Virus record (IMG/VR): IMGVR_UViG_3300046517_000639
Coordinates: 1-42,363 of that record
Source: a virus
Length of the DNA: 42,363 bases
Strand: one strand, 5' to 3'
Shown here: in pieces, positions 1-42,363 of the stretch
Layout: every line of letters begins with the position of its first letter
Position numbering within the stretch: position 1 is the first letter of the stretch
Translations under genes and position numbers: made by a program
The notes under the pieces: generated by a model
The model's input: the letters and a program-made list of their open reading frames with translations, nothing else
The model's database searches: none
Told to the model about the DNA's origin: nothing

Positions 1-127
1 TAAGCTCCATAAGCACTCATTCCATTGACAAGAGAAAGAGCCAACGTGGATTCATTCGTAACTGTATCCATCTGCTGGTTAAATCCTGCGCCACCAGGAG
101 GAGTTTTGGCATCGTCACGCATCATGT
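1..127. repeat. Terminal direct repeat, left copy (circular closure)
   Basis: Bases 1-127 are identical to 42237-42363. An exact 127-base end overlap is what a de Bruijn assembler leaves when a contig closes on itself, and the tail gene reads across the join in frame. I therefore take it as evidence for a circular or circularly permuted genome of 42,236 bp, not as a biological terminal repeat. Confidence 0.95.
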
Positions 128-1094
128 ACGTGATGTTGTCGTTGGAAAGGAAATTGTAGGTAATATCGCCATCTGCCGATGTGACGTGGTCAGTCCCAAA
201 ACTGACCACTGTAATTGGCGTCGTAGAATGCGCCACTGAGGTTGTGACGTTTTGCGGAGAGGAACTAGTGCCGCCACTGGTTACGAAGCAGGAATAGATG
301 GTATTTGGCGAGAGTCCGGTAACGATGGCTTGATGCGAGGTGGAGCTTATTGCTACGGTATTATCAATAGCGGCTTTCCCGCCAGCCGATAGGTTTGAGT
401 CAGAAACTATATTGGTAGTCCATGTAGCCACAATCGTTGAGTCAGTTGTTGTATATGTCGGACCAACTGTAATCGTTGGAGATCCACCTATGATGAAAGC
501 GATGGCTACGGCACAATTCGTATTCGATCCACTGGAGAATGAGCCCGAGTTAGCATAAGTTCCTGCAACTGAACTCAAGGAGTCGAGCAAACTTGCCCTG
601 ACTCCGATTCCTGCATCCACTAACTCTGACCTGACAGCCAATGGAGCAGTGGGAGATAAAGTCACTGCACTAGTTGTGACGTTGTAGACAAATCCAAGGA
701 TCAAATCTGTGGCTGAAGTAACTATATTCCCACTGCTGTAAGTTGTCCCTGTGAGCTCTCCAGCATCTATTTGAGTCGTTCCATCCTGCGCGTTTATACC
801 GGCGTACTCGAAAACTCCCAAAACGATGGTAATTGCATTTGCACAGTTGAAAGTAACTGACGTTACGCCAGCCACAGAATTGATCATATATCCAACAAGC
901 AGAAAACCGTGGCCGCCTGTAGGAATTGCCCAGGTTTGCGCAGCGCTGTCTGCAAACGATATAGCTCCAGTACCGCCATTGGTGTAGGCACACGCTATAA
1001 GCGTAGATCCGGCCTGGGAAGCAGTAATGGTAGTCGTTATCGAAGTGGCAGCGGTTTGCCTACTGAATACTTGCTGGATGGCAGTCGCTGGCAT
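1..1094 (-). CDS. Giant tail protein with sialidase-like fold, N-terminal part (gene continues at 42236)
   Basis: First 364 codons of a 1031-aa protein that continues in frame across the circular join to 40235. The ATG at 1094 directly follows an in-frame TAA, so the start is firm, although the ribosome site is weak. Residues 1-210 form a beta-rich domain of the lectin/Ig-like type common in phage tails. Residues about 211-290 resemble fibronectin III. A sialidase-like domain starts near residue 290. The gene follows the terminase block, separated by four small ORFs. It probably encodes a receptor-binding or glycan-degrading appendage of the virion. It has no signal peptide, unlike the four fibre genes at 17516-25891. 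The domain calls are by eye; the continuous frame is certain. Confidence 0.85.
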   Translation of the reverse strand, partial: MPATAIQQVFSRQTAATSITTTITASQAGSTLIACAYTNGGTGAISFADSAAQTWAIPTGGHGFLLVGYMINSVAGVTSVTFNCANAITIVLGVFEYAGINAQDGTTQIDAGELTGTTYSSGNIVTSATDLILGFVYNVTTSAVTLSPTAPLAVRSELVDAGIGVRASLLDSLSSVAGTYANSGSFSSGSNTNCAVAIAFIIGGSPTITVGPTYTTTDSTIVATWTTNIVSDSNLSAGGKAAIDNTVAISSTSHQAIVTGLSPNTIYSCFVTSGGTSSSPQNVTTSVAHSTTPITVVSFGTDHVTSADGDITYNFLSNDNITYMMRDDAKTPPGGAGFNQQMDTVTNESTLALSLVNGMSAYGA

Positions 1095-1262
1095 TTAGTG
1101 GTGCCAGCTTCTTGCATTGATTGCAAATGTGGCCCGTTTACGCTCTGCCGGCGAATCGCTGTGCTTGGCGCTCATCAGCGCTTTGAGCGGGATCTTCTTG
1201 CCCTTTTTGACGCCTAGGTTCTTGTGGAGCAATCCGCGATGGCTGGGCTTGATCTTAATCAT
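1095..1262 (-). CDS. Conserved small phage protein (55 aa)
   Basis: The 55-aa basic protein starts MIKIKPSHRGLLHKNLG and ends in KRATFAINARSWHH. I recognise this pattern (KPSHKGLLHKxLGV, then a small KIP motif, then SPAxRKRAxFAxNAxxW) as a very common small phage protein of unknown role, often next to head or terminase genes. ATGA overlap with the preceding gene. Its TAA is immediately followed by the ATG of the giant tail gene, so the two are probably translationally coupled. Confidence 0.8.
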   Translation of the reverse strand: MIKIKPSHRGLLHKNLGVKKGKKIPLKALMSAKHSDSPAERKRATFAINARSWHH

Positions 1263-1453
1263 TTGCTCATCAGCGCTTTCAGTCCCATTTTTCGCCCTTT
1301 GGACTTGTATTCGCTCTTACCTTTAGCCGCTGCACGCTTCTCGCTGAGCATGATAGCTATAGCCTGCTTGGGATTGCTGACTTTTGGCCCTTTCTTTGAG
1401 CCACTGTGCAGATTGCCAGTCTTGAACTTGTGCATGACTTCAGTGTATGGCAT
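1259..1453 (-). CDS. DUF6496-like small basic protein
   Basis: The 64-aa protein has the pattern VMHKFKTGNLHSGSKKGPKV followed by KQAIAIMLSEKRAA. This matches the DUF6496 type (VMHEFKxGxLxSGS, KQAIAIALSEAR) found in many phages and bacteria; function unknown. The sequence CAGGAG lies a few bases upstream of the ATG. It overlaps both neighbours. Its last residues, LKALMS, are shared with the following 55-aa gene, where 15 bp are identical. Confidence 0.75.
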   Translation of the reverse strand: MPYTEVMHKFKTGNLHSGSKKGPKVSNPKQAIAIMLSEKRAAAKGKSEYKSKGRKMGLKALMSK

Positions 1454-1622
1454 CTAACGCTCCTGCTTCCCGCGCTTCCTTGACTGAATGAAACCGCTGT
1501 CCTTCGACGTGAATGAATCGATTGTCAAACTCTTTGCAGGTACACTTCGCCACAATGCACGGCCCAGCCGCATGGTACATCTTGGCATGGCCGCAGTTGC
1601 TGCATTGGGCTACGTTGTCCAT
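1440..1622 (-). CDS. Small zinc-ribbon-like protein
   Basis: The 60-aa protein has CSNCGH near the N-terminus and C-x6-C-x-C further on (CIVAKCTC), a likely zinc site. The start overlaps the previous TAA (TAATG). The middle part FDNRFIHVEGQRF is unfamiliar. It sits between the terminase genes and the tail gene, and no role can be assigned. Confidence 0.65.
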   Translation of the reverse strand: MDNVAQCSNCGHAKMYHAAGPCIVAKCTCKEFDNRFIHVEGQRFHSVKEAREAGALDAIH

Positions 1623-1909
1623 TACTTGGGCTTTGGAACAACAGGCGGCTTGGTGTCTGGAGGCTTGGGCGTCGGTACTATGGGAGGCTTTGATTCTGGC
1701 GGCTTGGGAAGGTCTGGCTTGACTGGCGGCGGTACAGATTCCACAAACTTGCCATCCACCGATACTGTGTACTCATTACCTTCGACGAACATCAAATCCT
1801 TCGTTGACAACACGATCTGCTCGCCCTTTTCGTCAACCAGCGTGGCCACATGCATACTGCTCGGACTCTGCTCATCGCTTACGCATTTCGCTTTCAGTGA
1901 ATAGCCCAC
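1622..1909 (-). CDS. Small protein with proline-rich tail, downstream of terminase
   Basis: A 95-aa protein with a GTG start behind a strong AGGAGG. The first 60 residues look like a small beta barrel (KCVSDEQSPSSMHVATLVDE). The last 35 are a Pro/Lys repeat built on KPP and PKP units. The neighbouring 1440-1622 gene overlaps its stop. Function unknown; the tail suggests an extended linker or a binding segment. Confidence 0.65.
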   Translation of the reverse strand: MGYSLKAKCVSDEQSPSSMHVATLVDEKGEQIVLSTKDLMFVEGNEYTVSVDGKFVESVPPPVKPDLPKPPESKPPIVPTPKPPDTKPPVVPKPK

Positions 1910-1919
1910 ATTATCCTCC

Positions 1920-3368
1920 TCAACTCATCCATGAATTGTCCTGTTCGCCAGGATAGTACATCGGCGGTGGATCATCTTTCCGCTTCGGCATCACATTTAT
2001 GGCAAACGTCATCGCCAACATATCCCCAATGTCGGGAGATGACAAGCCTCTTTTCTTCATATCTTCTTTGCGCTCAAGCTGAATCTGTCCACCTTTCCCA
2101 CCAAAACCGTATTCAATCCCTGTCAGGTCTGTATCAACTTCAGGATCGTTGGGGATTTCTGCGTTAGCGATGAGCCACTCACGCATTGCTCCCCAAACTT
2201 CAGCGCGACGGTTAAAATAGGCTGATCCATCATTTGCGGATGCGCCTCCATGAAACTCAAAAAGTCTCTGACCGAAACCACGGAACTTAATATGGTCAAC
2301 AACTCCCGCACCGAGGCCGTCTCCATCAATAACTGTGGCATCTGGCTGCTCCAATCCCATCAAGCGAATCGTTTCTTCGGCTACCCATACTGTATCTTTT
2401 CCTCGATATTTGCCTAATATGGCCGATTTACGCCCCTGCCGATACCCGATAATCGTCCGATCATCGCCGAATCTCGCAACATCCACCGACAGGATTTTGG
2501 GCAGAGCCTCGTAGCCTTCAGCGCGATATTTGCGACAGGCTGCCACAGCATCTGAAGGGATGAACTGGCTGGAACCAGCTCTCGGGAACTCACCCCGCAC
2601 CTTAACTCTAACAAAGTCAGAATCTTCTCCATACAGGGCCACCCACTCATCCGCTTGCTCTCTCTTTACACCCTCTACAGTCCTGCTATCTATCTGATAA
2701 GTGCGCCAAAGATGCTTGTGTGCTCCGAATAATTCCCTGAAACGTCCTGCATTGTAAAGAGGGTTTCCGAATACTAGGAAAATAAGCTCTGCATTGTCAT
2801 CGGTAAAAGAAGTCTCGGCGGCATCGTAGATAACGTTGGCAATGGCTGAACCTTCGTCAAACACCATAACGATTCGCTTATCCTGGTTGTGCAATCCTTG
2901 GAAGGTGTCAGGCTTTTCCTCAGTCCATGTCTCAAAGTCAACGCGCCATTTCTCTGGCTTATCTGTTTGCAGGGATTTGATGGACTTGGCATGGCAGTCG
3001 AACCAATGGCCGGCCAAGCTACCTTTGAACCATGAAGTCACCTCTGGAACTGTCTTAGTATCAAGCTGCTCGCCTTTACCAGCCGTTACCTTGCAGCGAC
3101 AGCCCGCGCAAGTGCTCATGGCCCAAGTTAGAATCATGCCAATCAGAGCTGATTTTCCGATTCCATTACCACTGGCAACAGCAATTCTAATTAGCTTGTG
3201 TCTAGTACTTGGGTTGGAGAGTCTTTCAGTGAGATAGGAGAGGATTTCATGCTGCCAAGCTCTAAGTTGTCTATCTGGCCAGAATCCCTTTGCAAAACCA
3301 AGAGGATCATGCCGGCAGTCTGCCGCCAAGTCCATCAGCATCGCCTCTGGGCTGGTAGTAGCGCTCAT
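1920..3368 (-). CDS. terL: Terminase large subunit (packaging ATPase/nuclease)
   Basis: A 482-aa protein of normal TerL length. The Walker A motif SGNGIGKS is at residues 66-73 and Walker B VMVFDE at 167-172, giving the ATPase that drives DNA into the prohead. The RNase H-like nuclease half shows D296 in SVDVARFGDD, D348 in VIDGDG, and D446/D449 in SPDIGD, the expected acidic cluster that cuts concatemers. It overlaps the small subunit gene by 4 bases (ATGA). With P22-type portal and coat genes nearby, headful packaging is likely, which agrees with the circularly closed assembly. Confidence 0.95.
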   Translation of the reverse strand: MSATTSPEAMLMDLAADCRHDPLGFAKGFWPDRQLRAWQHEILSYLTERLSNPSTRHKLIRIAVASGNGIGKSALIGMILTWAMSTCAGCRCKVTAGKGEQLDTKTVPEVTSWFKGSLAGHWFDCHAKSIKSLQTDKPEKWRVDFETWTEEKPDTFQGLHNQDKRIVMVFDEGSAIANVIYDAAETSFTDDNAELIFLVFGNPLYNAGRFRELFGAHKHLWRTYQIDSRTVEGVKREQADEWVALYGEDSDFVRVKVRGEFPRAGSSQFIPSDAVAACRKYRAEGYEALPKILSVDVARFGDDRTIIGYRQGRKSAILGKYRGKDTVWVAEETIRLMGLEQPDATVIDGDGLGAGVVDHIKFRGFGQRLFEFHGGASANDGSAYFNRRAEVWGAMREWLIANAEIPNDPEVDTDLTGIEYGFGGKGGQIQLERKEDMKKRGLSSPDIGDMLAMTFAINVMPKRKDDPPPMYYPGEQDNSWMS

Positions 3369-3727
3369 TTATCCGCTTTTTTGCGTGCCTCCAACACCTG
3401 CTCAAGAGTAATAGTACCATTCACGTTCATATCCACTTCTTGTGTAACCTTGCCTTCTGTACGCTCTGCCATCTCTCGCAACATCAGCACCTTGGCCATG
3501 CCCTTTGAGGTTAGAGTGGCCATTATCGCTTCGCTTATCTCTTTTCGATTGTCTGACTTAGCTAGGAGTTTCTCAAATATCTTGGTGATGTGGAGCTTCT
3601 TGGGGCGTCCAGATGGATTCCCGGATTGGCCCTTTTGCCATCGATGGCCCTTAACACGGTCAATACGATTGGCGTATTTGGGTGTTTCTTGCTTGTTTCC
3701 AGCCTGTGCGCGACTTACAGGGTCCAT
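3365..3727 (-). CDS. terS: Probable terminase small subunit (DUF5681-like)
   Basis: A 120-aa protein just before terL. It contains WQKGQSGNPSGRPKK at about residues 30-44, the signature of DUF5681 (WxxGQSGNPxGRPKG), followed by helices and an acidic/basic C-terminus. DUF5681 proteins often precede TerL and are taken as DNA-recognition small subunits. The role rests on motif and position. The stop overlaps the terL start. Confidence 0.8.
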   Translation of the reverse strand: MDPVSRAQAGNKQETPKYANRIDRVKGHRWQKGQSGNPSGRPKKLHITKIFEKLLAKSDNRKEISEAIMATLTSKGMAKVLMLREMAERTEGKVTQEVDMNVNGTITLEQVLEARKKADK

Positions 3728-3739
3728 AATGGCGTAATC

Positions 3740-3898
3740 CTAATCTTTTGTTTCTGGCTTTTCAATAGTTTCGCCACTTAAAGCGTTGTGGAGCAGGCGA
3801 TGTTCCTCAATTGTCAATGGCTGATTAGCTTGGAACTTGCGTGCAAGCTCTTTCATGGCTGGTTCTAGGCGTAGCTTCATGGGCAGAATGGGACTCAT
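3740..3898 (-). CDS. Small helical protein upstream of terS (52 aa)
   Basis: A 52-aa ORF starting MSPILPMKLRLEPAMKELAR. It is helical and charged and ends EKPETKD. ATGA overlap with the preceding 56-aa ORF supports it. It ends 12 bases before terS. Too short for most gene finders; no family recognised. Confidence 0.6.
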   Translation of the reverse strand: MSPILPMKLRLEPAMKELARKFQANQPLTIEEHRLLHNALSGETIEKPETKD

Positions 3899-4066
3899 AG
3901 GGGTGCGGCTGATTCGGCTATGGTGCGCTTCTGGGCCAGGGGGTTGATATGGCTTAGGTAAGCAGCACTCATATGTTGTGCTGGAGGCATCATTGCCCCG
4001 TGCGCTGCTCCCAGCCGCTGGAGACAGTTCTTCCCATAGCTGAAATCATTTTTAGCCTTTGTCATT
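3895..4066 (-). CDS. Small protein (56 aa)
   Basis: The 56-aa reading frame starts at the ATG at 4065 (MTKAKNDFSYGKNCLQRLGA) and overlaps the end of the preceding gene by 14 bases and the next start by ATGA. The region HGAMMPPAQHMSAAYLSH is His/Met-rich. Function unknown. An upstream ATG at 4083 is possible but has no better ribosome site. Confidence 0.5.
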
Positions 4067-4246
4067 AAAATTATTGCCTTCATGATGCCACGGCTGCTTT
4101 TTCCCATCCCATTCAAGCTGCAATTTACCTTGGATAGCCTTTAATTCGGAATAGGCATTTATCCACTGGTTTTTCCTGAGATATTTATCTATTTCATCGA
4201 GACAATAGATCAGATTCCAAGCCAGCCGTTGACGTTCTTCGTTCAT
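4052..4246 (-). CDS. Small helical protein (64 aa)
   Basis: A 64-aa protein starting MNEERQRLAWNLIYCLDEID, amphipathic helices with a His/Asn-rich end. The start at 4246 is preferred over the longer frame from 4351 because it forms an ATGA overlap with the stop of the membrane miniprotein upstream, the usual junction in this genome. Confidence 0.6.
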   Translation of the reverse strand: MNEERQRLAWNLIYCLDEIDKYLRKNQWINAYSELKAIQGKLQLEWDGKKQPWHHEGNNFNDKG

Positions 4247-4380
4247 CTCTGCTTTTCCAGATTTTCTATGCGCTCGGTTAATTTGTTGATCGTTGCACTG
4301 ATCCAGGCATTCCATCCATAGCCGATAAACACCAATATGAATACCGCCCAAAGCTTGTTCATTACTTCATTGGCTTCCAT
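4243..4380 (-). CDS. Membrane miniprotein (45 aa)
   Basis: A 45-aa protein: short acidic start (MEANEVMNK), one hydrophobic helix (LWAVFILVFIGYGWNAWI), then a coiled-coil-like basic tail (TERIENLEKQR). This resembles the holin-like or anchor miniprotein at 16690-16902. The ATG directly follows the TAG of a 25-codon ORF, and its TGA overlaps the next ATG. Both junctions support it. Confidence 0.6.
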   Translation of the reverse strand: MEANEVMNKLWAVFILVFIGYGWNAWISATINKLTERIENLEKQR

Positions 4381-4458
4381 CTAGCGTCCTTCCAGAAGAG
4401 CCATCTGGCGATAGCGTCGGAGCCTTGCTGTAAAAAGGTAGTTCCTTAGCCAGTTCAT
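4381..4458 (-). CDS. Basic micropeptide, first ORF of the leftward transcript (25 aa)
   Basis: ATG at 4458 with AAAAGGA about 8 bases upstream; the 25-aa product begins MNWLRNYLFTARLRR and has six Arg. Its TAG touches the ATG of the 45-aa membrane protein. It could be a real micropeptide or a leader that couples translation downstream. It is supported only by the ribosome site and the junction. Confidence 0.4.
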   Translation of the reverse strand: MNWLRNYLFTARLRRYRQMALLEGR

Positions 4459-4475
4459 TGATTATTCCTTTTTTC

Positions 4476-4503
4476 TTGACTGATAGCAAAAACACGTTAT
4501 AGT
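4476..4503 (+). promoter_or_regulatory. Sigma70-type promoter for the rightward operon
   Basis: TTGACT at 4476-4481 and TATAGT at 4498-4503 with a 16-base spacer. The expected transcript start falls on or beside the A of the ATG at 4510, so the first gene would be leaderless. Confidence 0.65.
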
Positions 4504-4522
4504 GCTTTTATGGCTAAGTCAA
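4496..4522 (-). promoter_or_regulatory. Overlapping leftward promoter candidate
   Basis: On the minus strand, TTGACT (4522-4517) and TATAAC (4501-4496) are separated by 15 bases, slightly short. The two -10 boxes overlap and the two TTGACT boxes form an inverted repeat centred near 4499. This would serve the leftward late operon starting at 4458. Confidence 0.4.
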
Positions 4523-4704
4523 CTAAAAAATGCGGTCATCGGAAAATAGTTCCACATTGCCTGATCTGTCATATGTCTCGCATTGGAGGTCTAGCCACTC
4601 CGGCACAGATTGCTGCGCGCCGTAAGAATATGGCCAAGGCCAGAGCAGCTAAAAACACTGAAAAACGCAGTACTGTATCGCTAACTACGATTTCTCTTGA
4701 CTAA
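4510..4704 (+). CDS. Leaderless basic zinc-knuckle-like protein
   Basis: A 64-aa protein. Residues C8, H10, C17 and C20 (KCGHRKIVPHCLICH) could bind one zinc, and the second half is very basic (AARRKNMAKARAAKN), suggesting nucleic-acid binding. There is no ribosome site before the ATG, and the promoter spacing predicts that transcription starts at the ATG. As first gene of the rightward operon it could be an early regulator; that role is an inference. Confidence 0.65.
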   Translation: MAKSTKKCGHRKIVPHCLICHMSRIGGLATPAQIAARRKNMAKARAAKNTEKRSTVSLTTISLD

Positions 4705-4718
4705 TAACACGTTATAAA
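4697..4718 (+). promoter_or_regulatory. Second copy of the TTGACT...ACACGTTATA promoter motif
   Basis: TTGACTAATAACACGTTATA repeats the promoter at 4476-4503 with 6 bases missing from the spacer. The shared part AACACGTTATA contains the imperfect palindrome TAACACGTTA. The 10-base spacer is too short for a normal promoter, so this may be an operator-like site or a decayed duplicate. Confidence 0.35.
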
Positions 4719-4742
4719 CGATTATTGCGCATCGGAGGCAAT

Positions 4743-4943
4743 ATGACACGTCGCCTAACCATCCTAGCTACACGGCAAGAGATCACGTTGAATACCCAGT
4801 TTGTCTATCCACCGATTCCGATTCGAAACTTCGACTGGTTCGCTTGCAATGACGATGCCTACGACTATGGCGAGCCGAAGGGCGAAGGCCGCACAGAGAT
4901 GGATGCTGTAAACGCCCTGCTGGATGAACTGGAGGCCCAATGA
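4743..4943 (+). CDS. Conserved small phage protein (PPIPxRxFDW type)
   Basis: A 66-aa protein with the pattern YPPIPIRNFDWFAC, then DDAYDYGEP, then GRTEMDAVNALLDELE. I know this arrangement from many small phage proteins of unknown function. The ATG at 4743 has CGGAGG just upstream, so the TTG at 4725 is rejected. The stop overlaps the next start (ATGA). Confidence 0.75.
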   Translation: MTRRLTILATRQEITLNTQFVYPPIPIRNFDWFACNDDAYDYGEPKGEGRTEMDAVNALLDELEAQ

Positions 4944-5146
4944 GCAACCTTTCTGATGCCCTGCGCGAGCAAGGCGTGTACTTTGGCAACGTGGATTACC
5001 TCGAGACAGCCATGCATGGGCTGGACTTGCAGCAGAAACACTTCGTGGAATCGATCATTATCGGTTGCATCGCGGCGCGTACCCCCAACGGTACATGGCA
5101 CCGCGTTGTGGACCTAGCTGTGAAGGAAGTACGAGGTGATGCATGA
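4940..5146 (+). CDS. Small protein (68 aa), function unknown
   Basis: MSNLSDALREQGVYFGNVDY begins this helical 68-aa protein. ATGA overlaps at both ends. No family recognised. Confidence 0.6.
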   Translation: MSNLSDALREQGVYFGNVDYLETAMHGLDLQQKHFVESIIIGCIAARTPNGTWHRVVDLAVKEVRGDA

Positions 5147-5244
5147 GCTACGAGGACGCACGAGAAGACATGGCCTACAGGTACGGAAGTGCAGTGGACT
5201 ACGAAGTTGAGGAAGAATCTGAGGAGGAATACGAAAATGAGTGA
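5143..5244 (+). CDS. Acidic miniprotein (33 aa)
   Basis: The 33-aa product is Glu/Tyr-rich (EVEEESEEEYENE at its end). ATGA overlap with the gene before, and an 8-base overlap with the next. Its 3' end carries the GAGGAGG that serves as ribosome site for the PEP-CTERM gene, so its translation may control that gene. Confidence 0.5.
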   Translation: MSYEDAREDMAYRYGSAVDYEVEEESEEEYENE

Positions 5245-5812
5245 AAACACGATTCTAGTCTGTTTGGCGGGGTATGCGTTTCTGGTAGTGCTCTTTATCG
5301 CGGAAGGGCTGTATAGCGTCTCTGAATGGCTCTGGAAGCGCTGGAAGGGCATTCTGGGAGTGGGTATGGTGCTGTTTCTGGCCGGCTCTGCCCGTGCCGA
5401 TACGCTCACCGAGAAACAGATTGCCCAGGAGATCAAACAGCAGTCTGCTTTGTCCTTGCGCCAGAATGTTGCTTCGTTCTGGGCCGATAATCTGCTGGCT
5501 GCCCAAGATCCATCTGTCTGCGATTACTGCTCATTTGAGCCTGATAGCTTGCAACTCTCTATCAATGCTGTACTTAAAGCCATTGGCATAGAGCAATCCG
5601 TGGGATTTACGTTCTGCAACCTAACCAACTGCATTCTGCCCAATAACCAAAGCATGATCGCTGTGGATGATCGAGTGATTACAGGCATCTCGCCGGCATT
5701 CATTAATTTTGGCGAAGTGCCAGTCTCTACGCCAGAGCCCATGACGATTGTATTGCTTTTCTGTGGTTTGCTCTATTTCTTCGCCATTTCTCGCAAAACG
5801 AGGCCGCAATGA
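5237..5812 (+). CDS. PEP-CTERM sorted envelope protein
   Basis: A 191-aa protein. A first hydrophobic helix covers about residues 8-25. A second, signal-like helix follows WLWKRWK and ends in a likely cleavage site SARA before DTLTEK at about residue 53. The middle part has C-x2-C (CDYC) and a second cysteine pair (FCNLTNC). The last 27 residues have the PEP-CTERM form: PEP at 166-168, a hydrophobic helix (MTIVLLFCGLLYFF), then Arg/Lys (SRKTR). In bacteria such tails are cut by an exosortase and target proteins to the outer surface. The start at 5237 has GAGGAGG upstream. A phage copy is unusual and implies that the host has an exosortase. The mature protein is not recognised. Confidence 0.75.
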   Translation: MSENTILVCLAGYAFLVVLFIAEGLYSVSEWLWKRWKGILGVGMVLFLAGSARADTLTEKQIAQEIKQQSALSLRQNVASFWADNLLAAQDPSVCDYCSFEPDSLQLSINAVLKAIGIEQSVGFTFCNLTNCILPNNQSMIAVDDRVITGISPAFINFGEVPVSTPEPMTIVLLFCGLLYFFAISRKTRPQ

Positions 5813-6012
5813 AGCAATTATGGTTTCGGCTTGTCATATGGCTGGCCAGGAATGAAATACGCTACCTGGAAAACAGGTGTTACCAAACTGAGAAAGAATA
5901 CGAGTGTTTGCTCATCAAATTGGATGAAACCATTGCAGAACGAGATGGATACAAAGCCTCTTGGGGCCGCGTTATCGAACTCAAATTGGAAATGTTAAAG
6001 GGCCAGCCATGA
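5809..6012 (+). CDS. Small coiled-coil protein with hydrophobic start
   Basis: A 67-aa protein: MKQLWFRLVIWLARNE is an amphipathic or membrane-associated helix, followed by a charged coiled coil (YLENRCYQTEKEYE...). ATGA overlap with the PEP-CTERM gene suggests linked expression. Function unknown. Confidence 0.6.
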   Translation: MKQLWFRLVIWLARNEIRYLENRCYQTEKEYECLLIKLDETIAERDGYKASWGRVIELKLEMLKGQP

Positions 6013-6185
6013 AAGCCGATCCTGACGTAATCGCAGTGATTGACTCCATTCTAGCCGAGGCTGGCGACGGGCGGCATGACGTAGAGTCATACCTCGAAAC
6101 TGGTTACGTAGACCCTTGGGAACCAGTGCAGGGCTGGGTGGACAGGTTGAGGGGGATTAGAGCAGCGCTGGAGGCGAAGGAATGA
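6009..6185 (+). CDS. Small acidic protein (58 aa)
   Basis: Starts at the ATGA overlap (MKADPDVIAVIDSILAEAGD) and ends with the helix VDRLRGIRAALEAKE. No family recognised; the junctions on both sides support it. Confidence 0.6.
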   Translation: MKADPDVIAVIDSILAEAGDGRHDVESYLETGYVDPWEPVQGWVDRLRGIRAALEAKE

Positions 6186-6415
6186 GCGAGCAGATGAAAG
6201 AGTTGCTAGCGAGTGTAACGCGGGAAGCGACGGCAGGTTTGCCAGGAGTCCATTTGGCGAACTATGGATATGTCCTAGAAGCTCTGGAGCGCAGACTCTT
6301 GCCGCTGCTGGAGGCGGGACAGGCGATGCGAGACGAATACTTGAAACTCGCTCCGACTACAACAATTTTGAATTGGGATAGAGCGGTAATGGCAGCGAAA
6401 GAGAGACAGCCATGA
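6182..6415 (+). CDS. Small helical protein (77 aa)
   Basis: A 77-aa mostly helical protein (LEALERRLLPLLEAGQAMRD). ATGA overlaps at both ends. Function unknown. Confidence 0.6.
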   Translation: MSEQMKELLASVTREATAGLPGVHLANYGYVLEALERRLLPLLEAGQAMRDEYLKLAPTTTILNWDRAVMAAKERQP

Positions 6416-6510
6416 CTGACGAGCGCAAGGAAGGGCAGCAAGTGAGTAGCGAGAATTTAGCAGAGCCGAGAAGGAGAGCAAGATGTGGAACAAGGACATA
6501 TCTAAATTGA
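6412..6510 (+). CDS. Miniprotein (32 aa), possible
   Basis: ATGA overlap with the preceding gene. The 32-aa product (MTDERKEGQQVSSEN then Arg-rich) overlaps the next gene by 28 bases. The junction supports it, the composition only weakly. It may just carry ribosomes to the next start. Confidence 0.35.
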   Translation: MTDERKEGQQVSSENLAEPRRRARCGTRTYLN

Positions 6511-6821
6511 CTGATGCAGAATTGGATGAGCGTAGCAAGAAAGACCTCGCTTCCGCCCCGGCGCAACCAGAGCCGCGTGGGAGTGAGGCGCTGGACTGGG
6601 ATTATTTGGTTGCGAAATGGCTGGTACAGCAGAAAGGTGACTTCCACTGGAACCAGCAAAGGGTAATTGAGTTCACTAAGTGGGCGCTGGCCGCAGCAAC
6701 CTCAGAGCGTACGCCGCCTGTATGCCCCAGTTGCGGAATGAATCCCTGTGATGAGAAATGGCACAAGTCTACAGGTGAACCGATTGCCGACCGCCAGCCA
6801 GCGCCACCGGAGCCAGAATGA
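6483..6821 (+). CDS. Zinc-ribbon-containing protein (112 aa)
   Basis: A 112-aa protein. The middle has the Trp-rich segment ALDWDYLVAKWLVQQKGDFHWN. Near the C-terminus CPSCGMNPC is a zinc-ribbon half. It ends in a Pro/Glu tail (APPEPE) like those of the next two genes. Function unknown. Confidence 0.6.
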   Translation: MWNKDISKLTDAELDERSKKDLASAPAQPEPRGSEALDWDYLVAKWLVQQKGDFHWNQQRVIEFTKWALAAATSERTPPVCPSCGMNPCDEKWHKSTGEPIADRQPAPPEPE

Positions 6822-7015
6822 GTCCAAAACGTACACGTCCTTATCACGAATGGCTTATGGAGATATTGCGCGACCCGATTGTTGCAGCAGGGTATTTGGA
6901 GGAAGCTCGCAATGATTCGGAAGAAATGTACGCAAAAGCACTAAAAAATGTAGAAGAAGCTCGTACAAACCAGCCGCCACCGCAACCAGAAGCCCCTGAG
7001 AAGGAAAGCAAATGA
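6818..7015 (+). CDS. Truncated antitoxin-like protein (addiction-module antidote N-terminus)
   Basis: A 65-aa protein. Residues 8-50 (YHEWLMEILRDPIVAAGYLE, then EEMYAKALKNVEEA) match the N-terminal half of HigA-like antidote regulators, whose usual form is YxxxLxxxLxDPxxAAxYLxAALEEGD followed by LALRxVAEA. The helix-turn-helix DNA-binding half that normally follows is absent, replaced by a Pro/Gln/Glu tail. No toxin gene is adjacent. It might act as an antitoxin mimic or simply share the fold. Confidence 0.55.
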   Translation: MSPKRTRPYHEWLMEILRDPIVAAGYLEEARNDSEEMYAKALKNVEEARTNQPPPQPEAPEKESK

Positions 7016-7254
7016 GCCAAAACGAGGATGAAGTACGGAGAGTTTTCTATGAGCGCGGCTGGCAATCAGCAATCGAAGCGGCGGCGCAGCACATTCCTTG
7101 CGGAGAGATTCTTGCAGAGCAAGCCTGTTCTTGTGGCTGGGAAATCGACTTGACCGATGCTTCACCGCATAGCCACATCCAATGGGCTGACCATATCCGC
7201 TCCCTTCGTCCCTCGCCAGCTCCAGAGAATGCCCCTGAGAAGGAAAAGCCATGA
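7012..7254 (+). CDS. Small protein with cysteine/histidine cluster (80 aa)
   Basis: An 80-aa protein: a helix (RRVFYERGWQSAIEAAAQHI), then C-x9-C-x-C-x22-H type spacing (IPCGEI...QACSCGW...HSH). It ends in APENAPEKEKP, nearly the tail of the gene before. The DNA GCCCCTGAGAAGGAAA is shared (6992-7007 and 7231-7246) and supplies the ribosome site of the following gene in both cases. Confidence 0.6.
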   Translation: MSQNEDEVRRVFYERGWQSAIEAAAQHIPCGEILAEQACSCGWEIDLTDASPHSHIQWADHIRSLRPSPAPENAPEKEKP

Positions 7255-7343
7255 GCGAAGCCCTGTTAAAGATTCTAGCCATATTTCTCTGCTGCGACGG
7301 CCTGGAATGGCTGATGCGGCGCTATCCACGGAGGATTCCATGA
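7251..7343 (+). CDS. Membrane-associated miniprotein (30 aa)
   Basis: Thirty residues: hydrophobic MSEALLKILAIFLCCDG, then a basic end RRYPRRIP. ATGA overlaps on both sides; GAAGGAAAAG upstream. Likely a small membrane or amphipathic peptide; role unknown. Confidence 0.5.
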   Translation: MSEALLKILAIFLCCDGLEWLMRRYPRRIP

Positions 7344-7540
7344 GCGCTACGATTTTCTGCCCTAATTGCGGTAAGCGAAACGAACAGGCTGAATTTGGAG
7401 AATTGCCCTACTTGGATCATAAACATTGGGGATATACATTGTGCTGCCAATCTTGCGGGAGATATTCGGAGATTCATCTATTTGATTTTAATGTAGATAT
7501 CGAGTTCCGTGCCGAGCAACTCGCCGAAGGAGCAAAATGA
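7340..7540 (+). CDS. Zinc-ribbon protein (66 aa)
   Basis: The two half-sites CPNCGK (N-terminus) and CQSCGR (about residue 36) form a classic treble-clef or ribbon for one zinc. The start at 7340 is set by ATGA overlap and GGAGG upstream. Probably binds nucleic acid or protein; function unknown. Confidence 0.65.
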   Translation: MSATIFCPNCGKRNEQAEFGELPYLDHKHWGYTLCCQSCGRYSEIHLFDFNVDIEFRAEQLAEGAK

Positions 7541-7722
7541 ACCTAAGAGACAGAATCGAGACGTTGAGGGACCAGTACGCCGCCATGCAGAACAGGCAAC
7601 CCCTCGCCAGTGAAGCCTTTGTAGTACTGGGACTGGTAGTGAAGGAGATGGCCGAAGCTCTGGCCGCTACCGCCCAAAGCAACCATAACGATGTGGTACG
7701 CGCCGCAACTTTGGAAGATTGA
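7537..7722 (+). CDS. Small helical protein (61 aa)
   Basis: MNLRDRIETLRDQYAAMQNR starts this helical 61-aa protein. ATGA overlap upstream and GAAGGAG before it. No family recognised. Confidence 0.6.
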   Translation: MNLRDRIETLRDQYAAMQNRQPLASEAFVVLGLVVKEMAEALAATAQSNHNDVVRAATLED

Positions 7723-7858
7723 TGTTGACATTGAAAAACGAGTTTGCTATGAAAAGTATACGAATTCGTGGGGCCGTGCTGAAGGTAGAACGCCTTTGCC
7801 GGTTGTCGCCTTTACGCGGCCCTTCCGATTCGAGAATGACAACCGGCAAATTCAGTGA
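7691..7858 (+). CDS. Small protein (55 aa), possible
   Basis: An ATG-started frame (MWYAPQLWKIDVDIEKRVCY, later PVVAFTRPFRFEND) overlaps the preceding gene by 32 bases and ends in a GTGA junction with the next frame. Its composition is more protein-like than the competing frame starting at 7719. No family recognised. Confidence 0.45.
   Translation: MWYAPQLWKIDVDIEKRVCYEKYTNSWGRAEGRTPLPVVAFTRPFRFENDNRQIQ
7725..7753 (+). promoter_or_regulatory. Extended -10 promoter candidate before the methyltransferase block
   Basis: TTGACA at 7725-7730, a 17-base spacer, and TATGAA at 7748-7753 preceded by TGC (an extended -10). It could transcribe 7855 onward, including both methyltransferases. It lies within the 55-aa frame. 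Confidence 0.4.
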
Positions 7859-8055
7859 TTATTTCTATTGCCAACCAAAATTCGGCGTCAAAAACGAACG
7901 CGATATTTGCGCCAGCGTGCGACGTTGCTTCAATGGACATTCCAGCGAAACTAATGCTCCTGCTAATCACAGGTTCTCCAGGCAACGGGCGGGTAGTCGA
8001 TCCCGCAATCACGGATACGTCCTGGTCCTTTTCTCAAGTTCTCGAAAAGCGTTAG
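7855..8055 (+). CDS. Uncertain small protein, GTG start (66 aa)
   Basis: A frame with a GTGA overlap on the preceding 55-aa frame and a 66-aa product (VIISIANQNSASKTNAIF...). The stretch 7859-8100 is open in other frames too, including 7812-8012 on the minus strand, and nothing in any of them is recognised. It may be a decayed gene or a leader before the methyltransferase. Confidence 0.3.
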   Translation: MIISIANQNSASKTNAIFAPACDVASMDIPAKLMLLLITGSPGNGRVVDPAITDTSWSFSQVLEKR

Positions 8056-8100
8056 GTATAAGCAAAGAGTGGACATCCTAGATTTGAGAAGGGAATCCGT

Positions 8101-8742
8101 GTGTCTATGAAGCCTTACTATGACCATGCAGGGATTACGATTTATCACGGGGATTGCAGAGAGTTCGTAGCCGCAACAATGGCCTGTGTTACTGATCCAC
8201 CATACGGAATCGGCTACATGCATGGCGAAGGTGGGGGTTGTTTGGCAAAAAGCACTATATTTGCAGATATTCCAATAGCCAATGATGATGCGCCATTCGA
8301 CCCTGCGTTCCTTCTGTGGATGCAAGGTACGCTCATACTTTGGGGTGCAAATCACTACGCAAGCAAACTTCCTAATTCATCATGCTGGTTGGTATGGGAT
8401 AAACGCGACGGAATGTGTACGAATGACCAAGCAGATTGCGAGATGGCTTGGACAAACTTAGAAAGTCCCGCTCGACTCAAACGACATTATTGGAATGGAA
8501 TGCTCAAAGCCAGTGAGCGGGACGAACCCAGAGTACATCCAACGCAAAAACCAGTCGAAATCATGAAGTGGTGCATTGGATTTACAGACCCCGAAGAAAC
8601 TATCTATGACCCCTTCATGGGCAGCGGAACTACGCTACGCGCCGCCAAAGACCTTGGCCGCCGCGCCATCGGCATAGAAATCGAGGAAAAGTACTGCGAG
8701 ATTGCAGCCAAACGGCTCTCCCAGGAGGTGTTCCAATTCTAG
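8101..8742 (+). CDS. DNA methyltransferase 1 (N6-adenine/N4-cytosine, beta class)
   Basis: A 213-aa protein. Catalytic motif IV DPPY is at residues 32-35 and the SAM-binding motif DPFMGSGTT at 170-178. The order catalytic-then-SAM defines the beta class, which methylates adenine N6 or cytosine N4. The variable middle should set the target site. The GTG at 8101 has AGAAGGGA 6 bases upstream; an ATG at 8107 is possible. No restriction enzyme is adjacent, so it is an orphan, probably used to evade host restriction. It is a paralog of 9050-9679. Its 3' end contains AGGAGGTG, which appears to be the ribosome site of the next gene. Confidence 0.9.
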   Translation: MSMKPYYDHAGITIYHGDCREFVAATMACVTDPPYGIGYMHGEGGGCLAKSTIFADIPIANDDAPFDPAFLLWMQGTLILWGANHYASKLPNSSCWLVWDKRDGMCTNDQADCEMAWTNLESPARLKRHYWNGMLKASERDEPRVHPTQKPVEIMKWCIGFTDPEETIYDPFMGSGTTLRAAKDLGRRAIGIEIEEKYCEIAAKRLSQEVFQF

Positions 8743-9053
8743 ACCTAACTTACTTCCAGATAGCCGAGTGGCGCTTACTTGAATGGGAGCAACTCTACTC
8801 TCCGCTCAACGTCGCCGGCGAACTGCAAAAGATGAAGCAGTGGCTGGATGCCAACCCTCGCCGCCGCAAGAAGAACTACAACCGCTTCATCATTAACTGG
8901 CTGAACAAAGAGAGCGCACGAGTCGAACGCCAAGCCGTAGAGGCACGCAGCTATGCCAGAGTGGGCCACTACGAAGGCACCGGAGAGCACGCCTCGCCAG
9001 AGCGCGTACAGGAAGTGCTGGCTATGATTGAGAGACAGAGAGCGAAAAAGTGA
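8736..9053 (+). CDS. Replication-protein-like C-terminal module, probable AUU start (105 aa)
   Basis: From the ATG at 8832 the protein is 73 aa, but the 32 codons before it read sensibly (LDLTYFQIAEWRLLEWEQLY). They contain no ATG, GTG or TTG. A perfect AGGAGGTG at 8723-8730 lies 5 bases before an in-frame ATT at 8736. I therefore propose AUU initiation, overlapping the methyltransferase stop. The core MKQWLDANPRRRKKNY, then RFIINWLNK, resembles the C-terminal tail of phage replication-initiation or DnaD-like proteins. Its N-terminal winged helix would be missing here. GTGA overlap with methyltransferase 2. Confidence 0.6.
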   Translation: MLDLTYFQIAEWRLLEWEQLYSPLNVAGELQKMKQWLDANPRRRKKNYNRFIINWLNKESARVERQAVEARSYARVGHYEGTGEHASPERVQEVLAMIERQRAKK

Positions 9054-9679
9054 AGCCATATTATGAACATGCGGGAATCACGATTTACCACGGAGATTGC
9101 AGAGAAGTGCTGCCATCGCTGGAGCCTGTTGATTTGTTGCTGACCGACCCGCCATATGGAATCGGACGAGATGGCTCACGAGAAAGCACAGGAAGTCATG
9201 GTGGACGTAAGGCTTATGAGTTTTTGGGATGGGATGCGGAAATTCCTAGCAGGGAAACCTTTCGCGCAATGTTTGCGGCATCACGGGAACAAATTGTATG
9301 GGGAGGGAACTATTTCACAGCTTACTTACGCCCGACAATGGGATGGTTTGTTTGGGATAAAGGGCAGCGCATTGACCAATCGGACGGGGAACTTGCTTAT
9401 ACCTCTTTCGATAAAGCGCTGCGAATCTTTACTCTGAATCGAATGGCTATCGCTCAGGATGGAGCAGAACATCCAGCGCAAAAACCTGAAGAGCTTATGA
9501 AATGGTGCATGTTACAGGCAGGAGATGAGTTTCAGTTTATCCTCGACCCATTCATGGGCAGTGGCACCACGCTCCGAGCTGCGAAAGACTTAGGCCGCAA
9601 AGCAATCGGCATAGAAATCGAAGAAAAGTACTGTGAGATAGCAGCAAAGCGACTGAGTCAAGAAGTGCTCCAATTTTGA
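9050..9679 (+). CDS. DNA methyltransferase 2 (beta class, paralog)
   Basis: A 209-aa protein with GTG start. DPPY is at 33-36 and DPFMGSGTT at 166-174. The first 20 and last 45 residues are almost identical to methyltransferase 1 (MKPYYEHAGITIYHGDCRE; IGIEIEEKYCEIAAKRLSQE), while the middle differs (SHGGRKAYEFLGW; TAYLRPTMGWFVWDKG). Many differences in the shared ends are synonymous, so both copies look selected. It is likely to have a different target site. Orphan, with no partner endonuclease. Confidence 0.9.
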   Translation: MKPYYEHAGITIYHGDCREVLPSLEPVDLLLTDPPYGIGRDGSRESTGSHGGRKAYEFLGWDAEIPSRETFRAMFAASREQIVWGGNYFTAYLRPTMGWFVWDKGQRIDQSDGELAYTSFDKALRIFTLNRMAIAQDGAEHPAQKPEELMKWCMLQAGDEFQFILDPFMGSGTTLRAAKDLGRKAIGIEIEEKYCEIAAKRLSQEVLQF

Positions 9680-9699
9680 TTGAACGGCAGCGAGCGCAG

Positions 9700-9719
9700 A
9701 AATCCACAGGTAATCCACA
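9700..9719 (+). other. Two DnaA-box-like repeats
   Basis: AAATCCACA (9700-9708) and TAATCCACA (9711-9719) are two near matches to the DnaA box TTATCCACA, 2 bases apart, in the gap after methyltransferase 2. They may take part in origin activity or regulation of the promoter that follows. Only two sites are present and no AT-rich unwinding element is obvious. Confidence 0.3.
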
Positions 9720-9735
9720 GTGTAAATAATTCCCA

Positions 9736-9765
9736 TTGACACCGAATTCTACTTTATGGTACATT
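9736..9765 (+). promoter_or_regulatory. Promoter for the 9788 gene and following operon
   Basis: TTGACA at 9736-9741, 18-base spacer, TACATT at 9760-9765. The transcript would start near 9772, after the ATG at 9764, which supports the start at 9788. Confidence 0.5.
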
Positions 9766-9787
9766 GGTGTCGTTGGGAGGGATTGAA

Positions 9788-10312
9788 ATGAAATTCGTTC
9801 TTAACGATGGCGGTCGAGCGATGTGCGGCTTTGAAGGAAGCACTGGGGATTGTGTGGTGCGAGCCGTGGCGATTGCGACCGAACAAAACTACGAGGACGT
9901 GTACCACGCATTAGGAGAAGGGTGCCGAGAGCAACGGATTGTTAAAAGAGGAAAGAGAAAAGCCAGCGCCAGAAATGGAGTCAACGTTGGCCGCAAGTGG
10001 TTCAAGGACTACATGACAGGTTTGGGCTGGAAGTGGACTCCAACCATGCTCATCGGCTCAGGCTGCAAAGTCCATCTGCACGATGGCGAGCTTCCTATGG
10101 GCAGGCTGATCGTCTCCGTTAGCAAGCACTACACTACCGTCGTTGATGGCGTGGTCCACGACACCCACGACCCACAGCGCGAGATAGCCTATTTTGAACC
10201 CGACCGTGGTCAAGAACTGAAAGCCAATCAAGGCCGCAATCAGAATGGTGTCTTTACACGTAGTCGCCGCTGTGTCTACGGGTACTGGAGCAAAATTGAA
10301 AACCAAGCCTAG
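9788..10312 (+). CDS. Papain-like fold protein (possible cysteine peptidase)
   Basis: A 174-aa protein. The N-terminal GSTGDCVVRAVAIAT and the later KHYTTVVDGVVHDTHDP place a Cys and a His followed by Asp in the order of a papain/C39-type catalytic set. I recall this arrangement (GDCVxRAIAxATG..., HxxAVxDGxxxDT) from phage and plasmid proteins of unknown role. The start at 9788 is chosen for GGGAGG upstream and the promoter position. It could be an active peptidase or an inactive scaffold. Confidence 0.55.
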   Translation: MKFVLNDGGRAMCGFEGSTGDCVVRAVAIATEQNYEDVYHALGEGCREQRIVKRGKRKASARNGVNVGRKWFKDYMTGLGWKWTPTMLIGSGCKVHLHDGELPMGRLIVSVSKHYTTVVDGVVHDTHDPQREIAYFEPDRGQELKANQGRNQNGVFTRSRRCVYGYWSKIENQA

Positions 10313-10442
10313 TCTGAGTATCAAAATTCCCAAGCCCTTGTATGACCTAATGAAGCGCGAAGCGCAGGCACGGGGCTGCTTTATGTGGAAGGTTTTGCAA
10401 GATGCTTTGGAGTGCTATCTAGCCGGAAAGGTGAAGCCATGA
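10296..10442 (+). CDS. Ribbon-helix-helix DNA-binding protein (48 aa)
   Basis: The core SLSIKIPKPLYDLMKREAQA followed by a helix (VLQDALECYL) is an Arc/MetJ-type ribbon-helix-helix. I prefer the TTG at 10296, with GGAG 5 bases upstream, over the ATG at 10245, which would put 17 unrelated residues inside the previous gene. Likely a small repressor of this operon or of an early promoter. ATGA overlap with the next gene. Confidence 0.6.
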   Translation: MKTKPSLSIKIPKPLYDLMKREAQARGCFMWKVLQDALECYLAGKVKP

Positions 10443-10675
10443 GCACAGTAGGAATTGAACTGACAGAAGCACAAAGGGCCATAGAAGTAATGAAAAGCGC
10501 TGGCAGGGTTCTTGATGGCCTGAAGCGTCGATTGGAAGAAACACAACTGCATCTCGTAATTCTCACCGACTATCTAGAAAAGCATGGGCTCTGCCGCTGC
10601 GAGAATAACGGAGACTACTGCGAGTTCCACGAAATGCTCTTTAACGCCAAGCAGGCTCTAAAAGGCAAGTCATGA
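10439..10675 (+). CDS. Small coiled-coil protein with C-terminal metal-like site
   Basis: A 78-aa protein starting at the ATGA overlap (MSTVGIELTEAQRAIEVMKS). Helical first 50 residues, then GLCRCENNGDYCEFHEM, a C-x-C-x6-C-x2-H cluster that could bind zinc. It is the gene before the recombinase. Function unknown. Confidence 0.6.
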   Translation: MSTVGIELTEAQRAIEVMKSAGRVLDGLKRRLEETQLHLVILTDYLEKHGLCRCENNGDYCEFHEMLFNAKQALKGKS

Positions 10676-11466
10676 GCATCCGAACCAGCGAAGAAATTGA
10701 CGTATTGAGCGCAGCGCTGACGGCTGCACAATCCAAGTTTGGAGCAGCGCTAAAGGATTCAGACAATCCCTTTTTCAAGTCCAAATATGCCGATTTGAGC
10801 AGCGTCATTCAGGCGACGTTAGCGCACCTGAACGCCGAAGGCATAGCTTGTATGCAGCATCCCCAGTTGACCTACAGCGGTGAAGGCGATACGCGAGAAG
10901 CCCTGGTTACGGTAACGACTCGCTTGCAGCACAAGTCAGGGCAATGGATGGAATCGGATTTGAGCGTGCCGGCCCGTTTGCGGAACAACTTCGATGCCCA
11001 GAGCGTCGGATCGGGAGTTACTTACGCATGCCGTTATGCCCTGCAAAGCATCTGCTGCGTACCTCGTGAGGATGATGATGGCAATGCCGCTACTGGCAAC
11101 ACTGGCTCCAAGGAAGCCGCACAGGCCGTCGCCAAGGAAAAGATAAGCCAAGCAGCCAAGGCCGGCAATAAGACCGCTATAAAGGCACAGGAAGCGCAGG
11201 AAAAGGCATCTAGCGCAAAGGTCTCGACGCTATTTTACAGCTATCCAAGCAACCACAATGGCCATTTTGCCGAATGGCTGAACATTCCAGCTTACATTTG
11301 GGGCAACCAGGACAAGGAAGACGATCTCAGACTGGTGTTCTCGGCTCATGGCGCCAAGAAGGCCAAAGACGGCTCAGTCCTTGTTCCACAGGAGCGCATG
11401 GAAGCCTTGCTGACAGTTCTGGCCGGCGATTATGGCGTAGCAATTGAGGAGCTAAAGCCCCGATGA
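10672..11466 (+). CDS. erf: ERF-family single-strand annealing recombinase
   Basis: A 264-aa protein. The first 145 residues show the ERF pattern: LTAAQSKFGAALKDSDNPFF, KYADLSSVI, LQHKSGQW, and the Gly motif SVGSGVTYACRYALQSICCV followed by EDDDGNAA. These proteins anneal complementary single strands and in P22 circularise the genome by recombination between terminal redundancy, which suits headful packaging here. An Ala/Lys linker (150-190) leads to an unusual C-terminal domain (STLFYSYPSNHNGHFAEWLN). ATGA overlaps at both ends. No exonuclease partner was recognised, though 13022-13438 is a nuclease candidate. Confidence 0.85.
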   Translation: MSIRTSEEIDVLSAALTAAQSKFGAALKDSDNPFFKSKYADLSSVIQATLAHLNAEGIACMQHPQLTYSGEGDTREALVTVTTRLQHKSGQWMESDLSVPARLRNNFDAQSVGSGVTYACRYALQSICCVPREDDDGNAATGNTGSKEAAQAVAKEKISQAAKAGNKTAIKAQEAQEKASSAKVSTLFYSYPSNHNGHFAEWLNIPAYIWGNQDKEDDLRLVFSAHGAKKAKDGSVLVPQERMEALLTVLAGDYGVAIEELKPR

Positions 11467-11711
11467 GAGACATCAGAATGGACAACAGGCCCACCGCGCC
11501 GGAGGAACTGACGCTAATCCGCATCGGTCATCACCTTTGGCGTTCACGCAAGCGCAAGGAATGGCCGGAAGACGCGGTTTGCGCGGCGCTAGAGACGGTT
11601 TGGGGCATCAAGGAGACATTACGGATAGGTCTGCGGAAACAATGGCTAGAATCCTATGAAAAGCGCATAAACGACCTACGTCAAAGAGGCTTCGGAAAGG
11701 CGACCCAATGA
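11463..11711 (+). CDS. Basic helical protein (82 aa)
   Basis: An 82-aa protein with a basic N-terminal half (HHLWRSRKRKEWPEDAV) and helices after it. It lies between the recombinase and a winged-helix-like gene with ATGA overlaps. Probably part of a DNA-metabolism cassette; no family recognised. Confidence 0.55.
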   Translation: MRDIRMDNRPTAPEELTLIRIGHHLWRSRKRKEWPEDAVCAALETVWGIKETLRIGLRKQWLESYEKRINDLRQRGFGKATQ

Positions 11712-12004
11712 GCACCCAACCAGCCCCGCGCCAGCTTTTCCTAAGTGGACTCCGCAAGGCGAGTGCCGCGCACAAAGAATCACTCCTGGCAGCTCAGTGG
11801 ATCGCTGAACTGCTAGGAGCGCAAGGAGGTGAAGTCTCTGCGGATGATGTAACCAAGTACATAAGCCCAAAGGCTCTTGGCAACGCCAGTGGCGCTATTT
11901 TCCAAGGGGGAAGCTGGGAGCCTGTCGGGTTTAAGTGTAGCGAGCGGCCAGAGCGCAGGACGGGTGTGCAGCGGGTGTGGAGATTGCGCCGTGCCAACAC
12001 TTAA
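11708..12004 (+). CDS. Winged-helix-like phage protein
   Basis: A 98-aa protein. The C-terminal half, ALGNASGAIFQGGSWEPVGF then RRTGVQRVWRLRR, resembles a small phage family with the form LGNAAGSIFRGKEWRPTGxKxSxRxxxHAxxIRVWRL near recombination and replication genes. Predicted to be a small winged helix that binds DNA. The next gene starts inside its 3' end. Confidence 0.55.
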   Translation: MSTQPAPRQLFLSGLRKASAAHKESLLAAQWIAELLGAQGGEVSADDVTKYISPKALGNASGAIFQGGSWEPVGFKCSERPERRTGVQRVWRLRRANT

Positions 12005-12308
12005 AGAGGAGCGAGAGCGCCTGAAATGGCTCATACGTGAAGGCAAGATCAACGACGAAACCCGTATTGCCAGAATCGCCATACCATCTCTCGACGCCAA
12101 GGCCCGCATAGAGAACCGCGAGAAGAAGAAACAAGTGAGATGGAACACGGATGAACAGAACTACAGCGAGTTTGCAGCGGTGCGCGAGGCTTGGATGCAG
12201 GAACTAGAGCAGAATCCAACACTTTTTGGTTATGCCGTTGTTGAGGCAATGAGGACTTTCGACGTGCGAACCTGGTATGAGGACCATGCTACAGAACAAA
12301 AAGGATAA
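11991..12308 (+). CDS. Basic helical protein (105 aa)
   Basis: The GTG at 11991 has GGAG 8 bases upstream and gives VPTLKEERERLKWLIREGKI as N-terminus. Longer frames would only add out-of-character sequence from the overlapping gene. The rest is charged helix. It overlaps the HNH gene by 32 bases. Function unknown. Confidence 0.55.
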   Translation: MPTLKEERERLKWLIREGKINDETRIARIAIPSLDAKARIENREKKKQVRWNTDEQNYSEFAAVREAWMQELEQNPTLFGYAVVEAMRTFDVRTWYEDHATEQKG

Positions 12309-12639
12309 GGAAGCGACCAAGGCACGCAAGTTTATGAATCCCAAGAGCTACGTATCGAGCCGCATCCATCCTGAAACCAGTCATCCCTGCCAGTACCTGA
12401 AGGGAAAAGATGTGGAAATAGTGAGGATGGTCATTTTCGAGCGTGAGAAGGGCCGTTGCTTCAACTGTGGCGCTTACTACGGCTGGGACTACGGCGAGAT
12501 GCACCACAAGCTAGGCGGTCTGGGGCCGCAGCGCTGTTTCTGCGAAGAGAACCTTACCTGGAGCTGTCGCCGCTGCCACACCAACGCCCACGCCAGAATC
12601 TTGCAATGGAGGAACTATGAAAAACGAACTGATCTCTGA
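12277..12639 (+). CDS. HNH endonuclease
   Basis: A 120-aa protein. C61 and C64 (RCFNCG) pair with C97 and C100 (CRRCH) to bind the structural zinc. The catalytic core is EMHHKLGG (H76, H77), N92 (ENLTWSC) and H101/H105. It cuts DNA; in this position it may process recombination intermediates or help terminase. It has no AP2 domain, unlike the endonuclease at 25355. ATG at 12277 or 12286 are both possible. Confidence 0.8.
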   Translation: MRTMLQNKKDKEATKARKFMNPKSYVSSRIHPETSHPCQYLKGKDVEIVRMVIFEREKGRCFNCGAYYGWDYGEMHHKLGGLGPQRCFCEENLTWSCRRCHTNAHARILQWRNYEKRTDL

Positions 12640-12772
12640 AGCCTCAAAGCTGGGCAAGGTCAAAAAGAAGATGCGGGACGGGAGAATCCGCTGCGACAAC
12701 TTCCGCCTCGTAGACCTTCCCAAAGGGCTTGAAGTGAGCCTACGCACCCTTCTAAGGAGCCTGCCCAAGTGA
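12617..12772 (+). CDS. Basic small protein (51 aa)
   Basis: An ATG with GGAGGAACT directly upstream starts a 51-aa basic protein (MKNELISEASKLGKVKKKMR). It overlaps the HNH gene by 23 bases and has a GTGA junction with the next ORF. Function unknown. Confidence 0.6.
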   Translation: MKNELISEASKLGKVKKKMRDGRIRCDNFRLVDLPKGLEVSLRTLLRSLPK

Positions 12773-12882
12773 CCGAATTTTGGACTGTGTGCAAATGGCC
12801 GCGCTGGAGGAAATGGCTCTACTGGAAGTTTTGGTGGCCGATGCAAGCTTGGCGTGTGGAAAGAAAGATGAGAAAGCCATGA
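12769..12882 (+). CDS. Trp/Arg/Lys-rich miniprotein (37 aa)
   Basis: GTGA overlap upstream, ATGA overlap downstream. The 37-aa product has eight tryptophans and many Arg/Lys (WPRWRKWLYWKFWWPM in the middle). The strong amphipathic, cationic pattern resembles membrane-active Trp-rich peptides. No gene family recognised. The ribosome site AAGGAG (12754-12759) is about 10 bases upstream. Confidence 0.5.
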   Translation: MTEFWTVCKWPRWRKWLYWKFWWPMQAWRVERKMRKP

Positions 12883-13025
12883 CACGCAGAGAAAAGACGC
12901 TCCGGCAACGCCTGTACCGCAAGCTAGGCGGCTGCTACCGCCCGCACAACCATCTCTGGCTCCTGGTAGTAGGCGTGTACCTGCCGCTGCTGCCGCGCAA
13001 GAACCGGAAGAGGCAAATACGGTGA
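12879..13025 (+). CDS. Basic membrane miniprotein (48 aa)
   Basis: Forty-eight residues: basic N-terminus (MTRREKTLRQRLYRKLGG), one hydrophobic span (LWLLVVGVYLPLLP), then a very basic end (RKNRKRQIR). ATGA overlap upstream, GTGA downstream. Possibly a membrane-binding partner of the Trp-rich peptide before it. Confidence 0.5.
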   Translation: MTRREKTLRQRLYRKLGGCYRPHNHLWLLVVGVYLPLLPRKNRKRQIR

Positions 13026-13438
13026 AGAAAGGAAATCCTATCAGGTATTCGGTGGATGAAGGAAAAACCTGGAGCAAACCGATTATGCCGATGAAGAAGC
13101 CCAAGCCAAAGAAACAAACTCTTCAACAAGTGCTTCTTTGCATTCACCTCAAAGAGCTGGGTTTTGAGACAGTGACCGAGTTGCAGTTCTGTGAGGGCCG
13201 CCGCTGGAGATTCGATATAGCGTGCCCTAACGAAAGACTGGCTTTTGAAGTTTCAGGAGGGAATTGGACTGGGGGGCACAAGCGCGGCCTCGAACAAGAA
13301 AGTGAATATGACAAGTTGAACACAGCGCAAATGCTAGGTTGGAGAGTTCTGCAGTACACTAACCGCCAAGTAACCAGCGGAGAGGCCAGAGAATTTATAA
13401 GGAGTCAGGTATGTTCCGCTTCAGCGGCGACGCCATAG
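13022..13438 (+). CDS. PD-(D/E)XK-like endonuclease
   Basis: A 138-aa protein with GTG start. The region RWRFDIACPNERLAFEVSGG gives D65 and E76, in the place of the conserved D...ExxG of restriction-like phage nucleases. H86 follows, then EYDKLNTAQMLGWRVLQYT, the usual dEKxNxAxxxGWxVLRfT tail. Predicted to cut DNA, perhaps at branches or in mismatch/Vsr-like fashion. Next to ERF and HNH genes, so it is likely part of recombination. The first 30 residues are a basic Pro/Lys-rich extension. Confidence 0.75.
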   Translation: MKKGNPIRYSVDEGKTWSKPIMPMKKPKPKKQTLQQVLLCIHLKELGFETVTELQFCEGRRWRFDIACPNERLAFEVSGGNWTGGHKRGLEQESEYDKLNTAQMLGWRVLQYTNRQVTSGEAREFIRSQVCSASAATP

Positions 13439-13605
13439 AGAACCGCGATATAGGCAAATTCATTCTGTGGGCTTTGTTCTGGACTGGTGTAGTGGTATGG
13501 GGCTTGACGCTGCAAGGCTGCGGAAAGCACATCGGTGACATTCGAGAATGCAATTGTAGTTCTACGTCATGCAATAGACCGCTGCCTGGAGAGCCAACTC
13601 AATGA
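13411..13605 (+). CDS. Small lipoprotein or membrane protein (64 aa)
   Basis: ATG with AAGGAG 6 bases upstream, inside the end of the nuclease gene. The hydrophobic span ILWALFWTGVVVWGLTLQGC ends in a lipobox-like LQGC, followed by a short Cys-rich, Pro-containing tail (ECNCSSTSCNRPLPGEP). It could be an Rz1-like outer-membrane spanin component, but no partner was identified. Confidence 0.5.
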   Translation: MFRFSGDAIENRDIGKFILWALFWTGVVVWGLTLQGCGKHIGDIRECNCSSTSCNRPLPGEPTQ

Positions 13606-13685
13606 TTATGGTGCTCTGGATAATTATAGCTGTTCTGGTGATTTCATTGATTGCAGTGATTACAGAGATACGCAAACAAAAGTAA
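13602..13685 (+). CDS. Single-helix membrane miniprotein (27 aa)
   Basis: ATGA overlap with the gene before. The 27-aa product is one transmembrane helix (LWIIIAVLVISLIAVI) with a basic tail (EIRKQK). Its stop is 4 bases before the AAAAGGAG of the lipoprotein gene. Role unknown. Confidence 0.5.
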   Translation: MIMVLWIIIAVLVISLIAVITEIRKQK

Positions 13686-13696
13686 AAGGAGACTCA

Positions 13697-14074
13697 ATGA
13701 AGAAAGCATTTCCGGCCATGCTGGTAGCGATGCTGCTGATTGCGGGGTGTACGCCAGTTGAGCGTACTGCCTACAATACAGTAGTTGCAGCGAAGGCGTT
13801 TCTCGACAAGGAGAAACTATCCCATCCTGAATGCACAAACACTCCATCTTCGATAATTTGTGTCGATCTACAGAAAGCGGTAGCGGCAAAGGACGTGCTG
13901 ATTGACGCGATCACGGTTTATTGCTCCGGCCCTGACTTCAACGCTGGCGGTGCTTGCAATGCTCCGCAAAAGGGCACTGCGGCCTACGATCAGGCCGTAG
14001 CCAAGCTCAATGGGGCGATTGCTAACTGGAATCAAGTCTCTGCGGATCTGAAGGCTGTAACGGGAGGAAAGTGA
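13697..14074 (+). CDS. Phage-encoded lipoprotein (125 aa)
   Basis: AAAAGGAG lies 5 bases before the ATG. The N-terminus MKKAFPAMLVAMLLIAGC is a lipoprotein signal with a perfect lipobox, cleaved before C18. The mature part is helical with two cysteine pairs (HPECTNTPSSIICVD; YCSGPDFNAGGAC). It is probably anchored in the inner or outer membrane, in a block with other envelope proteins just before the lysis enzyme. Superinfection exclusion or a lysis accessory role are possibilities. Confidence 0.75.
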   Translation: MKKAFPAMLVAMLLIAGCTPVERTAYNTVVAAKAFLDKEKLSHPECTNTPSSIICVDLQKAVAAKDVLIDAITVYCSGPDFNAGGACNAPQKGTAAYDQAVAKLNGAIANWNQVSADLKAVTGGK

Positions 14075-14256
14075 AAGCCATGTATTTAACCCTTATTGAA
14101 CTAGGAATTCAGTTTCTCCTGCCGTACATCTCCGGTCTGAAGGGTGGCAAGGCGCCGGCTGAACTGATTGCAGCGATTCAGGCAGCCATTGACGGACTGA
14201 TCGCACACAAGCAGGATATAATCAACAAAAGCAACTTAGATTCGCTCCGAGGTTAA
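14071..14256 (+). CDS. Small hydrophobic-start helical protein (61 aa)
   Basis: GTG start with GGGAGG 5 bases upstream and overlap with the lipoprotein stop. MKAMYLTLIELGIQFLLPYI is a hydrophobic helix; the rest (PAELIAAIQAAIDGLIAHKQ) is amphipathic. It could be an antiholin- or holin-like protein, but only the hydrophobic pattern supports that. Confidence 0.55.
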   Translation: MKAMYLTLIELGIQFLLPYISGLKGGKAPAELIAAIQAAIDGLIAHKQDIINKSNLDSLRG

Positions 14257-14314
14257 GTATTCACTTGTAACGAAAAAGGAAACGTGCAATGTTTGCACGA
14301 CCGAGGGTAGCAAA

Positions 14315-14485
14315 GTGCCTAGCCACGATCCCAAACCAGGCGAATGGGCTGAAGTCCACCAACTAAAGCGCATCGCTGAAGAATTGAAGAAGGCCAACAA
14401 ACACTTGGAGTGTATCTGCGAGGCGCTGCAACCACCCAAAGCACAGTCATTAAAAGTAACGATCACACCGAATAAGGAGAATTGA
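14315..14485 (+). CDS. Small charged protein (56 aa)
   Basis: GTG with CGAGGG 7 bases upstream. The product begins VPSHDPKPGEWAEVHQLKRI, has a helix (EELKKANKHLECICEAL) and ends near the next gene's AAGGAG. The same frame is open 75 bases further upstream without a normal start codon. Function unknown. Confidence 0.5.
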   Translation: MPSHDPKPGEWAEVHQLKRIAEELKKANKHLECICEALQPPKAQSLKVTITPNKEN

Positions 14486-14489
14486 ATAC

Positions 14490-14783
14490 ATGCCGGCAAC
14501 ACTTCAGATTGGCCAGACAGCACAAGCAGTAGCTCAGGAGTTTTCGGGACTGAATGGAACAGGCGTCGTATTGCCGAATGCAGGGCCTATTAATTGGGCC
14601 TCTAGCGATGCGACGATTGCGACTGTTGACGCAAGCGGCGTAGTTACGGCGGTTGCGGCTGGCACGGCCATCATTACCGGAACGGACTCAGTTAACGGAT
14701 TGAGTGGCAGCGATGCCGTGAGTGACCAACCGCTCACGGCACAATCACTAGTTGTAACCATTACTGCAAATCCTGTTGTCTAA
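14490..14783 (+). CDS. Single Ig-like (Big_2) domain protein
   Basis: A 97-aa protein. The stretch INWASSDATIATVDASGVVT then AVAAGTAIITGT is a bacterial Ig-like group 2 signature (WxSSDxxVAxVxxxGxVTAxxxGTAxIT). No signal peptide. Stand-alone Big_2 proteins in phages often decorate virions, but this one is on the early strand just before the lysis gene. The frame continues for 45 open codons after its TAA (to 14921). Confidence 0.7.
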   Translation: MPATLQIGQTAQAVAQEFSGLNGTGVVLPNAGPINWASSDATIATVDASGVVTAVAAGTAIITGTDSVNGLSGSDAVSDQPLTAQSLVVTITANPVV

Positions 14784-14812
14784 GAGTTTGGCCGCAGCCT
14801 GAGCGCCAAAAC

Positions 14813-14855
14813 AGGGCCGTGTACGTTCCTCCGAGGGAATAACTTCACGGCCCCA
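14813..14855 (+). ncRNA. Stem-loop in the gap before the lysis gene
   Basis: GGGCCGTG (14813-14820) pairs with CACGGCCC (14848-14855), with an inner helix TTCCTC/AGGGAA. There is no T-run after it, so it is not a classic terminator. It could be a structured leader or processing site. The gap 14784-15044 holds this element, an AGGAGG at about 14970 with no clear gene behind it, and the hairpin at 14997. Confidence 0.4.
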
Positions 14856-14996
14856 CGATTTCTATGCGAATGCGCGGAGAATATCCGGCAAGTGGTGGAG
14901 AAATTTGACCCACGCGAATAGGCCCTAAAGGCCCGCTGCAGCTTCAGTTTTGGAGTTAAATCTATCCTAGGAGGCAATTGAAGACACCACGTGCGG

Positions 14997-15036
14997 AAGG
15001 GGAGAGCAGACTAAATGGGTCATCCATTCTCCCCTT
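14997..15036 (+). promoter_or_regulatory. Bulged hairpin next to the lysis gene start
   Basis: AAGGGGAG (14997-15004) pairs with CTCCCCTT (15029-15036), and the inner AATGG (15014-15018) with CCATT (15024-15028) around a 5-base loop. The hairpin ends 8 bases before the ATG at 15045, and the only Shine-Dalgarno-like bases are in its 5' arm. It may hide or position the ribosome site and so time lysis. Confidence 0.5.
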
Positions 15037-15044
15037 AAAATATT

Positions 15045-15455
15045 ATGCAAATGAGACTTCAGCGGCTGACATTCACCGACAAGAGCACCATTGGCGAACT
15101 GTACGTCAATGGCGACAAGCTCTGTTACACCTTAGAATTACCGATTAAAGACGCCCTACCAGGCTCTGCCATTCCACAGGGCATCTATCCGGTAACGAAT
15201 CGCTATTCGCCTCGATTTGGCCGCAATGTACCCCACGTAGACGATATTCCGAACCGCTCTGATATATTGATCCACTGGGGCAACTACCCGACCGACACGG
15301 AAGGCTGCATCCTCGTAGGCATGACAGCAGCGCAGGACTTCATCGGCGAGAGCCGCAAAGCGTTCGATGAACTATTCTCAATCTTCGGACTGGCACTGTC
15401 CGTAGGCGAAATCTGTATGCTAGAGGTTATTGGTGGACAACTGTTTGCCGCCTGA
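15045..15455 (+). CDS. DUF5675 L,D-transpeptidase-like protein, possible endolysin
   Basis: A 136-aa protein. RLTFTDKSTIGELYVNGDK, then TLELP, AIPQGIYPV and ILIHWGNYPTDTEGCILVG give the DUF5675 pattern with H77, D84 and C88 in the HxGN-x3-DTxGC site related to the YkuD L,D-transpeptidase catalytic Cys/His. In phages it is found in the lysis region and is thought to act on peptidoglycan cross-links. No signal peptide, so it would need a holin. Its 3' end overlaps the opposing membrane gene by 29 bases. Confidence 0.75.
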   Translation: MQMRLQRLTFTDKSTIGELYVNGDKLCYTLELPIKDALPGSAIPQGIYPVTNRYSPRFGRNVPHVDDIPNRSDILIHWGNYPTDTEGCILVGMTAAQDFIGESRKAFDELFSIFGLALSVGEICMLEVIGGQLFAA

Positions 15456-16020
15456 GCTTCATTCCTAAGTAGCCCCACGCAGCCAGACAGAGCATTGTTG
15501 GCACCACATAGTTGGCCTTGTCCCACAGGTTGCTGGAGTTCAGCACAAACCCCAAGTTCCACACGCTTTGAGCGATAAACAGAAGACCTAGTACCAGAGC
15601 GATCATCCTGTCCTTGCTAGAGTGATAAAACGCCGACACGTAGAGAACGATGCCAGTGCCGGCGAGGATTGCTCCCGCACCCAGTCCCAGCCACGCCGCT
15701 AGGTTGTGCCTAGTTAAGTGTCGGTAGGTCAGGAAAGCGCAGGCAAAGCTCAACAGGAACGATAAGGTAAGTGCGATGGATTTCTTGGGATTCTTAGTTA
15801 TGAAGTACCACGCCAGCGTCACATAGGCCGAGGCCAACAGCAGTGTACACAAACCCCAGATATGGGCGTACTCATAAGTCGTTTCATCGTGGAAGATGAG
15901 CGTTCCATAGAGCAGGAACGTCACCGCGCCTTCGGTCAGAATGTAGTACAAAAGGTACAGCGGCGGCTCCGAAGTAATGAGCCACATCAGGCCGAGAACG
16001 AGCAAAAGCGGCTGAATCAC
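15427..16020 (-). CDS. Polytopic membrane protein (about 7 helices)
   Basis: A 197-aa protein with GTG start at a GTGA overlap. About seven hydrophobic helices alternate with short loops (for example WGLCTLLLASAYVTLAWYFI and LGLGAGAILAGTGIVLYVSA), and the end is basic (MKLRRQTVVHQ). It is too long and complex for a usual holin. It is the last gene of the leftward transcript and overlaps the end of the lysis gene. Superinfection exclusion or envelope modification is possible; no family recognised. Confidence 0.65.
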   Translation of the reverse strand: MIQPLLLVLGLMWLITSEPPLYLLYYILTEGAVTFLLYGTLIFHDETTYEYAHIWGLCTLLLASAYVTLAWYFITKNPKKSIALTLSFLLSFACAFLTYRHLTRHNLAAWLGLGAGAILAGTGIVLYVSAFYHSSKDRMIALVLGLLFIAQSVWNLGFVLNSSNLWDKANYVVPTMLCLAAWGYLGMKLRRQTVVHQ

Positions 16021-16178
16021 TCTTTCTCTATGGCGATCAGTTTATACGTGGTGTCTACTTCAAAATACGTCGCGTCATCGACTTCCATCTCGAACGTCAC
16101 TGTGTTAGCCGATTTGTCTGTTACCTTGGCTGCTGGAATCTGCTTACCTCTTGGATTTGGTCCACCGCTTCCTCCAAT
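16017..16178 (-). CDS. Small beta protein, probable AUU start (53 aa)
   Basis: AAAGGAGGG (16194-16186) lies 7 bases before an in-frame ATT at 16178, and the product IGGSGGPNPRGKQIPAAKVT... follows. The only conventional start in the frame, TTG at 16199, has the Shine-Dalgarno inside its coding sequence. The C-terminal part (TVTFEMEVDDATYFEVDTTY) looks like a small beta sheet. Ends in a GTGA overlap with the membrane protein gene. Confidence 0.5.
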   Translation of the reverse strand: MGGSGGPNPRGKQIPAAKVTDKSANTVTFEMEVDDATYFEVDTTYKLIAIEKE

Positions 16179-16220
16179 ATAGCTACCCTCCTTTCGCAAT
16201 TCTCAACATAGAATATCATG

Positions 16221-16436
16221 TTACTTAGTTGGGCCAGATGATTTCAGATAGCCGTAGAGAATCCCCAATAGGGAAGAAATAGCTCCTACCAACATTTGCC
16301 GCCCTGCTTCCTGCGGCGTATGGCCAGTCAGCAGCAGAATCATCGCAATACCAGCAAGAAACAGCAGCATCAGCAGGAGTACTACCAGTTTCCCGCCATC
16401 AGTTTCAAGCGACTTGAGAAATCCATCCCAGGCCAT
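16221..16436 (-). CDS. Holin-like membrane protein (71 aa, two helices)
   Basis: The start at 16436 (MAWDGFLKSLETDGGKLVVL) lies just after the stop of the preceding gene; the longer frame from 16472 would read antisense to good sense in that gene. Two hydrophobic spans (LVVLLLMLLFLAGIAMILLL; MLVGAISSLLGILYGYL) with a short charged loop fit a class II holin. Confidence 0.55.
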   Translation of the reverse strand: MAWDGFLKSLETDGGKLVVLLLMLLFLAGIAMILLLTGHTPQEAGRQMLVGAISSLLGILYGYLKSSGPTK

Positions 16437-16440
16437 ATAT

Positions 16441-16677
16441 CTAGAACCAGTACCCAAACGAATAGTTGGCAAACATGATGACGCAAATCAGCACGGCTAC
16501 CCAGAAACAGACCTGATCCCACGGCGAAGTGACACCCAGGGCTGGCAATATCAGTTTCATTAGCTTGAACAGGATAGCAATCACCACCACCATGAACAGA
16601 AACCCGATAAATGCCCAAATTCCACCTTCATGGCCGAAGAATCCAATACGATGTTGGAAAGCAAGTAGTAAGTGCAT
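16441..16677 (-). CDS. Holin-like membrane protein (78 aa, two helices)
   Basis: AAGGAG 6 bases before the ATG. Two hydrophobic segments (IWAFIGFLFMVVVIAILFKL; FWVAVLICVIMFANYSFGYW) joined by a Pro-containing loop. Together with its neighbours it forms a cassette of small membrane proteins likely to include the holin and antiholin. Confidence 0.55.
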   Translation of the reverse strand: MHLLLAFQHRIGFFGHEGGIWAFIGFLFMVVVIAILFKLMKLILPALGVTSPWDQVCFWVAVLICVIMFANYSFGYWF

Positions 16678-16689
16678 TGTTACTCCTTT

Positions 16690-16902
16690 TTAGTCTTCCT
16701 TGAACAAAGCAACCAATTTAAACCGTTCTATTCTGTCATCAGTCTGCGCGATAATGGTCATCTGAACCGTATGCAGCTTGCGTGTTTTCCTGCCCAAGCC
16801 GTTCAGATCGGTTCGTAACTGTTTCACTTCGTTCCGCAGAATGCCAGCAGCAAAGATGCCCCCCACCACGAAGGTAATAGCTCCTATCCATTCAGCGCTC
16901 AT
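16690..16902 (-). CDS. Membrane-anchored coiled-coil miniprotein (70 aa)
   Basis: One N-terminal helix (IGAITFVVGGIFAAGIL) followed by a basic coiled coil (RNEVKQLRTDLNGLGRKTRK). This layout is like i-spanin or holin-accessory proteins. ATGA overlap with the gene before. Confidence 0.55.
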   Translation of the reverse strand: MSAEWIGAITFVVGGIFAAGILRNEVKQLRTDLNGLGRKTRKLHTVQMTIIAQTDDRIERFKLVALFKED

Positions 16903-17192
16903 AAGCGGTGAGTGGCCGGCATCTGCAACTGACAGAGATAAATCATCCTGACCAACTCAGACCGCCGCGTAGCCTTGCCTCCAGTAATCTTTTCAAACTC
17001 ATCCAATCTGGCACGGAGTACTATCTCCTGCACATAAGGGCGAAGTACTTCCCTCAAGTCGGCAACATCTGGGGCTCTCGGTCCATGACCCGTTTGATGA
17101 TAGCGATCCTCAAATTTGGTAGCGACAAGAACAGCGACAGCGGCAAGCCTTCCTTCGGGAGTATCTTCATTGAGTATTTTCCCGTCGCTCAC
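16899..17192 (-). CDS. Small helical protein in the holin-like cassette (97 aa)
   Basis: GTG start with TGAGGA 5 bases upstream. The 97-aa protein is soluble and charged (VLVATKFEDRYHQTGHGPRA; YVQEIVLRARLDEFEKI). Function unknown. Confidence 0.55.
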   Translation of the reverse strand: MSDGKILNEDTPEGRLAAVAVLVATKFEDRYHQTGHGPRAPDVADLREVLRPYVQEIVLRARLDEFEKITGGKATRRSELVRMIYLCQLQMPATHRL

Positions 17193-17199
17193 GCTATCC

Positions 17200-17553
17200 T
17201 CAGACTTTGGGAGGATTATCTTCCACCTGCGTCTTGGCTACTGAAATTGCTTCCTTGGCCTTGTCCGTAGCTTCGGCAGCAACCTGTAACGTCTGCTGCA
17301 ACTGGTCTGGTGCGCCATGCAATTGCAGGAACTCGAACATCCGATAGCCACCTTGGAACAAGAACATTACGCCCATCAGCTTCAGCGTATTGCCTATGCT
17401 GTTAGAGAGATTGAATGTACCTGGAGCGATGCCGATACTGGTCAGGCCAGACACCATTGCCGCCGAGCCTCCACTGATGAATGATCGGAAGATGCCCAGC
17501 ATCCAGGTGGACCAATCATATGCGCGTGCGTTTACGACAGCAGTGAGTGTCAT
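17200..17553 (-). CDS. Holin-like protein (117 aa)
   Basis: AAGGAGAAAA precedes the ATG. NARAYDWSTWMLGIFRSFISGGSAAMVSGL, then FNLSNSIGNTLKLMGVMFLF and GGYRMFEFLQ, give two to three membrane-compatible segments. The C-terminal tail is helical and charged. I recall similar proteins (WxxGLxxxFISGGAGAV, LLxLMGVTF) annotated near phage lysis genes. It overlaps the end of the spike gene by 38 bases. Best holin candidate in the window, unproven. Confidence 0.55.
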   Translation of the reverse strand: MTLTAVVNARAYDWSTWMLGIFRSFISGGSAAMVSGLTSIGIAPGTFNLSNSIGNTLKLMGVMFLFQGGYRMFEFLQLHGAPDQLQQTLQVAAEATDKAKEAISVAKTQVEDNPPKV

Positions 17554-20416
17554 TTTTCTCCTTATAGCCTACAACCGCTCCAACTCTGAGTACCTTACGT
17601 CCCGTTGCTTGGCCCGTAAGAGGAACTGTGCGGGGACTGCCAAAAGCCGTATCTGTAAACACCAGATTGGCCGTTTTGCTGCCATTGGAAGTGGGGCTAA
17701 ACGTCACACTAACCGTGCATTGCGTTGCAGTGGCTTGTGTACCTGCACAAGTTGTAGTTTTGCTGAATTCACTGGCATTCGTTCCAGTTATGGTTATACC
17801 TAGCGTCACCGTCGAACCGCTGTTGTTGGAGTATGTCACAACCTGAGCAGCGCTCGATTTGTTCTTATTGATATTCCCGAAGTTGAGAGAGGCAGGCGAG
17901 ATAATCACTGGCGCCATGCCGGTTCCAGTCAAAACTGAGCAATCTGGCGAGTCTGGAGAATTGCTGCTCACGCAAGCCGTAGCCGTTTCTGTTGTTGTCG
18001 TTGTCGGCGTGAAAGCTATCATGACGGTGCAATTAGCTCCAGGAGCGACCACAAGGCTATTGGTGCAAGTTGTAGCTCCATCTATGACAAAATCAGCAGC
18101 ATTAGCCCCTGAGACAGTTACGGCATTTGAGCTGAACAAGATAAGGTTGGCGGTCCCGCTATTCATTACCGTAAACGGACTCTTGTTAGTTGTTCCTTCA
18201 GAAACAGGGTTCAAGAAAACAAGATTTGCCGGAGAGATATTCACTGCCGGCGCTAAGGCGATGACTGTACCAGTTGCTTGGTTTGAGTTGGCGCTGGTTC
18301 CAGCCGAATTAGACGATGCCACTACATAAAAATAGGTTCCCGCAGATAGGCCGGTATCGGCATAAGTGGTCGTAGTTGGCGAGGCTATGGTTGTATAGGG
18401 TCCACCGCTCACCGTTGCACGGCGAACCACATAATTAACAACCGTTCCCGTTGAAGCGTTCCAGGAAAGGTTAATAGTCGAGCCAGATACCGCCGCAGTG
18501 AGGCCAGTAGGCACGCTGGGAATGGATATAGCGTTGGTTCCCGCTCCTGTGAGTATGTCTGAACCATTTACCGTCCCTGTTACGCTCAAAGTGCCGGAAT
18601 AGCTGGTGACAGCCGTAGGAGTGAATTTAGCGAGCACTGTACAACTTGCGGAGACTGCAATCGTCCCGCTGGCAGCGCATTGCCCGCTTAGTCCGGTATT
18701 GCCATTGGTGAACACGCTGGGCGAAATTGCAATGCTTGAATAAGTCTCTGTCGCAGTTCCCACGTTCGATACGGTGATTGTCTTGGTTCCCGTGGTTCCA
18801 GTGTTCTGGTTCCCGAATGCCGCAGGGCTGGGGCTAAACGAAAGCAATGGAGCAGTGGTGCCTGTGGATTGAATAGCCCCAATATCCCATGCTCCAACTG
18901 ATGGCCGTGCATTGCCATTCAAATCCGTCTGGAGATAGGTGAGTGTCGCAAAGAGATTTAGCCCTTTATTCTTAGCGCAAGCATCGCCAGTAACCGGAGT
19001 AGCATTGTTAGGGAAAGCCCCGCCAATGAATCCGACATTGCAATTATTGCCATTCGTCTCCCGAGCAGGAGACAGTCCGCGCAACCCAGTCAGAGTGTAA
19101 TCCCCACCGAAAACATGCGCGATAGTGGGATAATTTAAGCTAGTCGTTGCGTACGTATCATAATCCCAGGAGGTAGACGAGGTGTACGATGCTATGCTGC
19201 CCGTATACACTGGCACCAATGAATTTCCGCAGCATAGGTTGGTAACGCCAAAGATGTTGTTGAGCACCGTAAGGTTGGTAACGATTCCGCGACTACTGTA
19301 AATGTTATAGCCGCCCGAATTGAGAAATGTATTGTTGGCTATGACGATATCATTCCACGTAGCGTTGCCGCTTCCATCCCCCTCGGCGTCAACGTTGCAG
19401 CCTCCAAATCCACCCGCAGAATCTAAAACGTTGTTATAAACCCTAATATGACCATTTGTGCTGCCAGCCGCTGCATTGTCCAGATAGCAGTTCTGGTCAT
19501 TGGAGCCATGAACATAATTACTATAGAGAGCGCAGTACTGAGCAGACTGACATTGAATAGAATCGGAATGTCCTGAACCGCTTACTCCGGTAACTTCATT
19601 GTGATAGATAGAGGCATTGTTGCCGACATCGATTCCATCTTCAAACAGATATTGGATAAAGTTGTCGTGGATTAGAGTATTGGTGAAGGTTGTTCCATTC
19701 AACGGCGGGAACGCTTTAATGCCCGTAGCGCAATACTGTTTCTGGGTATTGACGTGGTTAGGGTAGCATATAGTGGTTCCACCGCTAGTCGGCGCAGGGC
19801 CATGCACCCAGTTGTAACCAATTTCAAGAATGGCACTGGAACCTTGAGTGCCCATACCTCCGGCATAAAATCCACCCGTATAATCAGTAGTTCCTGTGAT
19901 CCCCGTTCCAAGGCATTCGATATGGAGAGCCTTCACATCATGCTCGCCGTTGTTCATGTAGCTACAGTACTTATCGACTCCAAGGTTGATAACGCGAATA
20001 CCATAGGTAGTGCTGCCGCCGAAGGCTGCGTTTCCAATTACACCGTCCACAGTGACATAGGCTTGACCGTTGAAATTAATTCCTGAACTAGACCCCTGAG
20101 TGTCAATGATTGCAGTTCCACCTCCACTGACTGAGACACGAACGACATTGCCAAGGGTGCCGGAAGATCCAATAGTCAATTGTCCGGTATAGGTGTCACC
20201 AGAAACCAGAAAGAGAGTGTCGCCGGCATGTACTGATCCCCATGCGATGCTAGATAATCCGCGCCAGCCGCCGACACCGCCAGGACTGCCGGCACAAGCT
20301 GCCGATGTACCGTCGCCGTTGTTGGCACAAGTGGTAGCCGAGCGCACGAACCAGTTCGTAGCGTTAGCCGCTGAAGCGCAGAATAAGAGGCCCATTGCTA
20401 GAAACAGACGTTTCAT
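17516..20416 (-). CDS. Exported-type beta-helix spike with Fn3 and HYDIN-like repeats
   Basis: A 966-aa protein. Residues 1-20 (MKRLFLAMGLLFCASAANA) are a clear Sec signal with an AxA site. Residues about 20-520 form a right-handed parallel beta helix of the pectate-lyase or tailspike type (repeats such as IVIANNTFLNSGGYNIYSS and LTVLNNIFG). Then come a HYDIN/ASPM-like domain (FSPSPAAFGNQNTGTTGTKT), a fibronectin III (PTGLTAAVSGSTINLSWNAS) and two more HYDIN-like domains (IIISPASLNFGNINKNKSS type). About 25 cysteines occur largely in pairs. Predicted to be a glycan-binding or -cleaving spike, built with domains typical of bacterial surface proteins. ATGA overlap with the gene before. Confidence 0.8.
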   Translation of the reverse strand: MKRLFLAMGLLFCASAANATNWFVRSATTCANNGDGTSAACAGSPGGVGGWRGLSSIAWGSVHAGDTLFLVSGDTYTGQLTIGSSGTLGNVVRVSVSGGGTAIIDTQGSSSGINFNGQAYVTVDGVIGNAAFGGSTTYGIRVINLGVDKYCSYMNNGEHDVKALHIECLGTGITGTTDYTGGFYAGGMGTQGSSAILEIGYNWVHGPAPTSGGTTICYPNHVNTQKQYCATGIKAFPPLNGTTFTNTLIHDNFIQYLFEDGIDVGNNASIYHNEVTGVSGSGHSDSIQCQSAQYCALYSNYVHGSNDQNCYLDNAAAGSTNGHIRVYNNVLDSAGGFGGCNVDAEGDGSGNATWNDIVIANNTFLNSGGYNIYSSRGIVTNLTVLNNIFGVTNLCCGNSLVPVYTGSIASYTSSTSWDYDTYATTSLNYPTIAHVFGGDYTLTGLRGLSPARETNGNNCNVGFIGGAFPNNATPVTGDACAKNKGLNLFATLTYLQTDLNGNARPSVGAWDIGAIQSTGTTAPLLSFSPSPAAFGNQNTGTTGTKTITVSNVGTATETYSSIAISPSVFTNGNTGLSGQCAASGTIAVSASCTVLAKFTPTAVTSYSGTLSVTGTVNGSDILTGAGTNAISIPSVPTGLTAAVSGSTINLSWNASTGTVVNYVVRRATVSGGPYTTIASPTTTTYADTGLSAGTYFYVVASSNSAGTSANSNQATGTVIALAPAVNISPANLVFLNPVSEGTTNKSPFTVMNSGTANLILFSSNAVTVSGANAADFVIDGATTCTNSLVVAPGANCTVMIAFTPTTTTTETATACVSSNSPDSPDCSVLTGTGMAPVIISPASLNFGNINKNKSSAAQVVTYSNNSGSTVTLGITITGTNASEFSKTTTCAGTQATATQCTVSVTFSPTSNGSKTANLVFTDTAFGSPRTVPLTGQATGRKVLRVGAVVGYKEKNDTHCCRKRTRI

Positions 20417-21798
20417 AGGATTTGTCCTTTATGCCGCGTTGCCGTTGCTGGTGGAGATGAAATTCCCATAGAAAGAGTGGCGATGATTGGCCGAACGCTG
20501 CCTGCTGACATAGCACAACTGGTTGTATTGCTTCCAGCCGCAGTGGTTAAAATGGATTGCGTTAACTGTTGGTCCGAGGCAGCGAAGGAAGTATCTATGT
20601 CGGTTCCACTAGCTATTTGCAATTCACTGCTGTTAGGAACAAGAGGATTGGTGATAGCGTCAAAACAAACTGTGAAAGTCTGCTCATTATTTGCGGCTGT
20701 AGTATAGGAAGTGGTCAAAGCCAATGCGGAGGTTTCTGAGCCTGCGTCCAATACGCCTGTCAATCCAGCCCATTCAGCGGCTTGGATAAATAGCCCTGTC
20801 TGGCCCAGCCCTCCATGCATATTTATGCCTACGCTATATGTCGATTGATTGGTATTTGTCGAAGCGATGCATAAACCTGCCTGAACGTTTATCCCTGCAT
20901 AGACGTGGGGAGTATTGCGAGCATTTGCTGGACAGTTACAACTCGTACCCAAGCATAGGGCAATGTCGGCAGGATCAAAAGCATCCGCAAACCCATACAC
21001 GATTATGTTATTAGCCGTGTAGTTGTGGAGAGCACAGGTTGCACTAGTGCGCGTGGTATCAGGGTAGGCGAAGTAGCAGCTCTGCAATTTGTATACTGAT
21101 GGCTTCGTAGGAGCATTTTGGGTAAATGCCATCGCCACAATGGAAGGCAGAGGAAATGGACTTGATTCATCATATTGAGCGGTAACACTTCCAGCCCCAC
21201 CTGTAATCTGCGACCAGGAACCAAATTTAATGTTCTGAGAACCAATCAAGGCATCAGTCATTCCCCACTGCTCTTGGAAGAATCCAGTATGAGGAGTTAG
21301 GTCATTAGCGAGGTCTGCCCCTCCCACATCCAACCACTCGCTTGCGTTGGCCGTGGTAAGTGAGCATGAAGCGGCACCGGCAGTGCAATTAGTGTCAAAC
21401 GCAACCAGCCCAACTTTCTCCCTGGCTCCTACCCACAAAACACGATTGAATCCCCCTGAAGATGTTGCGGTAACAGTGAAAATTGCATGATTGGAAGCAG
21501 GAAATAGGTAGCAACCAGTAGTCTGCCATCCATTTGTGGCATTAACGCCGCTGAAGCAAGCGGTGGGAGTTTCCGGAGAACTGGTTATGCTAATAGTTGT
21601 GGCCGCGCCAGATGCGTACATTAAAACGGCACGTCCAGCAACTGTGTTGGCCATCGTGCAGGATACACTTGTGATTCCTCCGGCATTCTGGCGCGGAGAC
21701 CCACATTCATTGGAGGTGTATGGTCCAGTAACAGCATGAACTTTGTGCGAACAGAGCAGGAGCAAAAGAAGAACGAGTAGATATTTTACTCTGTGCAA
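20413..21798 (-). CDS. Exported-type lectin-like tail/fibre protein
   Basis: A 461-aa protein with TTG start. MHRVKYLLVLLLLLLCSHKVHA is a strong signal peptide. The mature part has two jelly-roll/lectin-like domains (AGGITSVSCTMANTVAGRAV; later YTANNIIVYGFADAFDPADI) of the type repeated elsewhere in this genome. At least 14 cysteines, often in pairs (IALCLGTSCNC). It ends in an ATGA overlap with the spike gene. Probably a surface-binding component. Confidence 0.7.
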   Translation of the reverse strand: MHRVKYLLVLLLLLLCSHKVHAVTGPYTSNECGSPRQNAGGITSVSCTMANTVAGRAVLMYASGAATTISITSSPETPTACFSGVNATNGWQTTGCYLFPASNHAIFTVTATSSGGFNRVLWVGAREKVGLVAFDTNCTAGAASCSLTTANASEWLDVGGADLANDLTPHTGFFQEQWGMTDALIGSQNIKFGSWSQITGGAGSVTAQYDESSPFPLPSIVAMAFTQNAPTKPSVYKLQSCYFAYPDTTRTSATCALHNYTANNIIVYGFADAFDPADIALCLGTSCNCPANARNTPHVYAGINVQAGLCIASTNTNQSTYSVGINMHGGLGQTGLFIQAAEWAGLTGVLDAGSETSALALTTSYTTAANNEQTFTVCFDAITNPLVPNSSELQIASGTDIDTSFAASDQQLTQSILTTAAGSNTTSCAMSAGSVRPIIATLSMGISSPPATATRHKGQIL

Positions 21799-24146
21799 GA
21801 AAGCACCCCGTTCACGAATTTGGCGGTAGCAACTACGGTCACATTCATGGCCATGATGTCATTGGCGGTGACGGTAGTTGTTGTGAAGTCACCCAAGGAA
21901 GTGGAGTGTATCGCTGTACCGCTCGATATGCCTACACCACTGGTGTTGATTGAATTGCCGCTGGTCGGAATGGCTGTTCCTGTGGCTATCTTCCAGAACT
22001 TGACGGTGATCGTTCCAGCATCGATATTCAGATTGTAGGCATCGATTGTGCAGGCAAATGGCACGGTGATGTAATCAGTAGTCGTACTTGCAGCCGTTAG
22101 CGCTGAACCAGCCGGATCGCCAACTGTGAAGCTGATACCATGCTTGCTGTGCAATGTAGGCGAGGCCGAAGTACCGCCTAGTCCACCTGCCAACTGTACA
22201 AGTCCAGCCTGTCCGGTAGTCGCTAGAGGTACTTCTAAACTGATGCTGTCCGTGTTTCCGGCTGCGGAAGTTTGCACCACTAGATTCTGATTGTTAGCTC
22301 CAGCTGCTGGTGTCGTGGAATTGAAATTCTTGATGTTCTTGGTAGTTGCTGTGCCATTGACCTGTACTTGCAGATTGCGGCCATTGCCACCGCTGATGCT
22401 CGATGCGTTTAGCTCTGAAGGTGTCAGGTTGCGAATGATTGCCGCCGTGCCGGCACCAGCGTTGCCACTGTAGATATACCAGTAAGATTGTCCATTTGTG
22501 GGGATGGTCGTTCCTACATCGCTCAAATCTCCGTTTACCGTGGTGCTGGATTGGGCATAATGGCCAGCCGTCGCGCCATTGTCCATAATGACTGAGCAAA
22601 ATCCGATGATGCAGATTCCTGTAGAGCCTGTATTGCCTGGAGTTGCTCCATTCGCCGCTACTGCTACACCTAGTGGATTGTTGGTCGTGGACGATGCAAA
22701 CGGGCAGATAATGGCTTTGCCTGTTCCATCATCGCAGGCGAGTTTATTTAGCGTTGTTCCTGTAGCTGCATTGTTTGTCGCCCACCAGAGATAAGCACCG
22801 AGCTGGTTAACGTCATAGCCATTGTCGCAGCGTACCGCTGTAGTGCCATCATCCAATCCGCAACCATTGCCCACCGTCGCTGCACCAGTCCATTTCGTGT
22901 CGTGATTGGCCGTACCCGCTCCGGTGATCGTTCCACCGCCACCTCCAGCCGCCGCTATCGAGATGGCATAAGCCGCTGGTGTTAGCGTGATGTTTGTGCT
23001 GGCAGTCAGAGGAACTGGTGAGCAGCGGTCATAGTACGTTCCAGGTGCCGTAGGATCTGAGAAAATGGAACAACCAATTCCCTGCGATATGGTTAACGTA
23101 TTTGAACCAGTTGAGAAGAAAGTCGAAGTAGTGGCCGTGATCGTTGCCAGTCCCGCTCCATCATTCTTGATGAAAGTGAACCAGTTTCCATCAAAAGAAG
23201 TGGCCTCACTGGCTTGAGGAAGTGATAGGGCTTTAGCGCCAACGGCGGTCAAATAAAGAATCTCTCCTCGCTCTGTTCCATCGAAAGTATAAGAAGTAGC
23301 ACTGACGACAATCGGAGGTACGCCAGGAGTGCAGTTTACGAATGTTGGAGGAACTGCCGTGCTGTCCCAGCAGATCGTATCGCCCTCCTGAATATTGGTG
23401 ATTTGAGCCGTAATTACTGTTCCACCGCTGGAAGATGATGGAGGCCCAAGGTCAATCAGCGTCCATTTACCGCCAGATAGCAGGAATCCAGCAATGTCTC
23501 CACTCGTAACGCCACTTGGCACAAATGAAGGGATAATGCTATCGGCGCCTTGATTGCCATGATAATTCAAGCCTGTCGCATCGAAGCACAGTTGACCGCT
23601 AGAAGTTGCCGTACAGCCAGCTATTAAGGGGACTGTCATTCCCGAAGTCTCGCCTGATAGGTCAAGGCCAGGACCGCCACCAAAAGCTAGCGTGCCGTTA
23701 CCTTGATTGAAGCTCTTATTGGTGTTCTGGTCCGTTACTTGGTCTAGGCGTGGGAATCCTGGTGGAGGTGCTGGACCGGAATTGGTACTGCCCTGAGAAG
23801 TGTAAGTCAGCCCATCGTTCCAAATGTCTGCACCCTGCCCTGATTGCAAAACTAAGTTTGCTTGCCCATTAATCGTGCTAGTAGAAGTGATTGTGACCGT
23901 ACCAGCGCCGATATTCTTGACGCTGAACATGATTCCAGGCCCTGAACATGAGTCACTGGCTGCAAACAGCGTAGCCGCTACCGCACTGCCATTGTTGAAA
24001 GTGACTAGTTTTGTCGCATCGGTGCAAACGAATGTATAAGTAGTTCCAGTCTGGGCATTGACGCCAGAAAGCATGCGAGCCGTATTGGTCTGCGCTTGAG
24101 TACTGACTGCAAAGAAAAAGGCTAGGAATAGCAGCTTCTTTTTCAA
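21786..24146 (-). CDS. Exported-type fibre protein (786 aa)
   Basis: Start set at the TTG at 24146 (TTGA overlap, GGAG 8 bases upstream), which begins with a signal peptide LKKKLLFLAFFFAVSTQAQ. The frame from 24179 would put 11 odd residues before it. The mature protein is Thr/Gly/Ser-rich beta structure, with a segment like phage decoration domains (GNWFTFIKNDGAGLATITAT), a loop with DTICWDSTAVPPTFVNCTPG, and many paired cysteines. Probably a trimeric fibre. The C-terminus (FACTIDAYNLNIDAGTITVK) looks like a receptor-binding tip. Confidence 0.75.
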   Translation of the reverse strand: MKKKLLFLAFFFAVSTQAQTNTARMLSGVNAQTGTTYTFVCTDATKLVTFNNGSAVAATLFAASDSCSGPGIMFSVKNIGAGTVTITSTSTINGQANLVLQSGQGADIWNDGLTYTSQGSTNSGPAPPPGFPRLDQVTDQNTNKSFNQGNGTLAFGGGPGLDLSGETSGMTVPLIAGCTATSSGQLCFDATGLNYHGNQGADSIIPSFVPSGVTSGDIAGFLLSGGKWTLIDLGPPSSSSGGTVITAQITNIQEGDTICWDSTAVPPTFVNCTPGVPPIVVSATSYTFDGTERGEILYLTAVGAKALSLPQASEATSFDGNWFTFIKNDGAGLATITATTSTFFSTGSNTLTISQGIGCSIFSDPTAPGTYYDRCSPVPLTASTNITLTPAAYAISIAAAGGGGGTITGAGTANHDTKWTGAATVGNGCGLDDGTTAVRCDNGYDVNQLGAYLWWATNNAATGTTLNKLACDDGTGKAIICPFASSTTNNPLGVAVAANGATPGNTGSTGICIIGFCSVIMDNGATAGHYAQSSTTVNGDLSDVGTTIPTNGQSYWYIYSGNAGAGTAAIIRNLTPSELNASSISGGNGRNLQVQVNGTATTKNIKNFNSTTPAAGANNQNLVVQTSAAGNTDSISLEVPLATTGQAGLVQLAGGLGGTSASPTLHSKHGISFTVGDPAGSALTAASTTTDYITVPFACTIDAYNLNIDAGTITVKFWKIATGTAIPTSGNSINTSGVGISSGTAIHSTSLGDFTTTTVTANDIMAMNVTVVATAKFVNGVLSCTE

Positions 24147-25333
24147 GGATGGACTCCAGTGCAGTTGATCTGCGTCCAATGAATAGGCGAAGAACCTACA
24201 GTAACAGTCCTGACGGCCACAGAAACAGTATTCTGTGAAGCAATTTGCAGATTGGCTCTACCCGTAGTTGGATTTCCACCGTCCACAGCCGTTACTCCAC
24301 TGCAAGTCACAGAGTAATTGGCATCTGCGAAAACCACCGGCCATGCAATCGAGTTGTCGCAAGTGTCAAAGGTAGAGCCTCCAGTTGTGCAAGGCGTCCC
24401 TGTAACGACACAGCCCACCGCGCAATATGTCACTGCTTGAATCTTGCTTGCTCCGATGCTGCAACTTAGTGTAGTCAGGCCGGAATTGGCGTCCAGGCAG
24501 ACATTAGTACCAGCTCCACCAGTAATCATGCCTGCCGTCATCAAATGATTGTCTGAGCCCTGTGTAGCAACTTGCGGAGTGCCGCCGGCAAGCGTGAAGC
24601 TATTCGCCAGTAACGTAGTCACCGAGGCCGTATTGGGAGTGGTTGAGCCTAGAGGGCAGGGAATCGCCCATGTGCAGCCATTGAGCAAACCTGCATTCAG
24701 GTTATTGACTTGCGTGGTGCTGGAGATGACGAAGGGAGGCGTGCCTGTTGCCAGCGTCGAAGTGATTTGGCCGCTAAACGTTCCCGTAGTGGAGGAAAAG
24801 CCGTTACTAAAACTAGGTACACCAGAAAATACAGGAGTCCCAGTAAACGTTCCATCTAGGATGCCTCCACCACTCATGTTGTTTGGCCCTGAGGATGTGA
24901 AGCCGGAGTTGAATGTCACGCTGGAATTGAAGATAGCCGTATTGTTCCAGGTGTTTTGTCCTGTCCAAATATTGTTGAGTCCTAGGAGCGTATTATTGGC
25001 CGACGAAATATTATCCTCGCTCCAAAGCGTGACTCCCGCAGAGGTTTGCATGATGAATTTGTAGGCAACTGGAGTCATCCATACATCTGCCCTTCCAGCC
25101 GCATCCATGACGATTGGATTTGTATTCGGAATAACCCCAGCGGAATCACGATAAGTAAGTAGTGGAGTTGTAGTTCCTGCCGAATAGCTGAATAGTTTGC
25201 AACCTACACAGGGCCTTCCGTTATTATCGAAAAATTGTGACTTCGTGAATGGATAAAGGGCTACTTGAGCACTGGAAACAGAAGAAAAGACTAGAAAAAA
25301 CAAGAAGATTATAAGAAAATGGCTGAGCAGCAA
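24143..25333 (-). CDS. Tail fibre with signal-like N-terminus (ORF open to 25891)
   Basis: The body starts near 25333: a TTG followed by LLSHFLIIFLFFLVFSSVSS, a signal peptide ending before AQVALYPFTKSQFFDNNG. Next comes the domain GCKLFSYSAGTTTPLLTYRD...NPIVMDAAGRADVWM...YKFIMQ, a known N-terminal domain of phage tail fibres. Thr/Ser beta repeats and several cysteine pairs follow. The frame stays open upstream to an ATG at 25891 that makes the usual ATGA junction with the ejection gene and encodes MKKLLLLLALL, another signal-like start. An endonuclease gene on the other strand lies between. The present start is uncertain. Confidence 0.7.
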   Translation of the reverse strand: MLLSHFLIIFLFFLVFSSVSSAQVALYPFTKSQFFDNNGRPCVGCKLFSYSAGTTTPLLTYRDSAGVIPNTNPIVMDAAGRADVWMTPVAYKFIMQTSAGVTLWSEDNISSANNTLLGLNNIWTGQNTWNNTAIFNSSVTFNSGFTSSGPNNMSGGGILDGTFTGTPVFSGVPSFSNGFSSTTGTFSGQITSTLATGTPPFVISSTTQVNNLNAGLLNGCTWAIPCPLGSTTPNTASVTTLLANSFTLAGGTPQVATQGSDNHLMTAGMITGGAGTNVCLDANSGLTTLSCSIGASKIQAVTYCAVGCVVTGTPCTTGGSTFDTCDNSIAWPVVFADANYSVTCSGVTAVDGGNPTTGRANLQIASQNTVSVAVRTVTVGSSPIHWTQINCTGVHP

Positions 25334-25354
25334 ATTCCTATGTGAGGTAGGAAC

Positions 25355-25873
25355 ATGCCAAAACGTCGGATGCGCCGACATTCTGTTGCTCAGCCGATTG
25401 ACCAGCCTTACAGATTCATCCCGCTTACGCAAGAGCAAAACGCTATTGTTGATACTAGAGACTTCGATTGGATTTCGCAGTGGAATTGGTCTGCCCGTTG
25501 GTGTCCAGATACTAAAAGTTTTTACGCATTTCGACACGGAAACATAATGATGCATCATGTAATCCTTGGTATTCGCTGCGAAGTTGACCACAAAAATGGG
25601 GATACCTTGGATAACAGAAGAACAAACCTTCGCCAATGCACGCACTCTCAAAACATTCAAAATCAACCTGGAAACCGCCTTAATACCAGCGGATACAAGG
25701 GGATTTACTTCCATGAGTGTGGGAAGTGGCAAGCCAAAATCACCTGCAATGGGAAGCGAATGCACTTGGGACTTTTCTCCACCAAAGAAGAAGCGGCAAG
25801 GGCTTATGATCGCAAAGCTAAAGAACTGCATGGTGATTTTGCATGGCTGAATTTTCCTGAGCAAAGCCAGTAG
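25355..25873 (+). CDS. HNH-AP2 homing-type endonuclease inserted in the late operon
   Basis: A 172-aa protein. An N-terminal segment (YRFIPLTQEQNAIVDTRDFD) leads to the HNH core with H67/H68, H79 (CEVDHKNGDTLDNRRTNLR), N91 and N100, then an AP2 DNA-binding domain at 112-167 (SGYKGIYFHECGKWQAKI, then LGLFSTKEEAARAYDRKA). Free-standing genes of this type spread by cutting unoccupied sites in related phages. It has its own ribosome site (GTAGGAAC) but opposes the late operon. It sits just inside the ATGA start of the fibre gene and is codon-aligned with an open antisense frame. Confidence 0.85.
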   Translation: MPKRRMRRHSVAQPIDQPYRFIPLTQEQNAIVDTRDFDWISQWNWSARWCPDTKSFYAFRHGNIMMHHVILGIRCEVDHKNGDTLDNRRTNLRQCTHSQNIQNQPGNRLNTSGYKGIYFHECGKWQAKITCNGKRMHLGLFSTKEEAARAYDRKAKELHGDFAWLNFPEQSQ

Positions 25874-25887
25874 CAGAAGTAGTTTCT

Positions 25888-26769
25888 TCATTCTGTAAAC
25901 TTCTTTCCCATGCGCTGCTGCAAGGTAGTTCTCTTGTTAACTGAGCCTTGCGCGGCATGATACATACCTGCATCACTTGCTTGCTGCTGCAAAACTCTCA
26001 TCTGCTGCTGATAGGCGGCAAACTCTTCTGGAGTGGCAACCAATGGATTAAGAGGCTTCGGCATTCCTGCTGCTTTCTTAGCTATAAATTCTTGCTTGGC
26101 TTGCTCAAACAAGTCTGCTTTAGCCTGTTCTTTGGCTAATTTTGCTTGCTGGATTTCATCCATTGTTTTCAATCGGCCCATCTGTGAAAGTTCCTGCTGA
26201 CGTTGTTTTTCTAATTGGGCCAGATTCTTAGCAAATACGTTATGCGCTTCTTGTACATCTTGATCAACTCCGAAAACTCTCCTAAGAGCGTACTCTCCAC
26301 CTTTTTCCACTGGATGCGCCACAGCCTTACCCAAAGCCGTTAGTTCACCCTCTGGGGTTAGGAGCTTATTGGCAATTATTCCTTTGGCGAAGTTATAAGT
26401 GCCTTCTGCTAATCCTCCACCAATTAGGCTGCCTACATCACCGCTGACTTCCTGACCGAGCTCTCCAGCACCAGAGATTCCAGCAGCAGTGCTACCAACA
26501 AGTGAACCAGCAGTGCCACCAACTAAAGCCCTTGCCGCAGAGGCCGGTGATGCACCAGCAGCACCAAGAGAACCAGCAAATAAACCTGTTTTTGCGCCTT
26601 CATATGCTGCCCTACCTGGAGACATGCCCTCTGCTGGATTGGGCAGATTGCGAATTCTGGCATTAGGAACAAATTGCGAAGAACTAGGAGCAGCCTGCTG
26701 AGCAGCGCTTTCCTCTACTGGAGTCCAAGCCGAAGTATCCTCTACGGGAGTCCAGCCAGTATTGCTCAT
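25888..26769 (-). CDS. Ejection (injection) protein, gp16 position
   Basis: A 293-aa protein starting at the ATGA overlap (MSNTGWTPVEDTSAWTPVEE, a tandem WTPVE repeat). A Gly/Ala/Ser-rich segment (TGLFAGSLGAAGASPASAAR to LIGGGLAEG) could insert in membranes. The rest is coiled coil (LEKQRQQELSQM, AKLAKEQAKADLFEQAKQEF). It is the third of three genes in the P22 order gp7-gp20-gp16, whose products leave the head with DNA and form a channel across the envelope. Confidence 0.7.
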   Translation of the reverse strand: MSNTGWTPVEDTSAWTPVEESAAQQAAPSSSQFVPNARIRNLPNPAEGMSPGRAAYEGAKTGLFAGSLGAAGASPASAARALVGGTAGSLVGSTAAGISGAGELGQEVSGDVGSLIGGGLAEGTYNFAKGIIANKLLTPEGELTALGKAVAHPVEKGGEYALRRVFGVDQDVQEAHNVFAKNLAQLEKQRQQELSQMGRLKTMDEIQQAKLAKEQAKADLFEQAKQEFIAKKAAGMPKPLNPLVATPEEFAAYQQQMRVLQQQASDAGMYHAAQGSVNKRTTLQQRMGKKFTE

Positions 26770-28355
26770 GGCTTTTGCTCCTGTTTCCAACCAGTCGGCA
26801 GTGCTGTTCCAGCAGGGGCTTGATGTAACTTTCCTTGAGGATCGCGAGCGTAGATAACATTAGGGGCTGCACCCTTTTTACCAGTCAGATCGGGATGCGC
26901 TTCAGTAGGATTGACTCCACGAATGTTGGGAACACGTTCACGCAAGCGATCAATGTCTGCCTGAAATTTCTTACCTTGTCCTAGAGCATAATTGGCATCA
27001 GCCGATGATCCACTGGGAAGTGTCTGAAACAAAGCACTGCTTTGGGTTTCGCTGGTACGCGAACCTCCAGTGATTTCCTTCGGCAAGCCTAGAGATGTTT
27101 CCTTCAATTGAAGAACAGACTGAATATATTCCTTGGTTTGAGGGGTAGCAGCCTTTAGAGCTAGATTCCTGATAGCGTCATTAATCACTCCAGGTTCACT
27201 GTGAGAAAGAACCTTGGAAATGATGGCCCGCTGTTCTGGCCCTTGGTTCAGAGCCTCACGCGAAGCCATAACATCATTTAACTTGGTCTGCATGGTGTTC
27301 AGGACCACAGTATGTGTTTTGGCGTCGTCTATTTGCTTGGGAGTAGCCTCTGTAATCCCTGTATAACCAGCAGCCTTGGCATCGCCTTCAGGCAACAAAT
27401 GCGCTTGATTGCTTGAATCGTAGGCCAAAACTGGCTTGGCGGCATGTTGCGCCTGAGCATCGGCATGGGCTTGCTTAGAAAGTTGCAAATTCTGAAGCTG
27501 TACCCCATGAGCAAACTCTTGTTGTGCTTTTACACCTTGCGCTTGTTCTGTTTGAGTAAGGATTTTATCGATTCTGTCAAAATCCTTCTGTGTGGCATTG
27601 GCTGGTAGAGTATATTCCGCTGGCAATGCTGCACCTGGATTCAGAACCTGAAAGCGCCGAGCAAGCCCTTGATTCAGTTGTGGAACCTTTTCCCCTAGAG
27701 GCAATTCACCTTCTTTTACTGTTCCCGCTGCACGAATTTCGGCTACCTTTCTCTCATTCTCCATTTTCTGCTGGATAGGCGATGCTGCCCTTGCTGAATC
27801 CACAAGTTGTTTAAATTGCTGTGGATTGGAATCAATCAACTGCCGCATTTGCTGGATTTGAGGACTATCCCCTAATGGATCAAGCAGGCGATGGGCAACC
27901 CTAGGATCATAGTTGGCCTGTTGTATTGCATATGCGGCATGACCAAAAAGATCGGATTGGTCCTCTTGCAATTTCTGCATTTTGGACTTCATATCCACCA
28001 AAGAAGTCTGATATTTGGTGACGCCTTCTAGGATTCCAGGGATAGCCGAGCCATGCCCAGACATTCTCAAGGCTTCTGAGAGCTTGTTTGTATCTATTTT
28101 CGGCTGGCCATTCTCATCTGGAATTACAGAGTTTTTATAGGCATCATCCAGAGCTTTCTGTGTCTCTATCTGGCGTTTCTGAGCCTCCATTTGCATTTGC
28201 TGCATCTGCAATTCATTCTGCTGGCCTTGCAACTGTCCAGGCGCTAGAGCGTTCTGGTTCTTCATGCCCTGGATCTGCTGCGCTTGCGCGATGTTTGTCG
28301 CGTAATCGTTGATTTGCGGCTGCCGGCCCATCAGGGCTACAAGTGGGATGCCCAT
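26766..28355 (-). CDS. Ejection protein, gp20 position (Gln-rich)
   Basis: A 529-aa protein, Gln-rich and helical at the start (LQGQQNELQMQQMQMEAQKR), then mixed helices. This composition and position match P22 gp20-like DNA transfer proteins, though the sequence itself is not recognised. It overlaps the next gene by ATGA and touches the stop of the gene before. Confidence 0.65.
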   Translation of the reverse strand: MGIPLVALMGRQPQINDYATNIAQAQQIQGMKNQNALAPGQLQGQQNELQMQQMQMEAQKRQIETQKALDDAYKNSVIPDENGQPKIDTNKLSEALRMSGHGSAIPGILEGVTKYQTSLVDMKSKMQKLQEDQSDLFGHAAYAIQQANYDPRVAHRLLDPLGDSPQIQQMRQLIDSNPQQFKQLVDSARAASPIQQKMENERKVAEIRAAGTVKEGELPLGEKVPQLNQGLARRFQVLNPGAALPAEYTLPANATQKDFDRIDKILTQTEQAQGVKAQQEFAHGVQLQNLQLSKQAHADAQAQHAAKPVLAYDSSNQAHLLPEGDAKAAGYTGITEATPKQIDDAKTHTVVLNTMQTKLNDVMASREALNQGPEQRAIISKVLSHSEPGVINDAIRNLALKAATPQTKEYIQSVLQLKETSLGLPKEITGGSRTSETQSSALFQTLPSGSSADANYALGQGKKFQADIDRLRERVPNIRGVNPTEAHPDLTGKKGAAPNVIYARDPQGKLHQAPAGTALPTGWKQEQKP

Positions 28356-29260
28356 TAGCTGTTACCCACATTGATAAACGGATTCGTGATTAGGCTGCTA
28401 TTGAGGTTTGTAGGCAGATTCCCGCTAGGCGTGCCTTGGGTGTCTCCAGGCATGTAGCTTGGACCACCGTAGCCGCTGTTTCCCCCGCCGCCGAATGGAT
28501 TGCTGGCAAAATAGCCCGCTGCATTGTTGGCGATACCGCCTAGCGCCCCTTGCCATGCGTTGTTTGCTCCCATGATGCCGCTGGCTTGCGCTGCACCTTG
28601 GTTTTGGAGCGCTCCACCGATCTGCTGGCTTGCTGCATTGTTGATTCCAGCAATATTCCCCGCACCAGACTGGAGCAATCCTCCTAGTGTCGAACCGGCC
28701 TGAGCACCCAATTGCGACACGCCTGCAAGTCGATTGTAGAGATTGCCTTGATTGGTGTTGTAGGTGTTGAAGTTGGTTCCATAGGTCTGCAACGCTCGAT
28801 TATAGACATTCCCATATTCGTTAGAAGCTTGGTTTTGTGCATAGTCGTTGATGTTCTTCGCTGTACCGCTCGAGAGTAGCCCTCCACGCGCCGCTGCGCT
28901 GTTCTGGAGCGCTTGCAAGCCTTGGCTGAGCCTAAACTGGTATCCAGGATCGTTCTGCTCTGTAACGCCCGTTGGAGCGTTAAACTGCCCATAGCCCTGT
29001 GTAAGCTGGCCTCCAGGCTGAAGTAATGAGGAAAGATTGCCGATGGAGGATTGGCCGGCTTGGGCATAAGGGCTGAGTAATCCGGTCTGTTGCCCTGCAA
29101 TTTTGGTTTGATAGTCGGTGGATAGGTTCTGGTTCTGGCCGGCGACGTTGGCGGCTTGTGCGGCTGCATTGGCTTGCTTGGCGGCTGCATCTCCCGCCGC
29201 GTGTGAACCTAAGATTCCACCTAAAAGGGATGCTCCGGCGCCTATTGCGGCAACTGGCAT
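28355..29260 (-). CDS. Ejection protein, gp7 position
   Basis: A 301-aa protein with GGAGG before the ATG. A Gly/Ala membrane-like start (MPVAAIGAGASLLGGILGS) is followed by DPGYQFRLSQGLQALQNSAA, LSSGTAKNINDYAQNQASNE and YNRLAGVSQLGAQAG. This is a widely shared pattern of podovirus internal or DNA-transfer proteins. Ala/Gln/Asn-rich and flexible. It is the first of the three ejection genes. Confidence 0.8.
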   Translation of the reverse strand: MPVAAIGAGASLLGGILGSHAAGDAAAKQANAAAQAANVAGQNQNLSTDYQTKIAGQQTGLLSPYAQAGQSSIGNLSSLLQPGGQLTQGYGQFNAPTGVTEQNDPGYQFRLSQGLQALQNSAAARGGLLSSGTAKNINDYAQNQASNEYGNVYNRALQTYGTNFNTYNTNQGNLYNRLAGVSQLGAQAGSTLGGLLQSGAGNIAGINNAASQQIGGALQNQGAAQASGIMGANNAWQGALGGIANNAAGYFASNPFGGGGNSGYGGPSYMPGDTQGTPSGNLPTNLNSSLITNPFINVGNS

Positions 29261-29724
29261 TGGACTTCCTCCTTCGAGATACCGAGTAAAGTCATGCCTT
29301 GCAGCCTGCCATCCTTCAAATAACTCTTGGGGTTGTAGCCAAAGCGTGTCATGCCGCTACGCTCTGCAAACTTCAACGCAAGTTTATTGAATTCAGGCAC
29401 TTCCGTTATCAACCTCTCGCATTGCAAGTTCGAAAACACCCATTGGATCAATTCTTTAGCTGCGATTGTGGCTTTTTCTCCGTAAGAGTGGGGCAAAAGA
29501 CACGTATGCACCTTGTAGCATATTCCGTTTTCAGGCGATACAGCAAAAAGGCCCAGTATGTCTATATCCCGCTTGGCGAGCAGGTAGTACATGGCATCAT
29601 CTTTAATAGGCTGCCAGCAATCAGCGCAAGGACTAGAATCATCGCTTACCCGTGGGTAAACGCTTCTATCCGTCACAATGCGCTTAATCAGTACCCAATC
29701 TTTCGTGCGTTCGATCATAATCAT
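29242..29724 (-). CDS. GNAT-fold protein, P22 gp14-like (DUF2824)
   Basis: A 160-aa protein; the start at 29724 is the ATGA overlap (MIMIERTKDWVLIKRIVTDR). The region YKVHTCLLPHSYGEKATIAA...WVFSNLQCERLITEVPEFNKLALKFAERSGM is an acetyltransferase-like fold with the N-x-A-L-x-F-A-E-R-x-G motif. In P22 the gene between the needle and gp7 is gp14, of the DUF2824 type, needed for infectivity. Synteny and motif agree. Whether it acetylates anything is unknown. Confidence 0.75.
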   Translation of the reverse strand: MIMIERTKDWVLIKRIVTDRSVYPRVSDDSSPCADCWQPIKDDAMYYLLAKRDIDILGLFAVSPENGICYKVHTCLLPHSYGEKATIAAKELIQWVFSNLQCERLITEVPEFNKLALKFAERSGMTRFGYNPKSYLKDGRLQGMTLLGISKEEVQCQLPQ

Positions 29725-30527
29725 GCTCTGTACCAAGCCTTATGCAAAGTTCCGATTATCGGCGCCACCACGTAAGTGATTGTATTGCCGGAGATAGTGT
29801 AGTTAGTGGGCTGCACTTGCAGGTTGAACTGACCAGCACCACCGATATTCTCGAAAAGTTGAAGGGAATTAGCAGGAAATGGTGCTTTCAGGAGCGTGTA
29901 AATAGTGTTTATGCCATCCACGACGCCAACAGGAACCTCGGCATCCCCATAAGTCAGGTAACGAAGTCCATTTAAGGCTGTAGCGTCGTAAACTAGCGAG
30001 TTGGTGTCAGCGCCTGGAGCCAGCAGCGCCGTTACGCTAACGCCTTGCCCAACTAGGAGATTTCCTTTGACCCATGAAGTCTGGCCCGTACCGCCGTTTG
30101 CTGGGCTATAGTCGCCTGCTACGGCTGTGACTGTTCCAGTACGCCCAAACACGCTAGAAACCGCTGCGGTTGCTGGCAATGACCATTTCACACCGTCTGC
30201 TGAACCTGAATCGACGGTCAAAACTGCTGTGTTAGGTCCGATTGCCAGTAAATCTGTGGTGTTTACGCCACTTCCTACTAGCAGATTGCCTTTAGTCCAA
30301 GCCGTCTGCCCTGTACCGCCTAGATTTGGTGGATAATCTCCGGCTTGAGGAACAACTGAACCAGTCCTGCCGGCGAAGGATTGCACCAGAGTCTTTGCTA
30401 TGCCCAGAAAGAAGTTGTTAAGCTGTAAAAACCATTGAATCCACGGCCAACTGACACCAGAAGCAGCATTCTTATCAAGAATTGGTGTCTGTGTCGGGAT
30501 TGGCGGGAATGGGTTACCGGATGACAC
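29721..30527 (-). CDS. Trimeric fibre/needle-position protein with two GDY repeats
   Basis: A 268-aa protein with GTG start behind GGAGAT. An N-terminal hydrophobic segment (WPWIQWFLQLNNFFLGIAK) leads to two 60-residue repeats, each starting FxGRTGxVxxxAGDY and containing GGTGQTxWxKGNLLVGxGV. The C-terminal domain (VDGINTIYTLLKAPFPANSL) is beta. It lies where P22 has the tail needle gp26, between the gp10-like and gp14-like genes, so it may plug the portal and act as a fibre, but the sequence is fibre-like, not the needle coiled coil. Confidence 0.7.
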   Translation of the reverse strand: MSSGNPFPPIPTQTPILDKNAASGVSWPWIQWFLQLNNFFLGIAKTLVQSFAGRTGSVVPQAGDYPPNLGGTGQTAWTKGNLLVGSGVNTTDLLAIGPNTAVLTVDSGSADGVKWSLPATAAVSSVFGRTGTVTAVAGDYSPANGGTGQTSWVKGNLLVGQGVSVTALLAPGADTNSLVYDATALNGLRYLTYGDAEVPVGVVDGINTIYTLLKAPFPANSLQLFENIGGAGQFNLQVQPTNYTISGNTITYVVAPIIGTLHKAWYRA

Positions 30528-32152
30528 TATTTATCTCCACTGCCAGCAACTTCTAAAAAACCTGCCGTTATGCGCCAGGGAATCGGATCGCTCATGGAAA
30601 TCTCGTAAACTCTGTCTCGAGCGCGTCCTAGGCGTCTGAGCATCACCCTCTTAGCAAATTCCCCTGAGAATCCGCAGCCAATCAGGTACTCATTCCCCCA
30701 TGTATGGGCTGAATCATTGCTCCATCTGACGCCTACTTGCGGCTCGCGAAAGACTGCTCCTCCAGGACTAGTAATTAACAGCCCTATATCGTTGACGTAG
30801 AGCGTCCAGCGCTGAGTGCCAGAACTGGAAACCATTTGCAGAACTGTCGGATAAAGAGGATTAAATGTAACAGGACTGGTAGTCAGAATCCCGATATTGC
30901 TGACATTCACCTGCCAGGAAGTAGTGCCGCTGACCGCATCCGTGAAAATCAATGTTCCTGCTGTGCCTGAAGCCCCGCCAGTTGTCGTCAGCACGCCAAT
31001 ATCGGAAACACCCATTGCCCATAGAGCGCCTGTACCATCATCCAAAATGAAGGTAGTAGGCGCCTCACTTCCTGGTAGTGGAGGTACTGGGCCTAAGCCA
31101 GTCTCCAGAAATAACTGGATCTGATGGTGCATGGAGTAGTGCTGCTCATCGGAAACATGAGCACAACGCCTTACCCTGCGAATCGGATTGCCATCATCGG
31201 TAGCGAAGTCCCATGTACCGTTATTCCACTTCGGAATCTCCATATCGTAGACTTTGTTGGTGGACCAGTCGCCTACGAGGTGCTTTCCGAAGTTGAAGGT
31301 ATGAACCTGAGAATGGTGAGGCTCAAAGAAGCCATAAGTCACATTCCAGAAGCCGACTTCGTGCCACATTCCAGTAGCCACATCGTAACGCCAAGTCTTT
31401 CCTGCGGCGGGAAAGTAGAGTTGATAAAACGAATGGCCTTGCATCTGGAAGGCATAGCCGATGGCATCATCAATCCTGATGTAGCCTTGCATGGCGAATT
31501 CGATAGCATGATTTGAGACTCGGCTAGGCGTGTAGCCAGTCGCTCGCCATACCACTCCGCTTCCACGATCATCACTTCCTAGCCAGAAGATTGTGTTGTC
31601 TAGCCGTGCTGGCGACCATTTTGCCGCGCAACCCTGCTCAATGAAGGCTGAAGGCACAGGAGCAAATGGGAAAATCTCCCCAGAGTTGTAGTAGACAATG
31701 GCCTTGGTTGCGCTCCAGAACCATATCTGGCGATGATCGACGAGCATGGAAACCAGATTGTCAGGGAACTCTGAGACTAGAGCCGCACCATTGGAAGTCC
31801 AGTCCGTAGCGTCCAGAGCTCCTGATACGTAGAAACGATTGGAATCGGCAATTAGCGACAGAAAGAAACCATCAGAATAGCCTACCTGTGACACTGGCCC
31901 TGTGAAGTTGGAAGCAGGAATGGTGCTGAGCGTATTGGTCAGCAAATCAAACAGGTACATTGTGCCAGCTGAGGCGATAATCATCTGCTGAGCGCTGGAA
32001 GCAAAAGACACTAATTGGCTGTCGTTCGATACCGTTCCACGCGATGTGGCTGTCAGATTAGGAAATATCTCCGCAAAATTGGTCTGAGCAACGCCAAAGG
32101 TACGCCCTTGAGCGCCACCAACTTTGATCGTGAATAGGCCGCGTACACTCAT
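30527..32152 (-). CDS. gp10-like packaged-DNA stabilisation protein, C-terminal part
   Basis: A 541-aa protein. It opens MSVRGLFTI then GRTFGVAQTNFAEIFPNL and runs through beta-propeller-like segments to GVRWSNDSAHTWGNEYLIG and RRLGRARDRVYEISMSDPIP, the usual C-terminus of P22 gp10-type proteins that close the portal. Family members begin with a PLVGPSY...VNLYPE segment, which here is on the preceding ORF. Between about 367 and 475 are three repeats with WxxxVSDIGVLTT-like cores, an insertion. It starts by ATGA overlap with the preceding ORF. Confidence 0.8.
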   Translation of the reverse strand: MSVRGLFTIKVGGAQGRTFGVAQTNFAEIFPNLTATSRGTVSNDSQLVSFASSAQQMIIASAGTMYLFDLLTNTLSTIPASNFTGPVSQVGYSDGFFLSLIADSNRFYVSGALDATDWTSNGAALVSEFPDNLVSMLVDHRQIWFWSATKAIVYYNSGEIFPFAPVPSAFIEQGCAAKWSPARLDNTIFWLGSDDRGSGVVWRATGYTPSRVSNHAIEFAMQGYIRIDDAIGYAFQMQGHSFYQLYFPAAGKTWRYDVATGMWHEVGFWNVTYGFFEPHHSQVHTFNFGKHLVGDWSTNKVYDMEIPKWNNGTWDFATDDGNPIRRVRRCAHVSDEQHYSMHHQIQLFLETGLGPVPPLPGSEAPTTFILDDGTGALWAMGVSDIGVLTTTGGASGTAGTLIFTDAVSGTTSWQVNVSNIGILTTSPVTFNPLYPTVLQMVSSSGTQRWTLYVNDIGLLITSPGGAVFREPQVGVRWSNDSAHTWGNEYLIGCGFSGEFAKRVMLRRLGRARDRVYEISMSDPIPWRITAGFLEVAGSGDK

Positions 32153-33066
32153 GCTGACCTAATCGAAAACGAAGCATTAAGCGCAACAGCCAAGAATCCA
32201 GGGACTTGCGCCCATGCTGGACTATAAATGCCTGGAGGAGCTGTATAAATCGTTCCCAGCATTGGGTCTAGGATGAAAAATGCAGCAATTGCAGCCATGT
32301 TAGAACTACCACCTGTAAAGAAATGATAGATAGTTGGATCGGGATGCGGTGTAGCGAGCGCTTCATTGGTAGCAAAGAAAGTGAAAACAAATCTTGGCAA
32401 TGTAGTGGTAATCGCTGGAGCTGAAATTGGAGTTGTATTCACTATCGTACTGTTTGAAAACTGGTCCAATGCCAGGATATTGCGAACCAGCATCACTGCT
32501 CCACCCATATCAAAGTTGCCGAAGGAAGCCGAATTCATATTGAAATTAGCTAAAAGCGTTGTAGCCGGCACGGAATTTTGAGCTACCGCATAGAAAACCT
32601 GAAAGAACCTGAACTCATTGGGAATTGCCAGCAGACCCAAATCATAATAAGGAGGCGTCCCTAATTGAGTGAAATTGCCTGCCAGCATGGCCGGTGCTGT
32701 GACTGATGTAATCTGATTGTATGGCTTCCCTGGTCCGACAGTCGCATTGAACAAAAGAAAAAGTATGTCCCCAGGCTGGATAGCGCCCACTACTACTGGA
32801 ACATTGATTCTCGTATTTCCGACGTTAGAGCCACCCGCTACATCCCAACCGTATTGATCCGCATTGATGACTTCTGGCTGGAGAAGTACTGGCGCAACTG
32901 GCGTTAAGTCTACAAACTCTTTAGTCCCTGGAGCTGGATAAAGTACGATTTGATTGTTGCCTGCTCCTGATTCGATTTGCTCAGGATACAGGTTCATCGT
33001 GGTCTGGCAATCGGCATTAACTGATTGGCTGGTGTAGGAAGGCCCAACCAGCGGGAATTTGGGCAT
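32149..33066 (-). CDS. gp10 N-terminal segment fused to a lectin/Ig-like domain
   Basis: A 305-aa protein. Residues 1-55 (PLVGPSYTSQSVNADCQTTM, NLYPEQIE, LYPAPGTKEFVDL) are the N-terminus of gp10-like stabilisation proteins. The rest is a domain of about 250 residues (GAIQPGDILFLLFNATVGPG; FFQVFYAVAQNSVPATTLLA; GFLAVALNASFSI) of the same lectin/Ig-like type as in the tail proteins. It stops at an ATGA where the rest of gp10 begins in the -1 frame. So the stabilisation protein seems to be made as two chains, one carrying a surface domain. Confidence 0.7.
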   Translation of the reverse strand: MPKFPLVGPSYTSQSVNADCQTTMNLYPEQIESGAGNNQIVLYPAPGTKEFVDLTPVAPVLLQPEVINADQYGWDVAGGSNVGNTRINVPVVVGAIQPGDILFLLFNATVGPGKPYNQITSVTAPAMLAGNFTQLGTPPYYDLGLLAIPNEFRFFQVFYAVAQNSVPATTLLANFNMNSASFGNFDMGGAVMLVRNILALDQFSNSTIVNTTPISAPAITTTLPRFVFTFFATNEALATPHPDPTIYHFFTGGSSNMAAIAAFFILDPMLGTIYTAPPGIYSPAWAQVPGFLAVALNASFSIRSA

Positions 33067-33815
33067 TAGTTCCTACCATAGCCATAACCTGCTGGCATGT
33101 CCGAGTAGAAGTTGTAGTATCCGCCTCTGCCCTGTAGCGCTTGGTCACAGAAAGCCTCAATAAGCGGAACATTCAGGCTCTTGACCCGCGCAATCGATTC
33201 CACTGCCAAAGTCTGCGTAGCTGACACACTAATCTGCGAGTACTCGCCTGGATATTCAGCAATCAGACGTACCGCCAAGTTGTATCGCAACGCTTCGTTG
33301 TACCCTGGAGGGAAAGTCACATCAGTGAACAGGTCTGGGAAGTTGCGTAGCTCCTGCCAGCTATAAATGCGTGTGTTGACCTGCCCAGTCGGCAAGCCCC
33401 AGTAAGTAAGATTCCGCAGAGGATATTGCCCGTCATCATAAACCGCTGTAGGTAGTGAGGTCTGAATATTCTTTACTGGCACGTTCTGCCAATCCCAGTC
33501 CGTCAGGTAGGGAATCGGCAATTCAAGCGGTTGCAGGGGATTCGATAGCCAGACAATGCTAACTCTATCGATTCTGACTGGACGCTGGGTATTGAAATTG
33601 CCCCCAGGCCCCATCGTATACGTGCCTTGATTCGCTACCAGGGGGAATTCTTCAATCTGGATACTGAACGCCATCAAGCGCTCGGCAAGCCATGAATCCA
33701 GCATGCCATTGAGCACCATCAGGCCATCAGAAGCCTCGGCAGCAGTCATTGTTTCACCGCTGCCTAGCGCACCAATCAGGCGCATGGAACTTGCTATGAG
33801 ATCTTGTCCTGTGAT
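33066..33815 (-). CDS. gp4-like head-completion/tail accessory protein, probable AUC start
   Basis: From the ATG at 33785 the protein is 239 aa (MRLIGALGSGETMTAAEASD; later NQGTYTMGPGGNFNTQRPVRI and YWGLPTGQVNTRIYSW). It matches P22-type neck proteins that cap the portal before gp10. Family members have about 10 residues before RLIG (TxxDLIxxAL). The same frame reads TGQDLIASS upstream, and its only possible start is an ATC at 33815, 5 bases after AAGGAA. I therefore extend the gene. If AUC is not used, the ATG start would cut the first helix. Confidence 0.7.
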   Translation of the reverse strand: MTGQDLIASSMRLIGALGSGETMTAAEASDGLMVLNGMLDSWLAERLMAFSIQIEEFPLVANQGTYTMGPGGNFNTQRPVRIDRVSIVWLSNPLQPLELPIPYLTDWDWQNVPVKNIQTSLPTAVYDDGQYPLRNLTYWGLPTGQVNTRIYSWQELRNFPDLFTDVTFPPGYNEALRYNLAVRLIAEYPGEYSQISVSATQTLAVESIARVKSLNVPLIEAFCDQALQGRGGYYNFYSDMPAGYGYGRN

Positions 33816-34054
33816 GGCAGTTCCTTTTTCGGCCTACCACGCCGCTTCGTCGGCAAATCGAATTTACCTACACTGGCTTTTAAATCCGCTTCTGCTTTCG
33901 CCATATCTAGCAGTGGATTCCATTCCGGCACAGTTTGAACGAAGGGCGGGTGATGTACCCACCCCTCGCCAAGCCGTTTCTCCTGCTCTGGGCTTGCCAC
34001 TGTTATGCTGCCGCCGCCCACTCGCGGGTAGAGCGTTTTTGGATAACCGTCCAT
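33794..34054 (-). CDS. Small structural-region protein (86 aa)
   Basis: An 86-aa protein: YPKTLYPRVGGGSITVASPE then EKRLGEGWVHHPPFV, a pattern seen in small phage proteins next to coat genes (YPKxLYxxGGxxxxVxxxxEExxLGxGW). The end KRRGRPKKE is AT-hook-like and could touch DNA. AGGGA upstream of the ATG. Confidence 0.6.
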   Translation of the reverse strand: MDGYPKTLYPRVGGGSITVASPEQEKRLGEGWVHHPPFVQTVPEWNPLLDMAKAEADLKASVGKFDLPTKRRGRPKKELPSQDKIS

Positions 34055-34060
34055 GAGTCC

Positions 34061-34453
34061 CTAAGTAAGAGTTACAGCAGTGTTGGAAACCGTCTGCCAA
34101 ACACCGTTATAGGCTCTCAACCCAATGCCCGCACCACGAAAAGCAGCAAATGTGGCCGTCGTTTTGAGTGCAGTTCCATTCGCCAGCAATGTAGTAGCTG
34201 TGAGTGTATGAGCGTTTGTTGTGTCGGACCAGATTTGAATGCTCAGATTGTCATCCAGGCCAACCGTGGGAGCCGCCAGCGTCATAGCATTCACGCCAGC
34301 CGTCTTGATAATGTAATTCCCAGAGACATGGGGATTGATTGCATCCGCACTTCCCGTAAGCAGTGTGGGAAGGGCGTTGAATGCATCGCAATCCGCACCC
34401 TGTTGAAGTAAATCGCCAGTGACTGCACCTTGACTCGTTACAGCTCTTGTCAT
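34061..34453 (-). CDS. Capsid decoration-like protein (130 aa), paralog of next gene's C-terminus
   Basis: GGAGG precedes the ATG. The 90-residue core GSADAINPHVSGNYIIKTAG, VNAMTLAAPT, WSDTTNAHTLTATTLLANGT and FAAFRGAGIGLRAYNG is shared, with near-identical stretches, with the C-terminal part of 34503-35153. The beta-rich fold and position right after the coat gene suggest a head decoration or head fibre. The two genes arose by duplication. Confidence 0.65.
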   Translation of the reverse strand: MTRAVTSQGAVTGDLLQQGADCDAFNALPTLLTGSADAINPHVSGNYIIKTAGVNAMTLAAPTVGLDDNLSIQIWSDTTNAHTLTATTLLANGTALKTTATFAAFRGAGIGLRAYNGVWQTVSNTAVTLT

Positions 34454-34469
34454 TCTTTTCCTCCTTTAA

Positions 34470-34493
34470 GTGGGCGGTTTTCCCGCCGCCCAC
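34470..34493 (-). other. Perfect 8-bp hairpin between the decoration genes
   Basis: GTGGGCGG and CCGCCCAC flank an 8-base loop. On the transcribed strand it is followed by TTAAAGGAGG with no T-run, so it is more likely an mRNA processing or stabilising stem than a terminator. It sits just before the ribosome site of the 130-aa gene and may tune its level relative to coat. Confidence 0.5.
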
Positions 34494-34502
34494 GGGAAGG
34501 AA

Positions 34503-35153
34503 TTAGCTCAAAACTACCACGCCTGCGGAAGCTCCGTTACTCAAAACTTCCCAGACCAAGTTGCAAGCCCGAAGTTTGAGGTAAGCGCCCCTGAATGCCG
34601 GAAAAGTAGCCAGACTCTTGAGAGCCGTGCCATTTGCCAGCAACGTGGTTGCCGTCAGAGTGTGAGCGTTCGTGGTGTCAGAAACGATTTCAATGATGTT
34701 TCCTTCAGCCGCAGCCGTAGGAGCCGCCAAAGTCATTGCGTCCACTCCAGCAGTCTTCACAACATAGAAGCCTGGGATAGTAGCGTCAATGGCATCAGCA
34801 GAACCGCTCAGCACGATACCTGGCTGAACGTGAGTGGTGCTGGTTTCCTTGAACGCTGCAAAGGTTTGGTATTGCTCAGTAACCAGCGGAAAGTCTGCTG
34901 GCAAACCCGCCAAAACAATGGCGTTGTTGACATGAGCAACCGAGACTGAACCGCTGACACCACGTACCACGCTGACTACCTTGGAAGTGGTGTTGAGTCC
35001 AGTCACCAGCATGTATTCCTGATCCAGAAGCAGGATGGTGATACCGATGCCTGTCTGGAAGTTAGGGGAGGTAATCCCCGTGGTGGCTGCCACGATTACA
35101 GAAGTGTCATTTGCTCCAACTGCGGCGGTTACGGTTGTGGCTACTATGCTCAT
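34503..35153 (-). CDS. Capsid decoration/head-fibre-like protein (216 aa)
   Basis: AAGGAG precedes the ATG. Residues 1-95 form one beta domain (VTAAVGANDTSVIVAATTGI; ITILLLDQEYMLVTGLN; RGVSGSVSVAHV). Residues about 115-210 are the domain repeated in the next gene. The gene directly follows coat, with 9 bases between. Probably decorates the head surface. Confidence 0.65.
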   Translation of the reverse strand: MSIVATTVTAAVGANDTSVIVAATTGITSPNFQTGIGITILLLDQEYMLVTGLNTTSKVVSVVRGVSGSVSVAHVNNAIVLAGLPADFPLVTEQYQTFAAFKETSTTHVQPGIVLSGSADAIDATIPGFYVVKTAGVDAMTLAAPTAAAEGNIIEIVSDTTNAHTLTATTLLANGTALKSLATFPAFRGAYLKLRACNLVWEVLSNGASAGVVVLS

Positions 35154-35162
35154 ATTTTCTCC

Positions 35163-36425
35163 TTAGCTCGCAATCCGCACGGCCAACTGGGGATATAGCG
35201 TTGCCCAGCCACCGAGAAGGTCAATTCTGAGAGGTGCGCGGTCCATGTTGATATCATACATTCTGATGCAGCGCATGGACATGTTCAGTTGATCGTCTTT
35301 CTTGCGGTCGCCCATATCCAACCCGCCATACAGAGGCAAGTCGGCGCAGGCAAACGTGAATGCTTCTTCGCAGAAAGCGATACCACGCCCTGAAGTAACT
35401 GCCGTGGTGCCCTGAACCGTCACCGCCGCCGTGTTTTGCACGCCCATAGTGGCAGCGTTCGTAGGAGTCAGAGAAGTTACGTTCTGGGTAGGACCAGAAG
35501 CAATGATGCCATTGAAGTCTGGACCGCTGATAGGAATAGTAGCGTTGCCGCTGCCATCTGAAGTCACATCAGCAGTTACCACCCATTGGGCCAGAGAACC
35601 TGTGCTCTGCCGGCTCTGAGGATTGACGGCAAACAAGCCCTTCGTCGCTGCCGTGCCAAAGGTGATAATGTCGCCCTTGTTCAGCACCTTGATGCTGTTT
35701 GACCAGCCGTTGGTGATAATGCTAGAGCCAGTCTGTACAGTTGCTGAGTTGGATACTGGAGTGCCACCCTGCGTGCCAGTCGTGAATACTGGCGTGTTCT
35801 GGTCCATGTACCAGTCAAAGCCCAGAGTGTCCTTCGACATTCTGCCCTTGCGGTACTGAGCGCTGATAGTCACCTGTGGATTGAACAAACCAGTCAATGC
35901 CGGAACGATTGTTGCCTGCATCGCTGGATTGATGACCAAATCCCTGATATCCACTGGCGCTGCGTTTTCATCCAGTTTCTGTCCAGCCGCCAAGTAGGTA
36001 TTCGAGGTATTCGGAATGGTTCCAGGAGTGCCAACTTCGTTGTTGACGTTCAGGAATTGCTGCATACCGTCGAAGTCAATCTGGTTTGCCATGCTAATCA
36101 TGGCTGGACGGATGAAGCGCTTCGAGAAATCGTCAATGTCCAAAGCCAACTGCGAGGAAGTTACTGCAAAAGACCGCTGGTACTGAGTCGTGAGCACCAA
36201 AGGTACAGACGTTTCAGTCAAATCCTGCAACTGAAGTCCTTGCCCTTGAGTGTTCGTGAATCTTACTGGCTTGCGGATATTCAGTACTGATCCGATCTTT
36301 GCGCCGGATTTGGCGAATTGATCGTCGTACTGCCTATCAACTCCCCGCGTGAAACTAAGGTTGTTTTCCAGTACCATCAGCCCTTCGCGGGTAATCATGC
36401 CGATGGTAAGAAGTGTATTAGCCAA
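35163..36425 (-). CDS. Major capsid protein (P22 coat family)
   Basis: A 420-aa protein with TTG start behind a strong AGGAGG. N-terminus ANTLLTIGMITREGLMVLEN, then FTRGVDRQYDDQFAKSGAKI, GSVLNIRKPVRF, LALDIDDFSKRFIRPAM and the C-terminus APLRIDLLGGWATLYPQLAV match the P22-like coat family (HK97 fold). Length is close to P22 coat (430). It follows the scaffold gene after a 188-base gap with two hairpins. The TTG start for the most abundant virion protein is notable. Confidence 0.9.
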   Translation of the reverse strand: MANTLLTIGMITREGLMVLENNLSFTRGVDRQYDDQFAKSGAKIGSVLNIRKPVRFTNTQGQGLQLQDLTETSVPLVLTTQYQRSFAVTSSQLALDIDDFSKRFIRPAMISMANQIDFDGMQQFLNVNNEVGTPGTIPNTSNTYLAAGQKLDENAAPVDIRDLVINPAMQATIVPALTGLFNPQVTISAQYRKGRMSKDTLGFDWYMDQNTPVFTTGTQGGTPVSNSATVQTGSSIITNGWSNSIKVLNKGDIITFGTAATKGLFAVNPQSRQSTGSLAQWVVTADVTSDGSGNATIPISGPDFNGIIASGPTQNVTSLTPTNAATMGVQNTAAVTVQGTTAVTSGRGIAFCEEAFTFACADLPLYGGLDMGDRKKDDQLNMSMRCIRMYDINMDRAPLRIDLLGGWATLYPQLAVRIAS

Positions 36426-36450
36426 GCTGTCCTCCTATCGATTGAATTTA

Positions 36451-36474
36451 GAAACGGTTACGCTTCACCGTTTC
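36451..36474 (-). promoter_or_regulatory. Hairpin in the coat-gene leader (proximal)
   Basis: GAAACGG pairs with CCGTTTC around a 10-base loop, 26 bases before the coat start codon and just upstream of its AGGAGG. Probably a coat mRNA leader structure; there is no T-run on the transcribed strand. Confidence 0.45.
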
Positions 36475-36545
36475 CGATTCGGTAGGAGTTTCAGAGCGTG
36501 AGCACGCCCTACGGAAAGTTTGCCTGTGTCTTATTCAGGCTGTTT

Positions 36546-36563
36546 TGTGGCTTTCACGCCACA
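36546..36563 (-). promoter_or_regulatory. Hairpin in the coat-gene leader (distal)
   Basis: TGTGGC and GCCACA form a perfect 6-bp stem with a 6-base loop in the gap between scaffold and coat genes (36426-36613). That gap holds no gene. The two hairpins may protect or process the coat message, allowing more coat than scaffold or portal. Confidence 0.4.
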
Positions 36564-36613
36564 CAGACAGTACTGTGAATACTACGATAAATTACCGATT
36601 GCAATAGAAATTA

Positions 36614-37516
36614 TTAGCCACGTTCGCCAGCGGCACGCCTTTTCTTGTACTCGGCCATGTCAACCTGATCAAGCGGCGTGCTGTTCTTCGTCGCTCCACC
36701 GCTGACTGGCTTGATTGGCGCTGGAGCCTTGCTAACTAGCTTTGGCTTGGGAGGCTCTTTCTCTTTAGGTGTCAACTTGTCTGAAACACGTCCAACCGCC
36801 TTGCCAATCTGTCCAGGCGTCAATTCCCCAAGTTTTTCTAGTTCTTCGGGATGAGTCGCATAGTAATATACAATCTCAGCGCTATTCTCATCCTCTTTTA
36901 CGGCCTTGAAGAATGAAGCAGTCGCTTCACGCTCTATGATAGTCGGACTATCGAGATTCCAAGGCATATTTACAGAATTTACTGTATCTTCAAAATCCTC
37001 ATGCTCCAGTTTAGCGACTTCAATACGAGCGAGATGCGCCTCATTGATGCCGTTTATCATTTCCTGAGTGTTTCTAATATCTTCCTGTTCTTTTTGTTCC
37101 TTCAGTTCCTGCCGCACTTCCCAGCGTACATGGTCCTTCAAGTACTTCGTAAAGTCGGTGTAATCAGCTTCTTGTGGCTCATCGGTCGCTGATTTGGCTG
37201 GCTTTTCTTCCTTGACGGTGGACTTGGATTCCAATTCCTTGACGCGGCGCTCTAGTTCCGCTGCCCGTTCCTCTGCCTTGGACTTGTCTTTTGTCAGTTT
37301 CTCAATGCGCTTCTGAAAGCCGCCACCCTTAGCCTTTGGCTTAGGCTCAACTTCGGTTTCTTCTTCCTGCTCAACTTCTTCTGGCTCTTTCTCAGCAGGT
37401 TCTTCAACAGATGGCTCTTTCTCTATTACGCTCTTGCCCTCCAGCCGTGCCTTCTTGTACTCAGCCTGAGTCATTTCCTCTAGCGGCACTTCTTGCGTTA
37501 CTACTTCATTGTCCAT
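36614..37516 (-). CDS. Scaffolding protein
   Basis: A 300-aa, very charged protein. An acidic N-terminal third (EPEEVEQEEETEVEPKP), a coiled coil (FQKRIEKLTKDKSKAEERAA to RRVKELES), a helical middle, and a basic C-terminal tail (VDMAEYKKRRAAGERG). The position between portal and coat and this design match P22-type scaffolds, whose basic end binds coat. The motif AEYKKxRxxG occurs both near the start (QAEYKKARLEGKS) and at the end, a curious internal repeat. It overlaps the portal gene by 11 bases. Confidence 0.8.
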   Translation of the reverse strand: MDNEVVTQEVPLEEMTQAEYKKARLEGKSVIEKEPSVEEPAEKEPEEVEQEEETEVEPKPKAKGGGFQKRIEKLTKDKSKAEERAAELERRVKELESKSTVKEEKPAKSATDEPQEADYTDFTKYLKDHVRWEVRQELKEQKEQEDIRNTQEMINGINEAHLARIEVAKLEHEDFEDTVNSVNMPWNLDSPTIIEREATASFFKAVKEDENSAEIVYYYATHPEELEKLGELTPGQIGKAVGRVSDKLTPKEKEPPKPKLVSKAPAPIKPVSGGATKNSTPLDQVDMAEYKKRRAAGERG

Positions 37517-39614
37517 TCGTTGCTCCTTGTTGGGCTTGCTGTGCTGCCATGTTCATATCGTGAGACTGGTCTGCTTGCTGGCTCTGTTGCGCGTTTAGTG
37601 CTGCCTGCTGAGCCAGTTCCTTCTGGTGCGCTTGAGCATCGTTCTGCATCGCTAGTTCGTGAGCATCGCTGTGCAGGAGGTCATATTGCGCGATTTCCGA
37701 TTCTGCAAACGTCTGCTGCAAGTCCTTGGAAGCGTTAATTTGGGCTACGGCCAGCTTGGTAGCTTCCTGCATCTTGACAATGGCCTGTTTCGACTGTTCT
37801 TGCATCTGGGCAATCTGCGTTTTGCCTTGCTGCTCAACTTGCTTGGTCTGGATTACTTCCTTAGCTTCGTTGAGTGCCTTGGTCAGCAAATCATGCTGCT
37901 GCATGGCCTGGTCTAGCGTGGACTTCATGCGTTGAAGCTGTACCTGTGGATCGCCTTCGTCGCCTCCTAGAATCTGTGGAGGAATCATGCGCTTGAGACG
38001 ATCTGCGAACTCCTTGGCCTGCGGAATGTCCATGTTGGACACCACAATGTCAAGCGTATTCGCTGCCATTTGTGGAGGCATTACTTTCAGAAGTTCTAGT
38101 TGCGTGGCTACCGACTCTTGCCGCTTCGTCTGGTAGCTCGGACCTACGTTCACCGTCACATCGTAGCTGCCCAGCCCAATGTCATAGATTTTCTTGATGG
38201 CGTCCGTAGTCAGTTCCTGCGCTGCGTCAGCCTGGTCCTCGCCATTGTGAATCACTACCTGCTGTACGCTCGAATCCGGCTTGATAATCCGCATCACTCG
38301 CGGTGTATCGTAAACCTTGGGAATCCATTCAAGCAGTACCTTGCCGAAACGGCGCATGGTACGCGCTACGTTGTCGGAGTAGTTCAGCGTGGCTAGAGAG
38401 CCTTGCTGCTGGAGCTTTTCGATTGCTTTGCCCGACTCGTCGCCCTTGCGCTGGCCTAGCGATGGATCGTAAATTCCCAAGGAAGCCTTCAAATCGAGAC
38501 TGGCCTGTCCGATAAGCTGAGCAAAACCTGCAATGGGAGGTTCTACCGAGTTGCGCTGTGGAACTGGTGCAGGCTTTCCTGCTACGTCTACCGCCTTGTA
38601 CGTCAAAGTCTGAAAGTTGCGAACGTTGGACGATTCCCAGAGCTTTTCATAGCCCTGCAACTGCCCTTCTACGACGATCCAGGGTGCCTTCGGAGCCAAT
38701 GCACAGGCTTCCGTAGCCGCTGAAATCATGTAATTGTACTGACGCTGAGCATCCTTGCCATTACGTACTAGTCCGGCTAGATACCGTTTGCCGTCCACTT
38801 CAATATCATCGCCCGTTGCGGTAAAGATGGGGATGGAAGTCCCTGGGAGCTCTTGTCCAGACTCGCCACCCTCTAACACCTGAAAACAGTTAATTTTGCG
38901 CCAGATAACGCGCTTCTTAGCTGGTTTATTGCCTTTACTCTTTTCTTCTATGACCTCAAAATACTCTGCCACGCGCACATATTCTTCATTCTGCCAGCCT
39001 GGAGGTACATCGCCCTGCGAGCACAAGTCGCTTAAACTGCCGTAAGTCTCTGGATTCTCATCCTTGTAGGTCGTTAGCGGCACATCCATCGTGATGAATG
39101 CCCACTTAGCCTTATCTTGCGCGACTCCAGGTTGCCAGTAGACGCTGAATTGATTGGGAATCTTCTCAATGTATATTTCCTGGTTGCCTTCATCGTCGGC
39201 GTAATCGCTCAAGATGCGCCAGGAACCAAACCCTGTTCGTACCACACACTCATGCGCCCAATCATAGGCTTGCTCGGCGTCAGATTGCACTTCGATGTGC
39301 CGGATGATGCCTTGCAGAATCTCCGCTGTATCTACATCCGAATCACTGCCTACTGGATTCACATTTAAGCTAGGGCGGGACTGGCGGTACTCGTTGCAAA
39401 CGATGCGGATGGACTGCTGCATCTGGTCCATCGTCAAGCAAGGCCGGCCATCAATCATGCGCTGATTGCGGATCGTCAGCGGCCATTGCTCGCCTACGCT
39501 GAATTTCAGGTCATCCAGCGATTCAGCGCGGTTCATGGATTCAGCTTCAGCTACCAGCTTGAACCGCTCGAGAGCCAGTTCGACAGTCTTAGAAGGAGTG
39601 TAGGTTTCATCCAT
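37506..39614 (-). CDS. Portal protein (P22 gp1-like)
   Basis: A 702-aa protein (P22 gp1 has 725). The N-terminus with RFKLVAEAESMNRAESLDDL, FSVGEQWP, then GRPCLTMDQMQQSIRIVCNE and YRQSRPSLNVNPVGSDSDVD is typical of P22-type portals. The C-terminal 150 residues are a long Gln-rich helical barrel (HELAMQNDAQAHQKELAQQA), the tube that reaches into the head in P22. It forms the DNA gate at one head vertex and binds TerL. It overlaps the GroES-like gene by 8 bases. Confidence 0.9.
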   Translation of the reverse strand: MDETYTPSKTVELALERFKLVAEAESMNRAESLDDLKFSVGEQWPLTIRNQRMIDGRPCLTMDQMQQSIRIVCNEYRQSRPSLNVNPVGSDSDVDTAEILQGIIRHIEVQSDAEQAYDWAHECVVRTGFGSWRILSDYADDEGNQEIYIEKIPNQFSVYWQPGVAQDKAKWAFITMDVPLTTYKDENPETYGSLSDLCSQGDVPPGWQNEEYVRVAEYFEVIEEKSKGNKPAKKRVIWRKINCFQVLEGGESGQELPGTSIPIFTATGDDIEVDGKRYLAGLVRNGKDAQRQYNYMISAATEACALAPKAPWIVVEGQLQGYEKLWESSNVRNFQTLTYKAVDVAGKPAPVPQRNSVEPPIAGFAQLIGQASLDLKASLGIYDPSLGQRKGDESGKAIEKLQQQGSLATLNYSDNVARTMRRFGKVLLEWIPKVYDTPRVMRIIKPDSSVQQVVIHNGEDQADAAQELTTDAIKKIYDIGLGSYDVTVNVGPSYQTKRQESVATQLELLKVMPPQMAANTLDIVVSNMDIPQAKEFADRLKRMIPPQILGGDEGDPQVQLQRMKSTLDQAMQQHDLLTKALNEAKEVIQTKQVEQQGKTQIAQMQEQSKQAIVKMQEATKLAVAQINASKDLQQTFAESEIAQYDLLHSDAHELAMQNDAQAHQKELAQQAALNAQQSQQADQSHDMNMAAQQAQQGATNGQ

Positions 39615-39885
39615 TGTTTATAATTGCAAATATATCAGCAACTTGCACCAAATGCAGCGTTTCCTCGTATCTGAAGTCTACATGCTGGAAGTCAGTTCCC
39701 AGGTCATTCCACTTCGAGTGGAAGTACACCAAATCTCCAGCCTTTACCGTGTCCACCTTCGGCCCCACAGCCAGCACTTTGCCCTTGATGCTCTTGTCTT
39801 TGGCTATCTCAGGCGCCACAATCAGCCCTTTTTGCGGTTCTTCCAGCCTTTTGATGAGTACACGGTCATTACGCGGTTGAATCAA
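39607..39885 (-). CDS. GroES-like co-chaperonin
   Basis: A 92-aa protein; TTG start at 39885 with AGGAGGG 5-6 bases upstream and TTGA overlap. LIQPRNDRVLIKRLEEPQKG, then IVAPEIAKDKSIKGKVLAVG and VKAGDLVYFHSKWNDLGTDF match the Cpn10 fold, with the mobile loop at about 17-30. GroES works with GroEL to fold proteins; phage versions such as T4 gp31 are needed for coat folding. P22-type coat protein needs GroEL/ES, so a phage co-chaperonin right before portal and coat fits. Confidence 0.8.
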   Translation of the reverse strand: MIQPRNDRVLIKRLEEPQKGLIVAPEIAKDKSIKGKVLAVGPKVDTVKAGDLVYFHSKWNDLGTDFQHVDFRYEETLHLVQVADIFAIINNG

Positions 39886-40025
39886 AACTTCCCTCCTAAA
39901 GCGAACTGTAGCGCTTCCTTCCAAGTCCTGAACAGGTAAGGAATAGGCAAGTGAATGAACGGAGGAACCACTATCCAGTCATTATTGCTGGCTTTGAATA
40001 TCTTGTACTTTGTGCAGCGACTCAA
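39882..40025 (-). CDS. Small conserved-type phage protein (47 aa)
   Basis: TTG start at the TTGA overlap. LSRCTKYKIFKASNNDWIVV, then a C-terminal TWKEALQFALGG, resembles small phage proteins with the plan YxIxKxxxxWxVxxP...FxTWxEAlxxAlx. Function unknown. Confidence 0.6.
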   Translation of the reverse strand: MSRCTKYKIFKASNNDWIVVPPFIHLPIPYLFRTWKEALQFALGGKF

Positions 40026-40225
40026 CTGGTTACTGCTTTCTTGAAGTACGTATAGGGCCACCACGTGGCGCCGGCCAGTACATCAGCCGTGCTTGCGTCC
40101 CATGTACCGCCCTGATTTTGCAACTGATACACAAACTGCGTGGCAGTCTGATAGTTGGGAAGCGCCAGCGCCACCGTTGTGCTGCCATCCTGCATTGTCA
40201 CTGTCACTATTACAGGTTTTGCCAT
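40022..40225 (-). CDS. Stand-alone paralog of the giant tail protein's C-terminal module (67 aa)
   Basis: TAGGAGGAG just before the ATG. TVTMQDGSTTVALALPNYQT, ATQFVYQLQNQGGTWD and WWPYTYFKK align along their length with the last 60 residues of the giant tail protein (TITMLDGTTVVLSIPTYETA, ATQFVQQLRKSGGVWS, WYPYRDWKK). It is either a separate partner of that tip or a chaperone-like or decoy copy. TTGA overlap with the next gene. Confidence 0.65.
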   Translation of the reverse strand: MAKPVIVTVTMQDGSTTVALALPNYQTATQFVYQLQNQGGTWDASTADVLAGATWWPYTYFKKAVTS

Positions 40226-40234
40226 TCACTCCTC

Positions 40235-42236
40235 CTAACCAGTTGTCACTTTCTTCCAATCTCTATAGGGATACCAAGTTGCCGGTGCCGCTGGGTCTGG
40301 CGGTACACTCCAAACCCCTCCACTTTTACGCAATTGTTGCACAAATTGAGTGGCTGTCTCATAAGTTGGAATGGATAATACAACTGTTGTACCGTCCAGC
40401 ATAGTGATGGTCGTTTGTGATGGTGGACCACTGGATGTTGCCGTGAAATTCACTCCCGTAAGATTGGTACTAACTATAGCTATACTCTGGCTGGATGGAG
40501 TAAAAGAAATACCAGGCTTAGAGGGAGTAATGATATAAGGACCGCTGGCAAGGCTTGTCGTTTGATAATTTCCGCTTCCATCGGCGGTAACACTTCCTGA
40601 AGCAGTTCCCGACCAAGCAACAGTAGCTCCAGCTCCAAGTGCTCCCACACTTCCAGAAACGATTCCCTGTGAGTAGAAAGCTCCAATGCCCACAGTGGCT
40701 TGCAAGCCAGCGCCACCACTTGGAATGACATTGAAACTTGATGTAGAAAATCCGATGGTGGCATTGAGATTATCTTCAATAGCCGTGAAATCCGTTATGC
40801 CTCCCGTAATGGCATGGGCTCGCAAGGTATAGCCAGTCCCCGCAGAAAGTGTTTGACTGCTGGCAGCTCCTAGCGTAACCACGCCAATCAACAAATCTCC
40901 GGTTTGCACAGATATACTTAGACTAACTGGAGTATTCTGGCTGGTATTTACATTCGCTGCGGAAGCTGAACGTATCGCAGTAGGACCATGCCATTCACCA
41001 ACACAAATATTGGTTCCAACTACGGAAGCGCCGAAGTTCAAAGTAACAGTACAAGCGCCAGTCGAAGTAGCCCATGCATAAGCCCATCCACCTTCAATTG
41101 GAGTCCCGCCACCATCGGTCTGGTCATACACGATGGTCCAATTGCCAGTGGTACGTGTGCTAGTAACGGAAGTTAGCTGAGGAGCGCCGCTTCCGTTATA
41201 ACGCCACGAAGTAACCAGCAAATTTCCACTGGTCACATTGGAAGTATAAGCCAGCGTTCCCGTGGTTCCCGTTTGTGCCACCGTAGTTCCTTTGGCTTGC
41301 ACGAAAACATTGGTAACTGGTGATTGTGCGGCAGTGGAAACCGTCAAGGTGCTGTATGTCGGATGATAATACGGAATCTGATTATTGAAATCGCCGGAAT
41401 AAACCACAGTCAGCGGGATGTTGTCTGTCAGAACATTGCTTGCGGCAGTGCGGTGCAGGATGGTATGGCAATACCAACCACTTGGATTGTTTTGTATGGT
41501 TCCGACAAGAGTCCACGGACCAGCGGGAGTTGGACCTTCCAAAACTCTCCAGATCGTGTTGGAAGTTGAAGCAGTATTAGGCCGATATATGCTGAAAAGC
41601 AAATAGCGGTTGATGGCGGGGATGAAACAAATATCCGGCCATCCTACGGTTGCAGCCGCTGGCGTATAGATCGAAGTCAGTCCGGTTGAAGCAGACTGCC
41701 AATTCGCATCATTCACAAAGTTTGCGTCAGTAGGAGATGTTGGTCCAATCCAGAACTTCTCTGCTGTACGGTCCAGGCTGAACAAACTAATGCGCGGGAT
41801 ACGACCTAAATAAACATTGTTGGCAGCATCGTTTGGACCATTGAGAATGGCAAAATAAACGTAAGCGTTCCCGCCGCTGAATCCGTTGCCAGTCGTGTTG
41901 TATCCCAGCGTCCCATCGTCTCCGGCATATCGAACCGGAGTCACCCAGCCAAAAGTGGAATCCGCTCCAAAAAAGAACGGCGCTATGGAGTTGTTACCAC
42001 TATTGGGATAAGCAGGAATGCCATTGGCATTGAAGGTTGTGGGATTATTGAAGTTGCTCCAAGTTGCACCGTGGTCATCTGAACGGATAACATTTCCATA
42101 ATATTGCTGGCGTACTGGAGAGACAATGTAGTGCCGTCCAGTAAACCAAAAAAGCGAACCAGCCATGCCGAATAAACCGTTTCCCTTGTTCGACAGTGTA
42201 TGACCGGCTGGCCCATCCGTGCCGTTTTCCGTGGCA
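40235..42236 (-). CDS. Giant tail protein, C-terminal part (continues from 1094..1)
   Basis: Residues 365-1031 of the same protein. An Asp-box (SDDHGATW, full-length residues 417-424) marks a BNR/sialidase-type beta propeller. A second lectin/Ig-like domain follows at about 650-870, then a carboxypeptidase-regulatory-like beta domain at about 875-970. The last 60 residues (from TMLDGTT to the end) are paralogous to the whole of the next gene at 40022-40225. The TAG stop lies 9 bases before that gene's start. An annotation that treats the contig as linear would report only a 708-aa protein starting at 42361. A depolymerase or sialidase activity is possible, but only the fold motif is visible, not a catalytic set. 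Confidence 0.85.
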
Positions 42237-42363
42237 TAAGCTCCATAAGCACTCATTCCATTGACAAGAGAAAGAGCCAACGTGGATTCATTCGTAACTG
42301 TATCCATCTGCTGGTTAAATCCTGCGCCACCAGGAGGAGTTTTGGCATCGTCACGCATCATGT
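42237..42363. repeat. Terminal direct repeat, right copy
   Basis: Exact second copy of bases 1-127. It duplicates part of the tail gene coding sequence and should be removed before counting genes. Confidence 0.95.

Follow-up and report, generated by a model that had tools for sequence, protein, structure and literature searches.

A phage gene for a PEP-CTERM-type protein, a candidate cargo for the host exosortase

The gene, its operon and its genome

The gene under study encodes a protein of 191 residues with a PEP-CTERM-type tail and lies in the left part of the window (the whole stretch of viral DNA analysed, 42,363 nucleotides; Table 1). Its ATG is at 5237, with an AGGAGG about 9 nt 5′ of it, and its stop codon occupies 5810-5812. 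PEP-CTERM genes tend to form single-gene operons after a large intergenic region, whereas this gene belongs to a closely packed rightward operon that begins at about position 4510 and overlaps its neighbours on both sides. The small ORFs upstream also accompany related genes in other phages; a homologue of the 33-aa ORF precedes the gene of phage G003, and a copy of the 68-aa ORF with 69% identity adjoins that of G010. The best promoter-like site upstream of the operon is only suggestive, since the count of such sites is not clearly above the shuffled expectation. The operon also contains Erf, NinG and methyltransferase genes, while the head genes beside it are transcribed leftward. This opposition suggests that the PEP-CTERM gene is expressed early, and expression early in infection is probable, although the timing is a guess.

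Table 1. Features at the PEP-CTERM locus (window coordinates)
Feature	Position	Strand	Remarks
Best promoter-like site 5′ of the rightward operon	4476..4503	+	TTGACT-16-TATAGT, 10/12
Small conserved upstream ORF, 68 aa	4940..5146	+	Alignment A5
Small upstream ORF, 33 aa	5143..5244	+	From sequence; 3′ codons overlap the PEP-CTERM start (ATGAGTGA)
PEP-CTERM-type protein gene	5237..5812	+	191 aa; ORF with Shine-Dalgarno sequence
N-terminal export region, residues 1-54	5237..5398	+	From sequence; cleavage-like site kept among relatives
Passenger body, residues 55-165	5399..5731	+	111 aa, four Cys; homologous in six relatives (alignment A7)
PEP-CTERM tail	5729..5809	+	PEP 166-168, hydrophobic helix 169-184, R/K 186-189
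Following ORF, 67 aa	5809..6012	+	From sequence; overlaps the PEP-CTERM stop (ATGA)

The window, a virus record, bears an exact 127-base direct repeat at its ends (1-127 and 42237-42363), and so most likely represents a complete genome of some 42.2 kb with overlapping ends. The repeat and a P22-type portal gene (PF16510, 430 bits) agree with a preliminary description of this DNA, which had called the protein phage-encoded. Besides the portal, the genome codes for a terminase, a major head protein, the Erf annealing protein, NinG and two methyltransferase-like ORFs.

Several other features of the genome were noted. One long leftward ORF extends past both window ends and spans the junction. Two adjacent plus-strand ORFs (8101-8742 and 9050-9679) each match the C-terminal portion of N6_N4 methyltransferases (PF01555) and may have arisen by duplication. 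On the minus strand, a GroES-like co-chaperonin (PF00166; 39607-39924) adjoins the portal gene, and Phage DSL-LC05 likewise has GroES beside its portal. By eye, one ORF (25355-25873, plus strand) looks like a homing endonuclease of the HNH-AP2 type. It is antisense to a long ORF (24143-25891, minus strand), the first 207 residues of which are unmatched in G003; this tail gene probably has its real start further inside the ORF.

Layout of the protein and its matches to sorting-tag models

The PEP-CTERM tail, proposed to be a sorting tag (Haft et al. 2006, PMC1569441), is found on proteins with an N-terminal signal, a variable body free of hydrophobic helices and a C-terminus made of PEP, a helix of about 14 residues and a basic cluster near the end (PMC1569441). 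The product of the phage gene has a comparable layout, with a signal-like N-terminus. Its export region consists of a first hydrophobic helix (residues ~5-24), a KRWK loop, a second hydrophobic stretch and the cleavage-like site SARA (residues 51-54) followed by D. The additional first helix is atypical for signal peptides; in the relatives L066, G010 and G007 the signal peptides look short and ordinary by eye. Between signal and tail there is no hydrophobic helix (maximal 17-residue mean 1.24). PEP-CTERM bodies tend to be low in Cys and raised in Ser, Thr and Asn, whereas this body contains 3.6% Cys, along with 9.9% Ser, 7.2% Asn and 5.4% Thr; those of G008, L069 and G010 are without Cys. The body gave no significant match in Pfam, PHROG, PADLOC or PDB, and structure prediction was too poor for searching (pLDDT 50 for the body, 7 rows; 45 for the whole protein, 5 rows). 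After the PEP, within VSTPEP, the tail continues with MTIVLLFCGLLYFFAI and then SRKTRPQ; the best 14-residue Kyte-Doolittle mean of the helix is 2.81, and the basic residues are R186, K187 and R189. Thus the coordinates, PEP motif, helix, R/K cluster and internal signal-like segment with SARA that the preliminary description had reported were all found.

The HMM search proposed in that description does return matches, the absence of which was to count against its reading. TIGR02595 (NCBIfam PEP_CTERM), a model of only 24 positions, matched residues 165-187 of the 191, ending inside the roughly 10 C-terminal residues where PEP-CTERM domains stop, with 14.0 bits and E = 0.072 in hmmscan, below its cut-off of 16 bits; in the genome-level search the same stretch scored 17.7 bits, above the cut-off. 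The window score alone is not significant, because weak TIGR02595 matches occurred in 12 of 14 control genomes, two of them above the cut-off. Both this background and the low single-protein score would suit a chance resemblance, or a host gene that hitch-hikes without use to the phage. However, the evidence from the related phages does not fit with either. The protein of G007 passes both TIGR02595 (17.6 against 16 bits) and PF07589 (21.7 against 20.7); at genome level TIGR02595 exceeds its cut-off in G000, G001, G007, G008, G010 and G013 (18.8 bits in the last), and at E values of up to 10 seven of the nine members match it. All 12 NCBIfam families matched by members within this limit are PEP-CTERM, exosortase-dependent or VPxxxP-CTERM sorting models. 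The control phages, on the other hand, were empty: TIGR02595 matched none of nine known phages, nor any of five fragments that bear a portal gene and lie outside the group, nor one Acidobacteriota plasmid.

A structural filter (EP or ES, helix and basic end, in ORFs of at least 100 aa) was passed by 9 of 843 ORFs in the phage group, by none of 254 in three control phages and by 8 of 42,150 shuffled proteins; because it was devised after the proteins were seen, its counts speak to rarity and do not amount to an independent test. Eight of the nine group ORFs that passed also have the N-terminal feature, and these come from eight different phage records.

Relatives, body exchange and selection

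Further phages were recruited via a small lipoprotein of the group, and L066 and L069 via alignment of the body. The lipoprotein (GCTPVERTAYN..., window 13694-14071, plus strand) is another envelope protein, 85% identical in G003 and 68% in G002, and, like the PEP-CTERM gene, is a marker of this phage group. Nine phage records contain PEP-CTERM-type proteins (G000, G001, G002 with protein L004, G003, G007, G008, G010, G012 with L066 and G013 with L069), but none was found in G009 (33 kb, perhaps a fragment) or G011. The search for other viral PEP-CTERM proteins, suggested in the preliminary description, therefore succeeded among related phage records, at least eight of which carry such a protein, but not in the INPHARED collection of known phages, where tblastn with the window, L069, G007 and G003 proteins gave no relative. 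Megablast of window positions 1-24900 found no near phage either.

The nine proteins have a common layout: a hydrophobic export stretch, a small-x-small site before D, a body of 109-128 aa without hydrophobic helix, EP or ES, a helix (14-residue means 2.6-3.05) and basic residues. The cleavage-like site is present in all nine despite differing N-termini (SARA, AKA, ARA, SRG, SKA, AQA, SRA and AYA). L003 of G001 is 94% identical to the window protein overall, while L004 of G002 shares the body (68%) and differs at the N-terminus. G002 has early-region genes and tail-fibre repeats, but no head genes, in common with the window, so the PEP-CTERM gene occurs in structurally different phages. The tail-fibre protein itself, predicted at 17516-20416 on the minus strand, has HYDIN/ASH-type Ig repeats, and its C-terminal half is common to G003 (74%) and G002 (50%).

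By their bodies, seven of the nine records are homologous and two have the signal and tail around another body. The body aligns among L003, L004, L066, L043, L069 and L044, but is not alignable in G003 and G007. The case of G003 is telling at the DNA level, as the two phages are close (portal 88% identical, with synteny). The A1 profile matches the G003 protein only at 1-58 and 156-190, and in each stretch of 30 bases 16-27 are identical over 5140-5409, 9-14 over 5410-5709 and 21-24 over 5710-5769; the DNA for signal and tail is similar, and that between them is at background. The body thus appears to have been swapped between these phages, or to have diverged beyond recognition, with signal and tail kept. 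The tails of G003 and L004 end in the same ten residues, an indication that these phages have recombined with one another.

The tails themselves vary: VSTPEPMTIVLLFCGLLYFFAISRKTRPQ in the window, VSTLEPASVALLGCGLLYFLVLRLPKRKL in L004, VSTGEPGVFLLVAAGYLVLLATRRGK in L066, VPTPEPAVWAMVLVGLLGLLVIRKEARS in L069, VSTPEPSTIVLCLAGLLLAFYAKKSKEQAA in G007 and DPTPEPMTIVLICCGLLYFLVLRLPKRKL in G003. Three relatives have replaced PEP, two with LEP or GEP and one with PES, and in G008 and G010 the tail extends 40 and 33 residues past EP/ES. These departures would be understandable if the helix were a plain membrane anchor, as EP, helix and basic residues resemble any stop-transfer anchor; the protein would then be bitopic, spanning the inner membrane and facing the periplasm, would never be cut by exosortase, and might, for example, block DNA injection by another phage. 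We find this less likely, since it is the sequence xTPEP, rather than hydrophobicity alone, that is kept in six of the nine proteins, also behind unrelated bodies, and the models matched were always those of sorting tags.

The window gene and L003 differ by silent changes at 35 codons and by changes of residue at 11 (dN 0.034, dS 0.361), giving a dN/dS of about 0.09, and the PEP-CTERM gene is under purifying selection. For the body alone dN is 0.027 and dS 0.467. Such selection, together with the conserved layout in independent phages, led us to reject a chance motif, a decaying gene or hitch-hiking; with recurrence in nine phage records, one without shared head genes, a useless gene or chance likeness seems barely credible. 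Purifying selection, the common layout and the filter counts make the tail of the window protein more than chance, and support a genuine PEP-CTERM-type tail conserved among related phages.

A conserved body also bears on a decoy function, in which the phage would flood the host exosortase with substrate, leaving host PEP-CTERM proteins and matrix undisplayed and thereby helping release or spread. The non-canonical tails of some members could bind unprocessed, and the gene, being in a tight operon, may be expressed early. However, a decoy has no need for a body under strong purifying selection, and we hold this explanation to be improbable.

A possible route to the cell surface

Exosortase (PF09721) was absent from the nine phage records searched, so processing would need an exosortase of the host. 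Tyrosine and serine recombinases (PF00589, PF00239) were likewise absent from 11 phage records searched, which makes lysogenic conversion less likely than use in lytic growth. By analogy with established families, the phage would make the protein from the rightward operon, probably early in infection; the host Sec pathway would export it, and signal peptidase I would cut after SARA, at residue 54. The PEP-CTERM helix would hold the protein in the inner membrane, where host exosortase would recognise the tail and process it at PEP. The body would then be placed on the outer surface or into the matrix. This would alter the infected cell's surface, and other phages might, for example, be kept from adsorbing or injecting.

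We consider it fairly probable that the gene product is such an envelope protein, Sec-exported and sorted by host exosortase, with a change of the infected-cell surface as its likeliest job. Against this stand the hmmscan score below the curated cut-off, the LEP, GEP and PES relatives, the extra N-terminal helix and the Cys-rich body. As to the role, for an envelope protein that is small and changes fast we would guess superinfection exclusion or surface remodelling first. The roles put forward in the preliminary description, blocking of receptors or of other phages and alteration of the matrix, are likewise putative. A broader proposal, which we put forward only tentatively, is that an apparently non-lysogenic phage lineage uses host exosortase as a general display device, exchanging bodies between signal and PEP-CTERM tail, so that infected cells would display a protein of the phage's choice on their surface or in the matrix; the likeliest purpose would be to keep out competing phages.

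The likeness to the PEP-CTERM/exosortase (EpsH) system (PMC1569441; TIGR02595, PF07589, PF09721) extends from signal-like N-terminus, helix-free variable body, PEP, helix and basic end to the rapid turnover of bodies; unlike that system, the proteins here are phage-encoded without an exosortase of their own, and include a Cys-rich body and LEP, GEP or PES relatives. In Nostoc, exosortase deletion alters which PEP-CTERM proteins reach the exoproteome (PMC12188702). MYXO-CTERM and myxosortase (PMC11980579) also rely on a C-terminal tag of three parts that sorts proteins to the cell surface, but with a different motif (an invariant Cys) and enzyme. The proposed role has parallels in Ltp of Streptococcus thermophilus phages (PMC3952083) and SieA of P22 (PMC10883804), small phage-made envelope proteins; Ltp is a surface lipoprotein and SieA is expressed from the P22 prophage, both from temperate phages, whereas the present protein has a C-terminal sorting tag and its phage no detected integrase. 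Viral genes annotated with an exosortase-type C-terminus are known from hot-spring viruses, as TIGR03118 proteins (PMC11003980). These belong to another family and appear, with a putative exosortase-interaction tail (n = 13), in a list of horizontally acquired genes, without analysis of tail or lineage (PMC11003980). A search of the open-access literature by title and abstract found no paper on phage PEP-CTERM proteins.

Contig scans of bacterial genomes with the protein family or the tail-fibre alignment, which required short exact peptide patterns and so missed distant relatives, found no relatives or hosts, and searching plasmids for the lipoprotein and the tail fibre produced no match. An Acidobacteriota host, suspected from the HYDIN/ASH-type tail-fibre repeats, was dropped, as no search supported it.

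PEP-CTERM proteins have so far been described as bacterial products, and phage-made ones would mean that phages can plug into the sorting route. They would restrict the host to exosortase-bearing bacteria, and would offer small natural substrates and a test of exosortase action on foreign cargo. If their role is exclusion, they would represent a novel route to the outer surface of infected diderm cells.

Follow-up and report, generated by a model that had tools for sequence, protein, structure and literature searches.

Signal-bearing spike genes are, on the evidence of their predicted N-termini, a real and conserved trait linked to phages of the Acidobacteriota, and what is new in them is the routing of a tailspike. 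The genes were studied in a virus record of 42,363 nucleotides (IMGVR_UViG_3300046517_000639, positions 1 to 42,363; hereafter the window) and in related loci from viral contigs and bacterial genomes.

The spike genes of the window and their predicted signals

The window begins and ends with the same 127-bp direct repeat (positions 1-127 and 42237-42363) and is therefore probably complete, with a circularly permuted genome of ~42.2 kb; no tRNA genes were found in it. Its late operon is on the minus strand and encodes a P22-like portal, scaffold and coat, as well as head-closure and ejection-type proteins. Three ejection/internal-type genes (25888-26790, 26766-28355 and 28355-29260, minus strand), whose products lack both cysteine and signal, are placed directly upstream of the gene for P0004. 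The product of 28355-29260 matches phrog_598 (DNA ejection), and relatives of the window ejection gene are present in loci L065, L113 and L142. The genes of P0004 (24143-25333), P0003 (21786-24146), P0002 (20413-21798) and P0001 (17516-20416), all on the minus strand, follow directly 3′ and are joined by 4- to 13-base overlaps. These four ORFs (17516-25333) and their N-termini were found as the original prediction had described them.

Signals were called with a rule-based detector calibrated on ~40 genes of E. coli K-12, in which nine exported proteins scored at least 4.66 and one inner-membrane protein was a false positive. P0003 (786 aa, fibre-like, TTG start, signal MKKKLLFLAFFFAVSTQA^Q, 16 mature cysteines), P0002 (461 aa, TTG start, signal HRVKYLLVLLLLLLCSHKVHA^V, 14 mature cysteines) and P0001 (966 aa, signal MKRLFLAMGLLFCASAANA^T, 24 mature cysteines) scored 5.35, 6.45 and 5.11, like exported E. 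coli proteins, and composition-matched random N-termini reached these scores 0, 0 and 1 times in 2000. All three begin with basic residues, followed by a hydrophobic core and then by a cleavage site with small residues, as in signals of the Sec/signal peptidase I type. None of the remaining large late genes of the window scored as signal-bearing in the detector, and the twin-arginine motif is absent from the N-termini of P0001-P0004. The body of P0001 consists of a beta-helix-like N-terminal part with Fn3 and choice-of-anchor-D (ASH/HYDIN) domains, and the C-terminal 120 aa of P0003 are common to proteins of other phages; in the deposited phage collection no relatives of P0001 or P0003 were found.

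The claim of Sec signals on all four products held for P0001, P0002 and P0003, which are clear in the window, while the signal of P0004 is clear only in relatives, being split here by an HNH/AP2 endonuclease gene (25355-25873, plus strand; phrog_99, E 2.6e-43; Pfam HNH_3) that sits as an antisense insert in the signal codons. The native remnant, MKKLLLLLALL (25859-25891, minus strand), is ATGA-coupled to the upstream ejection-type gene, and its DNA hardly differs from the beginning of the L002 signal, which is intact (MKKLLLLLALLFALPVYG^Q); the signal is likewise intact in L003 and L004. The downstream piece, LLLSHFLIIFLFFLVFSSVSSA^Q, read from a TTG start at which no clear ribosome site is visible, is hydrophobic and has the SSA^Q site and no basic residue, and a reading from the ATG at 25378 scored only 4.05 in the detector. 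An internal start at the Met in QVALMPF, which would give a signal-less spike, was rejected, as neither the window nor L004 conserves it. The left flank of the HNH gene matches L002 almost perfectly, the sequence beyond it has diverged on both sides, and TGCTCAG is found at both ends of the element; from these flanks it looks as if the element came from an L002-like donor. Rfam revealed no group I intron around the HNH gene.

Elsewhere on the plus strand of the window, the gene at 5189-5812 encodes a 207-aa protein ending in STPEPMTIVLLFCGLLYFFAISRKTRPQ, a PEP-CTERM-like sorting tail, with a possible signal; this protein has no Pfam or NCBIfam match, and a similar gene is found at 11129-11764 of the genome G797. 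A possible lipoprotein is encoded at 13535-14074 (lipobox MKKAFPAMLVAMLLIAGC^T), and two similar N6/N4 DNA methylase genes lie near each other at 8101-8742 and 9050-9679.

P0004 resembles known tailspikes in its domain, fold and position. The first ~90 residues of its mature form match the head-binding domain of the tailspike in PDB 7eeq (profile search, E 5.9e-15), and this virion-attachment domain (24989-25264, minus strand) starts a few residues past the predicted cleavage site and is followed by a fibre body, with 12 mature cysteines in the protein. An AlphaFold2 model of the domain, built from 50 sequences, had a pLDDT of about 90, and Foldseek assigned it a probability of 1.00 to the head-binding domains of Pan3, Pam1, P22 and Sf6 (9vyg, 7eeq, 1lkt, 8tvr); the full-length model, with a mean pLDDT of 39.8, was too poor for use, and P0004 gave no Pfam match. 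Its place after the ejection proteins is where Xanthomonas phage PBR31 has its tailspike. By profile, predicted fold and position, then, P0004 is a phage tailspike, and it is the only one of the four products with a recognised virion-binding domain. The P22-like tailspikes (P22 gp9, Sf6 gp14, Pam1 and Pan3) have the same N-terminal domain in profile and fold, and their genes also lie after the ejection proteins and before the lysis region. P22-type spikes, however, lack a signal, and both their synthesis and their attachment take place in the cytoplasm, whereas the P0004 type is cysteine-rich and carries a cleavable-looking Sec signal, which is present in all close relatives of P0004 and whose predicted removal would yield a matching N-terminus.

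A comparison of the window with L002 outlined a sharp edge in this gene. Inside the head-binding domain, third-position identity at conserved residues was 0.28-0.36 with an amino-acid identity of 0.72-0.83, while just past the domain third-position identity rose to 0.83-0.90. This jump at the domain edge suggests that the body of P0004 was exchanged there recently and that the attachment domain stayed with the upstream genes. From these substitution patterns, the domain appears to be under purifying selection and to travel with the divergent upstream virion genes, and such a junction is in keeping with an N-terminus that has to suit the virion to which the protein belongs.

Signals in related phages and the link to Acidobacteriota

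The signals are retained by homologues in the related phages L002, L003 and L004, as the original prediction had proposed to check, while the bodies behind them have been swapped or deleted. P0001 and its homologue in L003 share the signal and the C-terminus and differ in the body behind the signal. The L002 homologue of P0002 has ~230 extra residues behind a different signal, and in the window the signal of P0002 sits directly on the second domain of the L002 form. Runs of consecutive signal genes after the ejection proteins were found in L002, L003, L004, L065 and L142, an acidobacterial prophage remnant (L134/L135) also has a run of signal-bearing genes, and the loci L007, L009 and L010, in which the C-terminus of P0003 recurs, have signal-bearing genes too, in the case of L009 within a siphovirus-like gene order. 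Complete metavirome genomes are among the carriers of this architecture. In L113, a signal-bearing gene (3309-4106) directly follows the coat gene; its counterpart in the window (34503-35153) has no signal.

The head-binding domain permitted a comparison of hosts. A signal precedes it in four of the five hits in Acidobacteriota genomes (L106, L113, L128 and L129, but not L130) and in 0/17 other genomes (Fisher P = 7e-4), the domain starting the protein without a signal in all 17 readable non-acidobacterial genomes; L113 comes from a phage contig of a metagenome bin, which makes its host less sure than those of L106, L128 and L129. In a second draw of 398 Pseudomonadota genomes, eight had domain hits, and the four readable places were all without a signal. 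Seven phage records on deposit (PBR31, DSL-LC05, P26218, PAE2 and three Manatee Spring genomes) likewise lack a signal, and their domain starts no further than about a dozen residues from the N-terminus. Only a small set of the domain loci from viral contigs and genomes has a signal, and on a domain tree built from few columns the signal label needs four gains or losses, at least two of them forced, compared with 12.6 in shuffles.

Single signal-bearing genes also occur after the tailspike in PBR31 (L014, 7127-7951, annotated as a putative structural protein) and in Rhodoferax phage P26218 (L016, 6715-7224), and the feature may therefore extend, weakly, beyond the Acidobacteriota. The L106 hit (7935-9665) is an acidobacterial chromosomal gene that combines a signal with a head-binding-type domain. 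No prophage is visible around it, and a prophage origin was rejected, as it is a single chromosomal gene among housekeeping neighbours; it is a possible domesticated exported tailspike, and a lone exported protein of this kind implies that the domain can have a use away from virions.

At E <= 1e-10, the choice-of-anchor-D/Fn3 region of P0001 had matches in 17 of 149 genomes of Acidobacteriota and in none of 150 genomes of Pseudomonadota. Together with the distribution of the head-binding domain, these matches lead us to infer that the host of the window phage belongs to the Acidobacteriota. P0001 shares these domains with acidobacterial proteins, in agreement with another proposal of the original prediction, namely that the genes were captured from host surface-protein genes and keep the signal. 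In one form of this explanation the signal would be a relict, either unused or part of a protein that is assembled uncleaved. Capture fits that part of P0001 only, and P0004 is of phage type; moreover, signals have been kept on four to six adjacent unrelated genes through domain swaps and deletions. We consider capture with a relict signal improbable.

The same architecture is present in cultured phages. Tunturi_1 and Tunturi_2, which are podoviruses, have five or six signal-bearing genes in a row (gp12-gp17) and the siphovirus Tunturi_4 has two (gp113 and gp114); no such run was seen among the genes checked in Tunturi_3, and 50 kb of Tunturi_5 were inspected. Like the window, these three Tunturiibacter phages (PP887698, PP885685 and PP885687; PMC11924767), grown on an Acidobacteriota host, have signal-bearing, cysteine-rich tail-type genes in runs, here of two to six, with almost no sequence similarity to the window proteins. 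The term 'signal peptide' is absent from the main text of the paper that describes them (PMC11924767), and in the open-access literature, subscription journals being outside the scope of our search, no paper turned up that describes tail-spike genes in runs with signal peptides. The suggestion that an exported module of this kind is undescribed stands, then, in that no open-access paper remarks on it, but not for the architecture itself, which was already deposited with Tunturi_1, 2 and 4.

Cysteine content and parity of the mature proteins

Cysteine-rich bodies had been predicted as well, and the counts agree: the 966-aa P0001 has 25 cysteines compared with 6 in the 702-aa portal, and the 461-aa, 786-aa and 396-aa products have 15, 16 and 12 in total. 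The signal genes of the window hold 2.1-3.2 cysteines per 100 aa, against a median of 0.33 and a maximum of 1.24 for the rest (P = 9e-4). Congruently, signal-bearing proteins from all the phage-type loci fetched had a median of 1.96 cysteines per 100 aa compared with 0.57 in the controls, and proteins with the head-binding domain had a median of 2.8 when a signal was present and 0.84 when it was not (P = 6e-7).

The mature cysteine count was even in 25 of the 27 non-redundant signal-bearing proteins with at least six cysteines (P = 2.8e-6). When the signal was retained in the count, the number fell to 15 of 27, and the controls gave 57 of 103; the shifts from odd to even are due to single cysteines inside the signals. 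With lower thresholds, even counts were obtained in 31 of 37 proteins (at least two cysteines) and 26 of 31 (at least four). The automated set of 27 keeps both odd members, of which L004 6380-8032 looks like a case of a mis-placed cleavage site and L007 1194-3434 like a false positive of the detector. A hand-picked set in which 20/20 proteins were even was set aside, as it had omitted genes with fewer than four cysteines, some of them odd. The even mature counts point to full disulfide pairing after signal removal, and that parity becomes even only once the signal is removed also argues against a relict signal.

Parity bears on a further explanation, in which the hydrophobic N-termini would serve virion proteins as helices for assembly or membrane insertion, for example in DNA ejection, and would not be Sec signals. 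Podovirus ejection proteins do interact with membranes, and the N-terminus of P0004 in the window has no basic n-region. The parity shift, however, indicates that the N-terminal segment must be removed; unrelated bodies share a Lys/Arg start, a Leu-rich core and an A^Q cleavage site, and the ejection-type proteins of the window have neither such an N-terminus nor cysteine. The helix explanation is very improbable in our judgement.

Proposed export and assembly of the spikes

Tailed-phage spikes are understood as cytoplasmic proteins that are added to the particle before lysis; those of P22 go on last and are able to attach to completed heads in vitro. For the phages described here, the sequences make it very likely that the products of the spike runs in phages of soil Acidobacteriota are exported, and such virus parts are probably disulfide-bonded outside the cell interior, where parts of tailed viruses are not expected. 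In the path that we propose, the four genes would be the spike/fibre set of a P22-like podovirus with an Acidobacteriota host; since each product carries a predicted Sec signal, each would be exported and the signal cut at an A^Q-type site. In the oxidising periplasm, the cysteines would pair completely into disulfides, as the even mature counts suggest, and cleavage would expose the head-binding domain of P0004 with an N-terminus matching that of signal-less tailspikes. The spikes would then join the tail as the envelope breaks at lysis, when particles would meet the periplasmic pool. P0003, P0002 and P0001 would probably either belong to the same complex, as additional spikes, branches or depolymerases, or be exported enzymes in free form. 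The original prediction of export or of an unusual assembly is thus supported in part, by the conserved signals, the even mature cysteine counts and a virion-attachment domain directly behind a signal; the whole path, from the export of virion spikes through their oxidation in the periplasm to their union with particles at lysis, is a proposal that we put forward tentatively, at somewhat less than even chances. No direct precedent is known to us for tailed phages whose spikes are assembled outside the cytoplasm.

A signal-less 1031-aa fibre/BNR-like protein is encoded between the terminase and the portal of the window, on the minus strand, by a gene that runs across the contig end to ~1094, the segment 40235-42361 being its 3′ part. 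L002 has a relative of this protein, and at the same place L003 has a signal-bearing protein of 594 aa. Because of the 1031-aa gene, the idea that the exported genes are the sole spike candidates was dropped for the window; it holds for G797, a genome that is complete by its 119-bp end repeat, in which every large spike-like gene, including one between terminase and portal, is signal-bearing and no signal-less large spike candidate was found.

Since this protein could serve the virion, which may then not depend on the exported set, it keeps alive the main rival of our proposal, that is, export without attachment. The exported products would in this case be decoys or matrix enzymes that act off the virion by coating cells or debris, by blocking receptors and so preventing superinfection and the loss of progeny, or by loosening extracellular polysaccharide before release. 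Signals and paired cysteines require export only, bacteria have exported tailspike-like enzymes such as WceF (Foldseek match 6tgf), and with L106 an acidobacterial chromosome carries a lone exported homologue. On the other hand, the head-binding domain of P0004 recombines along with the virion module and is apparently maintained by purifying selection, which a free enzyme would not require, and the complete genome G797 showed no large spike candidate without a signal. We hold the off-virion role to be doubtful, if still a substantial possibility, and return to spikes that are exported and then joined to particles.

Known exported systems resemble these genes in part. Lom and Bor of lambda are exported phage morons of late operons, signal-bearing in or beside the late region like the window genes, but they are small single outer-membrane or lipoproteins, not spike-like and not in runs of four to six. 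WceF of Pantoea stewartii, an exopolysaccharide glycosidase with a tailspike fold (PMC7949094), shares with P0004 the combination of a tailspike-like body and an export signal, although it is encoded by a single bacterial gene in an exopolysaccharide cluster and uses a Tat signal, whereas the signals of the window are of the Sec type and occur on consecutive late genes of a phage. Exported endolysins (fOg44 Lys44 and SAR endolysins; PMC6116005) are late phage proteins that use the host Sec system, as proposed here, but they are lysis enzymes and not virion spikes, and they lack a head-binding domain.

The export idea is directly testable with Tunturi_1, 2 and 4, which are cultured phages of a soil host, and in other genomes the cysteine-parity test offers a cheap way of spotting virus proteins that are exported. 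Spikes rich in disulfides may be suited to conditions in soil. It is plausible, though on balance we would not yet count on it, that certain tailed phages of Acidobacteriota finish their virions beyond the cytoplasm: receptor-binding spikes would leave by way of Sec, acquire their disulfides in the periplasm and be fitted to particles at lysis, the spikes of one lysed cell could be shared among particles, and exported spikes may act on the surface before lysis. If true, virion completion would be divided between two compartments, and the spikes would be a possible shared good among particles, with a possible role at the host surface already ahead of lysis.

Follow-up and report, generated by a model that had tools for sequence, protein, structure and literature searches.

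Sequence evidence for an HNH-AP2 endonuclease gene inserted antisense in the predicted signal-peptide codons of a phage fibre gene, with the antisense frame free of stops

Introduction

The closest described relatives of the gene reported here are the free-standing HNH endonucleases of PHROG 99, which combine HNH_3 and AP2 domains and occur, for example, in Bacillus phage 268TH002 and Pseudanabaena phage Pam5. They belong to the same family, at about 41% identity, and like our gene they are single genes at a conserved spot that is empty in relatives. However, they lie mostly in the sense orientation and at gene borders, whereas ours lies antisense, apparently inside signal-peptide codons, and has an open antisense frame. 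In orientation the nearest parallel is segD, the only T4 homing endonuclease opposed to its neighbours and noted as exceptional for that (PMC2988022). It too is an antisense free-standing endonuclease amid essential late structural genes; unlike ours, it belongs to the GIY-YIG family, is intergenic and has terminators on both flanks, and we counted 9 stops in its antisense frame. A limited search of the open-licence literature returned no report of stop-free antisense endonuclease frames or of insertion in a signal peptide.

The DNA analysed, hereafter the window, is a 42,363-base IMG/VR record whose minus strand carries P22-like late genes, namely portal, scaffold, major head protein, head closure and DNA ejection. 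A first-pass annotation had described, at the ATGA end of the gene in the ejection-protein position, a fibre start reading MKKLLLLLALL from 25891, a plus-strand HNH-AP2 gene at 25355-25873, a second signal-like segment from TTG 25333, and a minus frame of 582 codons, open throughout and codon-aligned with the endonuclease. All of these features were recovered at the same coordinates, the endonuclease through Pfam and PHROG matches, and they are the basis of what follows.

Results

The fibre open frame (24143-25891, minus, 582 codons) consists of a conserved start, an antisense-coded segment and the fibre body, and it is joined to the upstream gene by an ATGA stop/start junction at 25888-25891. 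A scan with the fibre body gave two close relatives, L002 and L003; searching genomes for the fibre added few informative loci or none. Both fibres start at the place equivalent to 25891, as MKKLLLLLALLFALPVYGQVALMPW in L002, where the ATG overlaps the upstream stop, and as MRKLLLLLALLFALPAYGQVALMPF in L003, where the fibre is coupled to the gene before it through an ATGA junction; in both, the predicted signal peptide is uninterrupted. A third relative, L008, starts its fibre with MKRILLIVALLCALAGGVSAQVALLPF about 200 bases past its upstream gene. The endonuclease is absent from all three, so that the empty allele is present among relatives. The opposite outcome, in which relatives' fibres always begin at the equivalent of 25333 with no ATGA start, was looked for in this comparison, which the first-pass annotation had suggested, and was not found.

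In the empty-site relatives a normal signal peptide, MKKLLLLLALLFALPVYG, runs up to QVAL, and the window segment reaches the same mature residue (SSA|QVAL). The n, h and c regions are all present in the relatives, while in the window the n-region and the core are split by the insert according to hydropathy; here and below, signal peptides were judged by eye and by hydropathy only, and all of them and their cleavage sites are predictions. More distant clade relatives also have hydrophobic leaders on the fibre gene, whereas in PBR31, P26218 and PAE2, whose spikes are of the ordinary kind, and in distant P22-like contigs the conserved domain itself forms the start of the protein. The predicted signal-peptidase site of the window, A208/Q209, falls at 25268/25267 (minus), preceded by a hydrophobic core and c-region, FLIIFLFFLVFSSVSSA, at 25268-25318 (minus), either retained or rebuilt; both were assigned from hydrophobicity and alignment with relatives. 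The mature fibre from Q209 (24143-25267, minus) is under purifying selection, as judged from a dN/dS of 0.06 against L002 and L003.

Signal-peptide-like starts are unusual for phage tail proteins. In the tail module (17516-25891, minus) they open 4 of 4 consecutive genes, as MKKLLLLLALL..., MKKKLLFLAFFFAVSTQAQ, MHRVKYLLVLLLLLLCSHKVHA and MKRLFLAMGLLFCASAANA; such starts are common to the soil relatives and absent from ordinary P22-like spikes. The second fibre gene of this module probably starts at TTG 24146 (minus), which has a GGAG ribosome site (-5.9 kcal/mol), rather than at the listed TTG 24179. Another of its genes (17516-20416, minus) encodes a tail protein of 966 residues, the C-terminal half of which contains ASPM-SPD-2-Hydin/Cep192-like Ig domains.

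What remains of the original fibre start is codons 1-11, MKKLLLLLALL (25859-25891, minus), identical to L002 except for the last base. Window positions 25860-25892 match L002 at 33 of 33 bases, and the fibre DNA beside this block matches L002 at only about 65%, or about 58-70% across the first 300 bases, so that the block was probably exchanged recently. Since identity to L002 ends at 25860, the right junction of the insert was placed at 25858/25859. On the other side, FSSVSSAQ matches FALPVYGQ of L002 codon for codon, which puts the left junction at about 25288/25289, and the outer stem of an RNA structure described below extends the element at least to 25321; together, the codon count against L002 and the outer stem confine the left junction to 25289-25320, within the hydrophobic core. 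Beyond the insert, conserved fibre sequence resumes at Q209. The remnant start, the intact signal peptides of the relatives and the resumption at SSA|QVAL argue that the element landed inside the signal peptide. An insertion of the HNH-AP2 element antisense to the late operon, in the codons for the hydrophobic core of the fibre signal peptide, is thus supported by these alignments. If so, the uninterrupted start would be MKKLLLLLALL joined to FLIIFLFFLVFSSVSSAQ or to FSSVSSAQ.

Two internal starts lie in frame on the minus strand. The candidate ATG at codon 171 (25379-25381) has a weak ribosome site (-3.8 kcal/mol) and falls inside stem P2 of the RNA structure. The candidate TTG at codon 187 (25331-25333), inside the P3/P1 region of the same structure, has no usable ribosome site (-1.8 kcal/mol); it opens the second hydrophobic segment, LLLSHFLIIFLFFLVFSSVSSAQ, which may have belonged to the recipient and need not be a remnant.

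The upstream gene, in the ejection-protein position (25888-26790, minus), has no DNA match to the gene at the same place in L002 or L003. It is wholly different in the window, L002 and L003, while its neighbours are 77-90% identical, a pattern that marks a modular swap with its end at the fibre start. A single-protein scan for this gene elsewhere returned no match.

The endonuclease gene (25355-25873, plus) encodes 172 amino acids and matches HNH_3 (E 7.9e-9), AP2 (E 1.1e-7) and PHROG 99 (E 2.6e-43); the AP2 match, at 32.4 bits, is slightly below the Pfam cut-off of 33.3, and PHROG 99 spans the region. Its HNH catalytic motif is intact, with D78, H79, N81, G82, N87 and N100 invariant in alignments of relatives, in which the conserved core stops at LNFP. 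The gene occupies nearly the whole insert, and its final four codons and stop (EQSQ-stop) are the antisense of fibre signal-peptide codons. By these matches it is an ordinary member of its family, with homing and cleavage of the empty site being putative activities. No exact counterpart was found elsewhere by a single-protein scan, and larger bacterial samples gave few or no informative loci. A Sedimentisphaerales MAG (G010, locus L233) holds about 15 HNH-AP2 copies.

The codons of the endonuclease are in register with the minus frame, so that TTA, CTA or TCA codons would appear as stops on the fibre strand. None of its 9 Leu and 8 Ser codons is of these kinds, and the minus frame crosses the 190 inserted codons stop-free. 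The codon-use test proposed in the first-pass annotation was therefore positive: 4.7 antisense stops were expected from the endonuclease's own third-position A use (P 0.002), and 3.0-3.1 from phage codon usage (P = 0.019 with curated genes, to 0.035), these P values preceding a further factor of 1/3 for the frame being in phase. An in-phase stop-free antisense frame in the window is unlikely by chance. Among first-round relatives, the antisense frame was open in 6 of 80. When the first sample was restricted to HNH relatives of similar G+C (0.40-0.52), it was open in 1 of 41, and that one was L105, the best-matching relative, which lies antisense between late genes.

Two further relatives, L185 and L188, were fetched later by protein similarity only, using an alignment of the window, L105 and L106. 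Both are antisense to late genes, with 0 antisense-stop codons each (6.4 and 7.0 expected). Searching contigs found through a neck gene gave six more HNH genes, all 6 antisense to the operon, of which L044 has 0 antisense stops (7.2 expected), L053 0 (4.2) and L068 1 (5.9); these three frames are open over 97-100% of their length, and those of L047, L032 and L037 are not. By its N-terminus L044 is of the NUMOD4-HNH type, an assignment of our own, and by Pfam it is HNH_3. L044 (L044:7860-8869) and L068 are antisense two-gene modules inside P22-like late operons, in which a gene of 155-156 residues overlaps the HNH gene by 4 bases.

Taken over 12 antisense elements, a set whose curation was partly manual and came after the effect had been noticed, the aligned frame holds 15 antisense stops against 33.1 expected from own-phage usage (P 0.0004), with 116 and 95 stops in the other two frames; in these phages' endonuclease paralogues at other than nested-antisense positions, the count is 30 against 22.7 expected. 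Own-phage codon tests on single elements were weak (P 0.03 to 0.4). With a mechanical classification at G+C 0.40-0.54, which misfiles the window, L185, L188 and L044, all antisense on inspection and open, the frame was open in 4 of 9 nested-antisense genes and in 0 of 29 sense genes (Fisher P 0.0017); excluding the window, L105 and L106 gave P 0.033. The antisense-open design thus recurs in L105, L106, L185, L188, L053, L044 and L068, relatives that lie antisense in late operons. Other antisense elements carry stops (L037, 5; L047, 2; L032, 2; G002b, 4) or are rich in them (L131, 9; L136, 9; L179, 7; L222, 8). A universal rule that antisense endonucleases are antisense-open is rejected, as several carry stops, T4 segD included; openness is a tendency and not a rule.

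In L105, L106, L185, L188, L053 and L044 the open frame spans the whole gene or 97% of it, as in the window, though these elements lie between genes, whereas the antisense frame of the window is fused to its host gene. For the five single-gene elements among them, the antisense frame stops at the start of the next gene, to within about a base, through the junctions ATGA (L105), TAATG (L106), TAA|ATG (L185, L053) and TAAtATG (L188). At the other end, the L053 frame begins directly past the upstream stop (TGA|ATG), and the L105 frame overlaps it (ATGGGTAG). Identity of the antisense protein was in nearly all pairs no higher than in controls with codons shuffled within each amino acid, and four-fold sites are saturated; a conserved antisense protein was rejected on the shuffled-codon result. 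Frames that bridge neighbouring genes while encoding an unconserved protein would fit selection for readability rather than for a product. The downstream gene of L185 had no match in public phage records, and its empty site was therefore not seen. In L106 (L106:1026-1130) and L188 (L188:800-893) the late gene upstream is separated from the antisense endonuclease by a hairpin with T-runs, so that expression of the downstream gene may there depend on read-through or on a promoter within the element.

On the minus strand, that of the late mRNA, a predicted three-way-junction RNA covers the endonuclease leader and its first 14 codons (25318-25398, by fold and covariance model). Minus-strand 25321-25395 folds at -41.1 kcal/mol (z -5.95), and L106 and L188 have a like fold on the same strand (z -5.1 and -4.1). 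Between these two, 9 of 9 variable pairs are kept, 4 of them through double changes. A covariance model built from L106 and L188 alone found its best window site at 25318-25398 (minus; 26.0 bits, E 5e-4), the next site scoring 12.4 bits, and in the 1.14 Mb searched it found nothing beyond this site and the two source sites. Because the window, L106 and L188 share coding homology at the RNA, this points to shared structure and not to independent origin. In the outer stem, common to L106 and L188, bases 25321-25332 are paired to codons within the endonuclease gene. There are 16 G-U pairs in the minus-strand folds, each of which would become an A-C mismatch on the plus strand; folding is also better on the minus strand, making the late transcript the likelier site of action. 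Structure at the other antisense endonucleases is moderate in L105 (z -3.5), which the model does not find, and near z 0 in L185 and all others. The three-way-junction RNA matches no Rfam family, and a group I or II intron was rejected, the window having no match to any Rfam intron family.

Discussion

From these data a way of living in an essential operon can be proposed. Ribosomes entering at the conserved ATG 25891 would carry on through the antisense of the endonuclease gene, so avoiding polarity and keeping the fibre expressed, while the endonuclease would be expressed off the opposite strand using its own ribosome site. Since both the extension coded antisense and what is left of the hydrophobic core precede A208|Q209, signal-peptidase cleavage would discard them. 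We put at about even chances the full reading in which an inserted endonuclease with a structured leader is read through antisense and its extension is discarded with the signal peptide; translation, export and cleavage are the steps we infer. All element-coded residues precede A208|Q209, so the cleaved, mature fibre would be the same as in relatives wherever translation begins. A wider proposal is more tentative, though a real possibility: that there is a class of mobile elements built for both strands, with an endonuclease and a translated stop-free bridging frame, in some cases with a conserved RNA, that keeps the late operon expressed, and that in the window signal peptidase removes the product of the insert.

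The first-pass annotation had offered either a new start or a translated 190-residue antisense-coded extension after insertion in the signal-peptide region. The place of the element has held up; between the two alternatives, the evidence leans to translation through the element. Rescue of the fibre by ATG 25381 or TTG 25333, the open frame being chance, is rather unlikely, and has points in its favour: from either in-frame start the protein would have a signal-peptide-like N-terminus with a strong hydrophobic core (Kyte-Doolittle 3.5 over 11 residues), TTG starts are probably used elsewhere in the phage (24146, with GGAG), and the single-gene significance of the open frame is modest by own-phage codon usage (P 0.02-0.035). 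However, the ribosome sites are weak, both starts are buried in RNA of -41 kcal/mol, and open frames recur among antisense-lying relatives. With the insertion granted, the weak and buried internal starts, the conserved entry at ATG 25891 and the continuous frame perhaps tip the balance slightly towards read-through.

It is also conceivable, though improbable, that nothing was split: the element would have brought along an L002-like piece of fibre start and been placed ahead of a complete signal peptide native to the recipient, the start codon of which was later lost or altered. Such a mosaic would suit the 33-nt remnant identical to L002 with both neighbours diverged or non-homologous, and the resemblance of RNLLLSHFLIIFLFFLVFSSVSSAQ to a whole signal peptide. 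Against it, the outer stem at 25321-25332, common to L106 and L188, assigns the LLLS part of the segment to the element, and FSSVSSAQ replaces FALPVYGQ codon for codon. Far less probable is a functional overlapping protein selected for its own sequence: the antisense frames of L053 and L105 do start and stop like operon genes, but antisense identity fails to exceed the codon-shuffled controls in nearly all pairs and four-fold sites are saturated. We give hardly any credence to an intron spliced out of the fibre mRNA, which the structured RNA on the late-mRNA strand might recall, because the endonuclease fills nearly the whole insert and an open frame would be needless.

Selfish endonucleases must spare the phage that carries them, and introns and inteins do so by removal at the RNA or protein level. 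If read-through and cleavage occur as proposed, harm would be avoided in yet another way, by an insert that lies in a cleavable signal peptide and keeps its antisense frame open, and removal of the insert's product by signal peptidase would be a protein-level counterpart of splicing. The antisense-open design suggests a way for selfish genes to occupy essential operons while leaving these unbroken. It yields a prediction that can be tested on any endonuclease opposed in orientation to its operon, and could serve as a clean system in which to study polarity, translational coupling and dual-strand coding.

Some features away from the fibre locus were also noted. The adjacent plus-strand ORFs 8101-8742 and 9050-9679 match the same part of DNA methyltransferase family PHROG 67 and resemble a tandem duplication, and 12277-12639 (plus) gives a second, weak match to an HNH endonuclease (PHROG 119, E 5e-5). 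In the genome of L002, the gene upstream of the head-closure gene is present in two tandem copies (L012:2497-4122), 37% and 71% identical to the single copy of the window.
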